From Lachnospiraceae bacterium Marseille-Q4251 (GTDB lineage Bacteria; Bacillota; Clostridia; Lachnospirales; Lachnospiraceae): a stretch of 64,000 nt of DNA. The translations under genes and the position numbers were made by a program. Numbering within the stretch: position 1 is the first letter of the stretch; every line of letters starts with the position of its first letter. The stretch is from positions 992,001-1,056,000 of the forward strand of contig JAGTTO010000001.1 of assembly GCA_018223435.1 (NCBI GenBank), written 5' to 3'. Below are positions 1-64,000 of the stretch, piece after piece. A model generated the notes under the pieces. That model saw only the letters and a list, made by a program, of their open reading frames with translations, did no database searches and was not told where the DNA came from.

Positions 1-1
1 G

Positions 2-271
2 GAAGCCTACGCTATTCTCCAAAAAGAACGCTCCGAAAAAATCCTGGCTCTGGAAAAGGAACTCCGGGAAACAGAAGCCTCCCTTTCCACGAAACCGCTT
101 CCTTTCAAAGACCCGTTGACGCTTCTGGATCAGCTCATCGAAAACCGCTCTCTCACCCGGAAAGATCTGGCTCTTCTTATCGATCGCATCGAAGTGAGTG
201 AAACCGGCGATGCAAATTTTTATTTACATGGAGCCCTGGCAGCCAGGCGGCATGCCGGAGATGGTGTTTGA
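2..271 (+). pseudogene. Serine recombinase C-terminal fragment, cut by window edge and fused to foreign sequence
   Basis: Reading frame 2 is open from the window edge to a TGA at 269-271. It encodes an acidic/basic helical stretch followed by LTRKDLALLIDRIEV, which resembles the C-terminus of large serine recombinases carried by integrative elements in Clostridia. The recognisable recombinase part ends near FYLHG (about base 230). After that the same DNA encodes an ABC substrate-binding protein in another frame. Large serine recombinase genes often lie at one end of their element, next to the attachment site, so this may be an element boundary or a deletion scar. Identification rests on a short C-terminal stretch only; the catalytic domain lies outside the window. 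Confidence 0.5.
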
Positions 272-812
272 GTATATCCTGAAGCAGAAAGGGCTCGACC
301 CGGCCGCAGATCTTTCCATCGACCAGAACATCGACTTTGGCTCCACGGCCGCTGCTTTTTCCGGCGGAACCGGAGATTTCACGGTGGAGTTTGAGCCCGG
401 GGCCACCTCCCTGGAAAAAGAAGGAAAAGGCTATGTGGTGGACTCCCTCGGCGTGGAATCCGGCTATGTCCCCTACACCGCCTACTGTGCCCGCGGCAGT
501 TATCTCAAAGAAAATGAAAAAACCGTTCAGAACTTCGTCAATGCCCTGAAAAAAGGCATGGAATATGTCAGCTCCCACACGCCGGAGGATATCGCCAAAA
601 CCATCCAGCCTCAGTTTAAGGAGACCGATCTTGACGTCATCACCCGCATTGTCCGCCGTTACGCCGAACAGGACACCTGGAAGACCGATCTGAATTTTGA
701 AAAAGAAAGCTTCGAGCTTCTCCAGGATATCCTCACCGACGCCGGTGAACTGAAAGAGCGGGTCCCCTATGAAAAACTGGTAACGGTCAAATACACAGAA
801 AACCGGAAATAG
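198..812 (+). pseudogene. ABC transporter substrate-binding protein (NitT/TauT/SsuA type), N-terminally truncated
   Basis: From about base 245 the translation (GGMPEMVFEYIL, then DFTVEFEPGAT, then GYVPYTAYCARGSYL) matches the C-terminal lobe of periplasmic-type binding proteins of the nitrate/sulfonate/taurine family, normally 320-340 residues. Only about 190 residues remain. The signal peptide and most of lobe 1 are replaced by the recombinase end. Available starts (GTG at 198, ATG at 210 or 228) lie inside recombinase sequence and have no visible ribosome binding site, so no exported protein would be made. No ATPase or permease partner follows; the next gene is unrelated. The C-terminal homology is intact to the stop, so this looks like a replacement of the 5' half and not gradual decay. 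Confidence 0.75.
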
Positions 813-827
813 TCACAGAGGGAAGGC

Positions 828-856
828 TTTACTTTTTCTCCCTTTTTGTCTATAAT
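828..856 (+). promoter_or_regulatory. SigA-type promoter of the PHP phosphatase gene
   Basis: TTTACT (828-833), a 17-base spacer and a perfect TATAAT (851-856) lie 34 bases upstream of the PHP gene. An AGAGAAGG-like ribosome binding site sits just before the ATG. Confidence 0.6.
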
Positions 857-889
857 GACCTTAGAGAACAAAAAGAGAAGGTACAAAAT

Positions 890-1606
890 ATGAAAGACAT
901 TTTGGATTCACACACCCACACGATTGCCAGCGGCCACGCCTACAGCACGCTTCATGAGATGGCCCGCGCCGCGGCGGACAAAGGGCTGGAGCTCCTAGGG
1001 ATCACCGAACACGCTATGGCCATGCCGGGAACCTGCCATGAATATTATTTCATGAACATGCGGATTCTTCCAAGGACCATGTATGGCATCGAGATCCGCC
1101 ACGGAGCTGAAGTCAACATTATGGACACGGACGGCAGGATCGACATGGACGAATATCTGCTGCAGCAGATGGATGTGGTCATCGCCAGCATGCATACGCC
1201 CTGCATGCAGAAAAACGCCGGAAAAGACGGAAATACCCGGGCAGCCATCAAAGCGATGGAAAATCCCTATGTAAACATCCTGGGACACCCGGATGACAGC
1301 CGTTTTCCGCTGGATTACGAGGCCGTTGTGCGTTCCGCCAAGGAGCAGGGGGTACTCCTCGAGCTGAACAACAATTCCCTCCATCCGCTGGGAGCCCGCC
1401 AGAATCCGCTTCCCAATGATATTGAGATGCTGGAATACTGCATGAAATACGGCTCACCTATTATATTAGGAAGCGACGCCCACACCCAGGAAGATGTGGG
1501 CAATCATAAATTCGTCCAGATCCTTCTGGAAGAACTGGATTTTCCAGAGGAACTCATCGTCAACCGCTCCGTGAAGGAGTACCAGAAATACATTAACCGG
1601 AAGTAA
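890..1606 (+). CDS. PHP-domain phosphatase (YcdX-like)
   Basis: A 238-residue protein of the PHP metal-dependent phosphoesterase superfamily, close in length and motifs to E. coli YcdX. The N-terminal metal-binding signature is HTHT (residues 8-11) with a further His at 16. Other metal-ligand motifs are TEHA (about 40), GAEVN (about 75), SMHTP (about 102), LGHPD (about 132) and the C-terminal GSDAH. All expected metal ligands appear present, so a trinuclear-metal phosphatase is likely; the physiological substrate is unknown for the family. It is transcribed alone from its own promoter between the broken binding-protein gene and the yerC-like gene. Confidence 0.88.
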   Translation: MKDILDSHTHTIASGHAYSTLHEMARAAADKGLELLGITEHAMAMPGTCHEYYFMNMRILPRTMYGIEIRHGAEVNIMDTDGRIDMDEYLLQQMDVVIASMHTPCMQKNAGKDGNTRAAIKAMENPYVNILGHPDDSRFPLDYEAVVRSAKEQGVLLELNNNSLHPLGARQNPLPNDIEMLEYCMKYGSPIILGSDAHTQEDVGNHKFVQILLEELDFPEELIVNRSVKEYQKYINRK

Positions 1607-1621
1607 GCTGGAAACCTCGAC

Positions 1622-1650
1622 TTTACATTAGTCGTTTAATGTGTTAAAAT
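1622..1650 (+). promoter_or_regulatory. SigA-type promoter of the yerC-like gene
   Basis: TTTACA (1622-1627), 17 bases, TAAAAT (1645-1650), about 70 bases before the ATG at 1719. This spacing argues for the downstream ATG as the true start, because an upstream ATG at 1641 would overlap the -10 box. Confidence 0.6.
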
Positions 1651-1718
1651 GTGAAAATAGAAAGCGGTTTTGCCGTATTTCAACGGAAAACCGTGGCAAA
1701 GGAGATAAAAGGGGTAAC

Positions 1719-2012
1719 ATGAGCAAAAACGTAAGAACCAAGGAAGTAGACGCTTTATTTGATGCTGTGCTGAGTCTGAAGGACCGTGAAGAGTGCTATC
1801 TTTTTTTTGGAGATGTATGCACGATCAACGAGCTGCTCTCACTTTCACAGAGATTTGAGGTAGCAAAAATGCTCCAGGATGGAAAAACCTATCTGGAGAT
1901 TGCCGAGAAAACCGGCGCATCCACCGCTACCATCAGCCGGGTAAACCGTTCTCTGAATTACGGAAACGATGGCTATGCAATGGTCTTTGACCGTCTCAAA
2001 GACAACGAATAA
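1719..2012 (+). CDS. YerC/YecD family TrpR-like DNA-binding protein
   Basis: A 97-residue protein of the TrpR-related YerC/YecD family found widely in Firmicutes. The segment LTINELLSLSQRF-like (about residues 30-45) and the helix-turn-helix TYLEIAEKTGASTATISRVN (about 55-75) are characteristic. The chosen ATG at 1719 has AAGGAGATAAAAGGGG directly before it; an in-frame ATG at 1641 would overlap the promoter. It acts in the cytoplasm as a probable transcription regulator, but no ligand or regulon can be deduced. It is monocistronic, closed by a strong terminator just after the stop. Confidence 0.85.
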   Translation: MSKNVRTKEVDALFDAVLSLKDREECYLFFGDVCTINELLSLSQRFEVAKMLQDGKTYLEIAEKTGASTATISRVNRSLNYGNDGYAMVFDRLKDNE

Positions 2013-2025
2013 ACGCTTTTCGAAG

Positions 2026-2060
2026 ACTGCCGTATGGAGTAACCATGCGGCAGTTTTTTT
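2026..2060 (+). terminator. Rho-independent terminator after the yerC-like gene
   Basis: Inverted repeat ACTGCCGTATGG / CCATGCGGCAGT around the loop AGTAA, followed by a run of seven T residues. Confidence 0.85.
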
Positions 2061-2202
2061 GTGTTCTAAAAAATTTTCAGAAGTTTTTTCAAAAAGTTCC
2101 AACACTTTCCGTTTTCCATCCGTTATATAAGTGAAAACAGATGAAGAAACGGTACCTTTTCTCCAAAAACAATCCTGTAAAAGAACTTTTTGGAGGCTTA
2201 TT

Positions 2203-2370
2203 ATGAAAACAGATCTTAAATCAATTGCAACACAGCTCAGAACATTTTTCCGCACCTCTCGTTATGAAGTCTACTTCAAGAAATGTGAGGCCGACACGCT
2301 CTCTGCTTCCCGGAATCTATTCTACTCCGATCCGGTACAGAACAGCTCCGGAAATCAGTTCTATCTATAG
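2203..2370 (+). CDS. Small 55-residue protein preceding an ECF sigma factor
   Basis: A short ORF starting MKTDLKSIATQLRTFF, preceded by TGGAGG at ideal spacing, so translation is credible. It has no signal peptide, no membrane segment and one cysteine; it is Ser/Arg-rich. It ends 17 bases before the sigma-factor ATG and is probably co-transcribed with it. No family was recognised. Given the position it could be a regulator or target of the sigma factor, but that is only inference from context. Confidence 0.55.
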   Translation: MKTDLKSIATQLRTFFRTSRYEVYFKKCEADTLSASRNLFYSDPVQNSSGNQFYL

Positions 2371-2387
2371 AAAGGATATTTTGTCAC

Positions 2388-2852
2388 ATGCTTGAAGAGC
2401 TTTACCGGGATCTCCGGGACGAACTGATCCGCTGGTGTACCACCATGACTCAGGATCGATCCACCGCTGAGGATCTGGTGCAGGAGGCTTTCTGGAAAGC
2501 CATCAACAATGAAGCAATGCTTCAGACCATGACACCGCCCCAGCGCCGGGCCTGGCTTTATCAGGTCGTAAAAAATCTCTTTATCGACCGGACCCGGCAT
2601 GCCGCCTATGAAGCAGTGATGGAAGAACTGCCGGAAACGGCCGGTGACGAGCTTCCTTCCGAGTATGATTCTCTCCTGAGCCAGGATCTGCTTCGCCGTC
2701 TGCCTGAGGACGAACGTGTCCTTTTTGTTCTGCGCTATATTGAGGGCTATAATTCCACAGAGCTTGGGAAGCTTTTTTCCCTCTCACCCGGGGCGGTCCG
2801 GGCCAAGCTCTTCTCTGCCCGCCAGCATTTAAAGAAAGAATTGGAGGATTAA
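2388..2852 (+). CDS. RNA polymerase sigma factor, ECF/sigma-70 family
   Basis: A 154-residue two-domain sigma factor. Region 2 (about residues 5-70) carries the AEDLVQEAFWKA core-binding motif and WLYQVVKNLFID. Region 4 (about 95-150) carries LPEDERVLFVLRYIEGYNS and a helix-turn-helix SPGAVRAKLFSARQHLKK. Its length is typical of ECF factors. No transmembrane anti-sigma factor lies next to it. It is followed four bases later by a beta-repeat protein gene and preceded by a 55-residue ORF, forming a three-gene cassette. The promoter regulated by this factor cannot be assigned from sequence alone. Confidence 0.9.
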   Translation: MLEELYRDLRDELIRWCTTMTQDRSTAEDLVQEAFWKAINNEAMLQTMTPPQRRAWLYQVVKNLFIDRTRHAAYEAVMEELPETAGDELPSEYDSLLSQDLLRRLPEDERVLFVLRYIEGYNSTELGKLFSLSPGAVRAKLFSARQHLKKELED

Positions 2853-2855
2853 ACT

Positions 2856-4115
2856 ATGGAAAAACAGGAACTCAGCGTCAACTGCGCCATCTGCGACGCC
2901 AGAAAAGTAACAGAAGAAACACTCTCATCCTATGCCTCTGTCTCCATCAATACCGGCGTCCTTCTGAGCAACGCCAGGAGTCGGCTGCTTCTCGGGCGCT
3001 ATTCCGTCAACGTAAACTCTGCCACCGTCATTGACTGGGAGCAGGAGGAAGCGCCTGCCTTTTCCACTCATAACGGTTCCTATGAGATCAAAGCAGGTAC
3101 TCTGCCCGCCAGACCCACGATCCTTATCGTGAACGGAAAGCTCTCCATCTCTCCTGATGCGGCCTCTTCCCTTTCCTCCTATCTGAAAATTGTGGTAAAT
3201 GGCACGATCTACTGCCCGGAAAGTCTCTCTTCCTCCCTGGGAAATGTGGAGATCAACGGAAAACTCATTGCTTATCCGGATAAGGCCATCCTGACAAAAT
3301 CGGTCTTTCTTCCCAACCGGTATTTCCATCGCACCGCAAAAGAAGGAAGTCTCTACTACACGCCGAAGCTTCTGGTTCTTCTGGATTCCCAGCTGGATCT
3401 TCCTGCCCTGGCCGAAAAGCAGGTTCGTTTTTCCGCTCAGAAAGTTGTGCTCCATGACAAGGATCTGGAGACTGTTCTGGAGCTTCTGGAAAACCCGGAC
3501 ACTGCCGATCTGGCAATTCTGCCGGACAATGGTACTTATATTATGGAGGACGATGCTGTGCTGAACGATGCCTTCCTTCAGAAATACGGCCCCAGCTTTT
3601 ATATCAACGGAAACCTTTCGCTGAATCAGGCTTCCACACCGCTGATTTCCCGATTGAAAAATCCCCATATCGACGGCACTGTGCTGCTTTCCGCCGACCA
3701 GGAGGCTGCTTTTCTGGCCACTGATCCGGTCTACAAAGAGCTGAAAGTCCTACGGGGCCAGATCCTCACAAACCGCATCTCCGTCACCATTGACCGGAAT
3801 CTTCTATCCCTCTCCCCGGATGGAATTTCCTGTACGGACTGCGTCAGTGTCAAACTGGATCCGTCGATCACTCCGGAGGAAATCCATTCTCTCCTGCACT
3901 TCTCCGACTGCGTCGACATCAGCTGTACCGAAGAGCAGAAAAGCGCTGTCATCTCCGTAGCCGAAGACTATGTCTCCATCGGACCTTCCCTAGCCTCCAA
4001 GGCAGAAAACCTGGCCGGTTCCATTTTTGGAAACATCTTCGGCAAAAATGACGAAATGCCCGAAATCAACGCCCCTGCCCCCTGTATCATCAACACCACG
4101 ACCTATGTCCTCTGA
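2856..4115 (+). CDS. Uncharacterised protein with bactofilin-like NG-turn repeats, coupled to the ECF sigma factor
   Basis: A 419-residue protein that I do not recognise as a named family. It has no signal peptide or membrane helix. It contains repeated short strands ending in NG or DG turns (IVNGKLSI, VVNGTIYC, EINGKLIA, YINGNLSL, HIDGTVLL), spaced about 25 residues within each group. This pattern is typical of stacked beta-strand folds such as bactofilins and polymer-forming cytoskeletal proteins. An N-terminal CAIC pair is a possible metal or redox site. Translation starts four bases after the sigma gene with GGAGG, so the two are almost certainly co-expressed. It could be a cytosolic anti-sigma, a scaffold, or the output of the sigma factor. 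Confidence 0.6.
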   Translation: MEKQELSVNCAICDARKVTEETLSSYASVSINTGVLLSNARSRLLLGRYSVNVNSATVIDWEQEEAPAFSTHNGSYEIKAGTLPARPTILIVNGKLSISPDAASSLSSYLKIVVNGTIYCPESLSSSLGNVEINGKLIAYPDKAILTKSVFLPNRYFHRTAKEGSLYYTPKLLVLLDSQLDLPALAEKQVRFSAQKVVLHDKDLETVLELLENPDTADLAILPDNGTYIMEDDAVLNDAFLQKYGPSFYINGNLSLNQASTPLISRLKNPHIDGTVLLSADQEAAFLATDPVYKELKVLRGQILTNRISVTIDRNLLSLSPDGISCTDCVSVKLDPSITPEEIHSLLHFSDCVDISCTEEQKSAVISVAEDYVSIGPSLASKAENLAGSIFGNIFGKNDEMPEINAPAPCIINTTTYVL

Positions 4116-4221
4116 CTGTAAAAGTCGCGCTTTGCTGCCCCTCAGACGGATTCACCATGAATATTCCGGCAAAATGCAACTTTAACCCTCTTCTTTTCGA
4201 AAATTATTGTGCTGTATTTTC

Positions 4222-4250
4222 TGGACAAGATTATGAAATGTCAGTATACT
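4222..4250 (+). promoter_or_regulatory. SigA-type promoter of the deacetylase gene
   Basis: TGGACA (4222-4227), a 17-base spacer and TATACT (4245-4250) lie 75 bases before the deacetylase ATG. Confidence 0.6.
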
Positions 4251-4266
4251 GAAAGTAATGGGATTT

Positions 4267-4294
4267 TCTGTCGGAGTATGAAAGCTCCGGCAGA
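4267..4294 (+). promoter_or_regulatory. 5' leader hairpin of the deacetylase gene
   Basis: A ten-pair stem TCTGTCGGAG / CTCCGGCAGA (one G-U pair) with an 8-base loop sits between the predicted transcription start and the GGGGG ribosome binding site. No T-run follows, so it is not a terminator. It could stabilise the mRNA or be a protein or RNA contact site. Confidence 0.45.
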
Positions 4295-4324
4295 CCACAT
4301 TCATCTTAAAGGGGGATATAAATC

Positions 4325-5845
4325 ATGAATGAATCCGATTACGAACGTATGGCTGAGCGCCGACGGGCGCGCCAGAAGAAAAGGCGGCATCAGGTACTGA
4401 TGATGAAGGGCATCATCCTGGCAGTCCTGGTCGTAGTACTGGTTATCGCCAGTTCCGCAGCGTGGCATTTTCTGTCACCTTCCGGTGATGCCAAAAAGAA
4501 TCCGAAAGACAACAACCTGACAGCCAGCTCCGACGCCAAAAACACAGAAAACACTTCTGCCGGCGAGACAGAAAGCGAAACCAGTTCTGAAACGGAGACG
4601 GAAGGTACTTCCGATCCGATTGCCGAAGCCCGGCTTCTGGCCGCCGGTTACGACTATGACGGAGCTATTGATCTTTTAAAGAGCGTGGATTCCTACGAAT
4701 CAAACACCGAGATCATGGCAGCCATCCAGGAATTTGAGACGACAAAGGCTTCCTGCGTGGCAGTGGATGTCACCACAGTACCTCATATTTTTTACCATTC
4801 ACTGATCAACGATACAACTCGGGCTTTCGATGTCTCAGTCCTCGGCCAGAGCCAGGTAGATGGCATGAACGCCTGGATGACCACTGTAGAAGAGTTTGAC
4901 AAGATCACCCAGACCATGTACGATAACGGCTATGTTTTCGTACGGCTCCGGGATCTCGTGACAGAGACTACCGATGAAAACGGCAATGTCACCTTTGCAC
5001 CGAACCAGAACCTCATGCTTCCTCCGGACAAAAAAGCGGTCGTTCTCTCCGTGGATGACTTAAGCTACTACCATTCCTACCAGAAAGCCGGTTATCCGGA
5101 CAAGCTGATCCTCGATGAGAACGGCGATGTGAAATGCCATTATGTCACTGCAGACGGCACCGAGGAAGTCGGCGATTTCGACGTGGTTCCCCGGCTCAAT
5201 ACCTTCTTAAAGGAACATCCCGACGGCGCTTACAAAGGTGCCAGAGGTCTTATCGCTCTCACCGGTTACAACGGAGTCTTCGGTTATCGTACCGACTCCG
5301 ATTATGAGACAAAAGAACATCTCCAGGAAGATCAGGCAAAATGGCTGGAAGAGCATCCGGATTTCAACCGTCAGACAGAGATCCAGGAAGCCACTGTCAT
5401 TGCCAATGCCCTCAAAGAGGAAGGCTGGGAATTTGCAAGCCATACCTGGGGCCACTTAAGCGTGACTGATAAGACGGTTGACGAACTGAAAACCGACAAT
5501 GAAAAATGGGTAGCCAATGTTCAGAACATCGTCGGCGCTGTGGATACTATCATTTTCGCCCACGGAAACGACATCGGTGACTGGCATGACTACAGTGACA
5601 GCAACGAAAAGTACCAGTATTTCAAGAGTGCCGGCTACAACTTCTTCTGCAATGTGGATGCCTCTCAGCCCTACTGGGTACAGATCCGCGATCACTACGT
5701 CCGCCAGGGCCGTATCGATCTGGATGGCTATCAGCTCTACAAATCCAGCCTTGGTCAGACCACGGTCCTCGACAACATGTTCAAGGCTTCCGAAGTCTTC
5801 GATCAGCGTCGTCCTACCCCGGTAGTTGCCCACGGCCAGTCCTAA
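4325..5845 (+). CDS. Membrane-anchored polysaccharide deacetylase family protein
   Basis: A 506-residue protein with a basic cytoplasmic N-terminus, one membrane anchor (about residues 27-50), a Ser/Thr/Glu-rich linker (55-105) and a large extracytoplasmic domain. Carbohydrate esterase 4 landmarks are present: VLSVDDLSYY (Asp pair, about 240) and FASHTWGHLSV (metal-binding His pair, about 375), so it may be catalytically competent. CE4 enzymes remove N- or O-acetyl groups from peptidoglycan or wall glycans at the cell surface. It is longer than typical CE4 enzymes (about 250) because of the linker and a long insertion after the first motif. It is transcribed alone from its own promoter and closed by a terminator. 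Confidence 0.82.
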   Translation: MNESDYERMAERRRARQKKRRHQVLMMKGIILAVLVVVLVIASSAAWHFLSPSGDAKKNPKDNNLTASSDAKNTENTSAGETESETSSETETEGTSDPIAEARLLAAGYDYDGAIDLLKSVDSYESNTEIMAAIQEFETTKASCVAVDVTTVPHIFYHSLINDTTRAFDVSVLGQSQVDGMNAWMTTVEEFDKITQTMYDNGYVFVRLRDLVTETTDENGNVTFAPNQNLMLPPDKKAVVLSVDDLSYYHSYQKAGYPDKLILDENGDVKCHYVTADGTEEVGDFDVVPRLNTFLKEHPDGAYKGARGLIALTGYNGVFGYRTDSDYETKEHLQEDQAKWLEEHPDFNRQTEIQEATVIANALKEEGWEFASHTWGHLSVTDKTVDELKTDNEKWVANVQNIVGAVDTIIFAHGNDIGDWHDYSDSNEKYQYFKSAGYNFFCNVDASQPYWVQIRDHYVRQGRIDLDGYQLYKSSLGQTTVLDNMFKASEVFDQRRPTPVVAHGQS

Positions 5846-5882
5846 AGCTTCATATCAAAATCTCAAACCCATCTAAGATTCA

Positions 5883-5925
5883 AGTCCCTGCCTTTTGTAT
5901 TTTACTGGGCAGGGACTTTCGTTAT
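5883..5925 (+). terminator. Terminator after the deacetylase gene
   Basis: Inverted repeat AGTCCCTGCC / GGGCAGGGACT around a T-rich loop, followed by TTTCGTTATTT. Confidence 0.75.
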
Positions 5926-5954
5926 TTATACTTGCAAAAGGAGAATCTTATTTT

Positions 5955-6830
5955 ATGAAACAACCTCCAGAGACTCTGAAAGAACCACGAAAACACGGCA
6001 ATATGGAATTTCCCTGTGCCTTTTATAATTCCATCCGCACCATTACCAGCGTCTCGCATCACTGGCATGAGGAGATGGAGATCCTCTACATTGAGGGCAG
6101 CGGTTATTCGGTTGAAGTAGATACTTATGATGTCACCACCGAAGAACCCTCCTTTTATTTTCTCAACCAGGAGCAGCTTCATTCCGTGGAGCTTTCCGCT
6201 GACTGCCTGGAATACGCTATGCTTTTCCGCCCGGATATGCTCTCTTTCTCCTCCTATGACCTGACCCAGCAGCAGCTGCTTCTCCCCCTTCTCGGTCAGA
6301 AGCTTCTCTTTCCCTCCAGAATTCCCCTGGCTTCCCCTGCTGGTCAGGAGTTGAAAACCTCTCTGCTGCTACTTTTAAAAAGTGCTCCTGCTCCCTCTGC
6401 AGTCTCCCTTCTGCATGCAAAGGCAGTTCTCCTGGAAACCATTGCCATTCTCAGCTCCCATGAGCTTTTCCTTTCTTCCGAATCAGGCAGTGGAAGAGAT
6501 TCTCAGCGGATTCTCACAATCAAAAGGCTCTTAAGCTACATCCATGAAAATTACACGCACCGGATCTATCTTCATGAGCTTGCCGATCTGGCCGGTATGG
6601 ATCCCCAGTATCTCTGTCGTTTTTTCAAAAGATCTCTGGGCAAAACCCTGACCGAATACATCAACTCCCTTCGTATCGAAAAGGCCTGTCAGTCTCTTCG
6701 TGACACGGATGATAAAATCCTGGATATCTGCTATGACTGCGGTTTTCAGAACATGGGCCACTTTATTTCCTGCTTTAAGCGCCTCACACGAAAGACTCCT
6801 TCCAGCTATCGGGAAAGTTTAAAATTTTAA
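5955..6830 (+). CDS. AraC family transcriptional regulator
   Basis: A 291-residue regulator. The N-terminal half is a cupin-like sensing domain beginning around HHWHEEMEILYIEGSG and continuing through FYFLNQEQLHSVEL. The C-terminal half carries two helix-turn-helix motifs, YLHELADLAGMDPQYLCRFF and ILDICYDCGFQNMGHFISCF, ending TPSSYRES. This is the usual AraC sugar-sensor arrangement. The ATG at 5955 has AAAAGGAGAATC before it; the frame is open further upstream, but over the preceding terminator. It reads toward a broken alpha-glucosidase gene 105 bases downstream, so it may once have controlled that gene. Confidence 0.9.
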   Translation: MKQPPETLKEPRKHGNMEFPCAFYNSIRTITSVSHHWHEEMEILYIEGSGYSVEVDTYDVTTEEPSFYFLNQEQLHSVELSADCLEYAMLFRPDMLSFSSYDLTQQQLLLPLLGQKLLFPSRIPLASPAGQELKTSLLLLLKSAPAPSAVSLLHAKAVLLETIAILSSHELFLSSESGSGRDSQRILTIKRLLSYIHENYTHRIYLHELADLAGMDPQYLCRFFKRSLGKTLTEYINSLRIEKACQSLRDTDDKILDICYDCGFQNMGHFISCFKRLTRKTPSSYRESLKF

Positions 6831-6934
6831 GAGAAGTCAATATTCCGTAACTGACAGGAAAAATTATGGAAGAAAAATGAAGACAGGCGTGATAAGATAA
6901 GGATACTTTCATTCAGAAAAGGAACATTTTGACT

Positions 6935-7831
6935 ATGAAAAAACAATGGTGGCACAATAATGTAGCTTATTAGATTTACCCCAAGAGCTTCTATGACAGC
7001 AATGGGGACGGTATCGGCGATATTCGCGGAATTATCGAAAAACTGGACTATTTAAAGGATCTGGGAATCGATATCATCTGGATTTCCCCGGTCTATCCTT
7101 CTCCCCTGAAGGATCAGGGCTACGACATCTCCGATTACTATGGCATCGATCCCCGGTTCGGCACTATGGAGGATATGGACGAACTCTTAGCTGAGACAAA
7201 AAAACGGAACATGTATATCCTCATGGACCTGGTTATCAACCACTGTTCCGACCAGCATGAGTGGTTCCAGAAAGCTCTCAGGGATCCCTACGGAAAATAT
7301 GGAAAATACTTCTACTTCGAGAAAGGCCACGACGGAAAGCTTCCGACCAACTGGCGCTCCTATTTCGGCGGCCCCGTATGGGAACCGGTTCCTGGTTACG
7401 ATGAGCTCTATTATCTCCATGTGTTCCACAAAGGTCAGCCGGATCTCAACTGGGAGAATCCGGAGCTTCGCCAGGAGCTCTATAAAATGATCAACTGGTG
7501 GCTGGAAAAGGGCATCGCCGGTTTCCAGATTGATGCCATCATCAACATCAAGAAAGCCCTTCCCTTCCGGGATTATCCGGTGGATCATCCCGACGGACTC
7601 TCTTCCATTGCTAACATGCTGAACGAAGCCAAAGGCATCGGCGTCTTCCTGGAAGAGATGAAAAACGCTGCCTTCAAGCCCCATGAAGCACTGACCATCG
7701 GAGAAGTCTTCAATATGAAGCCGGAAGAAACCGCCGATTTCATCGGTGATGACGGCCATTTCAGCAGCCAGTTTGAGTTCGACCATGTGACGGTAGAGAA
7801 AAAGCTCAGGAACGCTGAAAGCGTTCTCTGA
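6935..7831 (+). pseudogene. GH13 alpha-glucosidase/oligo-1,6-glucosidase, broken by a nonsense codon and 3' truncation
   Basis: Translation from the ATG at 6935 gives MKKQWWHNNVAY, then TAG at 6971-6973, then IYPKSFYDSNGDGIGDI. The TAG stands where the family has Gln (CAG to TAG). The rest reads in frame through the (beta/alpha)8 barrel: MDLVINHCSDQH, the nucleophile region GFQIDAI (family consensus GFRxD, so the conserved Arg is Gln here) and the acid/base region TIGEVFNM. It then ends at about residue 298, whereas intact enzymes have about 550 residues. The 3' half is replaced by an oppositely oriented amidohydrolase gene with a 26-base overlap. Two independent lesions plus a changed active-site residue make this a clear pseudogene. 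Confidence 0.88.
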
Positions 7832-8675
7832 GTTCCTCTTCTCCCTTTCTTAAGAAGTTATCCAGTTCTTCGGATGCCCCGAATATCTCTTGAAAGGTTC
7901 TGTATTCATCTTCAATTCCTTTTCCGTGGGGCACCAGATAGGCTCCCGCGTCACTTCCAAGACCTAAGATCGCACCTTTTTCTTTTCCCAACCGTAGATT
8001 CCGGCAGTCTTCCTCATAGAGACGTTTCACAATTTCATCCGGGAAACGGCCGCAGCCCAGGAGATTCCGCACCGTCACCACCGTGGGAACCCAGATCGTA
8101 TGATATTCCGCCATGGCTTCTATGGCTTCCTCATCCACATATCTTCCGTGTTCGATGCTGTCCGCTCCACATTCCGCGGCGTTTCGCACAGTCTCTGCCC
8201 CGTTGGCATGAACCATAACAGCCATACCTTTCTCGTGGGCGATATGAAAGAACTCCCGCATCTCTTCCCGGGTAAGCGGCGTCGATGTGATGACTCCATA
8301 TCTTGAAAAATCCACAATGCCGGAAACCATAAGCTTGATAAAATCGGCTCCCCGCTTTTTCGCTTCCAGCACCAGACTCTCGTACTCTTTCACCGTATCA
8401 AAGCCTTTTCCCACAATGGAGCCATAACAGCCATTCTTATGGATCGCAAAGGCCGGTGTCCGGTAATCGATCCCGTATTCCGGGGCGATGGTCTTCACAA
8501 AGGAAGAAACTCCCAGATCATCGCCGCCGTCCCGGATAAAGGTCACGCCCCGTTTCCGGTACTCCTCCAGGTAGCCCCGGAGGACTGTCTCCTCGATATG
8601 CCCTTTATGCGTCTCCACGGCCTTCCGGTAATCATAGCCGTTCATAAACAGGTGAGCATGCGCTTCTCCAAACAT
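7806..8675 (-). CDS. Amidohydrolase family protein
   Basis: A 289-residue metal-dependent hydrolase of the amidohydrolase superfamily in its short form, which begins directly at the metal site. It has AHAHLF at residues 5-10 (HxH), FIKLMVSG (about 118, candidate for the bridging lysine), VMVHANG (about 155), SIEHG (about 175) and LGLGSDAGAY (about 240, metal Asp). All core ligands are visible, so it is probably active; the substrate is unknown (amidase, imidazolonepropionase or prolidase-like activities are possible). AAGAAGG precedes the ATG. It starts 13 bases after nrdD on the same strand, where nrdG would usually be expected, so it is probably co-transcribed with nrdD. Confidence 0.82.
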   Translation of the reverse strand: MFGEAHAHLFMNGYDYRKAVETHKGHIEETVLRGYLEEYRKRGVTFIRDGGDDLGVSSFVKTIAPEYGIDYRTPAFAIHKNGCYGSIVGKGFDTVKEYESLVLEAKKRGADFIKLMVSGIVDFSRYGVITSTPLTREEMREFFHIAHEKGMAVMVHANGAETVRNAAECGADSIEHGRYVDEEAIEAMAEYHTIWVPTVVTVRNLLGCGRFPDEIVKRLYEEDCRNLRLGKEKGAILGLGSDAGAYLVPHGKGIEDEYRTFQEIFGASEELDNFLRKGEEELRERFQRS

Positions 8676-8688
8676 TGTTTTGCCTTCT

Positions 8689-10821
8689 TTACATAGATTT
8701 CCGCTCGGCGATCTCCGCCATCTTGGCTTCGTTCAGACGGGTGTCTCCATGGACACGGCTGTAGGATAGATAGCCGTTCATCCGGTCGATCTTGGTCAGG
8801 TTTCTGGAACCGCAGATCGGGCACACATCCATCTCCAGCTCCTGGTGACCGCAGTCGTCACAGTAGGCCAGAGACAGGTTCACACCCTCATAGTATCCCA
8901 GATCCATGGCTCTTCGGATCAGGCTCTTGATGGCCTCGATGTTGTAATCGATGGGATAACGGACATACTGAATCTTTCCGCCGTTGCAAAGCTCCCAGAA
9001 ACGGCCTTCCAGGTCCTGTTTCTCGATGGGAGTCAGATCCTCGGTCACATGGCAGTGGAAGCTGTTGCTCACATAGGGACGGTCGGAAACATTCTCGACG
9101 ATGCCGTACATTTTCCGGAACTGCTCCACCTGGAGACCGCAGAGACTCTCTGCCGGGGTTCCGTAGATGGCGTAAAGCCAGCCGTCTGCTTCCTTGAACT
9201 CATTGACCTTTTTGTTGATATATTCCAGAACTTCGAGGGCGAAAGCGCCGTCCTCGGCGATGGACTTGCCATTGTAAAGCTCCTGAAGCTCATTTAAAGC
9301 CGTGATACCGAAGGAAGCAGTCATAGGCTTCAGTAACGGTTTGATGCGCTCGGAGGGCTTCAGATGGCCGCCGTAGAAACCGCCCTCGCAGTAAGCCAGC
9401 GGATTGGTGGAGGCCTTCATATTGCCCAGATAATCGTAGGTCCGTTTGTGAAGATTCCGGATCATCTCCAGATAGTAGTCCAGCACCTCATAGAAATCTC
9501 TGCTCTCGGAACGGGATTTTGCCAGAATCATCGGAAGATGCAGGCTCACGGCGCCGATATTGAAGCGCCCCACAAATACGGGTTCATCCTTGTCGTCTGC
9601 CGGATGCATGCCGCCCCGCTTATACCAGGGGCTTAAGAAGGCCCGGCAGCCCATGGGACTGATGACTTTCTTGTATCTCTTGTACATGCTGGAAATATAG
9701 CCTTTTCCGCTCATGGAGAGCCAGTCAGGATACATGGTCTTGGAGGAACAGGCCACGCCCGCCTCGAAAACATCCTCACAGCATTTTCCCGGTCCGTGAA
9801 TGTTCTCATCGTAGAGGAAGACGATCTTCGGGAAAAGCACGGGTTTTTTATTTCCCGGCTTGCCCTGACCGCCCATATGCACGTTCAGAAGAGTGACAGA
9901 AGCCATTTTTTCAAAGCGTTCCGTACCCAGGCCGATGGTCACGGTGACGAAGGGATAATCTCCTCTGGAGGAACCGACCGTGTTGAGTTTATACTCAATG
10001 CCCTGCCAGCCCTGGTCAAAGTCACGTTTTACCTTGTTCATGGCGTACTGCTCGGCTTTTTCCTCGGCTCCCTGCCAGGAGGGATCTGCATATTTCAAGA
10101 ACTCTTCCTTATATTTCCGGTAGCTCTTCTCTGCGTAGGGCGCCAGAACCTTATCCGCCTCCGGTACGGTAAAACCGCCGTACTGCTGGGCCGCGGTGCT
10201 CAGAATGATATCACCCATGACGTCGAAAGCCGTATCCAGGGTTTTCGGCTCATTGTACCAGACATTTCCCATCTCGAAACCGCCGCTCAACACACTTCCG
10301 ATATCAAAGAGACAGCAGTTCATCGTATCCAGGCGGGCGGACTGGTCGTGGATGTAGATGTAACCGTCCTTGCAGGCCTGAAGTTCGTCCCTGTTCATGA
10401 AGAATTTCCGGTAGAGCTCCTTGTTCAGCTCGTTGAAGATCAGGCTTCGCTTGGTGGCCACCAGAGCGCTGTCGGTATTGGCGTTGCTCTTATCGCCGAT
10501 GTAACGGATGGACTGGCTCTTGGTGTAGACCTCATCCATCATGTGGATAAAGTCCTGCTTGTAGTTCCGGTAATCGCGGTAGCTCTTGGCCACAGCGGGA
10601 TTGACCTTGTCCAGGGCTCCCTCCACAATGTTGTGCATCTCCGGAATCGTGATGCCGTCTTTGCTTCTCTCCTTCGCTTTCTCCTTGGCATATTCACAGA
10701 TAAAGGCAATCTCATTTTCTGTAAAACGGTACATAATACGGCTCGCGGATTTATTGACTGCGGCAATGATCTTGTCCACATTAAATTCTTCCTTGGTGCC
10801 GTCCTTCTTGATAACGTACAT
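8689..10821 (-). CDS. nrdD: Anaerobic ribonucleoside-triphosphate reductase, class III
   Basis: A 710-residue glycyl-radical enzyme that reduces ribonucleoside triphosphates to deoxyribonucleotides under anoxia. The N-terminal ATP-cone begins MYVIKKDGTKEEFNVDKI. The catalytic barrel contains DTMNCCLFD and CGLQVEQF. The C-terminus carries a four-Cys zinc site (CDDC and CPIC) followed by the glycyl-radical loop RMNGYLS near residue 680. The ATG at 10821 was chosen because AAGGAG lies seven bases upstream; a TTG six bases earlier would be too close. The activase gene nrdG, usually adjacent, is not in this window. Expression is probably repressed by NrdR through boxes upstream. Confidence 0.96.
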   Translation of the reverse strand: MYVIKKDGTKEEFNVDKIIAAVNKSASRIMYRFTENEIAFICEYAKEKAKERSKDGITIPEMHNIVEGALDKVNPAVAKSYRDYRNYKQDFIHMMDEVYTKSQSIRYIGDKSNANTDSALVATKRSLIFNELNKELYRKFFMNRDELQACKDGYIYIHDQSARLDTMNCCLFDIGSVLSGGFEMGNVWYNEPKTLDTAFDVMGDIILSTAAQQYGGFTVPEADKVLAPYAEKSYRKYKEEFLKYADPSWQGAEEKAEQYAMNKVKRDFDQGWQGIEYKLNTVGSSRGDYPFVTVTIGLGTERFEKMASVTLLNVHMGGQGKPGNKKPVLFPKIVFLYDENIHGPGKCCEDVFEAGVACSSKTMYPDWLSMSGKGYISSMYKRYKKVISPMGCRAFLSPWYKRGGMHPADDKDEPVFVGRFNIGAVSLHLPMILAKSRSESRDFYEVLDYYLEMIRNLHKRTYDYLGNMKASTNPLAYCEGGFYGGHLKPSERIKPLLKPMTASFGITALNELQELYNGKSIAEDGAFALEVLEYINKKVNEFKEADGWLYAIYGTPAESLCGLQVEQFRKMYGIVENVSDRPYVSNSFHCHVTEDLTPIEKQDLEGRFWELCNGGKIQYVRYPIDYNIEAIKSLIRRAMDLGYYEGVNLSLAYCDDCGHQELEMDVCPICGSRNLTKIDRMNGYLSYSRVHGDTRLNEAKMAEIAERKSM

Positions 10822-10837
10822 ATGCAATCTCCTTCAA

Positions 10838-10887
10838 TTATACTATATGTTGTGTATTTCCAGTGCGTTTCACACTAATTCTTGAAC
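10838..10887 (-). promoter_or_regulatory. nrdD promoter with two NrdR boxes
   Basis: On the minus strand TATAAT (plus-strand 10838-10843) is a perfect -10 box. It overlaps a 16-base palindromic NrdR-type box at 10840-10855 (ATACTATATGTTGTGT; 14 of 16 match ACACTATATATTGTGT). A second, weaker box (10 of 16) lies at 10872-10887, centred 32 bases away, about three helical turns, the arrangement NrdR commonly uses. Binding would block RNA polymerase directly. Confidence 0.7.
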
Positions 10888-10908
10888 AGTCTTCTATATC
10901 ATATAACA

Positions 10909-10936
10909 AAAACCCTCTATCGTAAAGAGGGTTTTT
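10909..10936 (-). terminator. Terminator after the response-regulator gene
   Basis: AAACCCTCT / AGAGGGTTT inverted repeat flanked by A/T runs on both sides. On the minus strand it ends transcription from the response regulator before the nrdD promoter. Confidence 0.8.
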
Positions 10937-10963
10937 ATAAAAATACATTCGGTTTTTCTGTCG

Positions 10964-11725
10964 TTATAGATGGTTCCGGTACTCGCCGGCGGAGACTCCG
11001 GTGAGCTTCTTGAAAACTCTGGAAAAGTGGGCCACATCCAGAAAGCCCACCATCTCCGCGATGTCCGCCAGGCGAAGGGAAGGATCTTTCATGAGTTCCT
11101 TGGCTTTCTCAATGCGGATGCTGTTTAAAACTTCGGAAAAATTTTTCCCCATGTGGCGGTTTAAAAGCTTGCTTAAATGCCACTGGCTCACATAGATCTT
11201 CTCGGCCACCTCCGGAAGGGTGATCTTTTCCTGGAAATGCTCCTGCATGTACTGGACCGCATTGCTGACGATGAAGCTTCCGGCGGCGTTTTTCTGCTCT
11301 TCGCTCTCCTCTTTTCCGGAAGGTTCCTGCCGGTCCGGCTGGATCCCCTTCTTCTTCAGATTGTGTACCATGGTCTCCACGGCCTCGTTGAGTTCTCCCA
11401 GATTGGAAGGTTTTAAGAGAAAGCGGCTTACGCCCAGGCGGATAGCCCGCTGGGCGTAGTCAAAATCCCGATATCCGGTGAGAATCGTCACTTCCATATC
11501 CGGAAATTCCGATTTCAGAGCTGCGATCATGTTCAGGCCGTCCTGACCCGGCATACAGATATCACTGATAATCAGATCCGGCTTTTTCTCCCGTATGAGT
11601 GTCTGCCCGGTCAGACCGTCCGGCGCCACAGCCACAACCTCCGCATTCCACTGGCTCCATGGTATGATTTTTGAAAGTCCTTCGGCGATGATGGGTTCAT
11701 CATCAATGATCATTACCTTATACAT
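10964..11725 (-). CDS. YesN-type response regulator with AraC output domain
   Basis: A 253-residue two-component regulator. The receiver domain (about residues 1-120) shows the acidic pair in MIIDDEP, the phosphoacceptor Asp in LIISDICMPGQDG, Thr in VTILTGY and Lys in FLLKPSN. The C-terminal AraC domain (about 155-253) has ITLPEVAEKIYVSQWHLSKL and LRLADIAEMVGFLDVAHFSR. Such regulators pair with YesM-type kinases and control sugar-uptake operons. Its likely partner kinase (12663-13616) is truncated, so phosphorylation input may be lost. The ATG at 11725, preceded by GGGGAAGAG, was chosen over a GTG 18 bases upstream. Confidence 0.92.
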   Translation of the reverse strand: MYKVMIIDDEPIIAEGLSKIIPWSQWNAEVVAVAPDGLTGQTLIREKKPDLIISDICMPGQDGLNMIAALKSEFPDMEVTILTGYRDFDYAQRAIRLGVSRFLLKPSNLGELNEAVETMVHNLKKKGIQPDRQEPSGKEESEEQKNAAGSFIVSNAVQYMQEHFQEKITLPEVAEKIYVSQWHLSKLLNRHMGKNFSEVLNSIRIEKAKELMKDPSLRLADIAEMVGFLDVAHFSRVFKKLTGVSAGEYRNHL

Positions 11726-11790
11726 AAGTTCTCTTCCCCACACTGCTTTTTCTGCATCATACCATTTTACAGACTTTCTGTAAAGCCTTC

Positions 11791-12648
11791 TCAGCCTTTC
11801 AGTGCTCCGGCGGTCATTCCTTTGATGATGTATTTCTGGAGGCAGGCGTAAACGATCAGCATGGGCACCACGATAAGGGACACTACAGCTGCCATCAGGC
11901 CATAGTTCGTTCCTTCCCGGCTAGAAATCTCCAGCAAAAGACGGGTGATGGCGTACTGTTCCTTATTTCTCAGGAAAAACTGCTGGGTAAACAGATCGTT
12001 GTAACTCCAGATAAAACTGAAAATTCCAACGGTTGCGAAGGAGGGCTTGGTCAGCGGCATGATGACCTTGAAAAAGATCTTGATGGCCGTGCAGCCTTCC
12101 ATATAGGCCGCCTCCTCCAGGTCAATGGGAAGTCCCTGAATATATCCTGTGAGGACCACAATCGCAAAAGCCATATTGCCCGCGATCTGCGGCAGGGCAC
12201 AGGAAAGAAGGGAAAGCCAGAGATTCTGGGTATTGACGATCCCCCAGGAAAATTCCATCCGGTAGACCGGAATGATGGTGGCGAAAACCGGGAACATCAT
12301 GGCCGCAATGACCAGGTTATTCAGAAGCTTTCTGCCCCGGAAGCTGTAACGCACCAGCGCGTAGGAAGCCATTCCCGCAAAAAGGATCACGAGAGCCGCC
12401 GCGCTGCAGGAGATGATCAGGCTGTTCCGGTAAGCGCCGAAAATGTTCAGCTTCTGAAACGCATTGCCGTAGTTATCCGTGGTAAAAAGGTCTCTCATAG
12501 GCAGGGCAAAGGAATTGCTCATGATCTGCTTTTTATCCTTGAAGGAATTTAAGAACACCCAGGCCAGAGGATAAATGGTAGTCAGCGCCCAGAAGATCAG
12601 GATGAGATAGACGATGAATTTTCCTGCTGAAAATCTTTTTTCCTTCAT
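11791..12648 (-). CDS. Carbohydrate ABC transporter permease (MalG type), orphan
   Basis: A complete 285-residue inner-membrane permease with six predicted helices, beginning YLILIFWALTTIYPLAWV. The EAA loop that contacts the ATPase is intact: EEAAYMEGCTAIKIFFKVIMP at about residues 180-200. The MalG-like C-terminus KYIIKGMTAGALKG is present. In this family it works with a second permease and a sugar-binding lipoprotein, with a shared ATPase elsewhere. Neither partner is here: the upstream neighbour is a truncated kinase ending 14 bases away. The ribosome binding site GGAGG is kept. It is probably a survivor of a deletion that removed the rest of the transporter. Confidence 0.9.
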   Translation of the reverse strand: MKEKRFSAGKFIVYLILIFWALTTIYPLAWVFLNSFKDKKQIMSNSFALPMRDLFTTDNYGNAFQKLNIFGAYRNSLIISCSAAALVILFAGMASYALVRYSFRGRKLLNNLVIAAMMFPVFATIIPVYRMEFSWGIVNTQNLWLSLLSCALPQIAGNMAFAIVVLTGYIQGLPIDLEEAAYMEGCTAIKIFFKVIMPLTKPSFATVGIFSFIWSYNDLFTQQFFLRNKEQYAITRLLLEISSREGTNYGLMAAVVSLIVVPMLIVYACLQKYIIKGMTAGALKG

Positions 12649-12662
12649 TTCCTGCGCCTCCT

Positions 12663-13616
12663 TTACATATTTTTTCCGGTAATCCGCACCTTTCCTGTGC
12701 CCTGCACTTGAACGCCGTGGGCGATGGCATTCTCGATGACGGGCTGAAGGATCAGCCGCGGAACCTTTTCCTGATAGAGCTCCTCCGGGATCTCCAGCGT
12801 GACTTCGAGGCGCTTGCCAAAGCGTTCCTTCATAATAAAAAGATAAGCCTTCACATAGGTAAGCTCCTCCTTAAGCGGCACCTCCGGCTGTTTTTTCCGG
12901 TCCAGCGCCGCATCCAGAAGGGTTCCTAAAGAACTGATCATCTCCGAAACCTTGTCGTTTTCTGCCAGACGGGCCTCCCAGTTGATGATCTCCAGCGTAT
13001 TGTTCATGAAATGGGGATTGCTATGGGACTGCAGGGCCATGATTCTGGCGTCCTTCAGGGCCAGCTCTTCCTCATAAATATGGTCAAACTGGTATTTAAG
13101 GCGGCCCTGATTCTGAACGAAACCGATGGCCGTATCAAGTTTTGCCGCGCACTCCTTCACCAGCTCCGCGTCCTGCTCCCAGAACTCGAGAATCCCCTGA
13201 TAGCTTCCGCCAGCACTGCTGTTTACCACGTTGAAGCTTTCGTCCTTTTCCTTTCCGTTCATCATGATGAGAGCAAAGGCCGCCTCTTTTTTCCGGCTGT
13301 ACTCCACGGAAAGGTAGTACTGGACTTCCGAGTAGAGGGCCGCGTAGGACAGCTCTCCCCGCTGGTACTGCTCATATTTCTGCTGCACGGTCTTGTCATA
13401 GCTGATCCTTCTCGAATTGGCAATGGCCCCATCCAGCCGCTCCTGACAGATCCGGCTGCTGGCTGCCATCTGCTCCGCCAGCCGCTCCAGCTGCTCGTCA
13501 TCCTGCTTACTCAGCACATAATAGCCCATCACCGCCACCATAAGAAGGATGGGAATCAGCCAGCAGAGAAAAGCCAGACTTACGATCACCAGTTTCAAAG
13601 AATGTTTCCTTTTCAT
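12663..13616 (-). pseudogene. YesM-type sensor histidine kinase, internally deleted and C-terminally truncated
   Basis: The 317-residue reading frame begins MKRKHSLKLVIVSLAFLCW with one membrane helix. It has a short extracellular segment, then the phosphoacceptor region ALQSHSNPHFMNNTLEII and the N-box ILQPVIENAIAHG. It stops at VRITGKNM, before the G1/G2 ATP-lid motifs. Intact YesM kinases have about 580 residues with a second membrane helix and HAMP domain before the His box; both are missing, probably by an in-frame deletion. Without the second helix and the ATP-binding loops the protein cannot signal normally. It ends 14 bases from the orphan permease, consistent with one large deletion joining the two. 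Confidence 0.8.
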
Positions 13617-13701
13617 TTTCTCATTCTCCCACGCAAAAGATAGTATCTTTATTATAGCAGATCCTTTTCCGAAAACAGCCCTAATTTTTTGAAATTTCCA
13701 G

Positions 13702-13730
13702 TTTACACCTTTTTCCTGGTATGCTAACAT
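13702..13730 (+). promoter_or_regulatory. SigA-type promoter of asnA
   Basis: TTTACA (13702-13707), 17 bases, TAACAT (13725-13730). The 80-base leader contains a nested hairpin (TTCAAAG / CTTTGAA enclosing CGGCAGA / TCTGCTG) but no T-box motif. Confidence 0.5.
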
Positions 13731-13811
13731 GTACTGTAGCGGTTCAAAGCGGCAGAGAATACTCATCTGCTGTCTTTTGGCCTTTGAAAAGAAAACAAAG
13801 GAGGGATTTTT

Positions 13812-14822
13812 ATGAGCAAATCCATTTATCCTGAAAATTACCATTCCGATCTGAATCTTCACGATACCCAGGTTGCCATCAAGACCGTCAAAGATTTCTT
13901 CCAGCGCGCCCTCACCGAGCGGCTGAACCTTCTGCGTGTGACCGCTCCCCTTTTCGTTGAGCCTTCCTCTGGTCTGAACGATAACCTGAACGGCGTGGAG
14001 CGCCCGGTAAGCTTCGATATCCGCGGCATAAAGGGCGAAAATGCCGAGATCGTCCATTCTCTTGCAAAATGGAAACGGTACGCTCTGAAAAAATACGGTT
14101 TTTCCTACGGCGAGGGTCTTTATACCGATATGAACGCCATCCGCCGGGATGAGGAGACAGACAACATCCATTCCATCTATGTGGACCAGTGGGACTGGGA
14201 GAAAATCATCTCCAAAGAAGACCGCAACATGGACACTCTGAAACAGGTGGTTCAGGAAGTGTACCAGGCTCTGAAAAAAACAGAGAAATACATGGCCATC
14301 GAGTATGATTATATTGAGGAAATCCTTCCGAAAAATATCTTCTTCATCACCTCTCAGGAGCTCGAAGATATGTATCCGGACTGCCCCCCGAAGGAGCGGG
14401 AATACAAGATCACAAAGCTCAAGGGCGCTGTCTTTATCATGCAGATCGGCGACAAGCTGAAATCCGGCATTCCTCACGACGGCCGTGCTCCGGACTACGA
14501 CGACTGGTCCTTAAACGGCGATATCATCGTCTACTATCCGGTGCTCGACATCGCTCTGGAGCTCTCTTCCATGGGTATCCGCGTGGATGAGAATTCCCTG
14601 AAAAAACAGTTGGAGCGGGCCGGCTGCCCGGAGCGGGCGGAGCTTCCCTTCCAAAAAGCCATCCTGAATAAAGAGCTTCCATACACGATCGGCGGCGGAA
14701 TCGGCCAGTCCCGTATCTGTATGTTCTACCTGAGAAAAGCCCACATCGGCGAGGTACAGGCTTCTCTCTGGCCCGAGGAGGACGTCAAGGCTGCCGCAGA
14801 ACACGGCATCGAACTTCTCTAA
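13812..14822 (+). CDS. asnA: Aspartate-ammonia ligase (asparagine synthetase A)
   Basis: A 336-residue AsnA, the usual length. It makes asparagine from aspartate, ammonia and ATP in the cytoplasm and has a class II aminoacyl-tRNA-synthetase-like fold. Recognisable motifs are LNLLRVTAPLFVE, SSGLNDNLNGVERPVSFD, ALKKYGFSYGEGLYTDMNAIRRDE, SIYVDQWDWE and the C-terminal TIGGGIGQSR. A perfect AAAGGAGGG site precedes the ATG. It is monocistronic, with its own promoter and a chain of strong hairpins after the stop. Confidence 0.97.
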   Translation: MSKSIYPENYHSDLNLHDTQVAIKTVKDFFQRALTERLNLLRVTAPLFVEPSSGLNDNLNGVERPVSFDIRGIKGENAEIVHSLAKWKRYALKKYGFSYGEGLYTDMNAIRRDEETDNIHSIYVDQWDWEKIISKEDRNMDTLKQVVQEVYQALKKTEKYMAIEYDYIEEILPKNIFFITSQELEDMYPDCPPKEREYKITKLKGAVFIMQIGDKLKSGIPHDGRAPDYDDWSLNGDIIVYYPVLDIALELSSMGIRVDENSLKKQLERAGCPERAELPFQKAILNKELPYTIGGGIGQSRICMFYLRKAHIGEVQASLWPEEDVKAAAEHGIELL

Positions 14823-14824
14823 CG

Positions 14825-14899
14825 CAGATCGAGATTCGCGTAGCGCATCTCGATCTGATTAGCGGTCGTCAAATGCACCTGCACAAGTGCGTGCATTTT
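14825..14899. repeat. Two consecutive perfect inverted repeats after asnA
   Basis: CAGATCGAGAT (14825-14835) pairs perfectly with ATCTCGATCTG (14847-14857). AAATGCAC then pairs with GTGCATTT around 14871-14898, and outer arms TAGCG / CGCTA flank the second stem. Neither stem has a T-run; the true terminator follows. They may be a REP-like element or an mRNA 3' end stabiliser. Confidence 0.6.
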
Positions 14900-14911
14900 C
14901 CTCGTCGCTAT

Positions 14912-14957
14912 AAAAAATGCTGCGGTTCGTCATTTTCTGACGCCGCAGCATTTTTTT
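14912..14957. terminator. Bidirectional terminator between asnA and the GH3 gene
   Basis: AAAAAATGCTGCGG / CCGCAGCATTTTTTT stem with A and T runs on both sides; it overlaps the stop codon of the convergent GH3 gene. Confidence 0.88.
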
Positions 14958-17088
14958 ACAGTTCCACTTCTGTTTCCATCCAAACCTCATGGGCGGACCG
15001 GCAGACACTGATGATATATGCGCCCTTTTCCACCCGAAATTCTTTTTCCTTTTCATCATAGTAAGAAAAAGCTTCCATATCCAGCATAAATTCCAGATTT
15101 TTGATCTCGCCCGGTTTCAGTGAAATCTTGTCGAAAGCCTTCAGCTCCCGTATGGGCCGGTCTTCTCCCGAATTCTTTCTTCCCACATAAAGCTGTACGA
15201 CTTCTTTTCCCTTCATGGCTCCCGTATTGACCACGCCTAACGTCACCTGGACCTTCGCGCCATTTCCGTTTCCTTTTACCCGGGCTTTCAGCCGCTCATA
15301 GGTAAATTCCGTGTAGGAAAGACCATAGCCGAACGGAAAAGCCACCGGCATTTGCCGGGTCTCATAATAGCGGTAGCCCACGAAAATTCCCTCTCTGTAG
15401 GCCACGGTCTTTCCGCCGGGAAATTCTCCGATGCAGTGGGCCGGGCAGTCCATATGAGAAAAAGGAAAGCTCTCAGGAAGCCGTCCCGAGGGGTTGACTT
15501 TACCGAAAAGGACTTCTGCCAGGGCTTTGCCGCCCTCCATACCGGCGTACCAGTTCCAGACCAGGGCTTTGGCTCTTGAAAGCCACGCCCCCATCTCCAC
15601 CGGAGAACCGGCTACCATAACCACAACCGTATCCGGCTTTGCCTTTAAAAGCTCAAGAATCAGCTGATCCTGAGCATAAGGCAGCTTCATATCTGGCCGG
15701 TCCTGACCCTCCAGATCCTGCTGATGGTTGAGACCGCCCACAAAAATAACCTGATCGTAAAGAGCAGCTTTCCGCAGGGCTTCCTCCCGAAGTTCTTTCT
15801 GCTTTTGCAGCAGCGCCCCGTCCGTATCTTTTTCCCCGGCAGTCTTTCCGCCGCCGTCTTTCAGGCTCTCCTCCTGCCAGCCGGCCTCCTTCGTCAGGAG
15901 ATCATCCGCCAGATAACCCTGACAGAAATCCACCCGGGTATTGCCACCCAGCAGCATCTTGATCCCCAGAAGAGGCGTGATCTCGTAAAGAGCCTTGATC
16001 TCCGCGCTGCCGCCTCCGCCGGAATGTGCCCGGTTGGCATTGTCGCCGACGACCAGAAGCTTTCTGATCCGCTCCGGCTTCAGGGGCAGGATGTGGTTCT
16101 CATTTTTCAGAAGAACGATGGACTCCTCCGCCGCTTTGAGAAGAGTCTTCTGGTGCTCCGGCGTATTGTAGGAGCCGCTCTGCCGGTGCTCTCCCGGAAG
16201 CATATGGAGCCGATTCATGAGCCGGAGGATATTTTTCACCTTCTCATCAATGAGCCCCTCGGAGATCTCGCCTTTTTCCACCGCTTCTTTGAGAGGCCGC
16301 GCCAGACAGTAATTGTCAAAATCATAGGTGACGGACATCTCCAGATCCAGCGCGCTCTCCGCCGCTTTCTTCATGTCGTGGACGGCTCCCCAGTCGGAGA
16401 CCACCATTCCGTCGTAGCCCCATTCTTTCCGCAGGATATCCGTCAAAAGTTCTTTGCTTTCGCAGCAGTGCTCTCCTTTGTAACGGTTATAGGCTCCCAT
16501 CAGAGACAAAGCACCGGCTTTTTTCACCGCCTTTTTGAAAGCCGGAAGGTAAATTTCCCGGAGGGCCTGATCGCTTACCTCCACCTCCACCCAGAGGCGC
16601 TCCGTTTCCTGATTATTCAGGGCAAAATGCTTCACGCAGGCCGCCACATCCGCTTTCTGGATGCCTTCAATGAGAGGAACTGCCATCTCCCCGGCAAGAT
16701 ACGGATCTTCGCTCATATACTCGAAATTCCTGCCGCATAAGGAACTTCTCTTGATGTTGATGCCCGGAGCCAGGATCACGTCTTTTCCCCTGCCTCTGGC
16801 CTCCTCTCCCAAGACCTGGCCGCATTTTCCGGCAAGCTTCCGGTTCCAGGTGGAAGCCAGGGCGCTGTTGGAGGGGAGATAGGAGACATAATCATCGGAA
16901 TTTCCCACCGGAACCCAGCTGTCTCCCGGGAATTCGTTCCGCACACCCATGGGGCCGTCGGAAAGTTTTAAAGGCGGAATCCCCAACCGCTCCACGCCCT
17001 TTGTCTCAAAAAGGCCTTTTCCATGAATCATGCCGATTTTCTCGTCCAGAGTCAGTTCTTTTAACAGTCGTTCGATCTTCGATTCCAT
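14956..17088 (-). CDS. Glycoside hydrolase family 3 beta-glucosidase
   Basis: A 710-residue GH3 enzyme in the usual length range. The N-terminal barrel shows LKLSDGPMGVRNE, the VKHFALNNQE substrate-binding segment and the nucleophile motif GMVVSDWGAVHD (about residue 235). The middle alpha/beta sandwich and the C-terminal fibronectin-like domain (from about 600, with FPFGYGLSYTEF before it) are complete. No signal peptide is present, so it acts on imported beta-glucosides or xylosides in the cytoplasm. The ATG at 17088 has GGGGA six bases upstream. It is last in the dapF-esterase-GH3 operon, 14 bases after the esterase stop. Confidence 0.92.
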   Translation of the reverse strand: MESKIERLLKELTLDEKIGMIHGKGLFETKGVERLGIPPLKLSDGPMGVRNEFPGDSWVPVGNSDDYVSYLPSNSALASTWNRKLAGKCGQVLGEEARGRGKDVILAPGINIKRSSLCGRNFEYMSEDPYLAGEMAVPLIEGIQKADVAACVKHFALNNQETERLWVEVEVSDQALREIYLPAFKKAVKKAGALSLMGAYNRYKGEHCCESKELLTDILRKEWGYDGMVVSDWGAVHDMKKAAESALDLEMSVTYDFDNYCLARPLKEAVEKGEISEGLIDEKVKNILRLMNRLHMLPGEHRQSGSYNTPEHQKTLLKAAEESIVLLKNENHILPLKPERIRKLLVVGDNANRAHSGGGGSAEIKALYEITPLLGIKMLLGGNTRVDFCQGYLADDLLTKEAGWQEESLKDGGGKTAGEKDTDGALLQKQKELREEALRKAALYDQVIFVGGLNHQQDLEGQDRPDMKLPYAQDQLILELLKAKPDTVVVMVAGSPVEMGAWLSRAKALVWNWYAGMEGGKALAEVLFGKVNPSGRLPESFPFSHMDCPAHCIGEFPGGKTVAYREGIFVGYRYYETRQMPVAFPFGYGLSYTEFTYERLKARVKGNGNGAKVQVTLGVVNTGAMKGKEVVQLYVGRKNSGEDRPIRELKAFDKISLKPGEIKNLEFMLDMEAFSYYDEKEKEFRVEKGAYIISVCRSAHEVWMETEVEL

Positions 17089-17102
17089 ATCCATTCCCCG
17101 TA

Positions 17103-17915
17103 TCAGAGATTTTTCAGCCAGGTCCTTGCATGGTCGATCCAGGTGGCACACTCGGGCTGGATGCCGAAACCATCTTTGGTAGCCGTGAGCTCATTGGCCA
17201 GACCCAGACCGTGGGGGCCATGGGGATAAATATGCATCTCCACAGAGATTCCCTGGTTGTGGAGAGCCTGATAAAAAAGCAGGGAATTTTCCACAGGTAC
17301 GCAGTCATCCTCCGTGGTATGCCACAGGAAAGCGGGCGGCGTGTCCGCATCTACCTGATTTTCCAGGGACATTTCGTCCACCAGCTCGTCATAGCGGTCG
17401 CCCAGGAGATTTTCAAAGGAGCCTCTGTGAGCCTTCGGTCCGGAGGTGATAACCGGATAGCTCAGGATCATGCCGTTGGGCTTCAGCATCTCCGGCGTCG
17501 TATGCAGCATTTCTGCCAGGAAGGTTTTTTTCTTCCAGAAAACACCGTAGGAGGCTGCCAGATGGCCGCCTGCAGATGCGCCCTGAACCACCATCCTGTC
17601 CGCATCAATGTGGAACTCCTCCGCATGCTCTCTTAAATATTTGAAGCCTGCTGCCACCTGAAGAAGGGCGGTCGGATAACGGGCCGGAGCCACACTGTAG
17701 CGGAGAACTGCCGCATGAAAACCGGCTGCCACAAACTGCAGAGCGATTGCCTCCGCCTCACGGTCAGAAGTCATGCCGTAGCCGCCGCCCGGGCAGATAA
17801 AGATCAGCGGCCGTTTGTCGATGCCGATCTCCGGTGATTTCTCCAGAAGATAGAGATACAGCTTCGCAGGCTCTTCATAGGTTTCTGCTTTAATATTCAT
17901 TACCTGATAGATCAT
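17103..17915 (-). CDS. Alpha/beta-hydrolase (esterase/lipase family)
   Basis: A 270-residue cytoplasmic serine hydrolase. It has CPGGGYGMTSDREAEAIA (oxyanion region), the nucleophile elbow GASAGGH (about residue 115), an acidic residue in TTEDDCVPVENS (about 210) and the catalytic His in HGPHGLG (about 240). This architecture matches acetyl-xylan-esterase-like hydrolases that remove acyl groups from oligosaccharides. Its place just before a GH3 glucosidase supports a role in deacylating imported glycans, which is inference. AAAGGAGAGG precedes the ATG. Confidence 0.88.
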   Translation of the reverse strand: MIYQVMNIKAETYEEPAKLYLYLLEKSPEIGIDKRPLIFICPGGGYGMTSDREAEAIALQFVAAGFHAAVLRYSVAPARYPTALLQVAAGFKYLREHAEEFHIDADRMVVQGASAGGHLAASYGVFWKKKTFLAEMLHTTPEMLKPNGMILSYPVITSGPKAHRGSFENLLGDRYDELVDEMSLENQVDADTPPAFLWHTTEDDCVPVENSLLFYQALHNQGISVEMHIYPHGPHGLGLANELTATKDGFGIQPECATWIDHARTWLKNL

Positions 17916-17933
17916 AGTTTTCCTCTCCTTTTC

Positions 17934-18785
17934 TTATGCGATTACCTCCGGCAGCTCGATCTCTCCGTCAAAAACGGTGGTCGCCGGTCCGGTCATATAG
18001 ACCAGGTTCTCTTTTCTGTCCCAGAAGATCTTCAGATCTCCTCCCAGAAGTTTCACAGTCACTTCGTCCTCCGTAAAGCCATTTAAAATAGAAGCAACTG
18101 CCACAGCGCAGGCTCCTGTTCCGCAGGCCATGGTCTCCCCGGAGCCTCTCTCCCAGACGCGCATTTCCACGGTGTTCCGGTTCAGCACATGGACAAATTC
18201 TGTATTAATCCTGTCCGGGAAGCGTTTGTGATTTTCAAAGGAGGGGCCGATTTTCTCAAGCTCCAGCTCCTTCGGGGAATAATCGAGAAAAATCACCGCA
18301 TGGGGATTTCCCATGGAAACGCCGGTGATATAGTACTCTTTTCCCTCAACCTCAAGGGATTCATCGATGACCTGTTCCTTCTCGGAAACAATGGGGATCT
18401 TCTCCGCCTCAAGAATGGGCGCTCCCATGTTTACCCGAACTTCAGAAACCTTTCCGTCTTTCAGAGTCAGATGAAGATACTTGATACCTGCCTTCGTCTC
18501 CACTGCGATATCCGTCTTGTCCACAATGCCGTAATCATAGGCGTATTTTGCCACACAACGGATGCCATTTCCGCACATAGCTCCCTGAGAACCGTCCAGG
18601 TTATACATATCCATCTTGCAGTCTGCCTTCTCTGAGGGACGGATCAGGATCAGGCCGTCCGAACCGATCCCTAAATGCCGGTCGCTGACGAAACGGGCCA
18701 CAGCCGCCGGATCCTTTACCTCTTCTTTAAAACAGTTGACATACACATAATCGTTGCCGATTCCCTGCATTTTTGTAAATTTCAT
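17934..18785 (-). CDS. dapF: Diaminopimelate epimerase
   Basis: A 283-residue DapF that interconverts LL- and meso-diaminopimelate for lysine and peptidoglycan synthesis. The two catalytic cysteines are visible: MCGNGIRC (Cys71) and ACGTGAC (Cys221). MQGIGNDYVYVNC at the N-terminus and MGNPHAVIF in the middle are typical. It is first in an operon with an esterase and a GH3 glucosidase, an unusual company for a wall-precursor gene. An AGGAGG-type site precedes the ATG, together with a small leader hairpin AGCC / GGCT. Confidence 0.97.
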   Translation of the reverse strand: MKFTKMQGIGNDYVYVNCFKEEVKDPAAVARFVSDRHLGIGSDGLILIRPSEKADCKMDMYNLDGSQGAMCGNGIRCVAKYAYDYGIVDKTDIAVETKAGIKYLHLTLKDGKVSEVRVNMGAPILEAEKIPIVSEKEQVIDESLEVEGKEYYITGVSMGNPHAVIFLDYSPKELELEKIGPSFENHKRFPDRINTEFVHVLNRNTVEMRVWERGSGETMACGTGACAVAVASILNGFTEDEVTVKLLGGDLKIFWDRKENLVYMTGPATTVFDGEIELPEVIA

Positions 18786-18834
18786 CTTCTGCCTCCTATA
18801 TCAGCCGTCCCTCCGGCTATTCTTACGCTTTTTC

Positions 18835-18863
18835 ATTTTATCACGACTGTTTTTATTTGGGAA
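18835..18863 (-). promoter_or_regulatory. Probable promoter of the dapF operon
   Basis: On the minus strand TAAAAT (18835-18840) is preceded, after 17 bases, by TTCCCA (18858-18863). The -35 is weak, so the call is tentative. It is back to back with the lysozyme-gene promoter. Confidence 0.35.
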
Positions 18864-18870
18864 TCCCGAT

Positions 18871-18898
18871 TTGACATTTATCTGTTCTCTGCTATACT
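18871..18898 (+). promoter_or_regulatory. SigA-type promoter of the lysozyme-like gene
   Basis: Consensus TTGACA (18871-18876), 16 bases, TATACT (18893-18898), about 30 bases before the ATG. Confidence 0.7.
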
Positions 18899-18928
18899 GA
18901 GGGGGACTCTTACGAAATGAGGATTCTT

Positions 18929-19576
18929 ATGGAAAATAAAACGAAAACAAAGCGACCGCCCCGAAAAAGGCGCTCTTTAAGCGTAGCGGAGCGAAAAAAA
19001 CAGCTCCATCTTCGCATTGGTCTTTCCCTGGCGGGAATTTTTCTTGTATTCTTCCTCTTTCTGGCGCCTTTCGGGCCCCATCTGCTCTTCGGAAAAGGAC
19101 GGGCGGTAAATCTCTCCGACTCGGTCCTTCAATATCAGGCCCTGGTGGATCAGTACTGTGAGGAATACTCCATCCCGGCTTTCTCCCAGGTCGTGCTGGC
19201 CATCATGCAGCAGGAAAGCGCCGGTTCTGTGGCCGACGTCATGCAGGCCTCAGAAAGCCCTTTCAACACCTGGTATGCCAACACACCGAACAGCATCCTG
19301 GATCCAGATTATTCCATCCGGGTGGGCGTGGAGACCTTCGCCTACTGCCTGAACGAGGCCGGCTGCACTTCCCCCAGGCAAAAGTCCAGGCTAAAACTCG
19401 CCTTACAAACCTACAATTATGGAAATTCCTACGCTTCCTGGGCTCTCACCAATTACGGCGGTTATTCCCAGGACAATGCGCTGGAATTTGCCGAAAATAT
19501 GAAGGGAAAGCTTGGCTGGAGCCAGTACGGCGACCCGGAATATGTCTCCCATGTGCTCCGATATTACCGCTCGTAA
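18929..19576 (+). CDS. Membrane-anchored lysozyme-like (CwlT N-domain type) muramidase
   Basis: A 215-residue protein with a strongly basic N-terminus, one membrane helix (about residues 30-52, LRIGLSLAGIFLVFFLFLAP) and an extracellular lysozyme-like domain. The domain shows VLAIMQQESAG with the putative catalytic Glu, then DPDYSIRVGVETFAYCL and LQTYNYGNSYASWALTNYGGY. This matches the muramidase half of CwlT-like proteins, without the NlpC/P60 half. It probably trims peptidoglycan at the cell surface. The ATG at 18929 has AATGAGG before it; an upstream ATG at 18917 has none. Confidence 0.8.
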   Translation: MENKTKTKRPPRKRRSLSVAERKKQLHLRIGLSLAGIFLVFFLFLAPFGPHLLFGKGRAVNLSDSVLQYQALVDQYCEEYSIPAFSQVVLAIMQQESAGSVADVMQASESPFNTWYANTPNSILDPDYSIRVGVETFAYCLNEAGCTSPRQKSRLKLALQTYNYGNSYASWALTNYGGYSQDNALEFAENMKGKLGWSQYGDPEYVSHVLRYYRS

Positions 19577-19699
19577 CTGTTCAGTATCTTCACAGTTACT
19601 ATCGCCCTTAATATAAAAAAGAAGTGGAATTTTTCTCATTTATCCACTACAATAGGAATTAACTTCAACCTGCAAATTTTTTAAAAAAGGAGTAAGTCT

Positions 19700-20638
19700 A
19701 TGAGCTATGAAACCTATACCACCGTGGACTGGCTGATGTTCTTCTACATCTACTGCTTCCTCGGCTGGTGCTTTGAATCCACCTATGTTTCCATTCAGCA
19801 CAAGAAATGGATCAACCGTGGCTTTATGCGCGGACCGTTTCTTCCCCTCTACGGTTCCGGAGCTGTCATTATGCTGTTTGTGACCATTCCGGTCCGGGAC
19901 AATGTTTTCCTTACCTTCCTCTTCGGCGCAGTAGGAGCTACGATCCTCGAATACTTCACCGGAGCCGCGATGGAGGCCCTCTTCAAGGTCCGTTACTGGG
20001 ATTACAGCAACAATCGCTTCAACCTGAACGGCCACATCTGTCTGGGCACCACCATCGCCTGGGGCTTTCTGACTCTCGCCATGGTTCATATTCTGCAGAC
20101 GCCTGTGGAGGCCGTAGTAAATGCCATTCCGCCCAGGCCCGAAGGAATCATCGCCCTGGTGGTGACGATCTATATCGCCGCTGATTTCTCCCTTTCCTTC
20201 AAGGCAGCCCTCGATATCAAGGATCTCCTTGCAAAGATGACCGCCGCCAAGGAAGAAATGGATAAAGTCCAGACCCGTCTGGATGCCATTATCGCCTTCA
20301 CCGGCCAGACCGCTGCTTTCAAAACCCTTTCCAATTCCAAGGACCGTCTCTCCGGCACCCTCCAGTCTGTCAAAGCCAAACTGGATTTCCTGCAGAAGCA
20401 TGAGCACAGCGAGGAGCGCCGTTCCGGCAAACAGCTGACTGCCTTCCGTGAGGAACTGGAGCAGTTGAAAACCAAGTACATTGTGGACAACGAGTACCGC
20501 AAGGCTCTGTCCAATCGTCTCGGTTTCTTCCGCAAGGAGCTCTTAAAAGCGCATCCGACCATCGCTTCTCCGAAGTTCGAGTCCGCTCTTGCAGAGTTAA
20601 AAGAGATCGTTTCCGAGAAATCTCACAAAGAAGATTAA
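19700..20638 (+). CDS. CmpB-family multi-pass membrane protein (putative ABC-transporter permease)
   Basis: A 312-residue protein. The N-terminal half (about residues 10-180) has five hydrophobic segments and motifs of the family annotated as putative ABC-transporter type IV/CmpB: FLGWCFESTYVSI, NRGFMRGPFLPLYGSGA, and VRYWDYSNNRFNLNGHICLG. The C-terminal half (180-312) is hydrophilic and helical, probably coiled coil. Function is not established despite the name; no ATPase is adjacent. TGGAAT-17-TACAAT (19625-19653) is a possible promoter. The stop codon overlaps the end of the convergent CE4-like gene by four bases, with no terminator between. Confidence 0.8.
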   Translation: MSYETYTTVDWLMFFYIYCFLGWCFESTYVSIQHKKWINRGFMRGPFLPLYGSGAVIMLFVTIPVRDNVFLTFLFGAVGATILEYFTGAAMEALFKVRYWDYSNNRFNLNGHICLGTTIAWGFLTLAMVHILQTPVEAVVNAIPPRPEGIIALVVTIYIAADFSLSFKAALDIKDLLAKMTAAKEEMDKVQTRLDAIIAFTGQTAAFKTLSNSKDRLSGTLQSVKAKLDFLQKHEHSEERRSGKQLTAFREELEQLKTKYIVDNEYRKALSNRLGFFRKELLKAHPTIASPKFESALAELKEIVSEKSHKED

Positions 20639-21342
20639 AAAAGATGCCCGACAGGCACCGCTTCATATCCCATGGCTCCAAGCTCCGGAAGCAGTTTTTC
20701 TAGGGTGGGAGCCATATTTTTTGCCCCGGTGTGGAAAAGAAGCAGGGCTCCCGGACGAAGTCTCTCGCTCTCTGTCACGGTCTTAAAAATGGCGTCGCTC
20801 CCGTAATCCTTCCAGTCTTCTGAGTCCACAGACCAGCCCACCGGCTGGAGACCTGCCCCCTGAACCGCCTGCAAAAGTCCTGTCCCATAGCGTTTTTCCC
20901 GCTCCTGAAAGAGCGTAAGTTCTCTCCCTGTGATATTCCGAAGCCGTTCTCCCGCCTGTTCCAGAAGAGAGCGCACTTCTCTCACACTCAGGCGATCCCA
21001 TCGTTTGCCCTCCTGGCTTAAAAGTCCCAGCTCATGCCCTTCCTGTATGATTTTCGTCACCAGTTCCGGCCAGGATTCTCCCCAGCTTTCCGTCACAAAA
21101 AAGGTAGCTTTTTTTCCATTTTCCCGGAGGATTTTTAAAACGTTTTCCGTCTCCTCCCCATTTCCTGTCACCTGAAAAATAAGGCCCACTTTTGCCTCCG
21201 CCGTATCCACCTCATTCACCGGCCTGGCGCTGATTCCTCCTGCCACTTCCAGACTGCCTTGACGGAAATTCCAGATTCCCGCCGCTGTCAGAAGCAGGCA
21301 GAGCATCAATACACCCGCTCCCCGGAACTTTCTCACATCCAT
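20635..21342 (-). CDS. Polysaccharide-deacetylase-like protein without CE4 metal ligands
   Basis: A 235-residue exported protein with an N-terminal membrane helix (about residues 9-25). The fold resembles PdaB-like CE4 proteins (VLKILRENGKKATFFVTESW, EGHELGLLSQEG, LQPVGWSVDSEDW, GALLLFHTG). However, the first motif reads LIFQVTGNG where active enzymes have TFDDGP, and the HxxxH zinc ligands of motif 2 are LLSQEG. Both metal Asp and His ligands are therefore missing, so it is probably non-catalytic, perhaps glycan-binding or regulatory. The ATG at 21342 was chosen for its GGGGGAG site. Confidence 0.75.
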   Translation of the reverse strand: MDVRKFRGAGVLMLCLLLTAAGIWNFRQGSLEVAGGISARPVNEVDTAEAKVGLIFQVTGNGEETENVLKILRENGKKATFFVTESWGESWPELVTKIIQEGHELGLLSQEGKRWDRLSVREVRSLLEQAGERLRNITGRELTLFQEREKRYGTGLLQAVQGAGLQPVGWSVDSEDWKDYGSDAIFKTVTESERLRPGALLLFHTGAKNMAPTLEKLLPELGAMGYEAVPVGHLF

Positions 21343-21412
21343 CCTGATACGCTCCCCCACTGATTCTTCTGTTTCTATCTTATGAAAAAGGACGCCAGAT
21401 ATGCGTTCCTGT

Positions 21413-21455
21413 ACAAGAAAGGAGCCGGACACCCTTTTTCAAGATGTCCGGCTCC
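21413..21455 (-). terminator. Terminator after the large surface-protein gene
   Basis: GGAGCCGGACA (21421-21431) / TGTCCGGCTCC (21445-21455) stem; on the minus strand it is followed by TTTCTTGT. It separates the surface-protein gene from the CE4-like gene. Confidence 0.85.
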
Positions 21456-21472
21456 TGCCGTTTCATTTCTTA

Positions 21473-24220
21473 TTACTTTTTACTTTTCTTGCGGACAACA
21501 CCCAGAATCACGAGCAGAGCTGCTGCAATCACCAGAACTACAACCAGTGCTACAATCGGAGTGTTATCTCCGGTCTTTACACCGCCGCCGATGACTTCAT
21601 CCGGATTCTTGGTATTTCCTGTACCGTTTCCGTTCTCATCAGTAAACTGGCCTTTACCTGCGATGGTGAAATCCTGTGTGCTGACGGAGGTTTCTCCGGT
21701 ATCTACCCACTGGCTGCCATCATACATCTGTTTCATGAATGTAACTTTCAGAGTGTAGTTTCCGGCTTTCGTGATACGGAAGCTTGCGGTATAACCGTTG
21801 CTGCCCCACTTATAATCGTTGACCAGATTCCAGGTGGAAGTCGGTACATAGCGAACGTCTCCGCTGATCGGATCTTCATTGTCCGTTCCATCTCCGATTG
21901 CCTCAAAGGTGATGACGGAATTTACCGGGTATTTCGCCGGATTAGTGAAGCCCCAGATATAGTTGTTGGAAGCGTTGCCGATGATGTTCAGACGCTGGAT
22001 CTCTCTGCTCTCTGTCGTTCCGCAGCGCTTGCAGGTACGCTCCTGTTTGCCTTTGCTGGTAGTCGTAGGCTTAACCGTGGTCTTCCATCCATCTGCATCG
22101 GTATTCTCATCTTTGATCCAGTCATGGCCAAGAGCTTCAAGGGTCTTTTTATCTTTGATCTCGCCGCATCTCGTACACTTCTTGTATTCCTCTCCTGCCT
22201 CGGTGCAGGTCGGCTCTTTGGTGATGGTCTCCCAGTTATGGCCAAGAGCCTTCGTCTCTCTGGTATTTACTACCACACCGCAAACGGTACATTTCTGAAC
22301 CTGAGTACCTTTCTCGGTACAGGTTGCTTTCTTTGTCGTTACCCATTTCTCGCTGGCTGTATGCCCTTTTGCAGAAATGGCCTGCGTCTCGGTAGCTCCG
22401 CAGACGCTGCAGGTACGGGTTTCCTCGCCTGCCTCGGTGCAGGTTGCCTCTTTGGAAACAGTCCACTCACCAAAGCTGTGAGCTGCTTTTGTGACTGTCA
22501 CCTGATAGGTTTTCACGGTAACGCCGTCCTCTGCGGTAACAGTGAGAGTCTTCGCTGCTCCGTCGGAGAAATCAAGGACAGTTTCAGAAGCGGGGCTTAC
22601 CGTTGCTTTGTCACTGACGGTAATCACCGGCGTGATTCCTGCCGGATCAAGAGCGGAATTACACGGCAGAGTAATATGAATCTCGCCGTTTTCCGGTGCT
22701 GCAGTGATATCGCCTACGGTGAAACTTACAAGCTCTGCGGCACTGCTTCTTGCGGAAGTATAGGTAACTGCTGCAGAGGTCAGTCCGTCAAGGCTTACCT
22801 GAAGACTAAAGCTTCCTGCCTCTTTCACTCGCAGGAACTGGCTTCCGTCCTCTGCAGTAACAATCTCTGCAAGGTTTGTATCAGATACGGTATAAATTGC
22901 TTTCACACCCTGAGGAATCTGCTCTGCGGAGACAAGAGAGCCGTCTGCTGCAGTCAGAGTATAACCCAGCGGGTAATCGCTTCCCACTGCCAGGCTTCCT
23001 TCACCGGAACCCGGAGTGTTGATGGCAAGGTTCATTCCGTCATACCAGTGTGTTTCCGGATTCTCCGGCTCGGGCTGCGAAACGACGGGCTGCTGATTAT
23101 TCTCATCTGCAGGCTGAATGGACGGAGCGTCAGTCTCGGTATCTGTCGGGTCTGCCGGAACGGTCTCACCCTGTTCATAAGCCTGGAGCTCAGTTCCGTT
23201 GGCAAGCATAACATTTACCTGGAAAGCTACGGTTCCTTCTGCTTCTACAGTGAAGTTTCCGCTCTTATCCGGCATATCTACCAGATCGCTGCCCTCCTCT
23301 ACACTGTAGCTGACGCTGGCCTCTCCGGCTGCTGCCAGCTCCTCATTGGAGATCTCATACTGAAGCTGATAAGCTTTGCCGACTTCCATTTTTTCCGGAA
23401 GTAGCAGCCGGATCACCGGTGCATCAATCAGAGAGTTCTGATCGTCGGTTTCGCTGACCGGCTCATCCTCAGCCGGAGCTTCTGCGGAGCTTTCGCTCTC
23501 AGTGGGAGCTTCTGTCCAGGCTTCCGTCTCGACAGGAGCTTCCGTCCAGGTCTCGGTCTGTGCTTCCGTCTGAGATTCTGTCTCAGTCGGTGCCTCGGTC
23601 CAGGCTTCGGTCTCTGCCGGAGCTTCGGTTACGGACTCGGTCGGAGCCTCAGTTTGTGCTTCGGTATAGGCTTCTGTTTCCGCCGGAGCTTCCGTCTGGG
23701 TCTCAGTTATCGATTCGGTGACTGCTTCGGTCGGAGCCTCAGTCTGCATTTCCGTCTCTGTCTCGTCTTCCTTCGGTTCAATCGTCAGATCCACTTTCGG
23801 AAGTCCGTTCTCCGAATCCGTTTCCGGAGCGACATATTCATAAGCATCAGAAAGCTTTAAGGTGAAGATGTATTCACCTGCTGCGGTAAATTCCGGATCA
23901 TATTTCACCGGTTCCACATTGGTATCTTCTTTGCCATCCTCGGCTTTCACCGGACGGATGGTCCATTCGAGATCTGTCAGCTCATATTCGGTGCCTTCTG
24001 CATCGTAAGCTTTGATCTTCTCCGGAAGACCCAGGTCCTTCAACTCGGTACCCTGTTCAAAATGGTCTTTCTCCGGTTTTTCCAGTTTTTCAAAAGATGT
24101 AAGAACGATCTTACCTGCGCCGTCCTCTGCCGCAAAAGCTGTGGCTGACGGAGCCATGGTCATAAGAAGTACCAATGACATCAGCATGGAGAGATACTTC
24201 ATCCAGTTCTTCATTCTCAT
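21473..24220 (-). CDS. Large cell-surface protein with Thr/Glu repeats and Cys-pair repeats, C-terminal membrane anchor
   Basis: A 915-residue exported protein. Domains in order: signal peptide (1-30, ending ATAFA); a beta-rich domain; a Thr/Glu/Ala/Pro-rich repeat region (about 155-270, units like TEAPTETEAWTEAP); further Ig-like segments; and four repeats of about 40 residues around TCTEAGEETRTCSVCG (about 585-745), each with a CxxC pair. A final beta domain leads to a C-terminal KTGDNTP, hydrophobic helix and KKSKK tail. The C-terminus is typical of Lachnospiraceae surface proteins, possibly a sortase-type signal. The Cys-pair repeats could bind metal. No ligand can be named. GGGAGGAGG precedes the ATG. 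Confidence 0.85.
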   Translation of the reverse strand: MRMKNWMKYLSMLMSLVLLMTMAPSATAFAAEDGAGKIVLTSFEKLEKPEKDHFEQGTELKDLGLPEKIKAYDAEGTEYELTDLEWTIRPVKAEDGKEDTNVEPVKYDPEFTAAGEYIFTLKLSDAYEYVAPETDSENGLPKVDLTIEPKEDETETEMQTEAPTEAVTESITETQTEAPAETEAYTEAQTEAPTESVTEAPAETEAWTEAPTETESQTEAQTETWTEAPVETEAWTEAPTESESSAEAPAEDEPVSETDDQNSLIDAPVIRLLLPEKMEVGKAYQLQYEISNEELAAAGEASVSYSVEEGSDLVDMPDKSGNFTVEAEGTVAFQVNVMLANGTELQAYEQGETVPADPTDTETDAPSIQPADENNQQPVVSQPEPENPETHWYDGMNLAINTPGSGEGSLAVGSDYPLGYTLTAADGSLVSAEQIPQGVKAIYTVSDTNLAEIVTAEDGSQFLRVKEAGSFSLQVSLDGLTSAAVTYTSARSSAAELVSFTVGDITAAPENGEIHITLPCNSALDPAGITPVITVSDKATVSPASETVLDFSDGAAKTLTVTAEDGVTVKTYQVTVTKAAHSFGEWTVSKEATCTEAGEETRTCSVCGATETQAISAKGHTASEKWVTTKKATCTEKGTQVQKCTVCGVVVNTRETKALGHNWETITKEPTCTEAGEEYKKCTRCGEIKDKKTLEALGHDWIKDENTDADGWKTTVKPTTTSKGKQERTCKRCGTTESREIQRLNIIGNASNNYIWGFTNPAKYPVNSVITFEAIGDGTDNEDPISGDVRYVPTSTWNLVNDYKWGSNGYTASFRITKAGNYTLKVTFMKQMYDGSQWVDTGETSVSTQDFTIAGKGQFTDENGNGTGNTKNPDEVIGGGVKTGDNTPIVALVVVLVIAAALLVILGVVRKKSKK

Positions 24221-24291
24221 AAAAATCCTCCTCCCATAGGTTCTGTTGAAACTTAACGGCCGCGCGGGATGTACGACCTTTTTCTGACAAC

Positions 24292-24297
24292 ATTATA
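24292..24297 (-). promoter_or_regulatory. Extended -10 promoter of the surface-protein gene
   Basis: On the minus strand TGGTATAAT (perfect -10 with TG extension; no good -35) lies about 72 bases before the start codon. Confidence 0.55.
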
Positions 24298-24366
24298 CCA
24301 TGGAGAATTGCAGGTTACCACTTAATTTTTTCTTATGAAAAACTGCTGCTGATGCATGTATTTTCT

Positions 24367-24720
24367 TCAAAATTTTAGAGAATATATGAAGATTCCCAGA
24401 AGAATGACGGCAATTCCGGCTGCCTTTTTGCGGGTAAACCGTTCCTTTAACAGAAAATATCCCATCAAAGAAACATAGATATAGCTGGTAGACTCCAGAA
24501 TCGGCTGCATGGAAAGTGGCACGGTACGCAGGGCCAGCATAGTCAGCACTGTGGATAATAAAAAAATGCTGTATGCCGTAATCACCCATGGATTCAAATA
24601 TTCTTTCAGTCTGTTGGGGTAATGTTTCTGAGCTGCTTTTTTCAGAAGAATCTGGGACACGGCGGAAATAAATACCGAAAAAAGCAGGAGCAGAACGGAA
24701 AAAGTCATGGAATCATTCAT
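24367..24720 (-). CDS. Small four-helix DMT/SMR-like membrane protein (ArnF-like)
   Basis: A 117-residue protein with four predicted membrane helices and the small multidrug-resistance/EamA half-transporter pattern (ISAVSQILLKKAA; PILESTSYIYVSLMGYFLLKERFTRKKAAG). Paired short proteins of this kind form heterodimers; ArnE/ArnF flip undecaprenyl-phosphate-aminoarabinose across the membrane. It overlaps the next gene upstream (24713-25066) by eight bases, so the two are translated as a coupled pair. Location next to WbqC and a GtrB-like glycosyltransferase favours a lipid-linked-sugar flippase over a drug pump, but this is inference. Confidence 0.75.
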   Translation of the reverse strand: MNDSMTFSVLLLLFSVFISAVSQILLKKAAQKHYPNRLKEYLNPWVITAYSIFLLSTVLTMLALRTVPLSMQPILESTSYIYVSLMGYFLLKERFTRKKAAGIAVILLGIFIYSLKF

Positions 24721-25066
24721 CGCTGGTCACCACCAGATAAATACCGAAGAATATGACCACCGCCCCAAGAATCATATTCCAGGTGATTTTTTCCTGAAAA
24801 AAGAGTGCTCCCCAGATCATGCCCCAGACCAGGGAGACTCCTTTATTTGCGTAAGCAAAGGTAAGTGGCAGATAATGCAGAATCTGCTGCCAGACAAAGG
24901 CATAGCCCACCATAATCAGAAGAACCAACCCATAATAAAAGCAAAATGGCAGAGAAAGAGATGGCTGTTTTGCAGCCATTTTGGAAGCCACGCCACTTAA
25001 AGAGGAAAAAAGCAGAGAAAGCTGCAGTGCCAGAAAAACTTTTCCCTTTACAGCAGGTCGTTTCAT
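24713..25066 (-). CDS. Small four-helix DMT/SMR-like membrane protein (ArnE-like)
   Basis: A 117-residue partner of the preceding protein, also with four predicted helices (FLALQLSLLFSSLSGVASKMA; FAYANKGVSLVWGMIWGALFFQEKITW). The conserved Glu/Lys pair near the third-helix end (FFQEKI) is typical of half-size DMT proteins. A GGAGGTGATC site lies inside the end of the WbqC gene, which it overlaps by four bases (ATGA). The three genes therefore form a tight operon, WbqC first. Likely a heterodimeric transporter subunit in the cytoplasmic membrane. Confidence 0.75.
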   Translation of the reverse strand: MKRPAVKGKVFLALQLSLLFSSLSGVASKMAAKQPSLSLPFCFYYGLVLLIMVGYAFVWQQILHYLPLTFAYANKGVSLVWGMIWGALFFQEKITWNMILGAVVIFFGIYLVVTSDE

Positions 25067-25791
25067 TTAAAAAGATCACCTCCGGGATGAATAGAATCCG
25101 GGAAGCTCTTCATATAGCGGTGAGCATCTGGTCCTGTGTGGAAGATCAGGTCCAGCACAGAAACTCCGTGTTCAAAAGCACCGAAAGACTGCGGATATTC
25201 CGGATAACCGCTGTAATCCATATAAGCCAGTTTTACATTGGCATCGATAAAACACTGATCCACAATATAATCTTTCGCTGCCGGACCGGAAAGATAAGCA
25301 TCTCCACCGGCGGAAAGACACAGGTTCACCAGGCGTTCTGTTTTTCCTTCACTTAAGGTATAATCGGAAGACCAGGTGATTTTTGTATGAATGCCAAGGA
25401 TATCGCACAGTTCCGTGAGAAAACGGTAATTGATCCGGCTTAAATAAGTTTCTTTTTCACAAGCTTCATAGACACTGCGAATACGGTCTTCATATTCCTT
25501 AAAAAACGGAGCTTTGCAGTAATTCAAAGAAATGGCTCTCCAATGATCATGACACCAGTCATGATCCAGGACCTCCGTCTCGTTGATTTTCTGATAAAAC
25601 TTACCTTTGTTAATCACCGGAATAGAAAGCCACTGGAGACCTGATGGAGTTTTGATTTTGTTGCGGTTACGCCAGTCACGGCGGGTATACTGCATGTCGT
25701 CATATAAAATAAATTCATCCACCAGATTGATCAGGTCAAAATATCCTTTCCAGGGAATGTAATTGGACTGCAGAATTGCAATTTTTTTCAT
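25063..25791 (-). CDS. WbqC-like family protein
   Basis: A 242-residue cytoplasmic protein matching the WbqC family: ILQSNYIPWKGYFDLI at the N-terminus, FILYDDMQYTRRDWRNRN, LSIPVINKGKFYQKINE and the C-terminal SVLDLIFHTGPDA. WbqC-like genes occur in O-antigen and other glycan loci; the biochemical role is not settled, with acyl- or amide-forming transfer being a frequent prediction. The ATG at 25791 has AAAGGAATTACTT before it. It is first in a three-gene operon with the two half-transporters and divergent from an ATP-grasp ligase. Confidence 0.88.
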   Translation of the reverse strand: MKKIAILQSNYIPWKGYFDLINLVDEFILYDDMQYTRRDWRNRNKIKTPSGLQWLSIPVINKGKFYQKINETEVLDHDWCHDHWRAISLNYCKAPFFKEYEDRIRSVYEACEKETYLSRINYRFLTELCDILGIHTKITWSSDYTLSEGKTERLVNLCLSAGGDAYLSGPAAKDYIVDQCFIDANVKLAYMDYSGYPEYPQSFGAFEHGVSVLDLIFHTGPDAHRYMKSFPDSIHPGGDLFK

Positions 25792-25865
25792 AAGTAATTC
25801 CTTTCTTATCATAAATCAATGATTTTCTTTTGCTATCATATCACAGACGATGCAAAAAGAAAACA

Positions 25866-25894
25866 TTGAGATTTTAATTTGAGGATGCTATAAT
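25866..25894 (+). promoter_or_regulatory. SigA-type promoter of the ATP-grasp/GT operon
   Basis: TTGAGA (25866-25871), 17 bases, perfect TATAAT (25889-25894). On the opposite strand TGATATGAT near 25838 may be the extended -10 of the WbqC operon. Confidence 0.65.
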
Positions 25895-25946
25895 GGGCAT
25901 GTAATAATGGCAGGTAATTTTTCCTGCTTTGCATGGAGTGTGTATA

Positions 25947-27131
25947 ATGAAAAAATTAATGATTTTAGGGGCAGCAGCGTCTCAGGTGCCGCTGATTTCA
26001 GCAGCAAAGCGCCTGGGATATGAGACCATCGTGACCAGCATTCCCGGAGATTATCCGGGATTTACTTATGCAGATGTATGCTGTTACGCGGATATTTCCA
26101 AGCCGGAAGAGGTCCTTGCAAAGGCAAAAGAGCTGAACATCGATGGAATTACCACCTGCGGAATGGATACCGGCATCCGTGCCATTGGCAGAGTCTGCGA
26201 TGAACTGGGCCTGTGGGGCATTTCCTATAAAACAGCCTGTACTCTGTCCGATAAATATTTAAGCAAACTCGCTTTTGAAAAAGCAGGAGTCCCCTGTGCA
26301 AAAGCATTTCAGATACGGACCGAAGAAGAACTGTCAGAGGCACTTGAGAAACTTCCATTACCGGTAGTAGTCAAAGCAGTGGATCTTATGGGAAGCAGAG
26401 GGATTTACCAGTGCAATACCAGAGAAGAATCCTTTGCTGCGTTTTCAAACGCTATGAAAAGTACCTCCAGGGATTACTGCCTGGTGGAGGAATTTTTAGA
26501 GGGAGTAATCTTTGGTGCAGAAGGACTTTTTGCAGATGGTAAGCTGGTGTTCTGTTTTCCTGTCGGAACAGATTTGTACTATCAGAGCACAATTCCAACT
26601 TGCATTGGACATTTTGCGCCATTTACAATAGACATACAAAAAGAAGCAGAACAGATAATAACAGCTGCGCTGACCGAAGCTGGCGCCAGAAATACTCCTT
26701 TTAACTGCGATCTGATCTTAAAAGACGGGAAAGTCTATTTAATTGAGATCAACGGTCGTGCAGGCGCCACCGGACTTTCCGACATGGTCGGTATCTATTA
26801 TGACCTGAATTATTATGAGATTTTATGCCGTCAGGCAATGGGTGAAACGACGGCCAGTGCTTTTCAACTGAAAAACAGTAACGGTCAGCCCAGTGTTTCC
26901 AGAATGCTTACAGCCCCCAAAACCGGGATTCTGGAAAAAATTGAACTGCCAGAAGAAGCGGAGGATCCGGATATTTCCATAACTTTAAACGTCCAGCCTT
27001 CTGATCCTGTGCGGACTTACCAGAATGGCCGGGACCTGTTAGGGCTGGTGATTGTAAAAGGCGATTCTGTAGAGGTTTGCAAGGAAAAAACGAATCGGAT
27101 TCTCTCAGGAATCCAGTATGAGATCCGATGA
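25947..27131 (+). CDS. ATP-grasp domain carboxylate-amine ligase-like protein
   Basis: A 394-residue protein. The N-terminal pre-ATP-grasp domain begins KKLMILGAAASQVPLI and contains DGITTCGMDTG. The ATP-grasp domain (about residues 110-300) shows LPLPVVVKAVDLMGSRG, YCLVEEFLEG and the metal-binding VYLIEINGRAGATG. A C-terminal domain of about 90 residues follows. Enzymes of this class join a carboxylate to an amine using ATP, as in D-Ala-D-Ala or carbamoyl-phosphate ligases. The substrate is unknown. It is followed by a GtrB-like glycosyltransferase and divergent from WbqC, suggesting synthesis of an amide-modified sugar for envelope decoration (inference). Confidence 0.85.
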   Translation: MKKLMILGAAASQVPLISAAKRLGYETIVTSIPGDYPGFTYADVCCYADISKPEEVLAKAKELNIDGITTCGMDTGIRAIGRVCDELGLWGISYKTACTLSDKYLSKLAFEKAGVPCAKAFQIRTEEELSEALEKLPLPVVVKAVDLMGSRGIYQCNTREESFAAFSNAMKSTSRDYCLVEEFLEGVIFGAEGLFADGKLVFCFPVGTDLYYQSTIPTCIGHFAPFTIDIQKEAEQIITAALTEAGARNTPFNCDLILKDGKVYLIEINGRAGATGLSDMVGIYYDLNYYEILCRQAMGETTASAFQLKNSNGQPSVSRMLTAPKTGILEKIELPEEAEDPDISITLNVQPSDPVRTYQNGRDLLGLVIVKGDSVEVCKEKTNRILSGIQYEIR

Positions 27132-27170
27132 TTTGTACAAAAGGAAAAGGGATAGAAACGAGGAAACAAC

Positions 27171-28112
27171 ATGTTGGTATCAATTGTAATACCGTGTTAC
27201 AACAGCGAACACAGCATCAAAAAGACCGTAGAACTTACGGTAGAAGAGTTTAAAAAGCTTCCGGGATATGAATGTGAATTTGTACTGGTAAATGATTATT
27301 CCAAAGATGGCACCTTTGCATCCATCAAAGAACTCTGCGACAAATATTCTTTTGTGAAGGGAATCAATTTAAGCCGGAATTTCGGGCAGCATAATGCCAT
27401 CATGGCAGGCCTGAATTACGCAGAGGGCGACTATATTATTGGAATGGATGACGATTTGCAGACACATCCGTCACAGATTCCAAAACTGATCGGAAAGATT
27501 GAAGAAGGCTATGATGTGGTATTTGGCCATTTCACGAAAACAAAATTCGGTTTTTTCAAAAAACTGACCAGCAAGATAGCAAGTTTTCTGACCTGGCACA
27601 TGATCAAACGCCCCAAAGGCATCCAGGCCAGCAATTTCTGGATCTGCCGGAAATTTGTGCGAGATGAGATTGTCCAGTATAAAAATTACAATTTGTATTT
27701 ACAGGTATTGTTTTACCGGACCACCAGCAATATCGCCAATGTAGAAATCGAGCATTTCGCCAGAGAAGAGGGAAAATCCAACTATACCTTCAAAAAGCTT
27801 TTAACACTGTGGCTCGCCTGTTTGAACTACACTGTAGTGCCGTTAAGACTTTCCACTTTCCTTGGAGGCATCTGTGCGGCAGGCGGAGTAATCGGAGCAG
27901 TGATCGTCTTTATACGGAAACTGCTGAGTCCGGGTATTCCTGTTGGCTGGGCTTCTCTGATGTGTGTACTGTTTCTGTTTTTCGGCGTCACCTTCCTGAT
28001 GCTGGGAATTATGGGCGAATACATTGGAAAAGCCATTTTGAACCTGAACAGCACACCTCAGTTTATTATCCGTGAAAAAGTCAACATTCCGGAAAAAACA
28101 GAAAAAGAATAA
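27171..28112 (+). CDS. GtrB/DPM1-type glycosyltransferase family 2, membrane bound
   Basis: A 313-residue protein with an N-terminal GT2 domain (VSIVIPCYNSEHSI; VLVNDYSKDGT; the DxD-type motif GMDDDLQTHP; GHFTKTK) and two C-terminal membrane helices (about residues 225-250 and 260-285, ending IMGEYIGKAILN). This architecture belongs to polyprenyl-phosphate sugar transferases such as GtrB, ArnC and CsbB, which make undecaprenyl-phosphate-sugar on the inner membrane face. It lies 39 bases after the ATP-grasp gene. The two half-transporters across the divergent promoter could be the matching flippase. Confidence 0.9.
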   Translation: MLVSIVIPCYNSEHSIKKTVELTVEEFKKLPGYECEFVLVNDYSKDGTFASIKELCDKYSFVKGINLSRNFGQHNAIMAGLNYAEGDYIIGMDDDLQTHPSQIPKLIGKIEEGYDVVFGHFTKTKFGFFKKLTSKIASFLTWHMIKRPKGIQASNFWICRKFVRDEIVQYKNYNLYLQVLFYRTTSNIANVEIEHFAREEGKSNYTFKKLLTLWLACLNYTVVPLRLSTFLGGICAAGGVIGAVIVFIRKLLSPGIPVGWASLMCVLFLFFGVTFLMLGIMGEYIGKAILNLNSTPQFIIREKVNIPEKTEKE

Positions 28113-28126
28113 CCCTTAAAAACTGA

Positions 28127-28177
28127 AAGACCGCAGCGCCTGCATTTTTTCTGCAGACCTGCGGTCTTCTTATTTTT
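28127..28177. terminator. Bidirectional terminator between the GtrB-like gene and rpoD
   Basis: AAGACCGCAG / CTGCGGTCTT stem with an inner TGCA / TGCA pairing, and A/T runs on both sides. Confidence 0.85.
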
Positions 28178-29310
28178 TAAATCAGAAAGTCTTTCAGTCT
28201 CTTGCTTCTGGAGGGATGTCTCAGTTTCCGGAGGGCCTTCGCCTCAATCTGACGGATACGCTCACGGGTAACATTGAACTCCCGTCCAACCTCTTCCAGG
28301 GTGCGTGCTCTGCCGTCTCTTAAACCGAAACGCAGCTCCACCACCTGACGCTCTCTGTCAGTCAGGGACTCAAGAGCGGTATTGAGTTCCTCTCTCAGCA
28401 TGGAGAAAGCGGCGGAATCGGCCGGAGACAGGGCGGAATCATCTTCGATGAAATCGCCTAAGTGGCTGTCGTCCTCCTCACCGATGGGGGTATCCAGAGA
28501 TACCGGATCGCGGGAGATCTTCAGCACTTCTCTTACGCGGCTCACAGGAACATTCAGACGGTCTGCTACCTCTTCCGGGGTAGGTTCGCGTCCCAGCTCC
28601 TGCAGAAGGGTTCTGGTCATACGAAGGGTCTTGTTGATGGTCTCCACCATATGTACCGGTACACGGATAGTTCTTCCGGTATCTGCGATTCCTCTGGTGA
28701 TGGCCTGACGAATCCACCAGGTCGCATAGGTACTGAATTTATAACCCTTAGAGTAGTCGAACTTGTCCACAGCCTTCATAAGGCCCATGTTTCCCTCCTG
28801 AATCAGATCCAGGAAAGGCATACCGCGGCCCACATATTTCTTTGCAATGCTGACTACCAGTCGAAGGTTTGCCTCGGTCAGCTTTTTCTTCGCTGCCTCG
28901 TCTCCCTCTTCCACTCTTTTTGCCAGCTCGATCTCCTCCTCGGTACTCAGAAGCGGTACGTTACCGATCTCCTTTAAGTACATGCGGACGGGATCCTCGG
29001 TGCTGACACCTTCCAGCACATCCACATCGTCGATGATCTCCACCTCATCCTCTTCACTGAGAATGATATCGTCGTCATCGCCCAGGAGCAGATCATCTTC
29101 CTTTCCGCTGTCCTCGATGCCGGAATTTACCACATCAATGTTGGACTTCTCCAGGTATTCCAGGATCTGGTCCATTTTATCTTCAGTCAGTTCAAAGCCC
29201 CGGAACGCATCGTTGATCTCGTTGTACTCCAGGACATTTTTCTTGGTCTTCGCCAGTTCTACCAGTCCGTTCAGGGCCTTGATAAACTGTTCGTGCTGCA
29301 TTCCATCCAT
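28177..29310 (-). CDS. rpoD: Primary sigma factor RpoD/SigA
   Basis: A 377-residue housekeeping sigma factor. It has an acidic N-terminal region 1.1 (ending in the Asp/Glu stretch [19 protein letters not shown]), then [11 protein letters not shown] (1.2) and the region 2 core [20 protein letters not shown] and [15 protein letters not shown]. Region 3 is [11 protein letters not shown] and region 4 has [11 protein letters not shown] and [20 protein letters not shown]. The ATG at 29310, with GAGGAG seven bases upstream, was preferred over an earlier GTG or ATG. In most Firmicutes dnaG lies directly upstream; here the upstream gene is clpX and dnaG is not in the window. Confidence 0.97.
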
Positions 29311-29450
29311 AATTATTCTCCTCACCATAATCTCGTTGATAACATACCATCTTCGGCGTTTTCTGTCAACTTTCGCGCATAGTTCCGGAAGAAGTCCGGC
29401 TTTTCTACTCTTTTGTATTTGGCAGCTTTTTTCCGCGCGGTCTTAAGTCG

Positions 29451-30899
29451 TCAGAACTGGCTCTCCAGAGCCGGAACGCCCCGCATGGTAATCACCGGGC
29501 CGCCTTTGTGCTCGATGTAATCGCTGGTAATGGTTACTTTGCCGATATTGTCATCCTTCGGTATCTCATACATGATATCCAGCATGAAATCCTCGATGAT
29601 AGCACGCAGTGCCCGGGCTCCCGTCTTTTTCTCCATCGCCTTCCTTGCGATCGTATGGAGCGCCTCCTCATCGAAATCAAGCTGTACCTCATCCAGAGCC
29701 AGAAGCTTCTGATACTGCTTCAGGATGGCATTTTTCGGCTCCTTCAGGATCTTGACCAGCATTTCCTCGTCAAGTCCCCGGAGGGTAAATATGATCGGAA
29801 GTCGTCCGATAAATTCCGGGATCATACCGAAATTCCGGATATCGTCCAGAGTCACCTTCTCCAGAAGATTGGGATCCGCATCATATTTGTCCTTCAGATC
29901 TGCCTGGAAACCGATGGAAGCCTGCTTGTTCAGCCGCTCCTTGATGATATCCTCGAGGCCAGGGAAAGCACCTCCGCAGATGAAAAGGATGTTCTTTGTA
30001 TTCATAGTCGTCAGAGGTACCATGGCGTTTTTACTGTTTGCTCCCACGGGGACTTCTACTTCGCTGCCCTCGAGAAGCTTCAGCAGGCCCTGCTGTACGG
30101 ATTCGCCGCTGACATCTCTCTGACTGGTGTTTTTCTTCTTCGCGATCTTGTCGATCTCGTCAATAAATACGATGCCCTTCTCTGCTTTCTCCACATCGTT
30201 GTCCGCTGCGGCGAGAAGCTTGGAGAGCACGCTCTCAATATCATCGCCGATATAGCCCGCCTCGGTAAGGGAGGTGGCGTCGGCGATGGCCAGGGGCACA
30301 TCGAGAAGCCGGGCAAGGGTCTTTACCAGATAAGTCTTGCCGGAACCGGTGGGCCCGATCATGAGCATGTTGGATTTTTCAATCTCGATATCATCCATCG
30401 TGTTGGTCTCCACCCGTTTGTAGTGGTTGTAGACCGCCACGGAAATGACCTTCTTGGCATATTCCTGGCCGATCACATAATCGTCCAGCTGTGCCTTGAT
30501 CTTATGGGGTGCCGGAATGGACTTCACATCGAAGGCCTTCTTCGGTCCCTCCTCTTTCTTTTTCTTCTTGATCTTCTGCCGCTCGGGAATCTGCTGATTC
30601 ATCAGATCAGACAGATTAATCATGCTGATATTCGGCATATTGGAGGTCATATTCTTGAGATCCTCCGGCCGGATATTCATCATCATATCACCGTAGGGGA
30701 AGGCACCGTTGTTCATGGTGTCAAAGGCTTTCTGCATGCAGTCGGAGCAGACACAGATATTCTGCGGAAGATGAACCATCTTTCCCGCCTTGCTCTCCGG
30801 CCGGTGACAGATAAAGCACACATCCTCATGAGTATCCTGATTCTCTGTGCTTTCGGTCTTTTCTCTATCGTCAACAATGATTTCTTTATCGTCTGACAT
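29451..30899 (-). CDS. clpX: ClpX-type AAA+ unfoldase, variant form
   Basis: A 482-residue ClpX, longer than the usual 420-430 because of a Lys-rich linker (about residues 60-125) between the N-terminal C4 zinc finger (Cys28, 31, 51, 54) and the AAA+ domain. Walker A GPTGSGKT is at 182-189, the pore loop is GYIG (usual GYVG) at 215-218, Walker B is FIDEIDKI, the ClpP-contacting IGF loop is present (QASIGFQ), and sensor 2 is GARALR. ClpX unfolds tagged proteins for ClpP. No clpP is near, and the extended linker and pore-loop change suggest a paralogue; that needs the full genome to decide. Confidence 0.88.
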   Translation of the reverse strand: MSDDKEIIVDDREKTESTENQDTHEDVCFICHRPESKAGKMVHLPQNICVCSDCMQKAFDTMNNGAFPYGDMMMNIRPEDLKNMTSNMPNISMINLSDLMNQQIPERQKIKKKKKEEGPKKAFDVKSIPAPHKIKAQLDDYVIGQEYAKKVISVAVYNHYKRVETNTMDDIEIEKSNMLMIGPTGSGKTYLVKTLARLLDVPLAIADATSLTEAGYIGDDIESVLSKLLAAADNDVEKAEKGIVFIDEIDKIAKKKNTSQRDVSGESVQQGLLKLLEGSEVEVPVGANSKNAMVPLTTMNTKNILFICGGAFPGLEDIIKERLNKQASIGFQADLKDKYDADPNLLEKVTLDDIRNFGMIPEFIGRLPIIFTLRGLDEEMLVKILKEPKNAILKQYQKLLALDEVQLDFDEEALHTIARKAMEKKTGARALRAIIEDFMLDIMYEIPKDDNIGKVTITSDYIEHKGGPVITMRGVPALESQF

Positions 30900-30964
30900 T
30901 CAATTCTCCTTTTTTGTGACAGCCGTCCTAGCACAGACGACTGCAAAAATCTGCATATGTTCTA

Positions 30965-30993
30965 ATTATATCCCAGAATCCGTCAACACACAA
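30965..30993 (-). promoter_or_regulatory. Probable clpX promoter
   Basis: On the minus strand TATAAT (30965-30970) is preceded at 17 bases by TTGTGT (30988-30993), 66 bases before the clpX ATG. Confidence 0.55.
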
Positions 30994-31014
30994 GTGAAGA
31001 TTTTGTAAACATGC

Positions 31015-31050
31015 AAAAAAGAGGCAGGAGCCTTTTTTGCCCCCGTCTCT
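31015..31050 (-). terminator. Probable terminator downstream of htrA
   Basis: On the minus strand GAGACGGG / CCTGCCTC (one mismatch, one wobble) around an A-rich loop is followed by TTTTTT. It lies about 215 bases after the htrA stop, beyond the hairpin-rich segment. Confidence 0.55.
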
Positions 31051-31066
31051 TTCTTGTCGCATTAAT

Positions 31067-31249
31067 CCTCAGCCCCGTGCATTACATGCACTCTCGCTGC
31101 TTACGCAGCTTCTGTCTGAGGCTTATGGATCTACATTCCATTTCGATCCGCGCCAAACGAGTCCCACTGGGACTCAGCGCCGTTCCGCCCATACCAGAAG
31201 GAAAATTCAGCCTATTGCAAATAAATTTGCACAGTCTTCATTTTCCTTC
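31067..31249. ncRNA. Candidate structured RNA or REP-like cluster between htrA and clpX
   Basis: Four regular stems lie within 183 bases. A three-way junction is closed by 31067-31072 / 31116-31121 with arms 31077-31091 and 31096-31109. A seven-pair hairpin spans 31159-31175. A ten-pair stem 31197-31206 / 31240-31249 encloses a perfect seven-pair hairpin at 31216-31231. Such regularity is not expected by chance. Both strands would fold, so strand and function are open. No known riboswitch consensus was recognised. Confidence 0.4.
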
Positions 31250-31264
31250 TGTTAATGCTCTAAA

Positions 31265-32758
31265 CTATTTTCTAAAATACTCCGGGAAAATCTGGCTGAA
31301 GGGATCCTGCTCGGTGTCGCTGCCGTTATCGCTGCCGCCGTTCTGATCATTTCCGCCCTGGTCGTTCTGACCGTTTCCGTTCTGGCCATTGCTTCCCTGT
31401 GTGCTCTGACTGCTGGAAGAAGTCTTCGCAGATTCCGGTTTCTCATCAAGGGTCAGGGTAATCTCCTGCTCTTTGTACTCGCCGCCCTCTGCTCTCTCGA
31501 TGGTGACTGTCATCTCATCGCCTGCTGCATAATACTGCATCCGGTCGTAAAGATCCTCTGCGGAGGAGATAATCACGCCGTCCATCTTTGTGATGATATC
31601 GCCTCTCTTTAAACCTGCCTTCTCAGCTGCGGAATCATTGGTTACTTCATATACAAAAGCACCTGACGGCATGTTGTAGATCTGTTTTGCTTCGCTGGTG
31701 ATATCTACCGGTTTGATGCCCATGAAACCACGTTTGTCTTCGTCAACGATGTCACGGCTCTGGATAGCTTCCAGTTCACTGAAGATCGGCATTGCGGTAT
31801 CGATCGGGATTGCATAGCCCATACCCTCAACGCCTGTAGCGGATGCTTTTACGGAGTTGATACCGACCAGCTGGCCTTTCATATTCAAAAGAGCGCCGCC
31901 GCTGTTGCCCGGGTTGATGGAGGCATCTGTCTGAATCATATTGTTAGTAACGGTATTTCCGTCGTCGGTCTCTACTGTAACCTCACGGTCCAGAGCGCTG
32001 ACGATACCGGAAGTAACGGACTGGCCATAACCAAGGGCGTTACCGATGGCAACTACCTGCTCGCCGAGAGCCAGGTTATCGGAACTGCCGACCTCCATGA
32101 CTTTGATCTTGCTCTTCACATCATCGGAAATATCGGAAAGTTTCACGGTAACGATGGCCAGATCATGGTTCGGATCGGTACCTTTTACATCGGCAGATAC
32201 AACCAGGTCGTCGCTGTCCTCTGCGTCAACGGAGAAGCATACGGACAGGGTCTGTGCTCCGGAAACTACATGGTTATTCGTAGCAATGAGAAGCTCATCA
32301 TCGTTCTTACCGATGATCACACCGGAACCGGTACTCTCTGTCTCCTGCTGGTAAGTCTGTCCGTAGAAGTAACTCTGTACCTCCTGAACTCCTTTGTTGG
32401 TGATGGCTACCATGGACGGCATGGCATTTGCTACAATCTCCTTTACACTGTAGGTGCTGCCATCATCCGTACTGGTGCTGGCTGCCTCTGTGGAAGTCTC
32501 CGTCTCGCTCTCGGTCTCAGAAGCCTGGGCTACGGTACCGGACTGGCTGCTCATGTATCTGCCGGCTCCAAAAGAACCGCCTACCATTACAACTGCAAGT
32601 GCAATGGCTGCTGCACGTTTCATCATTTTTCTGAGATCCTTGTCATGTTTCGGGCTGTTGCCAGAAGCATTGCTCTCGCTGTTAATATAATCGTAATGGT
32701 ATACGGAATCATTCTCCTCAAAGTTCTCATTCTGGTTATTTCTGAATTCTAACATCAT
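31265..32758 (-). CDS. htrA: HtrA/DegP-type trypsin-like serine protease with PDZ domain
   Basis: A 497-residue membrane-anchored protease. A cytoplasmic N-terminus of about 45 residues is followed by a membrane helix (about 48-66), a Ser/Thr/Glu linker, and a protease domain with catalytic His163 (NNHVVSG), Asp199 (NHDLAIV) and Ser286 (NPGNSGGAL). A PDZ domain lies at about 340-440. The C-terminal 50 residues are low-complexity Asn/Gly/Gln/Ser. It degrades or refolds misfolded exported proteins. The start at 32758 follows GAGGAGG; an earlier in-frame ATG has no ribosome binding site. Confidence 0.95.
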   Translation of the reverse strand: MMLEFRNNQNENFEENDSVYHYDYINSESNASGNSPKHDKDLRKMMKRAAAIALAVVMVGGSFGAGRYMSSQSGTVAQASETESETETSTEAASTSTDDGSTYSVKEIVANAMPSMVAITNKGVQEVQSYFYGQTYQQETESTGSGVIIGKNDDELLIATNNHVVSGAQTLSVCFSVDAEDSDDLVVSADVKGTDPNHDLAIVTVKLSDISDDVKSKIKVMEVGSSDNLALGEQVVAIGNALGYGQSVTSGIVSALDREVTVETDDGNTVTNNMIQTDASINPGNSGGALLNMKGQLVGINSVKASATGVEGMGYAIPIDTAMPIFSELEAIQSRDIVDEDKRGFMGIKPVDITSEAKQIYNMPSGAFVYEVTNDSAAEKAGLKRGDIITKMDGVIISSAEDLYDRMQYYAAGDEMTVTIERAEGGEYKEQEITLTLDEKPESAKTSSSSQSTQGSNGQNGNGQNDQGGNDQNGGSDNGSDTEQDPFSQIFPEYFRK

Positions 32759-32915
32759 CAATTCCTCCTCTGTTTTCATTTATCTGAATTTTTGTTATTG
32801 TTTAAATCTTTTATAGCTCTTTCTCATTTGCTATGACTAGAGTGTACCAAGGAATTGTGTTCATTCTGTGATGAGTGTTTTAACAAACTTTGAAAAACCC
32901 TTGTCTCTTTTGTGT

Positions 32916-33839
32916 TCATTTTTCCCAGTAGCTTTTATTCATGGAAAGCCGTTTTACCAGTCCCCTAGGAAGCTTCTGATAAGCCTTTCCCAGGCGGTAA
33001 CCGATGAACTTAAAACCGCTCTTGATGACAAGTTCCGGAATCAGCCAGGGATGGCCGCTTTTTATCAGATAACGAGTCGTCTGTTTCACCAGTTTCATGC
33101 CCTCGCTTTCGGAGCTGGCCATAGCAAAAATCTCCGGATGCTCCGCCTGGGAAACAGCTAGGTCGAAGTTCCGGCGGAGCTGCTCTATATTTCCGTAGTT
33201 GTGGGAATGGAGCACCCGGGCCTCCGGCACATAGGCGATGCCGCCGCCGTTTAAGATGATTTTTCCCGCGAAAATCATATCCTCATTAAAAATCGTCTTT
33301 TTCTCAAAACCGCCCAGGCGCCAGTAGGTTTCCGCCCGGTACATGGCGCAGACGTTGGAGCAGAAAAAGGTTTTGATCCCGTATTTCGGAAGGTCTTTTT
33401 TCGTCTTCACAGACGGCGCGTCCGGATAGTTAAAGCTTCTCGTATAACGCTCGATAACCGAACAGTTCGGATTGGGAAGCTGGCGGGCATAGGCCGCATC
33501 CACTTTTTCATCATCAAAGGCCCCGGCAAGCTTTTCCACCAGGTAAGTATCTGCCGGCACCGCGTCCTGGGTCATAAAAAGAAAAAAATCCCCGGAAAGA
33601 AGTCCTGCGGCCTTATCTCTGGTTCCGCCGTGGTCGAACTCCGCCCGGGTCAGATGCTCCACCCGCACATTCGGAAGCCCCGCAACGGAGGCCTCCGGAA
33701 AATATGCTTTCTCCGTATTCATGATCAAAATTTCATGAATCGGATAGGTCTGTTTCTGAAGCATTTTTATGAGTTTCTGAAATTTCTCTCCTGGCTTGTA
33801 GGCCGGGATCACAACATCAATTTTCTTCTGTTCTGCCAT
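32916..33839 (-). CDS. Glycosyltransferase family 2, rhamnosyltransferase-like
   Basis: A 307-residue single-domain GT2 protein: IDVVIPAYKPGEKFQ, the family-typical VRVEHLTRAEFDHGGTRDKA, a metal-site equivalent FMTQDAVPAD (TQDA in place of DxD), CSNVCAMYRAETYWRLGGF and FNEDMIFAGKIILNGG. This arrangement resembles RfbF-type rhamnosyltransferases. It is the last gene of the polysaccharide locus and its ATG overlaps the LCP stop codon by one base (TAATG), so the two are translationally coupled. No terminator is obvious after it. Confidence 0.88.
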   Translation of the reverse strand: MAEQKKIDVVIPAYKPGEKFQKLIKMLQKQTYPIHEILIMNTEKAYFPEASVAGLPNVRVEHLTRAEFDHGGTRDKAAGLLSGDFFLFMTQDAVPADTYLVEKLAGAFDDEKVDAAYARQLPNPNCSVIERYTRSFNYPDAPSVKTKKDLPKYGIKTFFCSNVCAMYRAETYWRLGGFEKKTIFNEDMIFAGKIILNGGGIAYVPEARVLHSHNYGNIEQLRRNFDLAVSQAEHPEIFAMASSESEGMKLVKQTTRYLIKSGHPWLIPELVIKSGFKFIGYRLGKAYQKLPRGLVKRLSMNKSYWEK

Positions 33840-35233
33840 TATTGTGCCCCTGTCTCGTTGATGATATGGTCGCTGATCTCCTGCACGGTACTGGAAACAG
33901 CATCATAACTGTCGCTTCCATACATCCACTGATGAAGCTGGAGAACGTTGTTTGCCAGATTTACCGGAACCACACAGTCGCCTCCAGTCGGCAGTGTCAT
34001 CGGTGTGCTGTTGAAGGGGAAGCCTGTGGTGTCAACCAGGTTATAGGCTGCCACGTCTTTCGCGAGATCGATGATCTCTGGCAGAGTCAGGGAAGTGCTG
34101 ATATGATCAAACATATCGTTGACGATGCCCACGAGAGTGGTCACAGGCATGGTCTTTACCTTCTCCAGAATCTTGTTGAGAACGGTTCTCTGACGCTCGG
34201 TTCTCTTATAATCGTCTCCTGTCGTGTAACGGATACGGCAGTAGGAAAGGGTCTGCAGGCCGTTCAGGGTCTGAGGACCGGCCTGAGTCACTTCCACAAT
34301 CTCTTTTCCCGTTACCTGGGAACCCTCGGTCTGATAACCATTAAGCCACTTGATTTCGTCCTGCTGCACGTCGATTTCCACACCGCCGATCGCATCTACC
34401 ACATCGGCTACCACGTTAAAATCTACGGTCACATAGTCCTGAATATCGAGGTCCAGATTCTTGTTCAACATGCTGATGGAACGGGTGGGGCCGCCATAGA
34501 AATAACACTCGGTGGCTTTCCGGTACTCGCCGTTTGTATTATCCAGGTAGGTATCGCGGTAAACGGATACAAGCTTCACATCTTTGGTCTTGTCATTGAT
34601 GCTGGCCACCATGAGGGCATCGCTGTGGGCGTCGATGGTGAGCTGGCCTTCACGGGAGTCCACGCCGTAAAGAGCGATGTTCGTATAGCTGTTGGCTACC
34701 TCCGGCTCCTTCTCCTGAACTTCCTTGTTTACGATAACGTCGCCGGGTTTGATGTTCACCTGCTGCATCTTATTCAGTCTGGAGAACACATAGAGGCCGC
34801 CTGCCAGGATCATCAGCACCAGCACCTCCAGCACAAAAAACAGTTTTCTGTGGCCTTTTTTCTTTTTCTTAGGAGGACGCTGCCCCGGATAAGGAGCTCC
34901 CTGGCGATTCTGATAATAAGGACTAGGGCCGCCCTGACCACGGTAAGCGCCCTGCTGACGCTGCTGGCCATAACCCGGACCAGCCTGACCCCGGTTCTGA
35001 TTGTAACCCGGACCGCCCTGGGGTCTGCCCTGACGGTTCTGATTCGGACCATAGTTCTGCCGGTTCTGGCTGTAGGGTCCCTGCTGATAACCATTCTGGC
35101 CGCCGTAGGGATTTCCCTGGTTCGGCTGACCGTAAGGGCCGTAATTCTGGCCATTCGGCGCGCCCTGCTGATTTTCAGGCGTATAATTCTGTCCGTTTTC
35201 TGTAGTTTCTCTTTGATTTCTTCTCTCTGACAT
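33839..35233 (-). CDS. LytR-CpsA-Psr (LCP) family wall-polymer ligase with long Gln/Gly/Asn/Tyr-rich N-terminus
   Basis: A 464-residue protein. The first 125 residues are extremely Gln-, Gly-, Asn-, Pro- and Tyr-rich, followed by KKKKKGHRK and a membrane helix (about 130-152). The extracytoplasmic LCP domain (about 185-400) shows IALYGVDSREG, DALMVASI, VSVYRDTYLD, YVTVDFNVVADVVDAIGGVEI and YCRIRYTTGDDYKRTERQR, including the Arg and Asp residues that bind the polyprenyl pyrophosphate. LCP enzymes transfer finished polymer from lipid to peptidoglycan. The cytoplasmic low-complexity arm is far longer than usual and could be disordered or phase-separating (inference). Confidence 0.93.
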   Translation of the reverse strand: MSERRNQRETTENGQNYTPENQQGAPNGQNYGPYGQPNQGNPYGGQNGYQQGPYSQNRQNYGPNQNRQGRPQGGPGYNQNRGQAGPGYGQQRQQGAYRGQGGPSPYYQNRQGAPYPGQRPPKKKKKGHRKLFFVLEVLVLMILAGGLYVFSRLNKMQQVNIKPGDVIVNKEVQEKEPEVANSYTNIALYGVDSREGQLTIDAHSDALMVASINDKTKDVKLVSVYRDTYLDNTNGEYRKATECYFYGGPTRSISMLNKNLDLDIQDYVTVDFNVVADVVDAIGGVEIDVQQDEIKWLNGYQTEGSQVTGKEIVEVTQAGPQTLNGLQTLSYCRIRYTTGDDYKRTERQRTVLNKILEKVKTMPVTTLVGIVNDMFDHISTSLTLPEIIDLAKDVAAYNLVDTTGFPFNSTPMTLPTGGDCVVPVNLANNVLQLHQWMYGSDSYDAVSSTVQEISDHIINETGAQ

Positions 35234-35253
35234 AATATCCCCTTTTTCGGTTC

Positions 35254-36654
35254 TCAGTACGCGTTTTTATTGATAAAGCCTTTAAAACAGGTCAGAAACA
35301 GGATCTTGAAATCCAGTCCAACTGTCCAGTTTTCAATATAATAAAGATCGTACTCGATCCTCTTCCGGATCGAAGTATCCCCCCTGTAGCCGTTGATCTG
35401 TGCCCAGCCGGTCATGCCCGGACGAACCTGGTGTTTCACCATGTAGCGCGGGATCTCTTCCCGGAATTTCTCCACAAACTGCGGCCGTTCCGGTCTTGGG
35501 CCGACGAGACTCATATCCCCTTTCAGCACATTGAAAAGCTGCGGAAGCTCGTCTATGCTGGTCTTTCGCATAAATCTTCCGATTCCTGTCACCCGTGGGT
35601 CATTTTTTACGGTCCAGCCCTTCTGCTCCTCCCGCTCCGTCTGCACTTCCATGGAACGGAACTTGTACATCTTAAAAGGACGGTTATGAAGGCCGACTCG
35701 CTCCTGCTTGAAAATCAGCGGTCCCGGTGAGGTCAGCTTGATAAGCGCTGCCATCAGAAGCATCACCGGTGAAAAAAGCACAATACACAGCAGAGAGCCG
35801 CAGACATCCATGGTCCGCTTCACCATCATATTGAAGGTGTTGCTCAAAGGCACATGGCGGATGTTGATCACCGGAAGTCCTAAGAGGTCCTCTGTATAAG
35901 GTTTGGTCGGAATGATGTTGTTATAATCCGGGATAAATTTCGTGTGGACTCCTGATTTTTCACAGAGACCTACGATTCGTTCCAGCTTATAATACTCATT
36001 CAGTCCCAGGGTGATTGCAATCTCATCCAGATGGTTCTGGGGCAGGATCACCAGCAAATTGTCGATCCGGCCAATAACCTTCACACCCTTATACATGGTA
36101 CCGCGCTCGATGTTGTCATCCAGAATGCCACGGACCACATAGCCCCACTGAGGATTGGCATTAATCCGGTCGATGTACTCCTCCGCTGCCCGGCTGTAGC
36201 CCACCAGCAGAATCCGTTTGAGGTTCATGCCCTTTTTCCGTATATTCACCAGAGCCCGGCGGATCAGGAAGCGGACCACCACCTCCAGCACCGTGTCGAT
36301 CCCGTAAAACAGGAAAACCAGCTGACGGGAGAAGTCGTCCATATGGCGCAGCATCAGGACAGACAGGAAAATCAGAAGCATCAGCGAATTGGCTTTTACG
36401 ATATTTCCGATCTCCAGACGACGGCCCTGGACCCGTTTCGACGTATACAGATTGAACGCATAATAAAGCAGAAGAAGCCCCGGTACCACGAAAAACAGCG
36501 GCAGAAGGTATTCTTCTGTAGTCAGACGTCCGATGTCCTTTTCAATAAAAAAACCCAGCTGCAGGAAACACGCGAACAGATAAGAAAATGCAATGACAAA
36601 CGCATCAATGACAACGTGAAGCCGGTAGAAAAACCGCTCGTTATCTTTTATCAT
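35254..36654 (-). CDS. Polyprenyl-phosphate glycosyl-1-phosphate transferase (WbaP/WcaJ-like)
   Basis: A 466-residue membrane enzyme that starts the polymer by adding a sugar-1-phosphate to undecaprenyl phosphate. It has four or so N-terminal helices (to about residue 135), a Rossmann-like CoA-binding-type middle domain (RILLVGYSRAAEEY), a fifth hydrophobic segment and the catalytic C-terminal sugar transferase domain. That domain shows KRTMDVCGSLLCIV, GPLIFKQERVGLHNRPFKMYKFRSM, TSIDELPQLFNVLKGDMSLVGPRP and RPGMTGWAQINGYRG. The Asp-Glu pair in SIDELPQ is catalytic in the family. It lies just upstream of the LCP ligase. The sugar (galactose or glucose) cannot be read from sequence. Confidence 0.95.
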   Translation of the reverse strand: MIKDNERFFYRLHVVIDAFVIAFSYLFACFLQLGFFIEKDIGRLTTEEYLLPLFFVVPGLLLLYYAFNLYTSKRVQGRRLEIGNIVKANSLMLLIFLSVLMLRHMDDFSRQLVFLFYGIDTVLEVVVRFLIRRALVNIRKKGMNLKRILLVGYSRAAEEYIDRINANPQWGYVVRGILDDNIERGTMYKGVKVIGRIDNLLVILPQNHLDEIAITLGLNEYYKLERIVGLCEKSGVHTKFIPDYNNIIPTKPYTEDLLGLPVINIRHVPLSNTFNMMVKRTMDVCGSLLCIVLFSPVMLLMAALIKLTSPGPLIFKQERVGLHNRPFKMYKFRSMEVQTEREEQKGWTVKNDPRVTGIGRFMRKTSIDELPQLFNVLKGDMSLVGPRPERPQFVEKFREEIPRYMVKHQVRPGMTGWAQINGYRGDTSIRKRIEYDLYYIENWTVGLDFKILFLTCFKGFINKNAY

Positions 36655-36737
36655 TCCCGTTCCTCCTGTATAACTTTTATAATTTTACATTTTTATCTGT
36701 TATGATACACTAAAATACCCCAAAGAGCAACAAAAAG

Positions 36738-37703
36738 TTATCTAAACTCTTTCACTCTTCTTATAATATTCCCCCAGAGTTCCAACTGAATCCGCAGATA
36801 ATGAGAAAAATTTTCAGGTCGGAAACCTGCTTTTTTCTCTTTTTTCATCAGAGGAAAGGCCTCTTTTAAGCCCCGAAGATACTCTCCGCCCATATCCCTT
36901 TTCCGAAAAAAGAAATATTTCACGATGCAGCCCGCGAGAAGAAACGGCAGGTTCAGGATAAGCTGGAGGGCCGGCATATTCTTGTAGACCACATAGAGAT
37001 TGTTCCGGGCAGAATAGCGGACCTTAAATTCATTGTAACGGGAACCGGTGGTGCCGCTTCCCATATGATAAACGATAGCCTTCGGCTCATAACGGTTCTC
37101 ATAGCCAAAGATCCGTGCCCGGTAGCCTACGTCCAGATCCTCCAGATAGGCAAAGTGCACCTCGTCAAAATAGCCGATTTTCTCGAAGACTTCTCTCCGG
37201 TAGATGGCCGCTCCGGCGCAGGAGAAAAAAATCCGCCCCGCTTTTTCATAGTTTTCATAGGGCTTGTCTTTTCCTCTTGCGAAGGCCCAGCCCAGAGCGC
37301 AGTAGAAATCGCCGCCGTCGTCCATCTTTGAGGGATCCGTAAGCTTCCTCATCTGAGAGGCGCAGGAAAAAACCTTTTCTTTTCCCCGGATGGCCTCGTA
37401 GAGGGCACCCACAAAATCCGGATCTACCACCGTATCATTGTTGAGAAGAAGCACGAAAGGAGCTTTCGATGCCCGTATTCCCTCATTCACCGCCCGGCAG
37501 AAACCGAAATTCTCCGAAAGAACGATCGTTTTGATCTCCGGGCAGAACTCCCGGGCTAGGGAAAGGCTGTCATCCGTGGAGGCGTTATCCACCAGAATTA
37601 TCTCAAAATCCTGAAAATGCTGCTGATTCAGGGAGTTTAAGCAGTCCTTCAGATAATTTCTCCCGTTGAAGTTTGGAATAATGACAGATACTTGTTTCTT
37701 CAT
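36738..37703 (-). CDS. Glycosyltransferase family 2, rhamnosyltransferase-like
   Basis: A 321-residue GT2 protein: VSVIIPNFNGRNYL, ILVDNASTDDSL, SENFGFCRAVNEGI, LLLNNDTVVDPDF (DxD-equivalent NNDT), CAGAAIYRREVFEKIGYFDE and FAYLEDLDVGYRARIFGY with the catalytic-base region ED.D. A C-terminal hydrophobic stretch (about 255-275, LILNLPFLLAGCIVKYFFF) may associate with the membrane. This is the classic dTDP-rhamnosyltransferase layout. The ATG at 37703 follows GGAGAG. The upstream glycosyltransferase ends 19 bases before it. Confidence 0.88.
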   Translation of the reverse strand: MKKQVSVIIPNFNGRNYLKDCLNSLNQQHFQDFEIILVDNASTDDSLSLAREFCPEIKTIVLSENFGFCRAVNEGIRASKAPFVLLLNNDTVVDPDFVGALYEAIRGKEKVFSCASQMRKLTDPSKMDDGGDFYCALGWAFARGKDKPYENYEKAGRIFFSCAGAAIYRREVFEKIGYFDEVHFAYLEDLDVGYRARIFGYENRYEPKAIVYHMGSGTTGSRYNEFKVRYSARNNLYVVYKNMPALQLILNLPFLLAGCIVKYFFFRKRDMGGEYLRGLKEAFPLMKKEKKAGFRPENFSHYLRIQLELWGNIIRRVKEFR

Positions 37704-37722
37704 GCTTCTCTCCATTCTGCTG

Positions 37723-39525
37723 TCAGCTCCGAAGGGAATAGTCGCTGGCCTTCAGAGACAAATTTTCATTATAGTAGGGATCTCTTAAAATATCCGGCAT
37801 CCAGTGGCAGCGCATATACTCGATTTCCTCCTGGAAACGGCGCTTCTTGGCTTCCGTATTCTCATAGCCTCTGGTCTTGGACTCGTGGTGGTAAAGCTCC
37901 GCATAAGGATCATAGACCACAAGATAACCGGCATGGCGAACCTTCAGGCAGAAATCCACATCATTGAAGGCCACCGCCAGTTTTTCCTCAAAGCCTCCCA
38001 CTTTCTCGAAGGCTTCCTTTTTTACCATAAAGCAGGCTGCCGTCACGGCGCTTAAATCCTGCTGGAGAGCCGCCTTATGAAGGTAGCCGCCCCGGCTTCT
38101 CGCCAGGCCGACGAAAAGACTGCCCGCACAGCCGCCCATGCCAAGGACGATGCCCGCGTGCTGGATCGTGTTGTCCGGATAGTACAGCCTTGCGCCCACG
38201 ATGCCCACCTCTGGCCGTTGGCAATTGGCCAGAAGCTCCTCCATCCATTCCGGCGAGATCACGGTGATATCGTTGTTGAGGCAGAGGATATACTCCCCTT
38301 TGGCGTAGGAAATGCCGAAATTGTTGATGGCGGAATAGTTAAACTCTTTATCCCAGTAGACCACCCGCACACCGTTTTTGCCGTCCAGTTCCTGATAATA
38401 GTCCCGGATCTCCCGGGTGGTACTGTTGTTCTCCACCAGAATGATCTCGTAATTGGAATAGGTCGTCTTCTGCCAGATGGACTCCAGGCATTTTTTCAGC
38501 GTCTCCTTCTCATCCTTATTGGGGATCACGATGGATACCTTCGGATTTCCCTGCACCTGATATTTCACACGGTAAAAGCCGAGATCCTTGGTGTGACTCA
38601 CCTCAGCCTTCGCCCCGATCCGCTGTAAGTGCGCCTCAATAGCCCGTTTTCCCGCATCAAAGGCGTACATCTTGCTGGTGGGGTTGTCCGCCGTGGAGGC
38701 CTGATGGACCCGCCAGTGATAGAGGATCTTCGCAATATGGACGATCTTTTCCGCCTCTTCCGTACAGCGGAAGATAAAATCGTAATCCTGAGCCCCGTCG
38801 TAGGCGGGATCCTGACCGCCAAGCTTCAGAGCGAGGCTTCTTTTTACCACGAAAAGATGGCAAATGTAGTTGTTGGAACAGAGAAGGTCCGGGTTGAAGT
38901 CCGGCTTGAAATGGGGCTGAAAATGCTCCTTCAAATCAGACGTCACCTTGTCCTCATCGGTGTAGACCACATCGGCCTTGTCCTTTTCAATCGTGGAAGC
39001 CACCTCAAAAAGGGCGTTGGGAGACAGCAGATCGTCGTGGTCGAAAAGGGCCAGATAATCGCCTGTGGCCATCCGGATCGCCGCGTTGGTGTTGCCTGCA
39101 ATGCCCTCGTTTTTCTCAAGACGCTGGTAACGGACTCTCTGATCATTCGCCTGGTACTCCTTCACCACCTTTTCCACGGAAATATTCTCCCCGCTTCCGT
39201 CGGCGATACAGAGCTCCAAATATGGGTAAGTCTGATTCAGCACTGACTCGATCATCTGTCTTAAAAAAGCCTCCGGTGTCCGGTAGGCCGGCACCAGCAC
39301 GCTGATCGTCACCGGCTCTTTCCATTTTTTCTTTCTCTGGCGAGCCAGCTCCTCCTCGGAAGGCTTGTTTTTCTCATACCATTCCTGATACTCGACCTCC
39401 CGCTCCTCGAAGCGCTCCAGAAGCCGGGCATAGAAGCCCCTGACTCCGTAATGCTTCAGGTAACGGATGCCTTTTTTGATGTTATAGGGCGTGAGCCGCT
39501 TAAAAATCTGTCCTGCTTTACTCAT
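37723..39525 (-). CDS. Tandem two-domain glycosyltransferase family 2 protein
   Basis: A 600-residue protein with two complete GT2 domains. Domain 1 (about residues 70-280) has ISVLVPAYRTPEAFLRQM, the metal motif FDHDDLLSP and DGAQDYDFIFRC. Domain 2 (about 320-560) has VSIVIPNKDEKETLKK, LCLNNDITVIS, TAACFMVKKEAFEKVGGF and FNDVDFCLKVRHAGY. An N-terminal helical region of about 60 residues precedes them. Two active sites imply addition of two residues or a polymerising repeat. It is related to the three larger proteins at 43-50.5 kb but lacks their N-terminal beta domain. Its ATG overlaps the aminotransferase stop by eight bases. Confidence 0.9.
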   Translation of the reverse strand: MSKAGQIFKRLTPYNIKKGIRYLKHYGVRGFYARLLERFEEREVEYQEWYEKNKPSEEELARQRKKKWKEPVTISVLVPAYRTPEAFLRQMIESVLNQTYPYLELCIADGSGENISVEKVVKEYQANDQRVRYQRLEKNEGIAGNTNAAIRMATGDYLALFDHDDLLSPNALFEVASTIEKDKADVVYTDEDKVTSDLKEHFQPHFKPDFNPDLLCSNNYICHLFVVKRSLALKLGGQDPAYDGAQDYDFIFRCTEEAEKIVHIAKILYHWRVHQASTADNPTSKMYAFDAGKRAIEAHLQRIGAKAEVSHTKDLGFYRVKYQVQGNPKVSIVIPNKDEKETLKKCLESIWQKTTYSNYEIILVENNSTTREIRDYYQELDGKNGVRVVYWDKEFNYSAINNFGISYAKGEYILCLNNDITVISPEWMEELLANCQRPEVGIVGARLYYPDNTIQHAGIVLGMGGCAGSLFVGLARSRGGYLHKAALQQDLSAVTAACFMVKKEAFEKVGGFEEKLAVAFNDVDFCLKVRHAGYLVVYDPYAELYHHESKTRGYENTEAKKRRFQEEIEYMRCHWMPDILRDPYYNENLSLKASDYSLRS

Positions 39526-40645
39526 AAAATTCCTTAATGGCCTTTACAACCTGCTCCCGATCTTCTTCCTTCAGATGATAATACATCGGGAGACGGACGA
39601 GGCGCTCGCTCTCCTTCGTCGTGTACTTATCCTCCCCGTGGAAACGGCCGAATTTCTTTCCGGCAGGCGCCGAGTGGAGAGGCACATAATGAAAGACAGT
39701 AAGAATATCATGTTTTCTCATGAAATCAATCAGTCTTCCGCGGGTCTCCAGATCCTTCGTCTTGATATAATACATGTGAGCGTTGTGATCTGCATAGTCG
39801 GGGATGAAGGGCTGCTCGATGTAACCGGCCTCGGCCAGCGGACGAAGCTCCTCATTATAATAGTTCCAGCTGTCCAGGCGGTCTTTCCGGATCGTGTCCG
39901 CCATCTCCAGCTGAGCCCAGAGATAAGCTGCGTTCAGATCGCTGGGCAGATAGGAAGAACCATAATCCATCCAGCGGTATTTGTCCACCTGTCCCCTGAA
40001 AAATTTACTCCGGTCCGTTCCTTTTTCCCGGATGATCTCCGCTTTCTCCAGAAAATCGTTGTTCTGGAAGACCAGAGCGCCGCCTTCTCCCATGGAGTAA
40101 TTTTTCGTCTCATGGAAGCTGTAGCAGCCGAAATCACCGATGGTGCCGAGGGCTCTTCCCTTATAGTATGCGTAAATTCCCTGAGCCGCATCCTCTACTA
40201 CCATGAGATGATGGCGTGCTGCGATCTCCATGATCTCATCCATGGCACAACCCACACCGGCATAGTGGACGGGAACGATGACCTTCGTTTTGTCTGTGAT
40301 GGCATCCTCAATGAGACGCTCATCCAGGTTCATCGTGTCAGGACGGATATCCACAAAAACCAGGGTTGCTCCGCGCTGGACGAAGGCATCCGCTGTGGAG
40401 ACAAAGGTGTAGGAGGGAAGAATGACCTCATCCCCCGGTTTCACCTGGGTTAAAACCGCCGCCATCTCCAGGGCGTGGGTACAGGAAGTCGTCAGAAGCA
40501 CATGATTTGCCTGAAATTTTTCTTCCATCCAATGACTGCATTTTTTGGTAAACTCGCCGTCGCCGCAGATCTTTTTGTTTTTTATGGCCTGCTGCATATA
40601 CTCCAGTTCTTTCCCGGTAAACGGCGGAACATTAAAGTCGATCAT
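39518..40645 (-). CDS. rffA: dTDP-4-amino-4,6-dideoxygalactose transaminase (WecE/RffA-like)
   Basis: A 375-residue PLP-dependent DegT/DnrJ/EryC1-family sugar aminotransferase of the usual length. Motifs are TTSCTHALEMAA, GDEVILPSYTFVSTADAF, VVEDAAQGIYA and SFHETKNYSMGEGGAL with the PLP lysine, then YGSSYLPSDLNAAYLWAQLE. The last fits WecE/RffA better than other DegT proteins. It would convert dTDP-4-keto-6-deoxyglucose, made by RfbB in this locus, to dTDP-Fuc4N. No 4-N-acetyltransferase is visible nearby, so the amine may remain free. It overlaps YfhO by 14 bases and the following glycosyltransferase by eight. Confidence 0.9.
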   Translation of the reverse strand: MIDFNVPPFTGKELEYMQQAIKNKKICGDGEFTKKCSHWMEEKFQANHVLLTTSCTHALEMAAVLTQVKPGDEVILPSYTFVSTADAFVQRGATLVFVDIRPDTMNLDERLIEDAITDKTKVIVPVHYAGVGCAMDEIMEIAARHHLMVVEDAAQGIYAYYKGRALGTIGDFGCYSFHETKNYSMGEGGALVFQNNDFLEKAEIIREKGTDRSKFFRGQVDKYRWMDYGSSYLPSDLNAAYLWAQLEMADTIRKDRLDSWNYYNEELRPLAEAGYIEQPFIPDYADHNAHMYYIKTKDLETRGRLIDFMRKHDILTVFHYVPLHSAPAGKKFGRFHGEDKYTTKESERLVRLPMYYHLKEEDREQVVKAIKEFYE

Positions 40646-43070
40646 GATTTTTCACTCCTCTTTTGTCTTTCTTGTTTCGGATCATAACTGCCAGATAGAT
40701 GAGATAGAACAGCCATCCGATGATGCTTAAGATACAGCCCGCTTTGAAAAGGGGCGGATGATAATCTAAGGAAAAAGTATGGCTTCCGGCGCTGACACGA
40801 ACACCCATAAAGCCTAGGTCCGCTTTGAGGATCTCCTGCTTTTCTCCATCCAGGGTCAGCTCCCAGCCTCCTTCATAGGGAACGGTGATGAGAAGATAGC
40901 CGTCGGAAGGCACCTCGGCGGTTCCTGTCAGGTGAGAATCGTTCCCTGCTTTTTCCAGGGTGAAAGTTCCCCTGTCGCCCGCATAACTGTCTTCCGCGGT
41001 CTTTTTCACCGGATCGGTGGAACCTTTCGTCTTTGCCTCTGCCTGATAACTCTCGAGCTCCTCCTGGCTCTCCTCAATACCAAGCCTTGCAAGAAGCACC
41101 TTATCCAGGCTCTGCTGGTTTCCGCGGCTGTTGCACTTGGCCTTGAAATCTTCGTTTGTCATGGCACGGCTGGCATTGTAAAAGCTTACGATACCGGCGT
41201 ATTCCTTCGCCTGATAAACGGAAATCGTACCGAAGGAGCGGACAAACTCGTAAGTATCCGGCACCTGGTCATCCTTCGCCAGAAGATATCGGACTCCGAG
41301 GAAGACAGGAAGTTCTCCGTCCTCCGGATGTTCGCTGTAGCAATAATAATTCAGGCCGTCAAAGAGAAGGTCCGGAGCGCTGTTGAAAACAAACTCCTTC
41401 ACATTTCCATTCTGTATGGAATTATAAGCGCTGATGCTGCTGTAATCCTGGGCAAGTGAAGTCATGGAGGCGATACCCTCCCGGTAGGTCTTTTCAATCC
41501 GGTAAAAGCCCGTATCCGTCTCCTTAAGCCAGGCGATGGCTTCCTTTACATCCTCATTGTAAAGGTCGGAGAGGCAGGTGGTATCGTTTTTTTCCACCGC
41601 TCCCCGGTCCGTAACCGTACCTTTTCCCTCCAGACACATATCAGACACAGCGAGAAGAAGAAGGATCGTATAAAAAGCTCTGCGGTACTTCGTCTTTTTC
41701 AGGAACTGTCCCGCCAGAAGAAGGAGCATGGACAGAAGGCTCACTGCCAGCATCCCAAGGATCAGATTTTTCTGTGGAGGCTGCGTCGTAAGCGCATAAC
41801 CGCTTATGTAAATGCAGATGCTCAAAGCTCCCGTAGCGATAAGAGCCGGGATGCAAAGCCTCTCTCCCTCCAGAAAGCGGTCCGCCATCCAGGCGATGAC
41901 CAGAGCAAAAAACGGCATGAGCACAAAGGAAAAACGGCTGATATAACCGCTACAGCCATTGAACACGATGCCAGCCAGCGGGAAAATGAGGCAGAAACCG
42001 ATGAGCGCCGCTGCCCCGTAAAGAACACCTTTTTTGTACCGGCTCAGACGGCTTCGCCATAGCACACAGAGATACTGCACGCCGAAGATCACCAAAAAAA
42101 TCGAGGCAAAGAGCGATGGATCTTCATAATAATTGCTGTTTCCCGCATAGTCTCCGTTCTTATTTAAAAGGTTGGCAGAAAAAAAGCGGTAAAGCATCGT
42201 GAGGTAAGTCTCCCCATCCATGGGAACAAAGCCCTGTAACAGGCGCTGTCCCAGAGATAATTCGCTCTCCAGCCGTGAGCTGACACGGAAGATCACATAA
42301 GCTGTCGGAAGAAGCACGCAAAGTCCCATGAGCACTCCGAGCAGCATCCCGAGACAGGTTTTCAGGAAACGGATCAGTCGTTCCTTCACCGGAAGCTCCG
42401 TCGCCAGCAGCACCCGGAAAATCAGGTAAACGCCCGTTGTCAGGCAGCTCATATAGGCGAGATAAGTGCTGTCGATAACCGTCAGAAAGACGATGAGCGG
42501 CAGGCAGACCCGAAAACGTTTTCTCCTAAAAGTCCTCTCGGCAAACAAAAGCAGCAACGGCAGATACACCGTAATGATACCGAACTGGTAATGCTGTCCC
42601 CAGACCATGAGAAAGCCGTTGAGGCCGTAGATATAGGCCGCAAAGAGCTTGCTCCTCTCGGAGAGTTTAAACTCGGAAAGAAAGAGATAACTGGCCAGCC
42701 CCGCCATCAGAATCCTCAAAATCTGCACATAGACCAGAGCTCCCCAGATATGGTTGCTCCCCCGGATCAGGCCAATCAGGTAAAGTAGGATCAGCGTCGG
42801 ATCAAAGAGGTTCATCTGGAACATGTTGACGCCGAAGCCGTTATTGAAATCCCAGAAGCTGACGTTTCCATCCCGTATGTGGTTGACCACAGAATGATAG
42901 TGCATAAGATACTGCTGTACCGTATCGCTGCCCACATCCGCAAAGGTTCCGAAGGCCAGAAAGCGATCCCCGAAGACAAACTGGCTGTAAATCAGAAGGC
43001 CGCTGAAAAACAGCAACACTTCCAGAATCAGCACGGTTCTTATTTTCTGCCTCTTGTCTCTCTTTTCCAT
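40632..43070 (-). CDS. YfhO family membrane protein (GT-C-type glycosyltransferase)
   Basis: An 812-residue integral membrane protein with about 13 predicted helices and a soluble extracytoplasmic segment near the C-terminus (about 540-770). Family features are FADVGSDTVQQYLMHYHSVVNHIRDG at the N-terminus, SFWDFNNGFGVNMFQMN, GYISRFSFVLMPFFAL and a final helix. YfhO proteins are GT-C-like enzymes that use undecaprenyl-phosphate-sugars to glycosylate wall polymers outside the membrane, working with a GtrB/CsbB-type synthase. Two GtrB-like genes are in this window. It sits inside the polysaccharide operon, overlapping the aminotransferase gene, so side-chain addition to this polymer is likely (inference). 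Confidence 0.9.
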   Translation of the reverse strand: MEKRDKRQKIRTVLILEVLLFFSGLLIYSQFVFGDRFLAFGTFADVGSDTVQQYLMHYHSVVNHIRDGNVSFWDFNNGFGVNMFQMNLFDPTLILLYLIGLIRGSNHIWGALVYVQILRILMAGLASYLFLSEFKLSERSKLFAAYIYGLNGFLMVWGQHYQFGIITVYLPLLLLFAERTFRRKRFRVCLPLIVFLTVIDSTYLAYMSCLTTGVYLIFRVLLATELPVKERLIRFLKTCLGMLLGVLMGLCVLLPTAYVIFRVSSRLESELSLGQRLLQGFVPMDGETYLTMLYRFFSANLLNKNGDYAGNSNYYEDPSLFASIFLVIFGVQYLCVLWRSRLSRYKKGVLYGAAALIGFCLIFPLAGIVFNGCSGYISRFSFVLMPFFALVIAWMADRFLEGERLCIPALIATGALSICIYISGYALTTQPPQKNLILGMLAVSLLSMLLLLAGQFLKKTKYRRAFYTILLLLAVSDMCLEGKGTVTDRGAVEKNDTTCLSDLYNEDVKEAIAWLKETDTGFYRIEKTYREGIASMTSLAQDYSSISAYNSIQNGNVKEFVFNSAPDLLFDGLNYYCYSEHPEDGELPVFLGVRYLLAKDDQVPDTYEFVRSFGTISVYQAKEYAGIVSFYNASRAMTNEDFKAKCNSRGNQQSLDKVLLARLGIEESQEELESYQAEAKTKGSTDPVKKTAEDSYAGDRGTFTLEKAGNDSHLTGTAEVPSDGYLLITVPYEGGWELTLDGEKQEILKADLGFMGVRVSAGSHTFSLDYHPPLFKAGCILSIIGWLFYLIYLAVMIRNKKDKRGVKNHDRL

Positions 43071-43092
43071 AAAATAAAATCACCTTTCGATA

Positions 43093-45504
43093 CTAGTTCC
43101 GTTTTAAAGAAAAATCTTCTTTTTCCAGGGTGAGGTTGGGATTGTAGAAGGGATCTCCCGTTCGGATCAGCTCCGACCAGCGCTCCTCAAAAAGAGCAAT
43201 GGCCTGATGAAATTCCTCCAGTCTTTCCTTTGCCTCCTTCTGAAGCTTCTCCCTGTCCTCATAATGATAAAATTCCGCGTAGGGTTCATAAATCACCCGT
43301 TTTCCCAAAGCACCAACCCTGAGGCAGAAATCCAGATCCCAAAAAGCCAGGCCAAAGTCTTCCGAGAAACCGCCCGCCGCCTCAAAGACACTCCGTTTCA
43401 CCAGCATACAGGCTCCAGTCACTGCGCTGTAACACTGACGGCTTAAGATCCGGCTGTAGACATCTTCCTCCGTCTTTGGAAAGCCGGCAAAGGCAGCTCC
43501 GGCCAGGCCGTGAAGGCCGATGATCACGCCTGCATGGGCGATTCGGTTCTCCCCGTCGTAGAGTCTCGCTCCCACGATGCCGCTCGCTTTTCGCATACAG
43601 GAGCCGAGCATCTCCTCCAGGCTGTCCGCCCCGATGAGCTCCGTATCCGGAGCCAGGAAGAAGAGATAGTTTCCCTTCGCCTGCTTCACGCCCTCATTGA
43701 AAAGAACTGCTTTCGTCGCCTGCTGCCCAAAATGAACCAGCCGAAGTGGCTTTTCCGTCAGCCCCTCTTCTACATTTTCTTCCGCTGTCAGGATCAGATA
43801 CTCATAATTCTGATAGGAAGATTTCCGGTCCAAGGAGGCGATGCAGCGCCGCAGCGCTTCTTTCTCCCCGCGGTACGGAATGAGAATCGATACCAGCGGG
43901 CTCTCCTCCCGGACAAAGCGTGTCCGGAAAAGCCCGGTCTTCTCGCCCTTTCGGACCATGGCCTTTTCGCCGAGACGCTCATAGTGGGCCGTCAAAGCAA
44001 GTCTTGCCTTCTCCCACTCTTCCTCCCCCGCAGAAACCCCTTCCTCCATCCGGATATGGCAGAGAATCCGCGGAATGTGGATGAGTTGCTCTTTCGTTGC
44101 CGCCTCCGTCAATCGAAGCAGCAGGTCATAATCGCAGGCTCCGGAAAAGTCTGCATCCACGCTTCCATATTTTTCAAAAAAGTCCCTCTTTACCAGAAAG
44201 AAGCGGCCGATATAGTTCGTGGTTTCCAGAAGCTCGGGATCGAAATCCGGCTTGAACTCCGGCTCAAAGAACCGGTTGCCATCGAGCGTCATCCGGTCAT
44301 TGTCCGGATAAAACAACACGCCCTCCGGATGCTCATTGATAACTCTCGCAAAGGCAAAGAGCGCATCCGGTGTCGGAAGATCCTCCTGCCGACAAAAGAG
44401 CAGATACTCACCCTTCGCCTCTTTAAGCTCAGAGAGAACGCCCTCAGCGATTCCCGTATGCTCAGGCTGCTCCGTCACATGGAGTCTGGTTTCCTCCTTT
44501 TCAAAGGTATGGAGCACCTCATGAAGGTGAACATCCTCTGTCTCATCTGCCAGACAAACCTCGAAATTCCGGTAAGTCTGGTTCTCCAGATTCCGGAGAA
44601 GCTGCTTTAACTGCCGCTCCTCCATGCTTTTCACCGGAAGGATCAGGCTGAATTTCGGCATATAAGGAAACGCTGTGTTCCGCTGGCGCTCCAGCTCTCC
44701 CGGCCCTGGAATGTGACGCTGAATCCAAACCTGATAATCCACGTTCTCTTCTTCAGAAGCTGGAAAGAGCTCCTTTGCCACCCGGGCCGTCAGGGCCTGC
44801 ATGCCATGGATTCTCCAGTAATCCATGCCCCGCTTCATATATTTTTCCATTTTATGCTTCAGAATCCGGGCAGGATTCAGGTTGACCGGATAAATCTGTT
44901 TTCCTCCGGAACCGGAGAGCACCAGATAAGCCAGCCTTCCGGAAACGCCCTCCGCCTCGATGGTAAAACCGCAGTTTTTCCCGATCTCCGTCTCAAAATA
45001 GAGCATCTGAACATCCAGCCGGTCGCTCCGTCTGATTTTATAGTCAAGTTTCTTTTTCTCCTGATCAAAAAGGCCAATCTTTACCTGCTCCCGGTCTGCA
45101 GCCCAGCCCCGGAGATAGAGATTTCCGTTTTTACCATCCACCAGTTCCTCCTCGAGGTAAAACTGCGGTGTCCGTCTGGCCTCTTTTAACCGCTTCACAG
45201 AAGCTTCATACCAGAGAAGCTTTTCCTCGCCGTTAAGGGCAAAGACACCAAGATGCCGACAGTTTTCCCAGTTTTCCGGAAGAGTGAGAAAGACCGTGAT
45301 CTTCTCTCCTTTTAAAGTTTCCGGCTTTCCAAAGACCTCCAGGGCGCTTTCGTACTCCCAGGCTTCCCTCTGGGCAGGGATCTTTTCCTTATCGAGAAAG
45401 ACCAGCAGCTCATAGCCGGAAGGCCAGTCTCCCTGAAGAATATAGACATTTTCCTCTTTCAGGCTGAACCGGGCCCGCCTGACTTCCCATTCCTGTACTT
45501 TCAT
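43093..45504 (-). CDS. Giant two-domain GT2 protein with N-terminal beta domain; first GT domain degenerate
   Basis: An 803-residue protein. The N-terminal beta-rich region (about 1-260) contains a GW...R.DV...CGF module. GT domain 1 (about 300-500) is poorly conserved: where paralogues have FSDHDDFLEP it has FCRQEDLPTP, losing the Asp ligands, so it is probably inactive. GT domain 2 (about 535-780) has VSILIPYRGEKEALRR, LFFLAPDTELIG, TGACMLVKRSVFEAAGGF and FWDLDFCLRVGALGK; the acceptor-side Asp residues are kept. The ATG at 45504 overlaps the preceding stop by four bases (ATGA). It probably acts with its two neighbours in chain synthesis. Confidence 0.88.
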   Translation of the reverse strand: MKVQEWEVRRARFSLKEENVYILQGDWPSGYELLVFLDKEKIPAQREAWEYESALEVFGKPETLKGEKITVFLTLPENWENCRHLGVFALNGEEKLLWYEASVKRLKEARRTPQFYLEEELVDGKNGNLYLRGWAADREQVKIGLFDQEKKKLDYKIRRSDRLDVQMLYFETEIGKNCGFTIEAEGVSGRLAYLVLSGSGGKQIYPVNLNPARILKHKMEKYMKRGMDYWRIHGMQALTARVAKELFPASEEENVDYQVWIQRHIPGPGELERQRNTAFPYMPKFSLILPVKSMEERQLKQLLRNLENQTYRNFEVCLADETEDVHLHEVLHTFEKEETRLHVTEQPEHTGIAEGVLSELKEAKGEYLLFCRQEDLPTPDALFAFARVINEHPEGVLFYPDNDRMTLDGNRFFEPEFKPDFDPELLETTNYIGRFFLVKRDFFEKYGSVDADFSGACDYDLLLRLTEAATKEQLIHIPRILCHIRMEEGVSAGEEEWEKARLALTAHYERLGEKAMVRKGEKTGLFRTRFVREESPLVSILIPYRGEKEALRRCIASLDRKSSYQNYEYLILTAEENVEEGLTEKPLRLVHFGQQATKAVLFNEGVKQAKGNYLFFLAPDTELIGADSLEEMLGSCMRKASGIVGARLYDGENRIAHAGVIIGLHGLAGAAFAGFPKTEEDVYSRILSRQCYSAVTGACMLVKRSVFEAAGGFSEDFGLAFWDLDFCLRVGALGKRVIYEPYAEFYHYEDREKLQKEAKERLEEFHQAIALFEERWSELIRTGDPFYNPNLTLEKEDFSLKRN

Positions 45505-47999
45505 TTCTCTGCTTCCTCTCCGTGTGGGAACAGCTTCTTCCATTCCACCGGAACTTCCTTCTCCCTGCGAAGCTCGCACTCGCCATTCATCAGAGAGAGA
45601 TTTGGACTATAGTAGGGATCACCCTGATCCAGAAAAGTCTTCCATCGCCGCCGGAACCGGAGAATCTCCTCTTTGAAGCGCTCCTTTTTCTCCGGGGTGT
45701 TCTCATAGCCTCTGGACTTGGACTCATAGTGATAGAGCTCCACGTTCGGGTCCTGGACGATAAGCTTTCCGGCCTCGCGAATCCGAAGGCAGAGATCCAC
45801 ATCGTTTAAGGAAACCACGAAGGACTCGTCAAAACCGCCGATCGCATCAAAGACAGACTTCTTCACCAGCATGCAGGCCGCCGTCACGGCGCTGATATCC
45901 TGCACGGCCTTAAGGCGTCCAAAATAGCCTGCATCCTGACTTGTGTGGAAGTTCTGCACATGACCTGCAAAGTTGGCAATGCCCACCACCACACCGCAGT
46001 GCTGGACCAGACCGTCGGGATAATAGAGTTTCGCTCCCACGGCTCCCGTATCCTCCCGCTGGCAGAAGCCCACCATCTCACGGATCCAGAAGGGACTGAT
46101 AACCTCTGTATCGTTGTTCAGAAGCAGGAGATACTCGCCCTTCGCGTGACGCGCGCCGAAATTGTTGATGGCCGAATAGTTAAAGCCGCCCTGATAATAG
46201 ACCACATGGAGATTTTCATGCTCCATTTTCATTTTTTCATAGTAGGCGAAGGTCTCGGCCTTTTCACTGTTGTTTTCCACAATCACGATCTCAAAATTCG
46301 GATAATCCGTCTTTTCATAGATGGATTTAAGGCAGGTATCGAGGGTCTCCACCTGATCCTTGTTCGGAATCAGAATCGTCACCAGAGGCTCACCTTTGAC
46401 TTTCAGGCGCATTTTATAGAGGATGAAAATGCCTGTGTACTCCACTTCCGCCTCATACCCCAGACGGGCGTAATGCTCAGTGAGGGCCTTTTTGCCGGCC
46501 TCGATGGCATAGGTCTTGCTGTCCTGATTGCCCGCTGTGGAGGTCTCGGAAGCCCTCCAGTGATAGAGAACCTTCGGGATATGGTGAATCCGGTCGGTCT
46601 TCTCGATGCAGCGAAGCAGGAAATCGTAATCCTGGGCTCCGTCACATTCCTTCCGAAGAAGGCCGGCTTCCTCAGCCAGACTTCTCCTCACCATAACCAA
46701 ATGGCAGATATAGTTGATACACCGGAGAAAATCCGGGTTGAAGTCAGGTTTCATCCTGGGTGAGAAATAATGCTCTCCCTTTTCGTCACAGAGATCCTCA
46801 TCCGTATAGATCAGATCCAGGCTCCGGTCTTCGTTCAGTGCCTTTACCATCTCATAGAGGGCATTGGGCTCCAGGAAATCATCATGGTCAGAGAACATCA
46901 GAAACTCGCCGGTGGCCATACGGATGGCAGCATTGGTATTCTCGGAAATACCCCCATTCACCTCCAGGCGTTTCAGGCGAATGCGTGGATCAGAACCGTA
47001 TCTTCTCTCTACGAAAGCCGCGGTCTTTCCGTCGGTGCTTCCGTCCGCCAGACAAAGCTCAAAATTTCCGTAGGTCTGGGCTGTGATCGAATCGATGAGT
47101 GCCTGCAAAAAGGGCTCCGGCGTATTATAGAGCGGCACCACAATACTGATGAGCGGCTGATAAGCAAAAACTTCTTTTCTCTCCCGCTCCAGTTCTTTTT
47201 TGTCCGCCGCATGGAGACGGAACCATTTCTCGTATTCCATCGGGCGATCCTTCAGGGAACGAAGTTTCCCGGCAGTCTTGGAGACGAAGGCCTCCGTGCC
47301 GTGGGCTCTCCAGTAGCTTAAGCCTTTTCTCGCGTACTTTTCCACCTTATTTTTCAGGATCACCGGAGTCTTGAGGCTGATGGGATAGACGTTTTTCCCG
47401 TCTTTTCCGGCAAAGACCAGATAGACGGCATCCCCGGAAAGATCCGAAGCGTCCAGCGTAAAGCCGCAGTCTGCCGCCACCTCGCACTCTTCGTACATGC
47501 CAGCCACATCGGGTCTTGTGCTCCGGCTGAGCTGACAGGGAATTTTCTTTTTCTCCCGGTCAAAAAGTGTGATCTTCACCGGCCCTCTGGATACGGTCCA
47601 GCCGCTCAGATGGATTCTTCCGGCCTTCGCGTCGATGACCTCCTGATCGAGATAAAACTGCGGCGTCTTCTGCTTTCTCTCAAGCTCCCGCACCGGAATC
47701 CGGAACCAGACATTTTTCTGCCCGTTTTCCATGGCATAGACAGCGAGCTTATGGGCCTTCTCCCAGCCTTCCGGAAGCTCCACGGTGATCTTCTTTTTCT
47801 CACCCAGAAGACGGACGGCCTCCTCAGAGCGGCTCAGTTCCTCTTCCTTTTCCCCGCTCACAAGCTTCGCCGAAATCTCATGGCCGTCCAGACGGACCTC
47901 CATTTTTGCCCCGGCGGGCCAGTTTCCTTCTATAATATAGGTATTTTTTTCTCCGAGCAGGAAACGTTCCCGTTCCGCTCCCAGCACCTGTGCCAGCAT
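45501..47999 (-). CDS. Giant two-domain GT2 protein with N-terminal beta domain
   Basis: An 832-residue protein. The N-terminal beta region (about 1-250) has the module IHLSGWTVSRGPVKITLFD / STRPDVAGMY / CGFTLDA. A helical linker and two intact GT2 domains follow. Domain 1 has ISIVVPLYNTPEPFLQAL, FSDHDDFLEP and DGAQDYDFLLRC. Domain 2 has VTILIPNKDQVETLD, LLNNDTEVIS, TAACMLVKKSVFDAIGGF and LNDVDLCLRIREAG. From the first GT domain on it is very similar to the upstream neighbour, while the N-terminal parts differ strongly. The ATG at 47999 lies one base after the previous stop; GGGGAGGAGG is inside the end of that gene. Confidence 0.92.
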   Translation of the reverse strand: MLAQVLGAERERFLLGEKNTYIIEGNWPAGAKMEVRLDGHEISAKLVSGEKEEELSRSEEAVRLLGEKKKITVELPEGWEKAHKLAVYAMENGQKNVWFRIPVRELERKQKTPQFYLDQEVIDAKAGRIHLSGWTVSRGPVKITLFDREKKKIPCQLSRSTRPDVAGMYEECEVAADCGFTLDASDLSGDAVYLVFAGKDGKNVYPISLKTPVILKNKVEKYARKGLSYWRAHGTEAFVSKTAGKLRSLKDRPMEYEKWFRLHAADKKELERERKEVFAYQPLISIVVPLYNTPEPFLQALIDSITAQTYGNFELCLADGSTDGKTAAFVERRYGSDPRIRLKRLEVNGGISENTNAAIRMATGEFLMFSDHDDFLEPNALYEMVKALNEDRSLDLIYTDEDLCDEKGEHYFSPRMKPDFNPDFLRCINYICHLVMVRRSLAEEAGLLRKECDGAQDYDFLLRCIEKTDRIHHIPKVLYHWRASETSTAGNQDSKTYAIEAGKKALTEHYARLGYEAEVEYTGIFILYKMRLKVKGEPLVTILIPNKDQVETLDTCLKSIYEKTDYPNFEIVIVENNSEKAETFAYYEKMKMEHENLHVVYYQGGFNYSAINNFGARHAKGEYLLLLNNDTEVISPFWIREMVGFCQREDTGAVGAKLYYPDGLVQHCGVVVGIANFAGHVQNFHTSQDAGYFGRLKAVQDISAVTAACMLVKKSVFDAIGGFDESFVVSLNDVDLCLRIREAGKLIVQDPNVELYHYESKSRGYENTPEKKERFKEEILRFRRRWKTFLDQGDPYYSPNLSLMNGECELRREKEVPVEWKKLFPHGEEAEK

Positions 48000-48000
48000 C

Positions 48001-50544
48001 TTAAACCTCCTCCCCATTGGGGAACAGTTTTTCCCATTCCTCCGGGACCTCGTGTTCCTTTCTCAGGGTACATTCCCCGTTCAAAAGTGTCAGATTCGGG
48101 CTGTAGTAGGGGTCGCCCTTTTCGAGGAAAGCCTTCCAGCGTTTCCGGAAACGGATCACCTCGCCTTTAAAGCGTGCAAGCTTCTCCGGTGTGTTCTCGT
48201 AGCCTCTGGATTTGGACTCATAGTGGTAGAGCTCCACATTCGGATCCTGGACGATAAGTTTTCCGGTCTCCCGGATTCGAAGACAGAGATCCACATCGTT
48301 GAAGGCCACCTCGAAGCTCTCGTCAAAGCCGCCGATCTCCTCAAAAACCGATCGCTTCACCAGCATGCAAGCCGCCGTTACGGCGCTGATATCCTGCACG
48401 GCCCGAAGCCGTCCAAAGTAACCGTTGTCCCGTCTGGTCTTGAAGTTCTGCACATGGGCCGCATAATTCGCGATGCCAACCACAACGCCGCAGTGCTGTA
48501 CCAATTCATCGGGATAGAAAAGCTTCGCTCCCACGGCTGCCGTGTCCTCCCGCTGACAGAAACCCAGCATCTCGCGGATCCAGAAGGGACTGATGACCTC
48601 CGTGTCATTGTTCAGGAAGAGAATGTACTCGCCCTTCGCACGGCGGACGCCGAAATTGTTGATGGCCGAATAATTGAAGCCGCCATGATATGTCACCACC
48701 TGGAAGTTCTCATGCTCCCGCTTCATCTTCTCATAGAAGGCAAAGGTTTCCTCTTTCTCGCTGTTGTTCTCCACCACAACGATCTCATAGTTGGGATAGT
48801 CGGTCTTCTCATAGATGGAGTCCAGACAGGTAGCCAGAGTCTCTGCCTGATCCTTGTTGGGAATCAGAATCGTCACCAGCGGCTCACTCTTAAGCTTCAG
48901 GCGCATCTTATACATAATGAAGATTCCGGTATAGTCCACCTCCGCCTCATAGCCGAGTCTTGCATAGTGCTCGGTGAGGGCCAGCTTGCCCGCGTCGATC
49001 GCATAGGTCTTACTGTCCTGGTTGCCTGCCGTGGAGGTATCGGAGACCCTCCAGTGATAGAGCACCTTCGGGATATGGTGAACCCGGTCGGTTTTCTCGA
49101 TGCAGCGAAGCAGGAAATCATAGTCCTGGGCCCCGTCACACTGCTTCCGAAGAAGGCCGACTTCTTCTGCAAGACTCTTTCTCACCATAACCAGATGGCA
49201 AATATAGTTAATGCTCCGGAGGAAATCCGGATTGAAATCCGGCTTCATCCGGGGAGCAAAGAACCGCTCTCCCTTCTCATCGCAGAGATCCTCGTCAGTA
49301 TAAATGAGATCCAGATTCCGATCTTCGTTCAGTGCCTTTACCATCTCATAGAGGGCATCGGGTTCCAAGAAATCGTCGTGGTCGGAGAACATCAGAAACT
49401 CGCCGGTGGCCATCCGGATCGCCTCGTTGGTGTTCTCGGAAATTCCAGCATTGACTTTAAGATGCTTCAGCTTAATCCTCGGATCATTGCCATAAAACTT
49501 CTTCACAAAGGCAGAGGGGCCTTTTTTCGTGCTGCCATCCGCCAGACAGAGTTCGAAATTCCGGTAGCTCTGCGACGTGATCGACTGGAGAAGCTTCCTT
49601 AAGAACTCCTGCGGCGTATTGTAGAGAGGAATCACGATGCTGATGAGGGGTTCATAATCAAAGTGCGTGTGTTTCTGCCGATGAAGCTCCAGAGCAGAAG
49701 GCCGCTTCTTTTTGAGCCACATCATATACTGCTCTTCGTCGGTGAAAACATTGTCCTTCACCTGCTCCACAAGACCGGTGATGCCTCTCTTTTTCAGGAT
49801 CGCCCTGTTCTCAGCCAGCTTTCCGCGGCCAATAGCCTTTTTAAGCCTTCCGACCTTTGATACGGAAAAATCAAATTTTTTCATCGAGATCTCGTAAGTT
49901 TTCTCAACGAGAGCATTTTTCATATGGAAGACCAGCTTTTTCCCCTCAAACTCCGATCTCGGATAGGAAAAGGCAAAACCGGCCTCGGTATCTTCCGGCA
50001 CCACGCCTTCCAGCCCCGTATTTTCCGCCACATCAGGCCGAAGGGAACGCTTCAGGGCACCGGGCACCTCATTTCCGTTCTCGTCGGTGATCGAAAGGTC
50101 ATTTTCCCCGGTGAGATCAAGAATCCAGCCCCGGATCGCGATCTTCCGATCCTCCAGGCCGCAAAAGTCCACATAATACTGGATGGAAGCGGCCTTCCAG
50201 CCCTCTTCCAGCTCCGAAGCATTCTTTTCCAGCAGGACTTTTTCCTCGGCTCCGGCTTTCAGAAGGATCTTTAATCCTTTTCCGACCTTTATGAAATTCT
50301 CAAAATCGCCCAGCTTCACACGAAAGCCCAGTTCATCCGCCTGGGCCGCATAAGACGGATAGCGTTTTACCACATCCGGTCGCGGATAAAATTTCACCTC
50401 AGCCTTCACCGGCTCTCCCTTTTCATCCAGAACCAGGATCGCTGCGCTCTCTCCCTCCACAGCCTTCCAGCCCTGTACCGTCAGACTCCCTCCCGGAACC
50501 CACTGGTAACTTTCTGTGTCAACTACTACTTTCTGAATGCTCAT
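48001..50544 (-). CDS. Giant two-domain GT2 protein with duplicated N-terminal beta module
   Basis: An 847-residue protein. The N-terminus carries two copies of the GW...RPDV...GF module (about residues 15-95 and 140-225). A helical linker and two intact GT2 domains follow (ISIVIPLYNTPQEFLRKL, FSDHDDFLEP, DGAQDYDFLLRC; then VTILIPNKDQAETLA, LFLNNDTEVIS, VAFNDVDLCLRIRETG). The GT halves are nearly the same as in the next gene, pointing to recent duplication or gene conversion. Similar multi-domain GTs build rhamnan-type backbones. AAAGGAG stands five bases before the ATG. It follows the kinase gene by 20 bases. Confidence 0.92.
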   Translation of the reverse strand: MSIQKVVVDTESYQWVPGGSLTVQGWKAVEGESAAILVLDEKGEPVKAEVKFYPRPDVVKRYPSYAAQADELGFRVKLGDFENFIKVGKGLKILLKAGAEEKVLLEKNASELEEGWKAASIQYYVDFCGLEDRKIAIRGWILDLTGENDLSITDENGNEVPGALKRSLRPDVAENTGLEGVVPEDTEAGFAFSYPRSEFEGKKLVFHMKNALVEKTYEISMKKFDFSVSKVGRLKKAIGRGKLAENRAILKKRGITGLVEQVKDNVFTDEEQYMMWLKKKRPSALELHRQKHTHFDYEPLISIVIPLYNTPQEFLRKLLQSITSQSYRNFELCLADGSTKKGPSAFVKKFYGNDPRIKLKHLKVNAGISENTNEAIRMATGEFLMFSDHDDFLEPDALYEMVKALNEDRNLDLIYTDEDLCDEKGERFFAPRMKPDFNPDFLRSINYICHLVMVRKSLAEEVGLLRKQCDGAQDYDFLLRCIEKTDRVHHIPKVLYHWRVSDTSTAGNQDSKTYAIDAGKLALTEHYARLGYEAEVDYTGIFIMYKMRLKLKSEPLVTILIPNKDQAETLATCLDSIYEKTDYPNYEIVVVENNSEKEETFAFYEKMKREHENFQVVTYHGGFNYSAINNFGVRRAKGEYILFLNNDTEVISPFWIREMLGFCQREDTAAVGAKLFYPDELVQHCGVVVGIANYAAHVQNFKTRRDNGYFGRLRAVQDISAVTAACMLVKRSVFEEIGGFDESFEVAFNDVDLCLRIRETGKLIVQDPNVELYHYESKSRGYENTPEKLARFKGEVIRFRKRWKAFLEKGDPYYSPNLTLLNGECTLRKEHEVPEEWEKLFPNGEEV

Positions 50545-50564
50545 CGATACTCCTTTAGCCCTTC

Positions 50565-51857
50565 TTATTTCTGATGCTGTTCTCTGTAGCCTCTGTATTT
50601 CTCATATGCTTTCCATACCTTCGTATGTTTCATCTCACTGATGGTATTCTCTGCCTGGCGAAGCTGCTCCCGAAGCTTCCTAATCTCTTCTCCCCGGGAT
50701 GCGGAAAGCTCCGCCAGCTGACCAAGCTCTTTCTTCGCTCCTGTCTCCAGCGGATAAACCGCCAGCTCCACCCGAAGCTTTTTCGCTCCTTCAGGAATCT
50801 CCCTCAGATAAAAGTTCGGATCATCCTCCCCGAAAAAGAGCCAGTTTCCCATCGAACTTCCCTTCTCCAGCGTCACAGGCGCCTGACCGGTCTGTCCGTC
50901 AAAAGCAAGCTTCCGGATCTCCGTCATGCAGGCACGGTAGCCCGGATCCAGCCGAAGACTCTTCACGCCCTCTGGCAGAAGAATCTCTTTTTCGATCTCC
51001 CAGCCCTCTCTGTGACTCATCTGGAAGAGTCTTGAATTTTCCTCGAAAAAACCATCTCCGCAGTCAAAATAAACCTGTAGCATCTCCTGTGGAAAGTAGT
51101 CCGTCACCCGAAGAGAACCGGCGCTGATATCCTGATAGAGATCCCGGATGGGCGTATGCCGACGGCAGACATATTTCTGGAAGGAAGTCTCCATGGCCTC
51201 GTAAGCCTTGCACTCCTCACTGGTGATCCCCATTTTTCCATAGAGATCAAAGGATTTGAACTCTTCGCCCCGGTCTGCATGGTCCGTAAAGTAAAAAATG
51301 ATCCGGTAGAGGATAAAATTCACCGGAACCGTGAAATCAAAGCTCCACTCATAGTCGATGGCGGTCCATTTTTCTCCGGTGAGAACGATATTTCCGCAGA
51401 CCAGATCGATATTGGAAAAAGGCGCGCAGACCGTTTCTTTCGGAAGCTCGTGTTCCCCGAACACCTCCCGGAAACCCTCTGTGATCTCAAAGCTCGCTCC
51501 TTTGTGCAGGGACTTTACAAATTCGAGATAGTCCAGAAGCTCCTCCGCGCAAGGCTCGATGCCCTGCTCCTTTTCCACAGATAAGAGATGTTCCTCCAGC
51601 GTCTCCCCCGTGAGATACTCCAGCTCCACGCCGCCGGGAATCAGGCTGCACACGTTATAGGAGAGTTTCGTTCCCTCCAAAGCTCTGGAAAACGCCTCGT
51701 ACCAGTGGTAGATGGCCTCCACATGAAGTTTCCCTTCTGGGAATTCCGGAAGTTTCCGCACATAGCGGACGCCCTCCTCATCCTCCAGAATGTCCGTGCG
51801 GATGGCAAGACAGTGATTTCTCTCATTGGAATATTTGGAATAAATAATCTTCTTCAT
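50565..51857 (-). CDS. Aminoglycoside-phosphotransferase-like sugar kinase with C-terminal coiled coil (WbdD-kinase-like)
   Basis: A 430-residue protein. Residues about 1-270 have a protein-kinase/APH-like fold. The catalytic loop NIDLVCGN matches HxDxxxxN with Asn for His and keeps the Asp and Asn. The metal-binding motif is TAIDYEWSF in place of DFG. Residues 280-370 are beta-rich. The last 60 residues, LGQLAELSASRGEEIRKLRE and onward to about 420, form a likely coiled coil. Its ATG overlaps the methyltransferase stop by four bases. The order methyltransferase, kinase, coiled coil equals that of WbdD, the enzyme that caps E. coli O8/O9 O-antigen and sets its length. Function in capping is inferred. 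Confidence 0.7.
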   Translation of the reverse strand: MKKIIYSKYSNERNHCLAIRTDILEDEEGVRYVRKLPEFPEGKLHVEAIYHWYEAFSRALEGTKLSYNVCSLIPGGVELEYLTGETLEEHLLSVEKEQGIEPCAEELLDYLEFVKSLHKGASFEITEGFREVFGEHELPKETVCAPFSNIDLVCGNIVLTGEKWTAIDYEWSFDFTVPVNFILYRIIFYFTDHADRGEEFKSFDLYGKMGITSEECKAYEAMETSFQKYVCRRHTPIRDLYQDISAGSLRVTDYFPQEMLQVYFDCGDGFFEENSRLFQMSHREGWEIEKEILLPEGVKSLRLDPGYRACMTEIRKLAFDGQTGQAPVTLEKGSSMGNWLFFGEDDPNFYLREIPEGAKKLRVELAVYPLETGAKKELGQLAELSASRGEEIRKLREQLRQAENTISEMKHTKVWKAYEKYRGYREQHQK

Positions 51858-52783
51858 GACTCCTCCTTTCCCAGCAGCACCAGAAAGGAATTGGAAAACT
51901 CCGGAAACAGCCCGTTGTCGATGATGGTATCGAAGACCTTTGACTCATCGAAAAGCAGAAGCCGTCTCTGGTCGTAGTTGCAGATATTTTCTTTGAGGTC
52001 CCCTTTTCTCGGAAGGTAAGCGTCCGAGTAGATGGAGAAGGGGAATTTGTAATCAGGGTAGGGATAGTAGAACTCCAGCTGGAAATTTCCTGCCTCATGG
52101 AAGAGCCGGATCAGCTCCGTTCTCGAAAAGGTGTGGACATCCTTCGTGTTGGGATAGCCTTCGAGTCCCTCGAAGAAACGGCCCACATGGTCCTCGGCGC
52201 AGCCCGCCCAGTATTTTAAGCCCAGACGGTTCTCGATGGCAATGACGATCTTTCCGCCCGGAGCCAGATGGCGCTCCACCAGCTGAAGCATATAACTAAA
52301 GGGATTCTCGTTGTCCGTATAGCAGGCCGCATACTCGAAGACGCCGATGAAGGTGATGTAATCGTACTTCTCCGCCAGCGTCTTTTCCACCTCCTCAAAG
52401 GCTCCCAGAAGGATCGTCACATTATCGCAATCCTCATTCCGGTAAGCATTGACGAGGCTTCTCTGTCTGGAAAGCTCCACACAGGTTACGCTTCCGGCTT
52501 TCTTTGCCAACGCTCCGGTGATGGCTCCGCAGCCGGCTCCGATCTCCAGAACTTTATCCTCTTTTGTGATGGGCAGCCAGCTCACTATATTCCCACGGAT
52601 ATGGGAAAAATGGTACATCACCGGCCAGCTTTTTCTCTCAGCGATGACCTGATTGTACTCTTCAGGCGTATGACAGCTTTTCGCAATCTCCAGAAGTTCC
52701 TCTTCCACAGGACCATCACTGTACAGGTCGCTGCCTGAATAACAGGTGTCATCCAGAGTGATTTTTCCAATTTTCTCCCTCAT
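51854..52783 (-). CDS. Class I SAM-dependent methyltransferase (WbdD-methyltransferase-like)
   Basis: A 309-residue Rossmann methyltransferase. The SAM-binding motif is VLEIGAGCGAITGALA (about residues 78-93), with VTCVELSRQRS as motif II, YDYITFIGVFEYA as motif IV and LAPGGKIVIAIENRLGLKYW afterwards. A 75-residue N-terminal extension precedes the fold. Lying directly after the Wzt gene (14 bases) and overlapping the kinase gene, it probably methylates a sugar or a kinase-added phosphate at the growing polysaccharide end. Methylation of another substrate cannot be excluded from sequence. Confidence 0.82.
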   Translation of the reverse strand: MREKIGKITLDDTCYSGSDLYSDGPVEEELLEIAKSCHTPEEYNQVIAERKSWPVMYHFSHIRGNIVSWLPITKEDKVLEIGAGCGAITGALAKKAGSVTCVELSRQRSLVNAYRNEDCDNVTILLGAFEEVEKTLAEKYDYITFIGVFEYAACYTDNENPFSYMLQLVERHLAPGGKIVIAIENRLGLKYWAGCAEDHVGRFFEGLEGYPNTKDVHTFSRTELIRLFHEAGNFQLEFYYPYPDYKFPFSIYSDAYLPRKGDLKENICNYDQRRLLLFDESKVFDTIIDNGLFPEFSNSFLVLLGKEES

Positions 52784-52797
52784 AAAATTTCCCTTTC

Positions 52798-54054
52798 TTA
52801 TTTTGTTACCTGCACCTCAATCCTGGAGTTCATATCGTAGAAGCCCACGGTGTCCTTCATGGATACCACGTTGACGCTGCAGGCGTCATAGAGACGGTGG
52901 AACACATGGAAATCTCCCTCCATATAGCCGGTACAGCCAAAGGAAATGAGATAGCTTCCGCCCTGAAGATCCATCTTCTGGGTGAAAGAAACCTCCACCA
53001 CCGTATCTTTTTTTGCCGGAACCTCGATCTTCTCGTACATCGTGTTGGTGCCTGTGATCTCCGTTCCTTTCATATCCTTGATCGTGAAAGCCACGATGGG
53101 CTCCTGAAGGTCTTTATGGAACTCAATCTTCATCTTGAAGGTACAGGTGGTTCCCTTCTCGATCGTGTTGGTCAGTTTTCCATCCTTATCCACGACGGCA
53201 AAATCGACAATCTCCGCCAGTTTTTCTCCGTACTCCAGGAGGTTGGGGTTCACCTGGATCTTGCTTCTCCACTCGCCTTCTCTGGCGATGTGTTTCTCCG
53301 GCTCCCCTTCCTGATGGACCAGGAAACGTTTGTAGAGGTCAACCATGGCTTTGGGGCTCCCCTCGTCCACCTTGACGCCTTGATTCAGGAGCACGACGCG
53401 GTCGCAGTATTTGCTGATGCTGCTGAGGTCATGGCTCACAAAGAGGATCGTCTTGCCCTGTTTTTTGAACTCCTCGAACTTATGATAACATTTTGCCTGG
53501 AAAAAGACGTCTCCCACGGAAAGTGCCTCGTCTACAATCAGGATCTCCGGGTCGATATTGATCGCCACAGCGAAGGCCAGACGGACAAACATACCGCTGG
53601 AGTAGGTTTTCACGGGCTGGTTGACGAAATCGCCGATATCTGCGAATCGCAAAATTTCCGGAAGACGCTTGTTAATTTCCTCCTCCGTGAAGCCCAGCAT
53701 CGTACCGTTGAGGTAGACGTTTTCCACGCCAGTATACTCCATGTTGAAACCGGCTCCCAGCTCCAGAAGAGCGGAGATTCTGCCGTTCACCGTCACATTT
53801 CCCATCGTAGGCTGCAGCACGCCGGTGATGATCTTCAGCACCGTAGATTTTCCGGAACCGTTGGTTCCGATGATGCCCACGGTCTCTCCCCGGTGTACAT
53901 CAAAGCTCACCTGATCCAGGGCTTTGTGTTCCCGGTATTTCTTTTCCTTTGTAAACCCAAGGGCCTCTTTTAAGCGGTCTGAGGGTTTGTTGTATAACCG
54001 GTAGATCTTACTCACATTATCTACGCGGATCGCAATGTTCTTATCCTTATCCAA
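52798..54054 (-). CDS. Polysaccharide ABC transporter ATPase with C-terminal domain (Wzt-like)
   Basis: A 418-residue protein. The nucleotide-binding domain (about 1-245) has Walker A GTNGSGKST (63-71), the ABC signature SSGMFVRLAF, Walker B ILIVDEALS and LFVSHDLSS. The remaining 170 residues form a beta-rich C-terminal domain, as in Wzt proteins that recognise the modified polymer end before export. ATPases without this domain have about 250 residues. Translation starts at TTG (54054), supported by AGGAGG eight bases upstream; the nearest ATG is out of frame. It pairs with the permease gene 21 bases upstream. Confidence 0.93.
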   Translation of the reverse strand: MDKDKNIAIRVDNVSKIYRLYNKPSDRLKEALGFTKEKKYREHKALDQVSFDVHRGETVGIIGTNGSGKSTVLKIITGVLQPTMGNVTVNGRISALLELGAGFNMEYTGVENVYLNGTMLGFTEEEINKRLPEILRFADIGDFVNQPVKTYSSGMFVRLAFAVAINIDPEILIVDEALSVGDVFFQAKCYHKFEEFKKQGKTILFVSHDLSSISKYCDRVVLLNQGVKVDEGSPKAMVDLYKRFLVHQEGEPEKHIAREGEWRSKIQVNPNLLEYGEKLAEIVDFAVVDKDGKLTNTIEKGTTCTFKMKIEFHKDLQEPIVAFTIKDMKGTEITGTNTMYEKIEVPAKKDTVVEVSFTQKMDLQGGSYLISFGCTGYMEGDFHVFHRLYDACSVNVVSMKDTVGFYDMNSRIEVQVTK

Positions 54055-54075
54055 AAATCCATCCTCCTGCTCTTC

Positions 54076-54900
54076 TTACAGTACATCAGCAAAGTGGCCC
54101 TTCAGCCTGTTAAATACCCAGGTGCTGAAGACATAGCACACAATCAGAAACGCCCAGAAATACACGGTCAGAAGCTTATCCTCCCAGAACCAGCGCTGCT
54201 CGATAAAGGCATTCCGGTAGCCGTGAACGATGTAGTAGAACGGGTTCAGCTTCAGAATCCGCATGACCGTGCTTCCCCAGGAATAACCGTTCAGGAAGGA
54301 AAGGTCCCACATAACCGGAGTCATCCAGACGCCGATCTGCAGAAGAATGGAGACGATCTGTCCCATATCCCGGAAAAAGACGATGACAGAGCTCGTCGTA
54401 TAGACGATGGCCAGGATCAGCAGGAAGAGGCAGATCATGTAGTAAAGGATCTCCAGATAATAAATATTCGGATAGTAGCCGTAGCAGGCAAACAGGATCA
54501 TGGCGAAAGCCACGAAAAACAGATGGATAACCAGAGCTGAAAGAAGCTTTACCACCGGCAGGACACTGATGTCAAAGACTACTTTTTTTACCAGATAACT
54601 GTATTCCAGAAACGAGTTGGTTCCCGTGATCAGTCCCTCCTGGAAATACATCCATGGAACAATACCGGACACCAGGTAAAGGACGAAAGGCGTCCCGTCT
54701 CCCGAGGCAGCCCCTCCCCGCATGGCGATGCCAAACACGAAATAATAGACCAGAATCGTCACGATGGGCTGGATGAAAGCCCAGATCGTTCCGAAATAGG
54801 AGCCGGCAAAACGGCTCTTCAGGTCATTCTTTGCCATTTTTTTTACAAGCCGCCGGTTTCGATACAGGTCAGACGGCAAAGTACACAGATCTTTCAGCAT
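54076..54900 (-). CDS. Polysaccharide ABC transporter permease (Wzm-like)
   Basis: A 274-residue ABC-2-type permease with six predicted helices. Family motifs are KNDLKSRFAGSYFGTIWAFIQP at the N-terminus, LVSGIVPWMYFQEGL, FFRDMGQIVSILLQIGVWMTPVMWD and LNPFYYIVHGYRNAFI. It carries undecaprenyl-linked polymer across the membrane together with the Wzt-like ATPase. In Gram-positive bacteria the same class (RgpC, TagG) exports rhamnans and teichoic acids. GGAGA precedes the ATG; rfbC lies ten bases upstream. Confidence 0.95.
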   Translation of the reverse strand: MLKDLCTLPSDLYRNRRLVKKMAKNDLKSRFAGSYFGTIWAFIQPIVTILVYYFVFGIAMRGGAASGDGTPFVLYLVSGIVPWMYFQEGLITGTNSFLEYSYLVKKVVFDISVLPVVKLLSALVIHLFFVAFAMILFACYGYYPNIYYLEILYYMICLFLLILAIVYTTSSVIVFFRDMGQIVSILLQIGVWMTPVMWDLSFLNGYSWGSTVMRILKLNPFYYIVHGYRNAFIEQRWFWEDKLLTVYFWAFLIVCYVFSTWVFNRLKGHFADVL

Positions 54901-54909
54901 ATGATTCTC

Positions 54910-55470
54910 CTACTTATTTTTCTCCTGATATTCCTTGAAAGAACCCCAGTGCTGGTCTTTCTCGGAAATGGTCAGCTCCATGCCTTCCGGAATAGGCCAC
55001 TGTACGTTGATGTCCGGATCTCTCCAGGAAAGTCCGCCCTCATCGTTGGGATGGTAGAAATCGGTACATTTGTAAGCAAACTCCGCATGGTCGGAAAGCA
55101 CCAGGAAACCGTGGGCGAAATTCTTCGGGATGAAGAACTGCTTCTTGTTCTCAGCAGAAAGCAGCACACCGAACCATTTTCCATAGGTCTTGGAGCCTTT
55201 TCTCAAATCGACTGCCACATCATAAACCTCGCCGGCCACCACGCGCACCAGCTTGTCCTGGGGATAGTTAATCTGGAAATGCAGGCCGCGGAGCACGCCT
55301 TTTTTGGATGCAGACTGGTTGTCCTGCACAAACTCCATGTCGATGCCTGCTTCCTTGTAATCGTTATAATTATAGGTTTCCATAAAGTAGCCTCTCTCAT
55401 CCCCGAAAACGGTGGGGGTAATGACCTTCAGGCCCTCGATTTCACAAGTTTCCACTGTAATTTTTCCCAT
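54910..55470 (-). CDS. rfbC: dTDP-4-dehydrorhamnose 3,5-epimerase
   Basis: A 186-residue cupin-fold RmlC of normal length. GVLRGLHFQINYPQDKLVRV contains the catalytic His, EVYDVAVDLRKGSKTYGKW is conserved, and FIPKNFAHGFLVLSD carries the second conserved His; YKCTDFYHPNDEGGLSWRDP follows. It converts dTDP-4-keto-6-deoxyglucose to dTDP-4-keto-L-rhamnose. An AGGAGG site precedes the ATG. It lies 92 bases after rfbA with no terminator. Confidence 0.97.
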   Translation of the reverse strand: MGKITVETCEIEGLKVITPTVFGDERGYFMETYNYNDYKEAGIDMEFVQDNQSASKKGVLRGLHFQINYPQDKLVRVVAGEVYDVAVDLRKGSKTYGKWFGVLLSAENKKQFFIPKNFAHGFLVLSDHAEFAYKCTDFYHPNDEGGLSWRDPDINVQWPIPEGMELTISEKDQHWGSFKEYQEKNK

Positions 55471-55562
55471 TTTTTTGTCCTCCTGACATTTTTACTTTTT
55501 ATCCTTTAAACAATGAAAACCAGAAGGCCCCAGTCTCCTGGTTCCTCCTGGTCACTGAAGGC

Positions 55563-56432
55563 TTAAAGTCCCTCTGCTATCTCTACCAGATACTGGCCGT
55601 AAGCGGTCTTCATCAGCGGTTTTGCAAGCTCAAGAAGCTGTTCCTTATTGATAAAGCCTCTGCGATAGGCAATTTCCTCGATACAGGAGATGTAAAGACC
55701 CTGACGCTTCTGGAAGGCTGCCACAAAGTCAGCCGCGTCCAGAAGAGAGTCATGGTTTCCCGTATCCAGCCATGCAAAACCTCTTCCCAGAGTCTCTACA
55801 TGAAGTTTGCCCCTTCTGAGATATTCATTATTCACGCTGGTGATCTCAATCTCGCCTCTTGCGGAGGGTTTTACATTTTTCGCGATCTCTACCACATCAT
55901 TGTCATAGAAATAAAGGCCCGGCACCGCATAGTTAGACTTCGGATGCTCCGGTTTCTCCTCGATGGAAAGGGCCTTGCCGTTCTCGTCAAATTCTACTAC
56001 ACCGTACTCTCTCGGGTCTCTCACATAGTAACCGAAGATGGTCGCGCCATCTTCTCTGGTTGCCACTCTCTGAAGCACATTGGAAAAGCTCTGTCCGTAG
56101 AAAATGTTGTCGCCCAGGATCAGCGCCACGTTGTCGTCTCCGATGAATTTTTCACCGATGATGAAAGCATCTGCCAGTCCTCTGGGACTCTCCTGAACTG
56201 CATAGGAAATATCGATTCCCAGCTGTTTTCCGTCGCCTAAGAGATCCTCGAATACCGGAAGGTCTCTCGGGGTGGAAATAATCAGGATTTCTCTGATGCC
56301 GGAAAGCATCAGAATGGAAAGCGGATAGTAGATCATCGGTTTGTCATAAACCGGCATGATCTGTTTGGAAATGGCCTTGGTCAGCGGATACAGACGGGTT
56401 CCGGAGCCTCCGGCTAAGATAATACCTTTCAT
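55563..56432 (-). CDS. rfbA: Glucose-1-phosphate thymidylyltransferase
   Basis: A 289-residue RmlA of normal length making dTDP-glucose. The nucleotide-binding signature [11 protein letters not shown] is at residues 8-18, followed by [27 protein letters not shown] with the metal Asp, and [24 protein letters not shown] precedes the ATG. It is the second gene of the locus, 15 bases after rfbB, supplying the precursor for both rhamnose and Fuc4N. Confidence 0.98.
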
Positions 56433-56447
56433 AAGTAATTACTCCTT

Positions 56448-57530
56448 TTATCTATGGCTGTACATGTCCTCATAGTATTTCTGATAATCGCCGCTGGTGA
56501 TGCGATCCATCCAGTCCTCATGCTCGAAATACCATTTGATCGTCTTCCTGATGCCTTCTGCGAAGCAGGTCTCGGGATACCAGCCCACCTCAGCCTTGAT
56601 CTTGTCCGGTGCGATGGCATAACGGCGGTCATGGCCCTTGCGGTCTTCTACATAAGTGATCAGATCCTCGCTCACAAGCGCTTTTCTCGGATCTCCCTCC
56701 GGAAGCATCTCCTGCAGAGTATCCAGAATGATGTGGATGATCTCGATGTTCTGTTTCTCATTGTGTCCGCCGATGTTGTAGGTCTCGAAGAGACGGCCTT
56801 TCTCCTGTACCATATCGATTCCCTTGGCGTGATCCTCTACATAAAGCCAGTCGCGGACATTCTTGCCGTCGCCGTATACCGGCAGTTTCTTGCCGTGCAG
56901 GGCATTGTTGATGATAAGCGGGATCAGCTTCTCCGGAAACTGATAAGGGCCGTAGTTGTTGCTGCAGTTGGTGATATTGGCCGGGAAATGGTAGGTATCC
57001 ATATAAGCCTTCACCAGCATGTCAGAAGAAGCCTTACTTGCGGAGTAGGGGCTGTGGGGCGCATAGGGAGTGGTTTCGTAGAAATAGCCGCCGTCCTCGG
57101 TGAGGGAACCGTATACCTCATCAGTGGAAACGTGAAGGAATTTCTTACCCTCCTTGAAGGTGCCATCCGGCAACTCCCAGGCATTCTTTGCAGCGTTCAG
57201 CATGTTCAGTGTTCCGAGAACATTTGTCTTAACAAAAACATCCGGATTCTTGATGCTGCGGTCCACATGGCTCTCAGCTGCGAAATGAACAACGCGGTCT
57301 ATATCGTTCTCCTCGAAGATCTGGATCATCTTCTCTCCGTCACAGATATCAGCTTTGATAAAGGTATAATTCTCTTTATCTTCGATATCCTTCAGATTCT
57401 CCAGATTGCCCGCGTAGGTCAGGCAGTCCACGTTGATGATGCGGATAGTGTCGCCGTATTTCTTGAACATATAATGAATATAGTTAGACCCGATAAAGCC
57501 GGCGCCACCGGTAACCAGATAAGTTTTCAT
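56448..57530 (-). CDS. rfbB: dTDP-glucose 4,6-dehydratase
   Basis: A 360-residue short-chain dehydrogenase-type RmlB. The NAD motif is GGAGFIGSNYIHYM (8-21); HFAAESHVDRSI, HVSTDEVYGSL with the catalytic Asp-Glu pair, and YSASKASSDML with the Tyr/Lys pair follow, then NNYGPYQFPEKLIP. Its product dTDP-4-keto-6-deoxyglucose is the branch point for RmlC/RmlD and for the WecE-like aminotransferase in the same operon. It is first in the locus behind a good promoter; AGGAGG precedes the ATG. Confidence 0.98.
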   Translation of the reverse strand: MKTYLVTGGAGFIGSNYIHYMFKKYGDTIRIINVDCLTYAGNLENLKDIEDKENYTFIKADICDGEKMIQIFEENDIDRVVHFAAESHVDRSIKNPDVFVKTNVLGTLNMLNAAKNAWELPDGTFKEGKKFLHVSTDEVYGSLTEDGGYFYETTPYAPHSPYSASKASSDMLVKAYMDTYHFPANITNCSNNYGPYQFPEKLIPLIINNALHGKKLPVYGDGKNVRDWLYVEDHAKGIDMVQEKGRLFETYNIGGHNEKQNIEIIHIILDTLQEMLPEGDPRKALVSEDLITYVEDRKGHDRRYAIAPDKIKAEVGWYPETCFAEGIRKTIKWYFEHEDWMDRITSGDYQKYYEDMYSHR

Positions 57531-57548
57531 TTTTTTCCTCCTGTTTTT

Positions 57549-57603
57549 TCTGCATTTGTGCAGACTTTTGGGTTATTATATCAAATTTCCATCTGGACAG
57601 CAA
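57549..57603 (-). promoter_or_regulatory. Promoter and leader hairpin of the rfb/polysaccharide operon
   Basis: On the minus strand TTGCTG (57598-57603), 17 bases, perfect TATAAT (57575-57580). The transcribed leader contains a perfect TCTGCA / TGCAGA hairpin (57549-57564) without T-run. No JUMPstart/ops motif was found. This is the likely main promoter for the rfbB-to-36.7 kb gene series. Confidence 0.65.
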
Positions 57604-57650
57604 GCCCTCATGGGCTGTTTTTCCGATTTTATTCATTTTTTCATCTTTGG

Positions 57651-57679
57651 TTTACAGTTTTCAGCAAATATGGTAAACT
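57651..57679 (+). promoter_or_regulatory. SigA-type promoter of the fibronectin III protein gene
   Basis: TTTACA (57651-57656), 17 bases, TAAACT (57674-57679), 31 bases before the ATG, which is preceded by AAGGAGG. Confidence 0.6.
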
Positions 57680-57709
57680 GGATATATCTATGTCAAGGAG
57701 GAAGAGAAA

Positions 57710-58999
57710 ATGAAGAAAGGCAGAAAGTTTTATGCTTCCCTGCTTCTTTTCACCGCTGCCCTCTGCCCCTTATCCGGCAATCCGGATTTCGGCACGGGCC
57801 CGGCAAAAGCAGCAGAAGCCACAGTTTCCGTTCCCCGAAAACTCCTGGCCACGGTAAAATCAGGCTATGTCAAGCTTAACTGGACGAAAACAGCCGGGGC
57901 AGACCACTATTTTATCTACCGGAAAGCCGGCTCCGGCTCCTACAAAAAGCTCGCCACCGTCAAAGGAACTGTGACTTCCTGGATCGACCGTACGGCTCCC
58001 GGCGGAGGGAAATTCACCTATGCCGTTTCCGCTGTAAAAAACGGAAAAGTAAGCAAACGTAAGACCGTAACCAAAACTCTCGCCTCCCGGCCCGTTCAGC
58101 CGAAGCTCAGTGCTCTTACCTATTCTAACAATGCACTGAAGCTCACCTGGCAGAAGTCGGCCAATGCCACCGGCTATCTCATTTACCGGAAAGTCAGCGG
58201 AGGCAAGTTCGTACAGGTGACAAAGATACCTCTGAATGCCTCTGTCCTTTCCTATACGGATTACACCGTCCAGAAAAATAAAACCTACAGCTACACAGTT
58301 CAGGCTGTGGCCGCCGGTGTCCGCAGCACCTACAGCAAGACCGGCCTTACCCGGACCTGTCCGGAGTACCGTTCCATCGAAAATACCGCTTCCTCTTATT
58401 CCATCGAGGCAGATGTAAAGCTTGCCGGAACCGGCAGCGGCTACCATGCCAAGCTTGTGGCCTGCACAGCGACCTCTGCCATCAGCTTCGGCATCCAGTA
58501 CGATAAGTATGGTATCCCGCCCTATACGGACAAGACGGCTTTCATCGTAGAAAATGTCAAATCCAACAATCCTGGCGATCAGGACTATTCCCGTACCGGC
58601 TTTGCAGCCCGCAACAAGACCTATCATCTGATGCTCACCATCCGGAAAAATGGCCTATGCGAATTCTATGTGGATGGTGTCCGCGTTGGCTATGCCATAA
58701 ACAAAAACCTGGCCAATCAGAATGACATCGCTCTTCGCATCGAAGGCTCTGCCCGTTTAAACGGAGACAGTGTCAGCGCCTCATTCAGCAACATCCGGAT
58801 CAAAAAGAACGGAAAATATGACGCGGAACGGAGCTGGAACACATATGATTTCACTACAAATACGGGAATCAAGGCAAATACCAGCCGTTTTGAAACTGCC
58901 CGCGCCGTCACCATCAAAGGAAAGGTCAATGGACTGACCAAAGATCAGGATTGGGACTGCGCCTATGACAAAGTTTCCGGCATCATTCAGTTCTGGTAA
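57710..58999 (+). CDS. Exported protein with two fibronectin type III domains and a C-terminal lectin-like domain
   Basis: A 429-residue secreted protein. A signal peptide (about 1-35) is followed by two fibronectin type III domains (about 40-125 and 128-215), each with the W-TK-G-Y-IYRK core typical of clostridial surface proteins (LNWTKTAGADHYFIYRK; LTWQKSANATGYLIYRK). The C-terminal 210 residues are beta-rich, with ASSYSIEADVKLAG and YHLMLTIRKNGLCEFYVDG, resembling a laminin-G/concanavalin-type fold. No catalytic motif or wall anchor is visible. It may bind glycans at the surface; this is inferred from fold only. Confidence 0.72.
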   Translation: MKKGRKFYASLLLFTAALCPLSGNPDFGTGPAKAAEATVSVPRKLLATVKSGYVKLNWTKTAGADHYFIYRKAGSGSYKKLATVKGTVTSWIDRTAPGGGKFTYAVSAVKNGKVSKRKTVTKTLASRPVQPKLSALTYSNNALKLTWQKSANATGYLIYRKVSGGKFVQVTKIPLNASVLSYTDYTVQKNKTYSYTVQAVAAGVRSTYSKTGLTRTCPEYRSIENTASSYSIEADVKLAGTGSGYHAKLVACTATSAISFGIQYDKYGIPPYTDKTAFIVENVKSNNPGDQDYSRTGFAARNKTYHLMLTIRKNGLCEFYVDGVRVGYAINKNLANQNDIALRIEGSARLNGDSVSASFSNIRIKKNGKYDAERSWNTYDFTTNTGIKANTSRFETARAVTIKGKVNGLTKDQDWDCAYDKVSGIIQFW

Positions 59000-59079
59000 A
59001 AAGTTCCGTATTTCACGGCTTTTTTATACACAGTGGAAAGCATTTTCTGCCAAACTATTCACCAAAGGAGATTTATTTT

Positions 59080-60000
59080 ATGAAAGATACTGCATTAGTC
59101 GTCATGGCAGCCGGTATCGGCAGCCGTTTCGGAGGAGGCATCAAACAGCTGGCCCCGGTGGGTCCCAATGGGGAAATCATTATGGATTACTCGATCCATG
59201 ATGCGCTGGAAGCCGGTTTTAACAAGATCGTCTTCATCATCCGCAAGGATATCGAGGAAGAATTCCGCACCGTCATCGGAAACCGCATGGAGAAGATCGC
59301 TGACGTTTCCTATGTATTCCAAGATATGTACGATCTGCCGGAAGGCTTCGCCTGCCCGGAAGACCGCAAGAAACCCTGGGGAACCGGTCAGGCCGTTCTC
59401 GCCTGCCGCAAGACCTTAAATATTCCCTTTGCCGTCATCAATGCCGATGACTACTATGGAAAAGAAGGCCTGAAAAAAATCCACAAGTTCCTCGTTTCCG
59501 AACAGCCGAAAGACGGCAAAGCTCACTACTGCATGGCGGGCTTCATCCTTGGAAATACCTTAAGTGAAAACGGTTCCGTCACTCGCGGCATCTGCAAGGC
59601 CAACGAAAACGACCATCTGACCCACGTCGTTGAGACCCACGATATCTGCAAGACCGCAGAGGGTGCAGGCGTTCCCGACGGAAAAGGCGGCCTTACCCCG
59701 GTAGATGTGCATAGCCTCGTTTCCATGAATATGTGGGGATTCACACCGGATATTCTGGACATTCTGGCCAAAGGCTTCCCGGAATTTTTAAGCCAGATCA
59801 AGCCCGGCGATATCAAAGCCGAGTATCTTCTGCCCACGATCGTCGATCAGCTGATCCAGAGCGGCCAGGCCGATGTGACCGTCCTGCCCACCCACGACAA
59901 ATGGTTTGGCGTGACCTACAAAGAAGACAAAGACTTCGTGATCCAGTCTTTCAAGGAACTCATCGAAGCCGGCGTTTACCCCGAAAATCTTTATAACTGA
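59080..60000 (+). CDS. Sugar nucleotidyltransferase family protein
   Basis: A 306-residue cytoplasmic protein with a GT-A-type nucleotidyltransferase domain. The start VVMAAGIGSRFGGGIKQLAPVGPNG is the NTP-binding signature, and INADDYYGKEGLKKI carries the metal-binding Asp. Length and motifs resemble sugar-1-phosphate nucleotidyltransferases, but I cannot assign the sugar or nucleotide. AAAGGAG precedes the ATG. It is flanked by two secreted-protein genes on the same strand, inside the rfb region, so supply of an activated sugar for the wall polymer is possible (inference). Confidence 0.82.
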   Translation: MKDTALVVMAAGIGSRFGGGIKQLAPVGPNGEIIMDYSIHDALEAGFNKIVFIIRKDIEEEFRTVIGNRMEKIADVSYVFQDMYDLPEGFACPEDRKKPWGTGQAVLACRKTLNIPFAVINADDYYGKEGLKKIHKFLVSEQPKDGKAHYCMAGFILGNTLSENGSVTRGICKANENDHLTHVVETHDICKTAEGAGVPDGKGGLTPVDVHSLVSMNMWGFTPDILDILAKGFPEFLSQIKPGDIKAEYLLPTIVDQLIQSGQADVTVLPTHDKWFGVTYKEDKDFVIQSFKELIEAGVYPENLYN

Positions 60001-60021
60001 CAGAAAAGAGCTGACAGACCC

Positions 60022-62109
60022 ATGAGAAAACCATCTCTCTATTTACGAAATGTTGTCAGCGCGCTGATTCTGGCCGGTGCCTGCCTTATGGCAGGCACTT
60101 CCGTTTCTGCCGCTGATATTCCTTCCGCTCTGCCATCGGCGGGGCTTCCCTCTCTTCCGGACTACGGATCGACTGACACCTACTCCCGTTCCTACGGGAC
60201 GCTTCCGGAAAGCTATGACTCCCGAAAACTCGGACTGATCACTCCCGTCCGCAACCAGAATCCCTGGGGAACCTGCTGGGCCTTCGGCGCTCTCAGTGCC
60301 GGAGAAGCCAGCCTCATCAAAAAAGGACTGGCAGACACCTCTGTGGACCTCTCCGAGCTTCACCTGTCTTACTTTTTCTTCAATTCCCCCACAGATCCTC
60401 TGGGAAATACAGCAAAAGACACGGTAAGTCTCCCCACCACCGCTTCCAACTACCTGGAATCCGGTGGAAACAACCTCTTCACGATGTTTGAGCTGGCCAG
60501 CTGGACCGGAGCCGCCCCAGAAGCTCTGGCTCCCTACGAAAATTCTTCCAGCATTCCCTCCTTAAACAGCGCCCTGGCCTATGAGGACACCGCTCATCTT
60601 CAGAATGCCCGCTTTGTGAGCACAGCGGATCTTGACAGTGTGAAAAAGCTCATCATGGAATACGGCGCTGTCTCCTCCGCTTTTTACTACGACAGCCGTT
60701 ATCTCTCTGACAGCAGCGGTTATTATTACCCCAGAGTTGCCTCCTACAACAACCACATCGTCACTCTGGTGGGCTGGGATGACAACTATGCCGCCTACCA
60801 CTTCAAAGAAGGCAGCCGTCCTTCCTCTCCCGGGGCCTGGATTGCAAAAAACAGCCACGGTACCAGCTTCGGCGACGGCGGATATTTCTATATCTCCTAC
60901 GAGGACAAGACGCTGAATAACCGGAAAGACGCCCTCTCCTATGCCTTTGATCTGGAGAAAGCCGACAACTATGACCACAACTATCAGTACGATGGTTCCT
61001 TCGGCGCTTCCACCCTGGATCTGGACAATGGAGAATGTCTCGCCAACATTTTCACCGTCAGCGGAAATCCCGGTGGCAGAGAACAGCTCAAGGCCGTCTC
61101 TTTCGCTCTTTATACTCCGGACGTCTACTACAGCATCCAGGTGTACAAAAATCCGGACCCAGGCGAACCGGAAAGCGGAACCGCCATGTTTTCTTCCAAG
61201 CAATATGGCAGCACCACCTACAGCGGCTATTACACGATTCCACTGAAAACCCAGCCTGTCTTCGAGGAAGGAGATACTTTCTCCGTAGTCCTCACCTTCC
61301 GTGGAAAAAATCAGACCAGCGTGGACACCTTTGTGGACTATACCTCCAACACAGCCGGCATCCAGTTCCATTCCTCCGCCACCGCAGGGCAGAGCTTTTA
61401 TAAAAGCAGCGGAACCTGGAAAGATATGACCAGCATCGGCAATAAGAGCGCTGTGGCCCGTATCAAGGCCTTTACTAAAAACACAGCCGCTGCCGTCACT
61501 CCCGGAACTGGTTCTGCTTCCAGCTCAACGGTCAGCCTTTCCACACCAAGAATCAAAAGTTACCTCTGCCATGGTTATAACAGCGTTTCTCTTTCCTGGA
61601 CAGCAGTCAGCGGAGCCACCGGCTATAAGGTCTACCGGAGCACCTCCCTCAATGGCACTTATACACGGATTCTCACCACGAAACGCACCAGTTTTACCGA
61701 TACCAAGAGAATAACCGGTGTCAACTATTACTACCGGATTCGGGCCTATAAAACCTCTGGAAGTACCACCATCCACAGCGGCTACTCCAGCACCGTCCGC
61801 GTCCGTGTGATCCCGGCAACACCTTCCATTCAGAATGTGCGCCTGGCAAACGGCAATCGAAATCTCCTACTGACCTGGAATGCCGTCAGCGGAGCTACCG
61901 GCTACTCCATTTACCGCAGCACCAGCAAAAACGGTACTTACCAGAGAATCAAAATTATCACCTCCGGCCGTACCCTCTCCTATCTCACCAACCTTCCCAA
62001 AGAGGGAACCTCATACTACTATAAAGTACAGGCTTACCGCCTCGTCAACAGCAAATACGTCTGCGGTTATTCCTCTTCCCCGAAAGGCTATTACCGGAAG
62101 AAAAACTAA
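60022..62109 (+). CDS. Secreted papain-like (C1 family) cysteine protease with fibronectin III repeats
   Basis: A 695-residue exported protein. The signal peptide is 1-30 (GACLMAGTSVSAADIP). The C1 peptidase domain (about 60-300) has the oxyanion Gln79, catalytic Cys85 in WGTCWAFG, His245 in NNHIVTLVGWDDN and Asn277 in AKNSHG, so it should be active. A beta-rich lectin-like domain follows (about 310-485). Two fibronectin type III domains (about 505-595 and 600-690) show SWTAVSGATGYKVYRST and TWNAVSGATGYSIYRST. No anchor motif is present. It may process surface proteins. It starts 21 bases after the nucleotidyltransferase gene. Confidence 0.88.
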   Translation: MRKPSLYLRNVVSALILAGACLMAGTSVSAADIPSALPSAGLPSLPDYGSTDTYSRSYGTLPESYDSRKLGLITPVRNQNPWGTCWAFGALSAGEASLIKKGLADTSVDLSELHLSYFFFNSPTDPLGNTAKDTVSLPTTASNYLESGGNNLFTMFELASWTGAAPEALAPYENSSSIPSLNSALAYEDTAHLQNARFVSTADLDSVKKLIMEYGAVSSAFYYDSRYLSDSSGYYYPRVASYNNHIVTLVGWDDNYAAYHFKEGSRPSSPGAWIAKNSHGTSFGDGGYFYISYEDKTLNNRKDALSYAFDLEKADNYDHNYQYDGSFGASTLDLDNGECLANIFTVSGNPGGREQLKAVSFALYTPDVYYSIQVYKNPDPGEPESGTAMFSSKQYGSTTYSGYYTIPLKTQPVFEEGDTFSVVLTFRGKNQTSVDTFVDYTSNTAGIQFHSSATAGQSFYKSSGTWKDMTSIGNKSAVARIKAFTKNTAAAVTPGTGSASSSTVSLSTPRIKSYLCHGYNSVSLSWTAVSGATGYKVYRSTSLNGTYTRILTTKRTSFTDTKRITGVNYYYRIRAYKTSGSTTIHSGYSSTVRVRVIPATPSIQNVRLANGNRNLLLTWNAVSGATGYSIYRSTSKNGTYQRIKIITSGRTLSYLTNLPKEGTSYYYKVQAYRLVNSKYVCGYSSSPKGYYRKKN

Positions 62110-62116
62110 TTTCATA

Positions 62117-62167
62117 AAAAAAGACGTCTCACCCTCATCCGAATGATGAAAGTGAGACGTCTTTTTT
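62117..62167. terminator. Bidirectional terminator between the C1 protease and GtrB-like genes
   Basis: AAAAAAGACGTCTCAC / GTGAGACGTCTTTTTT, a 16-pair perfect stem, with A and T runs on both sides. Confidence 0.92.
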
Positions 62168-63095
62168 AATTGTCTTTTTTCCTGCCGCTGATCTTTCTCG
62201 CGATAAAATACCGCGGTCTTCCCTTGACTTCCTCGTAAATCTTCGCAATATAAATTCCGATGACGCCAAGGCTCAACATGATGAGGCTGCCTATAATCAG
62301 AAGAAGCAGAATCACCGTCGTGAAGCCCTCCAGCGCATGGCCGCAGAAATATTTTACCAAGGACTGGATTCCCAGCACCACCGCCAGCAAAAGGGTCAGC
62401 ACACCGGCCACCGTGATCATCTGCAGCGGCGCGGAGGAAAAGCCTACGATATTCCGAACCGCATATTTGATCAGAGACCAGGTGGACCACTTGGATTCCC
62501 CTTCGGTACGCTCCTGAACGTCAAATTCCACACTGGTTGTCCGATATCCAACCCAGGAAGAGAGCGCCCGAAAAAAGGCATTTCTCTCCGGCATGGAAAG
62601 CAGAGCCTCCACGGCCTTCCGGTCCATCAGCTTGAAATCCGAAGCCCGGGACATATCGATCTGAACCGCCTTGCTCATGATTTTATAGAACATTCCGGCA
62701 CTGGCCCTATGAAGAATGCTTTCCTTTCCACGGCTTCTCTTCACGCCTTCTATCACTTCATAACCCTGTTCCCAGAGACGGTACATCTCCACCAGAGTCT
62801 CTGGCGGATGCTGCAGGTCACAGTCCATAACGGCGATACAGTCGCCCTCCGCATTGGCAAGGCCCGCAAAAATCGCTGATTCCTTACCAAAATTTCTGGA
62901 AAAACGAATGCCCGTCACATGGCTGTTTTTCTCCGCCGCTTTCTCGATCATTTCCCAGGTCCGATCCTTGGAGCCGTCATTTACAAAGACCAGCTCAAAA
63001 GGAATTTTTTCTCTTTCCATAATCCCGCTCACAACATCCGTTGTCTTCAAAATCATTTTCTCTTCATTATAGGCGGGGATTACAATTGATAACAT
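62166..63095 (-). CDS. GtrB/CsbB-type glycosyltransferase family 2, membrane bound
   Basis: A 309-residue protein. The GT2 domain has LSIVIPAYNEEKMIL, FVNDGSKDRTWEMIE, FSRNFGKESAIFAGL and the metal motif MDCDLQHPPETL. Two C-terminal membrane helices (about residues 230-255 and 262-290) precede IYEEVKGRPRYF, a hallmark of polyprenyl-phosphate glucosyl/GlcNAc transferases such as CsbB and GtrB. It would make undecaprenyl-phosphate-sugar for external decoration; YfhO at 40.6-43.1 kb is the likely acceptor-side partner. It begins 15 bases after rfbD and is co-transcribed with it. Confidence 0.92.
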   Translation of the reverse strand: MLSIVIPAYNEEKMILKTTDVVSGIMEREKIPFELVFVNDGSKDRTWEMIEKAAEKNSHVTGIRFSRNFGKESAIFAGLANAEGDCIAVMDCDLQHPPETLVEMYRLWEQGYEVIEGVKRSRGKESILHRASAGMFYKIMSKAVQIDMSRASDFKLMDRKAVEALLSMPERNAFFRALSSWVGYRTTSVEFDVQERTEGESKWSTWSLIKYAVRNIVGFSSAPLQMITVAGVLTLLLAVVLGIQSLVKYFCGHALEGFTTVILLLLIIGSLIMLSLGVIGIYIAKIYEEVKGRPRYFIARKISGRKKDN

Positions 63096-63110
63096 CTCTG
63101 TCGTTCCTCT

Positions 63111-64000
63111 CTAAAACTCGATCTCTTTCAGGTAACGGCCCAGCGCATCCTGCCAGGTCGGGAGGGGCTTAAAGCCATTCTCCACCAGTTTGCTCTTGTC
63201 CAGTCTGGAGTTAAACGGGCGTTTTGCCTTGGAAGCTCCGTACTCCGCTGTTGTCACCGGCTTTACCTCTACCTTTGCATACTCCGTATGCCCCTGCTCG
63301 ATGGCCTGACGGAAGATTTCCTTCGTGAAATCATACCAGCTGATGTAGCCGCCCTCGTTGGTCGCATGATAATAACCATATTTCTCGGTCCCGATCATAT
63401 CCACCAGCAGTCTCGCCAGATCATAAGTATACGTCGGAGTTCCAATCTGGTCGCAGACAACGGTCAGTTTGTCATGGGTCTTACCCAGATTCAGCATCGT
63501 CTTGATGAAGTTCTTTCCGTTCACGCCAAATACCCAGGCAATCCGGACAATGAAATATTTCTCCAGATTCTCAGAGACAGCCAGCTCTCCGCCAAGCTTC
63601 GTCTCTCCATAGACATTCAGCGGCTTGTAGGTCTTGCAGTCCGGCTGCCAGGGCTCCGTTCCCATTCCGTCAAAGACGTAATCGGTGGAAAGATAGACCA
63701 TCTTGCAGTCCAGTTTCTTACATGCAAGGGCGATGTTCTCAGTTCCGGTCACATTGACCTTGCGGACCTTCTCCACCTTGTCGTCATCCTCCGCCAGATC
63801 CACAGCCGTCCAGGCTGCACAGTGTACCACCACGTCCGGCTTAATCTCCGTCAGCACCTTCTCCACAGCCTCTTTGTCTGTGATATCCAGCTGCACATAC
63901 GGCATTTTCGTCACAGCACTGCCGTCTGCAGCTCCACTGTACTCCGGAGCGATATCGGAACCAACACCCTCGTACCCCCTCTTTGCCAGTTCATTCATCA
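63111..64000 (-). CDS. rfbD: dTDP-4-dehydrorhamnose reductase, N-terminus beyond window edge
   Basis: A partial RmlD of 296 visible residues; the N-terminal NADPH-binding GxxGxxG lies outside the window. Visible motifs are LDITDKEAVEKVL, VVHCAAWTAVDLAE, YLSTDYVFDG (catalytic Thr/Ser), YGETKLGGE (Tyr-Lys pair) and FIVRIAWVFGVNGKNF, ending in WQDALGRYLKEI. It reduces the RmlC product to dTDP-L-rhamnose, completing the pathway started by rfbBAC. It is separated from those genes by an oppositely oriented block of three genes. Confidence 0.95.
   Translation of the reverse strand, partial: MNELAKRGYEGVGSDIAPEYSGAADGSAVTKMPYVQLDITDKEAVEKVLTEIKPDVVVHCAAWTAVDLAEDDDKVEKVRKVNVTGTENIALACKKLDCKMVYLSTDYVFDGMGTEPWQPDCKTYKPLNVYGETKLGGELAVSENLEKYFIVRIAWVFGVNGKNFIKTMLNLGKTHDKLTVVCDQIGTPTYTYDLARLLVDMIGTEKYGYYHATNEGGYISWYDFTKEIFRQAIEQGHTEYAKVEVKPVTTAEYGASKAKRPFNSRLDKSKLVENGFKPLPTWQDALGRYLKEIEF

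Follow-up and report, generated by a model that had tools for sequence, protein, structure and literature searches.

A putative methyltransferase–kinase pair of the Klebsiella O7 ORF6 type as a split glycan terminator beside Wzm/Wzt in Lachnospiraceae

To our knowledge, the phosphate and methyl cap that serves a glycan end as an export ticket has so far been worked out in Gram-negative bacteria. In Escherichia coli O9/O9a, the WbdD protein, which combines a methyltransferase, a kinase and a coiled coil and adjoins Wzm and a Wzt with a C-terminal domain, caps the non-reducing end of the chain and licenses its export (PMC3482155). In Klebsiella pneumoniae O7, ORF6 (GenBank MN173773.1) is one chain, with residue numbering to 1414, that carries a methyltransferase, an AmiN/APH-like kinase that no known kinase matches in sequence, an Ig-like beta domain, a coil and two glycosyltransferases (GTs), and that serves an ABC-exported rhamnose-containing glycan (PMC11231755). 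Terminal rhamnose is phosphorylated and methylated by ORF6-O7 in vitro, and the D441A substitution blocks the kinase and leaves the polymer unexported; the orthologues named belong to alpha- and gammaproteobacteria and to cyanobacteria, and an archaeon has homologues (PMC11231755). The S-layer system of Geobacillus is Gram-positive and also combines Wzm/Wzt with a rhamnan-capping methyltransferase, WsaE; WsaE is described with one methyltransferase and two GT domains and puts on a 2-O-methyl group directly, unlike the pair described here (PMC2943079). A paper on Lactococcus rhamnan suggests that an enzyme yet to be identified adds a terminal sugar, and passages of a review of gut polysaccharides (PMC12413058) give nothing on termination.

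The stretch of 64,000 nucleotides of Lachnospiraceae bacterium Marseille-Q4251 analysed here (the window) contains a locus of Gram-positive type in which the predicted counterparts of these activities are encoded by separate genes. Its features, by position in the window, are:

33839–35233, minus strand: LytR-CpsA-Psr protein
35254–36654, minus strand: Bac_transf initiating sugar-phosphate transferase
43093–48017, minus strand: two more tandem GT2 proteins (45501–48017 and 43093–45579)
48001–50544, minus strand: tandem GT2 protein adjoining the kinase gene, counterpart of the kinase-fused GT part elsewhere
50565–51857, minus strand: kinase-like gene, 430 aa, kinase, beta-sandwich and coiled coil, putative second half of the split terminator
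50571–50621, minus strand: C-terminal helix past the coil, from the model
50628–50744, minus strand: short predicted coiled coil, residues 372–410, a long helix in the model
50751–51083, minus strand: beta-sandwich domain, residues 259–369 (domain model pLDDT 94, pTM 0.88)
51123–51857, minus strand: APH-type kinase domain, residues 1–245, predicted fold
51345–51359, minus strand: IDYEW motif (D168), aligned to LIDVEW of the Pseudomonas family
51390–51413, minus strand: catalytic loop NIDLVCGN from residue 149 (D151, N156), aligned to FIDAVPQN of the Pseudomonas family
51854–52783, minus strand: methyltransferase gene, 309 aa, class I SAM-dependent, putative first half of the split terminator
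52526–52546, minus strand: SAM motif EIGAGCG of the methyltransferase, residues 80–86
52798–54054, minus strand: Wzt, 418 aa, TTG start, ABC ATPase and putative C-terminal cap-binding domain
52831–53235, minus strand: Wzt_C domain (PF14524), residues 274–408, E 4.2e-42, with putative pocket S371, G373, R387
54076–54900, minus strand: Wzm permease (ABC2_membrane 2e-11)
54910–57530, minus strand: RmlC, RmlA and RmlB-like genes of dTDP-rhamnose synthesis
63111–63998: RmlD

The methyltransferase and kinase reading frames share 4 bp (51854–51857) on the minus strand and follow Wzm and a Wzt with a C-terminal domain; this arrangement, described in the original prediction, was confirmed by the ORF coordinates and Pfam. 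The one-strand order Wzm–Wzt–methyltransferase–kinase is more than chance, because 71 of the 80 loci most closely related to it share it. The full order was not matched in six loci that start at or near a contig end (L005, L010, L020, L035, L039 and L043), in L046, where just a cut Wzt_C precedes the kinase, and in L013 and L022, where the methyltransferase–kinase pair has no adjoining Wzm/Wzt. The tandem GT2 protein that adjoins the kinase gene shares 49% identity with the GT part of the L020 fusion and 39% with the GT part of the Pseudomonas protein considered below. The LytR-CpsA-Psr gene suggests that the polymer is linked to the wall, and a wall rhamnan is plausible.

Searches of Pfam, NCBIfam and the PDB with the kinase sequence revealed nothing significant, and the identity of the protein comes from its predicted fold. 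The whole-protein model (pLDDT 89.1, pTM 0.59) contains an APH fold with the catalytic D..N and a second Asp in place, in agreement with the kinase proposed earlier. The segment TAIDYEWSF begins at residue 165 and, by analogy, D168 would be the metal-binding Asp. The catalytic motif was detected by pattern scan in 77 of 80 loci. D168, E170 and W171 are constant in a 78-row kinase alignment because its rows were selected for D[YF]EW; L022 and L057, which lie outside the alignment, have IDHEW and IDCEW and retain the D..N loop. The beta-sandwich lies where an Ig-like/CBM-like domain has been reported for Klebsiella ORF6-O7; searched alone against the PDB, it gave no confident match that would identify its specific fold. 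The methyltransferase matches Pfam Methyltransf_12 (6e-10).

Profile comparison with a family of O7-like Pseudomonas proteins gave E 6.3e-62 over 280 columns for the methyltransferase family, E 7e-9 for the kinase domain and E 2.4e-5 (prob 75.7) for the beta domain, while column-reversed control profiles reached E 0.044 at best. The Pseudomonas homologue, L083:8935-13308, contains all six published SAM-site residues of ORF6-O7 at identical numbers (Y28, Y66, G91, G93, E112 and Y158), each of them present in 86–109 of its 120 listed relatives. Close to the published D441 it has Asp at 443, position 441 itself being Phe, and four of five published ORF6-O7 GT residue numbers differ. By way of this homologue and the published residue numbers, the three profiles point to a terminator like Klebsiella O7 ORF6, from which the window pair differs in its separate genes and short coil.

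The distribution of the pair was surveyed in 200 genomes of one family, Lachnospiraceae. The kinase-protein profile matched 104 of them and the kinase itself was present in 101; in the other three (G061, G089 and G121) the match is to the beta domain of proteins that consist of methyltransferase, beta domain and coil without kinase. A phylum-wide sample gave matches at E 1e-20 in 6 of 398 genomes. Wzt_C was found in 98 of the 101 kinase genomes, on one contig and within 5 kb of the kinase in 97 and within 2 kb in 89, so that, in this version of the co-occurrence survey suggested earlier, a kinase without Wzt_C is rare (3/101). These exceptions are G072, with an intact methyltransferase–kinase and a Wzt devoid of C-domain, G166, with an intact methyltransferase–kinase and no Wzt in the 15 kb examined, and G019, with a degenerate kinase copy. 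Among the 80 loci, methyltransferase and kinase are fused in 29, kinase and GT in 12 (and in a thirteenth, L074, with a weak GT match), and all three in 3. With all rows labelled, the two fusion states changed at least eight and at least seven times, respectively, on the tree; the figure is five each when unlabelled rows are left out.

The Wzt C-terminal domain appears, from its Wzt_C match, to be of the cap-binding type, as had been anticipated, and the best PDB sequence matches of Wzt over residues 8–400 were 8dku (E 1e-81) and 7k2t (E 2.5e-81). Residues S371, G373 and R387 match the Gly/Arg pocket of E. coli O9 Wzt, which reads a methylphosphate cap, in contrast to Wzt of Aquifex aeolicus and O8, which read methyl caps and have Ala/Trp at those places (PMC9445017). 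At Aquifex position 362, Arg is found in the window, in 72 of 73 kinase-linked Wzt proteins and in E. coli O9 and O99, Pseudomonas and Citrobacter, and Trp in Aquifex, O8 and O60, with the rows sharing descent and the caps considered being those of O9, O8 and Aquifex. Wzt was compared from all 15 kinase-less genomes extracted; Tyr/Phe occupies this position in 16 of the 18 Wzt_C proteins of genomes lacking a kinase match, within a loop so hard to align that three read Ser in one alignment and Tyr in another. The remaining two have Arg, and a diverged methyltransferase–kinase gene lies next door. The kinase-free methyltransferase and beta-domain proteins adjoin Wzt without the pocket Arg. From this alignment we infer that the window pocket (G373, R387) is set up for phosphate.

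We consider it likely that the pair is a split terminator of the O7 ORF6 type, which phosphorylates and then methylates the chain end and so licenses export by Wzm/Wzt. Gene order, the predicted kinase fold with its catalytic residues intact, the profile matches, the repeated fusions and the association with Wzt_C and its pocket speak for this reading; the kinase genomes that lack Wzt_C, the loci L013 and L022, the decayed SAM motifs described below and the differing residue numbers of the Pseudomonas homologue weigh against it. The neighbouring GT2 proteins would assemble the chain in the cytoplasm, attached to a lipid carrier. The APH-type kinase would phosphorylate the non-reducing terminal sugar, which would stop elongation, and the methyltransferase would then methylate that phosphate. 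The Wzt_C pocket would bind the capped end, and only capped chains of this presumed wall-linked, rhamnose-containing polymer would leave via Wzm/Wzt. The beta-sandwich probably grips the glycan end, and the coil and the final helix probably keep kinase, methyltransferase and polymerase together.

The original prediction read the pair as a WbdD terminator and ruler split in two, the coil controlling the length of the chain; such a terminator would have the eukaryote-like kinase of WbdD. Gene order and predicted kinds of activity are shared with WbdD, the whole kinase-protein profile aligns weakly with the WbdD family (a profile of 121 rows) over 70 columns that surround the catalytic loop (E 1.2e-4, prob 54.5), and the junction ISEMKHTKVWKAYEKYR at the C-terminal helix, where the coil ends, resembles WbdD 584–605 (hhalign with a single WbdD sequence, prob 16). 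However, neither the kinase-domain profile (E 0.23) nor the beta-domain profile (E 0.43) matches WbdD, and an unmatched beta-sandwich sits between kinase and coil. The methyltransferase, here a separate gene, meets the WbdD family over 79 columns (E 2e-6) of the general SAM region. The absence of any WbdD structure from the best 50 rows of each of two kinase match lists is uninformative. WbdD has, in addition, a C-terminal region of residues 460–708, compared with 60 residues after the beta domain in the window protein and 24–105 in its relatives. A split WbdD is thus very unlikely: the reading is wrong in family and right in kind, since a two-protein methyltransferase–kinase terminator, coupled to a putative cap-reading Wzt and encoded among rhamnose-sugar genes and a LytR-CpsA-Psr gene, is supported and kinship with WbdD is not. 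The tail is coil-like, judging from the long helix in the model and from a best-register heptad pattern over residues 376–412 that was equalled by 2 of 20000 shuffles, and its role as a length ruler is doubtful. A variant of the split O7-type terminator, for which we see an even chance, is that the pair only caps, the coil serves for docking or oligomerisation, and chain length follows from the kinetics of elongation versus capping. It is favoured by L004–L006, where 37 residues follow the beta domain and the coil is nearly absent, by the joining of the enzymes through GT fusions, and by the tail of just 24 residues in the clade with decayed methyltransferases; the long heptad-rich tails of L071 (91 residues), L079 (105 residues), P0016 and P0021 are, in contrast, ruler-like. 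The last helix was also considered as a membrane anchor, which is unsupported (its hydrophobic moment is no higher than 0.19 over the stretches computed).

Two further readings concern what the pair modifies. APH-fold kinases have many small-molecule substrates, and the pair might add methylphosphate within the chain, or phosphorylate another carbohydrate or a lipid, with no bearing on export. The three kinase genomes devoid of Wzt_C would fit this; the proximity of Wzt_C in 97 of the 98 co-occurring pairs, the tracking of the pocket Arg with the kinase and the Arg-less Wzt beside the kinase-free proteins make it quite unlikely. Alternatively, a terminal phosphate alone could be the cap, the methyltransferase acting elsewhere or being dispensable. 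The SAM motif is decayed in 4 of 80 methyltransferases (L046, L059, L062 and L068) with the kinase residues kept, and the pocket is likewise kept wherever a Wzt row was available (L059, L062 and L068). L093 and L094 resemble them. The motif is altered in one more (L080), and the pattern scan of the 80 loci gave none for L070. Therefore, methyl would not always be part of the cap. The window methyltransferase, however, still has its SAM motif and the family's Y/Y/Y signature, and a phosphate-only cap is here unlikely.

For the family as a whole, the balance is even on a wider proposal derived from the split O7-type terminator: about half of Lachnospiraceae would license surface-glycan export by a phosphate-based cap from such a terminator, with methyltransferase, kinase and polymerase variously split or joined. 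The Arg/Gly pocket code of Wzt would denote phosphate caps, kinase-free terminators of methyltransferase, beta domain and coil would go with a pocket that lacks Arg, and some lineages with a decayed methyltransferase would export on phosphate alone. The natural split, fused and kinase-free versions are available for comparison, and the proposed pocket code would sort Wzt genes into readers of phosphate caps and of methyl caps. The enzyme pair is a concrete candidate for the stopping and licensing of wall-polysaccharide chains in common gut bacteria.

The minus strand of the window carries, in gene order, RmlB, RmlA, RmlC, Wzm, Wzt, a class I methyltransferase (MT), a 430-residue protein and three tandem-GT2 proteins, and a LytR-CpsA-Psr (LCP) gene and an initiating sugar-phosphate transferase gene lie further along the locus. 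Gene reading bore out the layout of the original prediction, in which Wzm and Wzt are accompanied by an MT gene that overlaps the gene of the 430-residue protein by four bases:

51854-52783, minus strand, class I methyltransferase (MT)
50565-51857, minus strand, 430-residue kinase protein

At 39518-43070 a WecE-type dTDP-4-amino-4,6-dideoxygalactose transaminase adjoins a YfhO-type membrane protein, which suggests an amino-dideoxy sugar in the polymer. The listed GTG start of the gene at 43093-45579 gives a 79-base overlap with the preceding gene, and translation probably begins further downstream. A papain-family protease with a lectin-like domain (60022-62109) is encoded close to the glycan locus.

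The pair had been likened to WbdD, the terminator of E. coli O8/O9. ORF6 of Klebsiella O7 consists of an MT, an unannotated kinase resembling amicoumacin kinase AmiN (catalytic residue D441), an Ig-like domain and a coil, together with two rhamnosyltransferase modules. In vitro it adds phosphate and methyl to the terminal rhamnose; with the D441A substitution the polymer stays unexported (PMC11231755). Comparison with this type was made through a Pseudomonas homologue and the published ORF6 residue numbers. The homologue, 1457 residues long, is encoded on a P. asturiensis plasmid immediately after an ABC permease and ATPase gene. It agrees with ORF6 at 6/6 published SAM-site numbers and has Asp at 443, position 441 itself being Phe; the number agrees for only one of five published GT residues. 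A profile of the Pseudomonas family, built from 120 relatives listed of 1290, matched the window-family kinase protein (E 2e-13), its kinase domain alone (7e-9), its beta domain alone (2.4e-5) and the MT family (6e-62), the best E of column-reversed controls being 0.044. Against a 121-row WbdD family profile neither the kinase domain (E 0.23) nor the beta domain (E 0.43) matched, while the MT matched over 79 columns (E 2e-6) and the whole kinase protein over 70 columns around the catalytic region (E 1.2e-4). Judged by these profile matches, the window terminator belongs to the O7 ORF6 type and not to the WbdD type. The WbdD-like prediction thus fails as to family, though in its way of working the terminator would resemble both ORF6 and WbdD.

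A conjugative plasmid of Citrobacter braakii (L082:1222-10887) carries rml genes, genes for an ABC permease and ATPase, and an MT-kinase-like gene whose second kinase motif is FEREW, with an IS630 transposase between.

Coupling of the kinase to the Wzt C-terminal domain (Wzt_C) was assessed in 200 genomes of the family of Blautia schinkii (Lachnospiraceae; genome G002, locus L018), with thresholds of E 1e-10 for the kinase-protein profile and 1e-8 for Wzt_C. The former matched in 104 genomes, the latter in 116, both in 101 and neither in 81; where both matched, they lay on one contig within 5 kb in 100 genomes and within 2 kb in 92. The profile match covers only the beta domain and tail in 3/104 (G061, G089, G121), where gene reading found no kinase and an MT, beta domain and coil, plus a GT in G121. 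With these three excluded, the kinase is present in 101 genomes and Wzt_C in 98 of them, on one contig within 5 kb in 97 and within 2 kb in 89. Fisher's test gave 4e-36, on a table still containing the three; since the genomes are related, adjacency is the stronger point. Wzt_C is missing from 3/101 kinase genomes: G072 has an MT-kinase and a Wzt that lacks the C-domain, G166 has an MT-kinase but no Wzt in the 15 kb covered, and the copy in G019 is degenerate. With the kinase in only 6/398 genomes of a phylum-wide sample (E 1e-20), the system is lineage-bound.

The MT-kinase proteins at L099:7472-9427 and L101:6211-7902 lack a cap-reading Wzt: one stands beside a Wzt without C-domain, and the other, apparently without beta domain or coil, has no Wzt in 15 kb.

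Aquifex Wzt lodges the methyl group of the 3-O-methyl cap among L300, T346, A348 and W362; the W362L substitution all but abolishes LPS binding (PMC9445017). In the alignment, positions 348/362 are Ala/Trp in Aquifex and E. coli O8 and O60, and Gly/Arg in E. coli O9 and O99, the Pseudomonas and Citrobacter proteins and the window (G373/R387). The cap is methyl in O8 and methylphosphate in O9 (PMC3482155); the comparison of pocket with cap rests on O8, O9 and Aquifex, O99 and O60 being compared by residues alone. Among kinase-linked Wzt long enough to align (73 of 80 loci), position 348 is Gly in 73/73 and position 362 Arg in 72/73, the other (L004) having a gap from a broken frame. Fifteen genomes have Wzt_C and no kinase-profile match; 13/15 have Tyr or Phe at 362, and in the two with Arg wzt is immediately followed by a diverged MT-kinase gene. 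The pocket is Ala and Tyr in one of the fifteen, G067, where a gene preceding wzt has a match to the beta domain only, and in the three kinase-free MT and beta-domain genomes. This kinase-free type, used as a control for the link between kinase and pocket Arg, came out in favour. Kinase and Arg thus come and go together within one family, and, independently of the kinase, the Arg points to a phosphate-bearing cap. As the aligned rows have common ancestry and the loop of the kinase-less group aligns poorly, this is a strong pattern and no proof.

Kinase-free terminators with an MT, the same beta domain and a coil are encoded at L105:2273-3643, L106:1980-3371 and L107:649-4155, the last with a GT; they adjoin Wzt_C with Ala and Tyr, not Gly and Arg, in the pocket. 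The type looks like a methyl-only counterpart of the kinase system. MT-kinase proteins of six loci (L046, L059, L062, L068, L093, L094) have a decayed MT and keep the kinase motif. A pattern search of the first four found no other SAM-motif protein; decayed-MT loci may cap with phosphate alone.

Contig scanning gave 532 relatives, and the analysis kept the 80 most similar to the window. The complete order Wzm-Wzt-MT-kinase is seen in 71/80; six of the other nine start at a contig end or close to one, in L046 the Wzt_C preceding the kinase is cut, and in L013 and L022 the MT-kinase pair has no Wzm/Wzt alongside. Within these best 80, MT and kinase form a single chain in 29, kinase and GT are fused in 12 (L074 being a weak 13th), and three have all parts in one chain. 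On a tree of 78 kinases, many of whose deep branches are weak, MT-kinase fusion changed at least eight times and kinase-GT fusion at least seven (three contig-cut rows excluded). The four-base overlap is the commonest MT-kinase spacing in split loci (19/51, pattern-based start), and the GT parts of fusions and the GT2 proteins of the window are kin. Recurrent fusion, overlap and GT kinship argue that MT, kinase and GT parts very probably work as one complex.

At L013:6369-11290, genes reading like thiamine synthesis stand upstream of MT-kinase in the place expected for Wzm/Wzt, an assembly chimera or a rearrangement.

The coil had been proposed as a length ruler. The stretch from residue 371 onward has 60 residues in the window and 24-105 in 62 relatives without GT fusion and uncut by a contig end (65 rows minus L011, L025 and L040); in L004, L005 and L006 it has 37 residues and little coil. 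Because of this variation we read the coil as mainly a putative dock or oligomer, and a ruler role is possible in lineages with long coils.

Most likely, the GT2 proteins would elongate the chain, the kinase would phosphorylate its end, the MT would methylate that phosphate, and Wzt_C would bind the capped end, leading to export; the LCP protein would probably attach the polymer to the wall. Here we infer both cap chemistry and polymer identity. The O7-type terminator has been described for proteobacteria; the account also names cyanobacterial orthologues and homologues from an archaeon (PMC11231755, whose main text lacks the word Gram-positive). That glycans of Gram-positive bacteria may carry caps has been stated in general terms; among the papers listed by literature searches, judged by title and abstract start, none described this terminator system in Gram-positive bacteria. 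New are the separation of MT and kinase, the spread among Gram-positive bacteria, the sister type that lacks a kinase, and the proposed Wzt pocket code.
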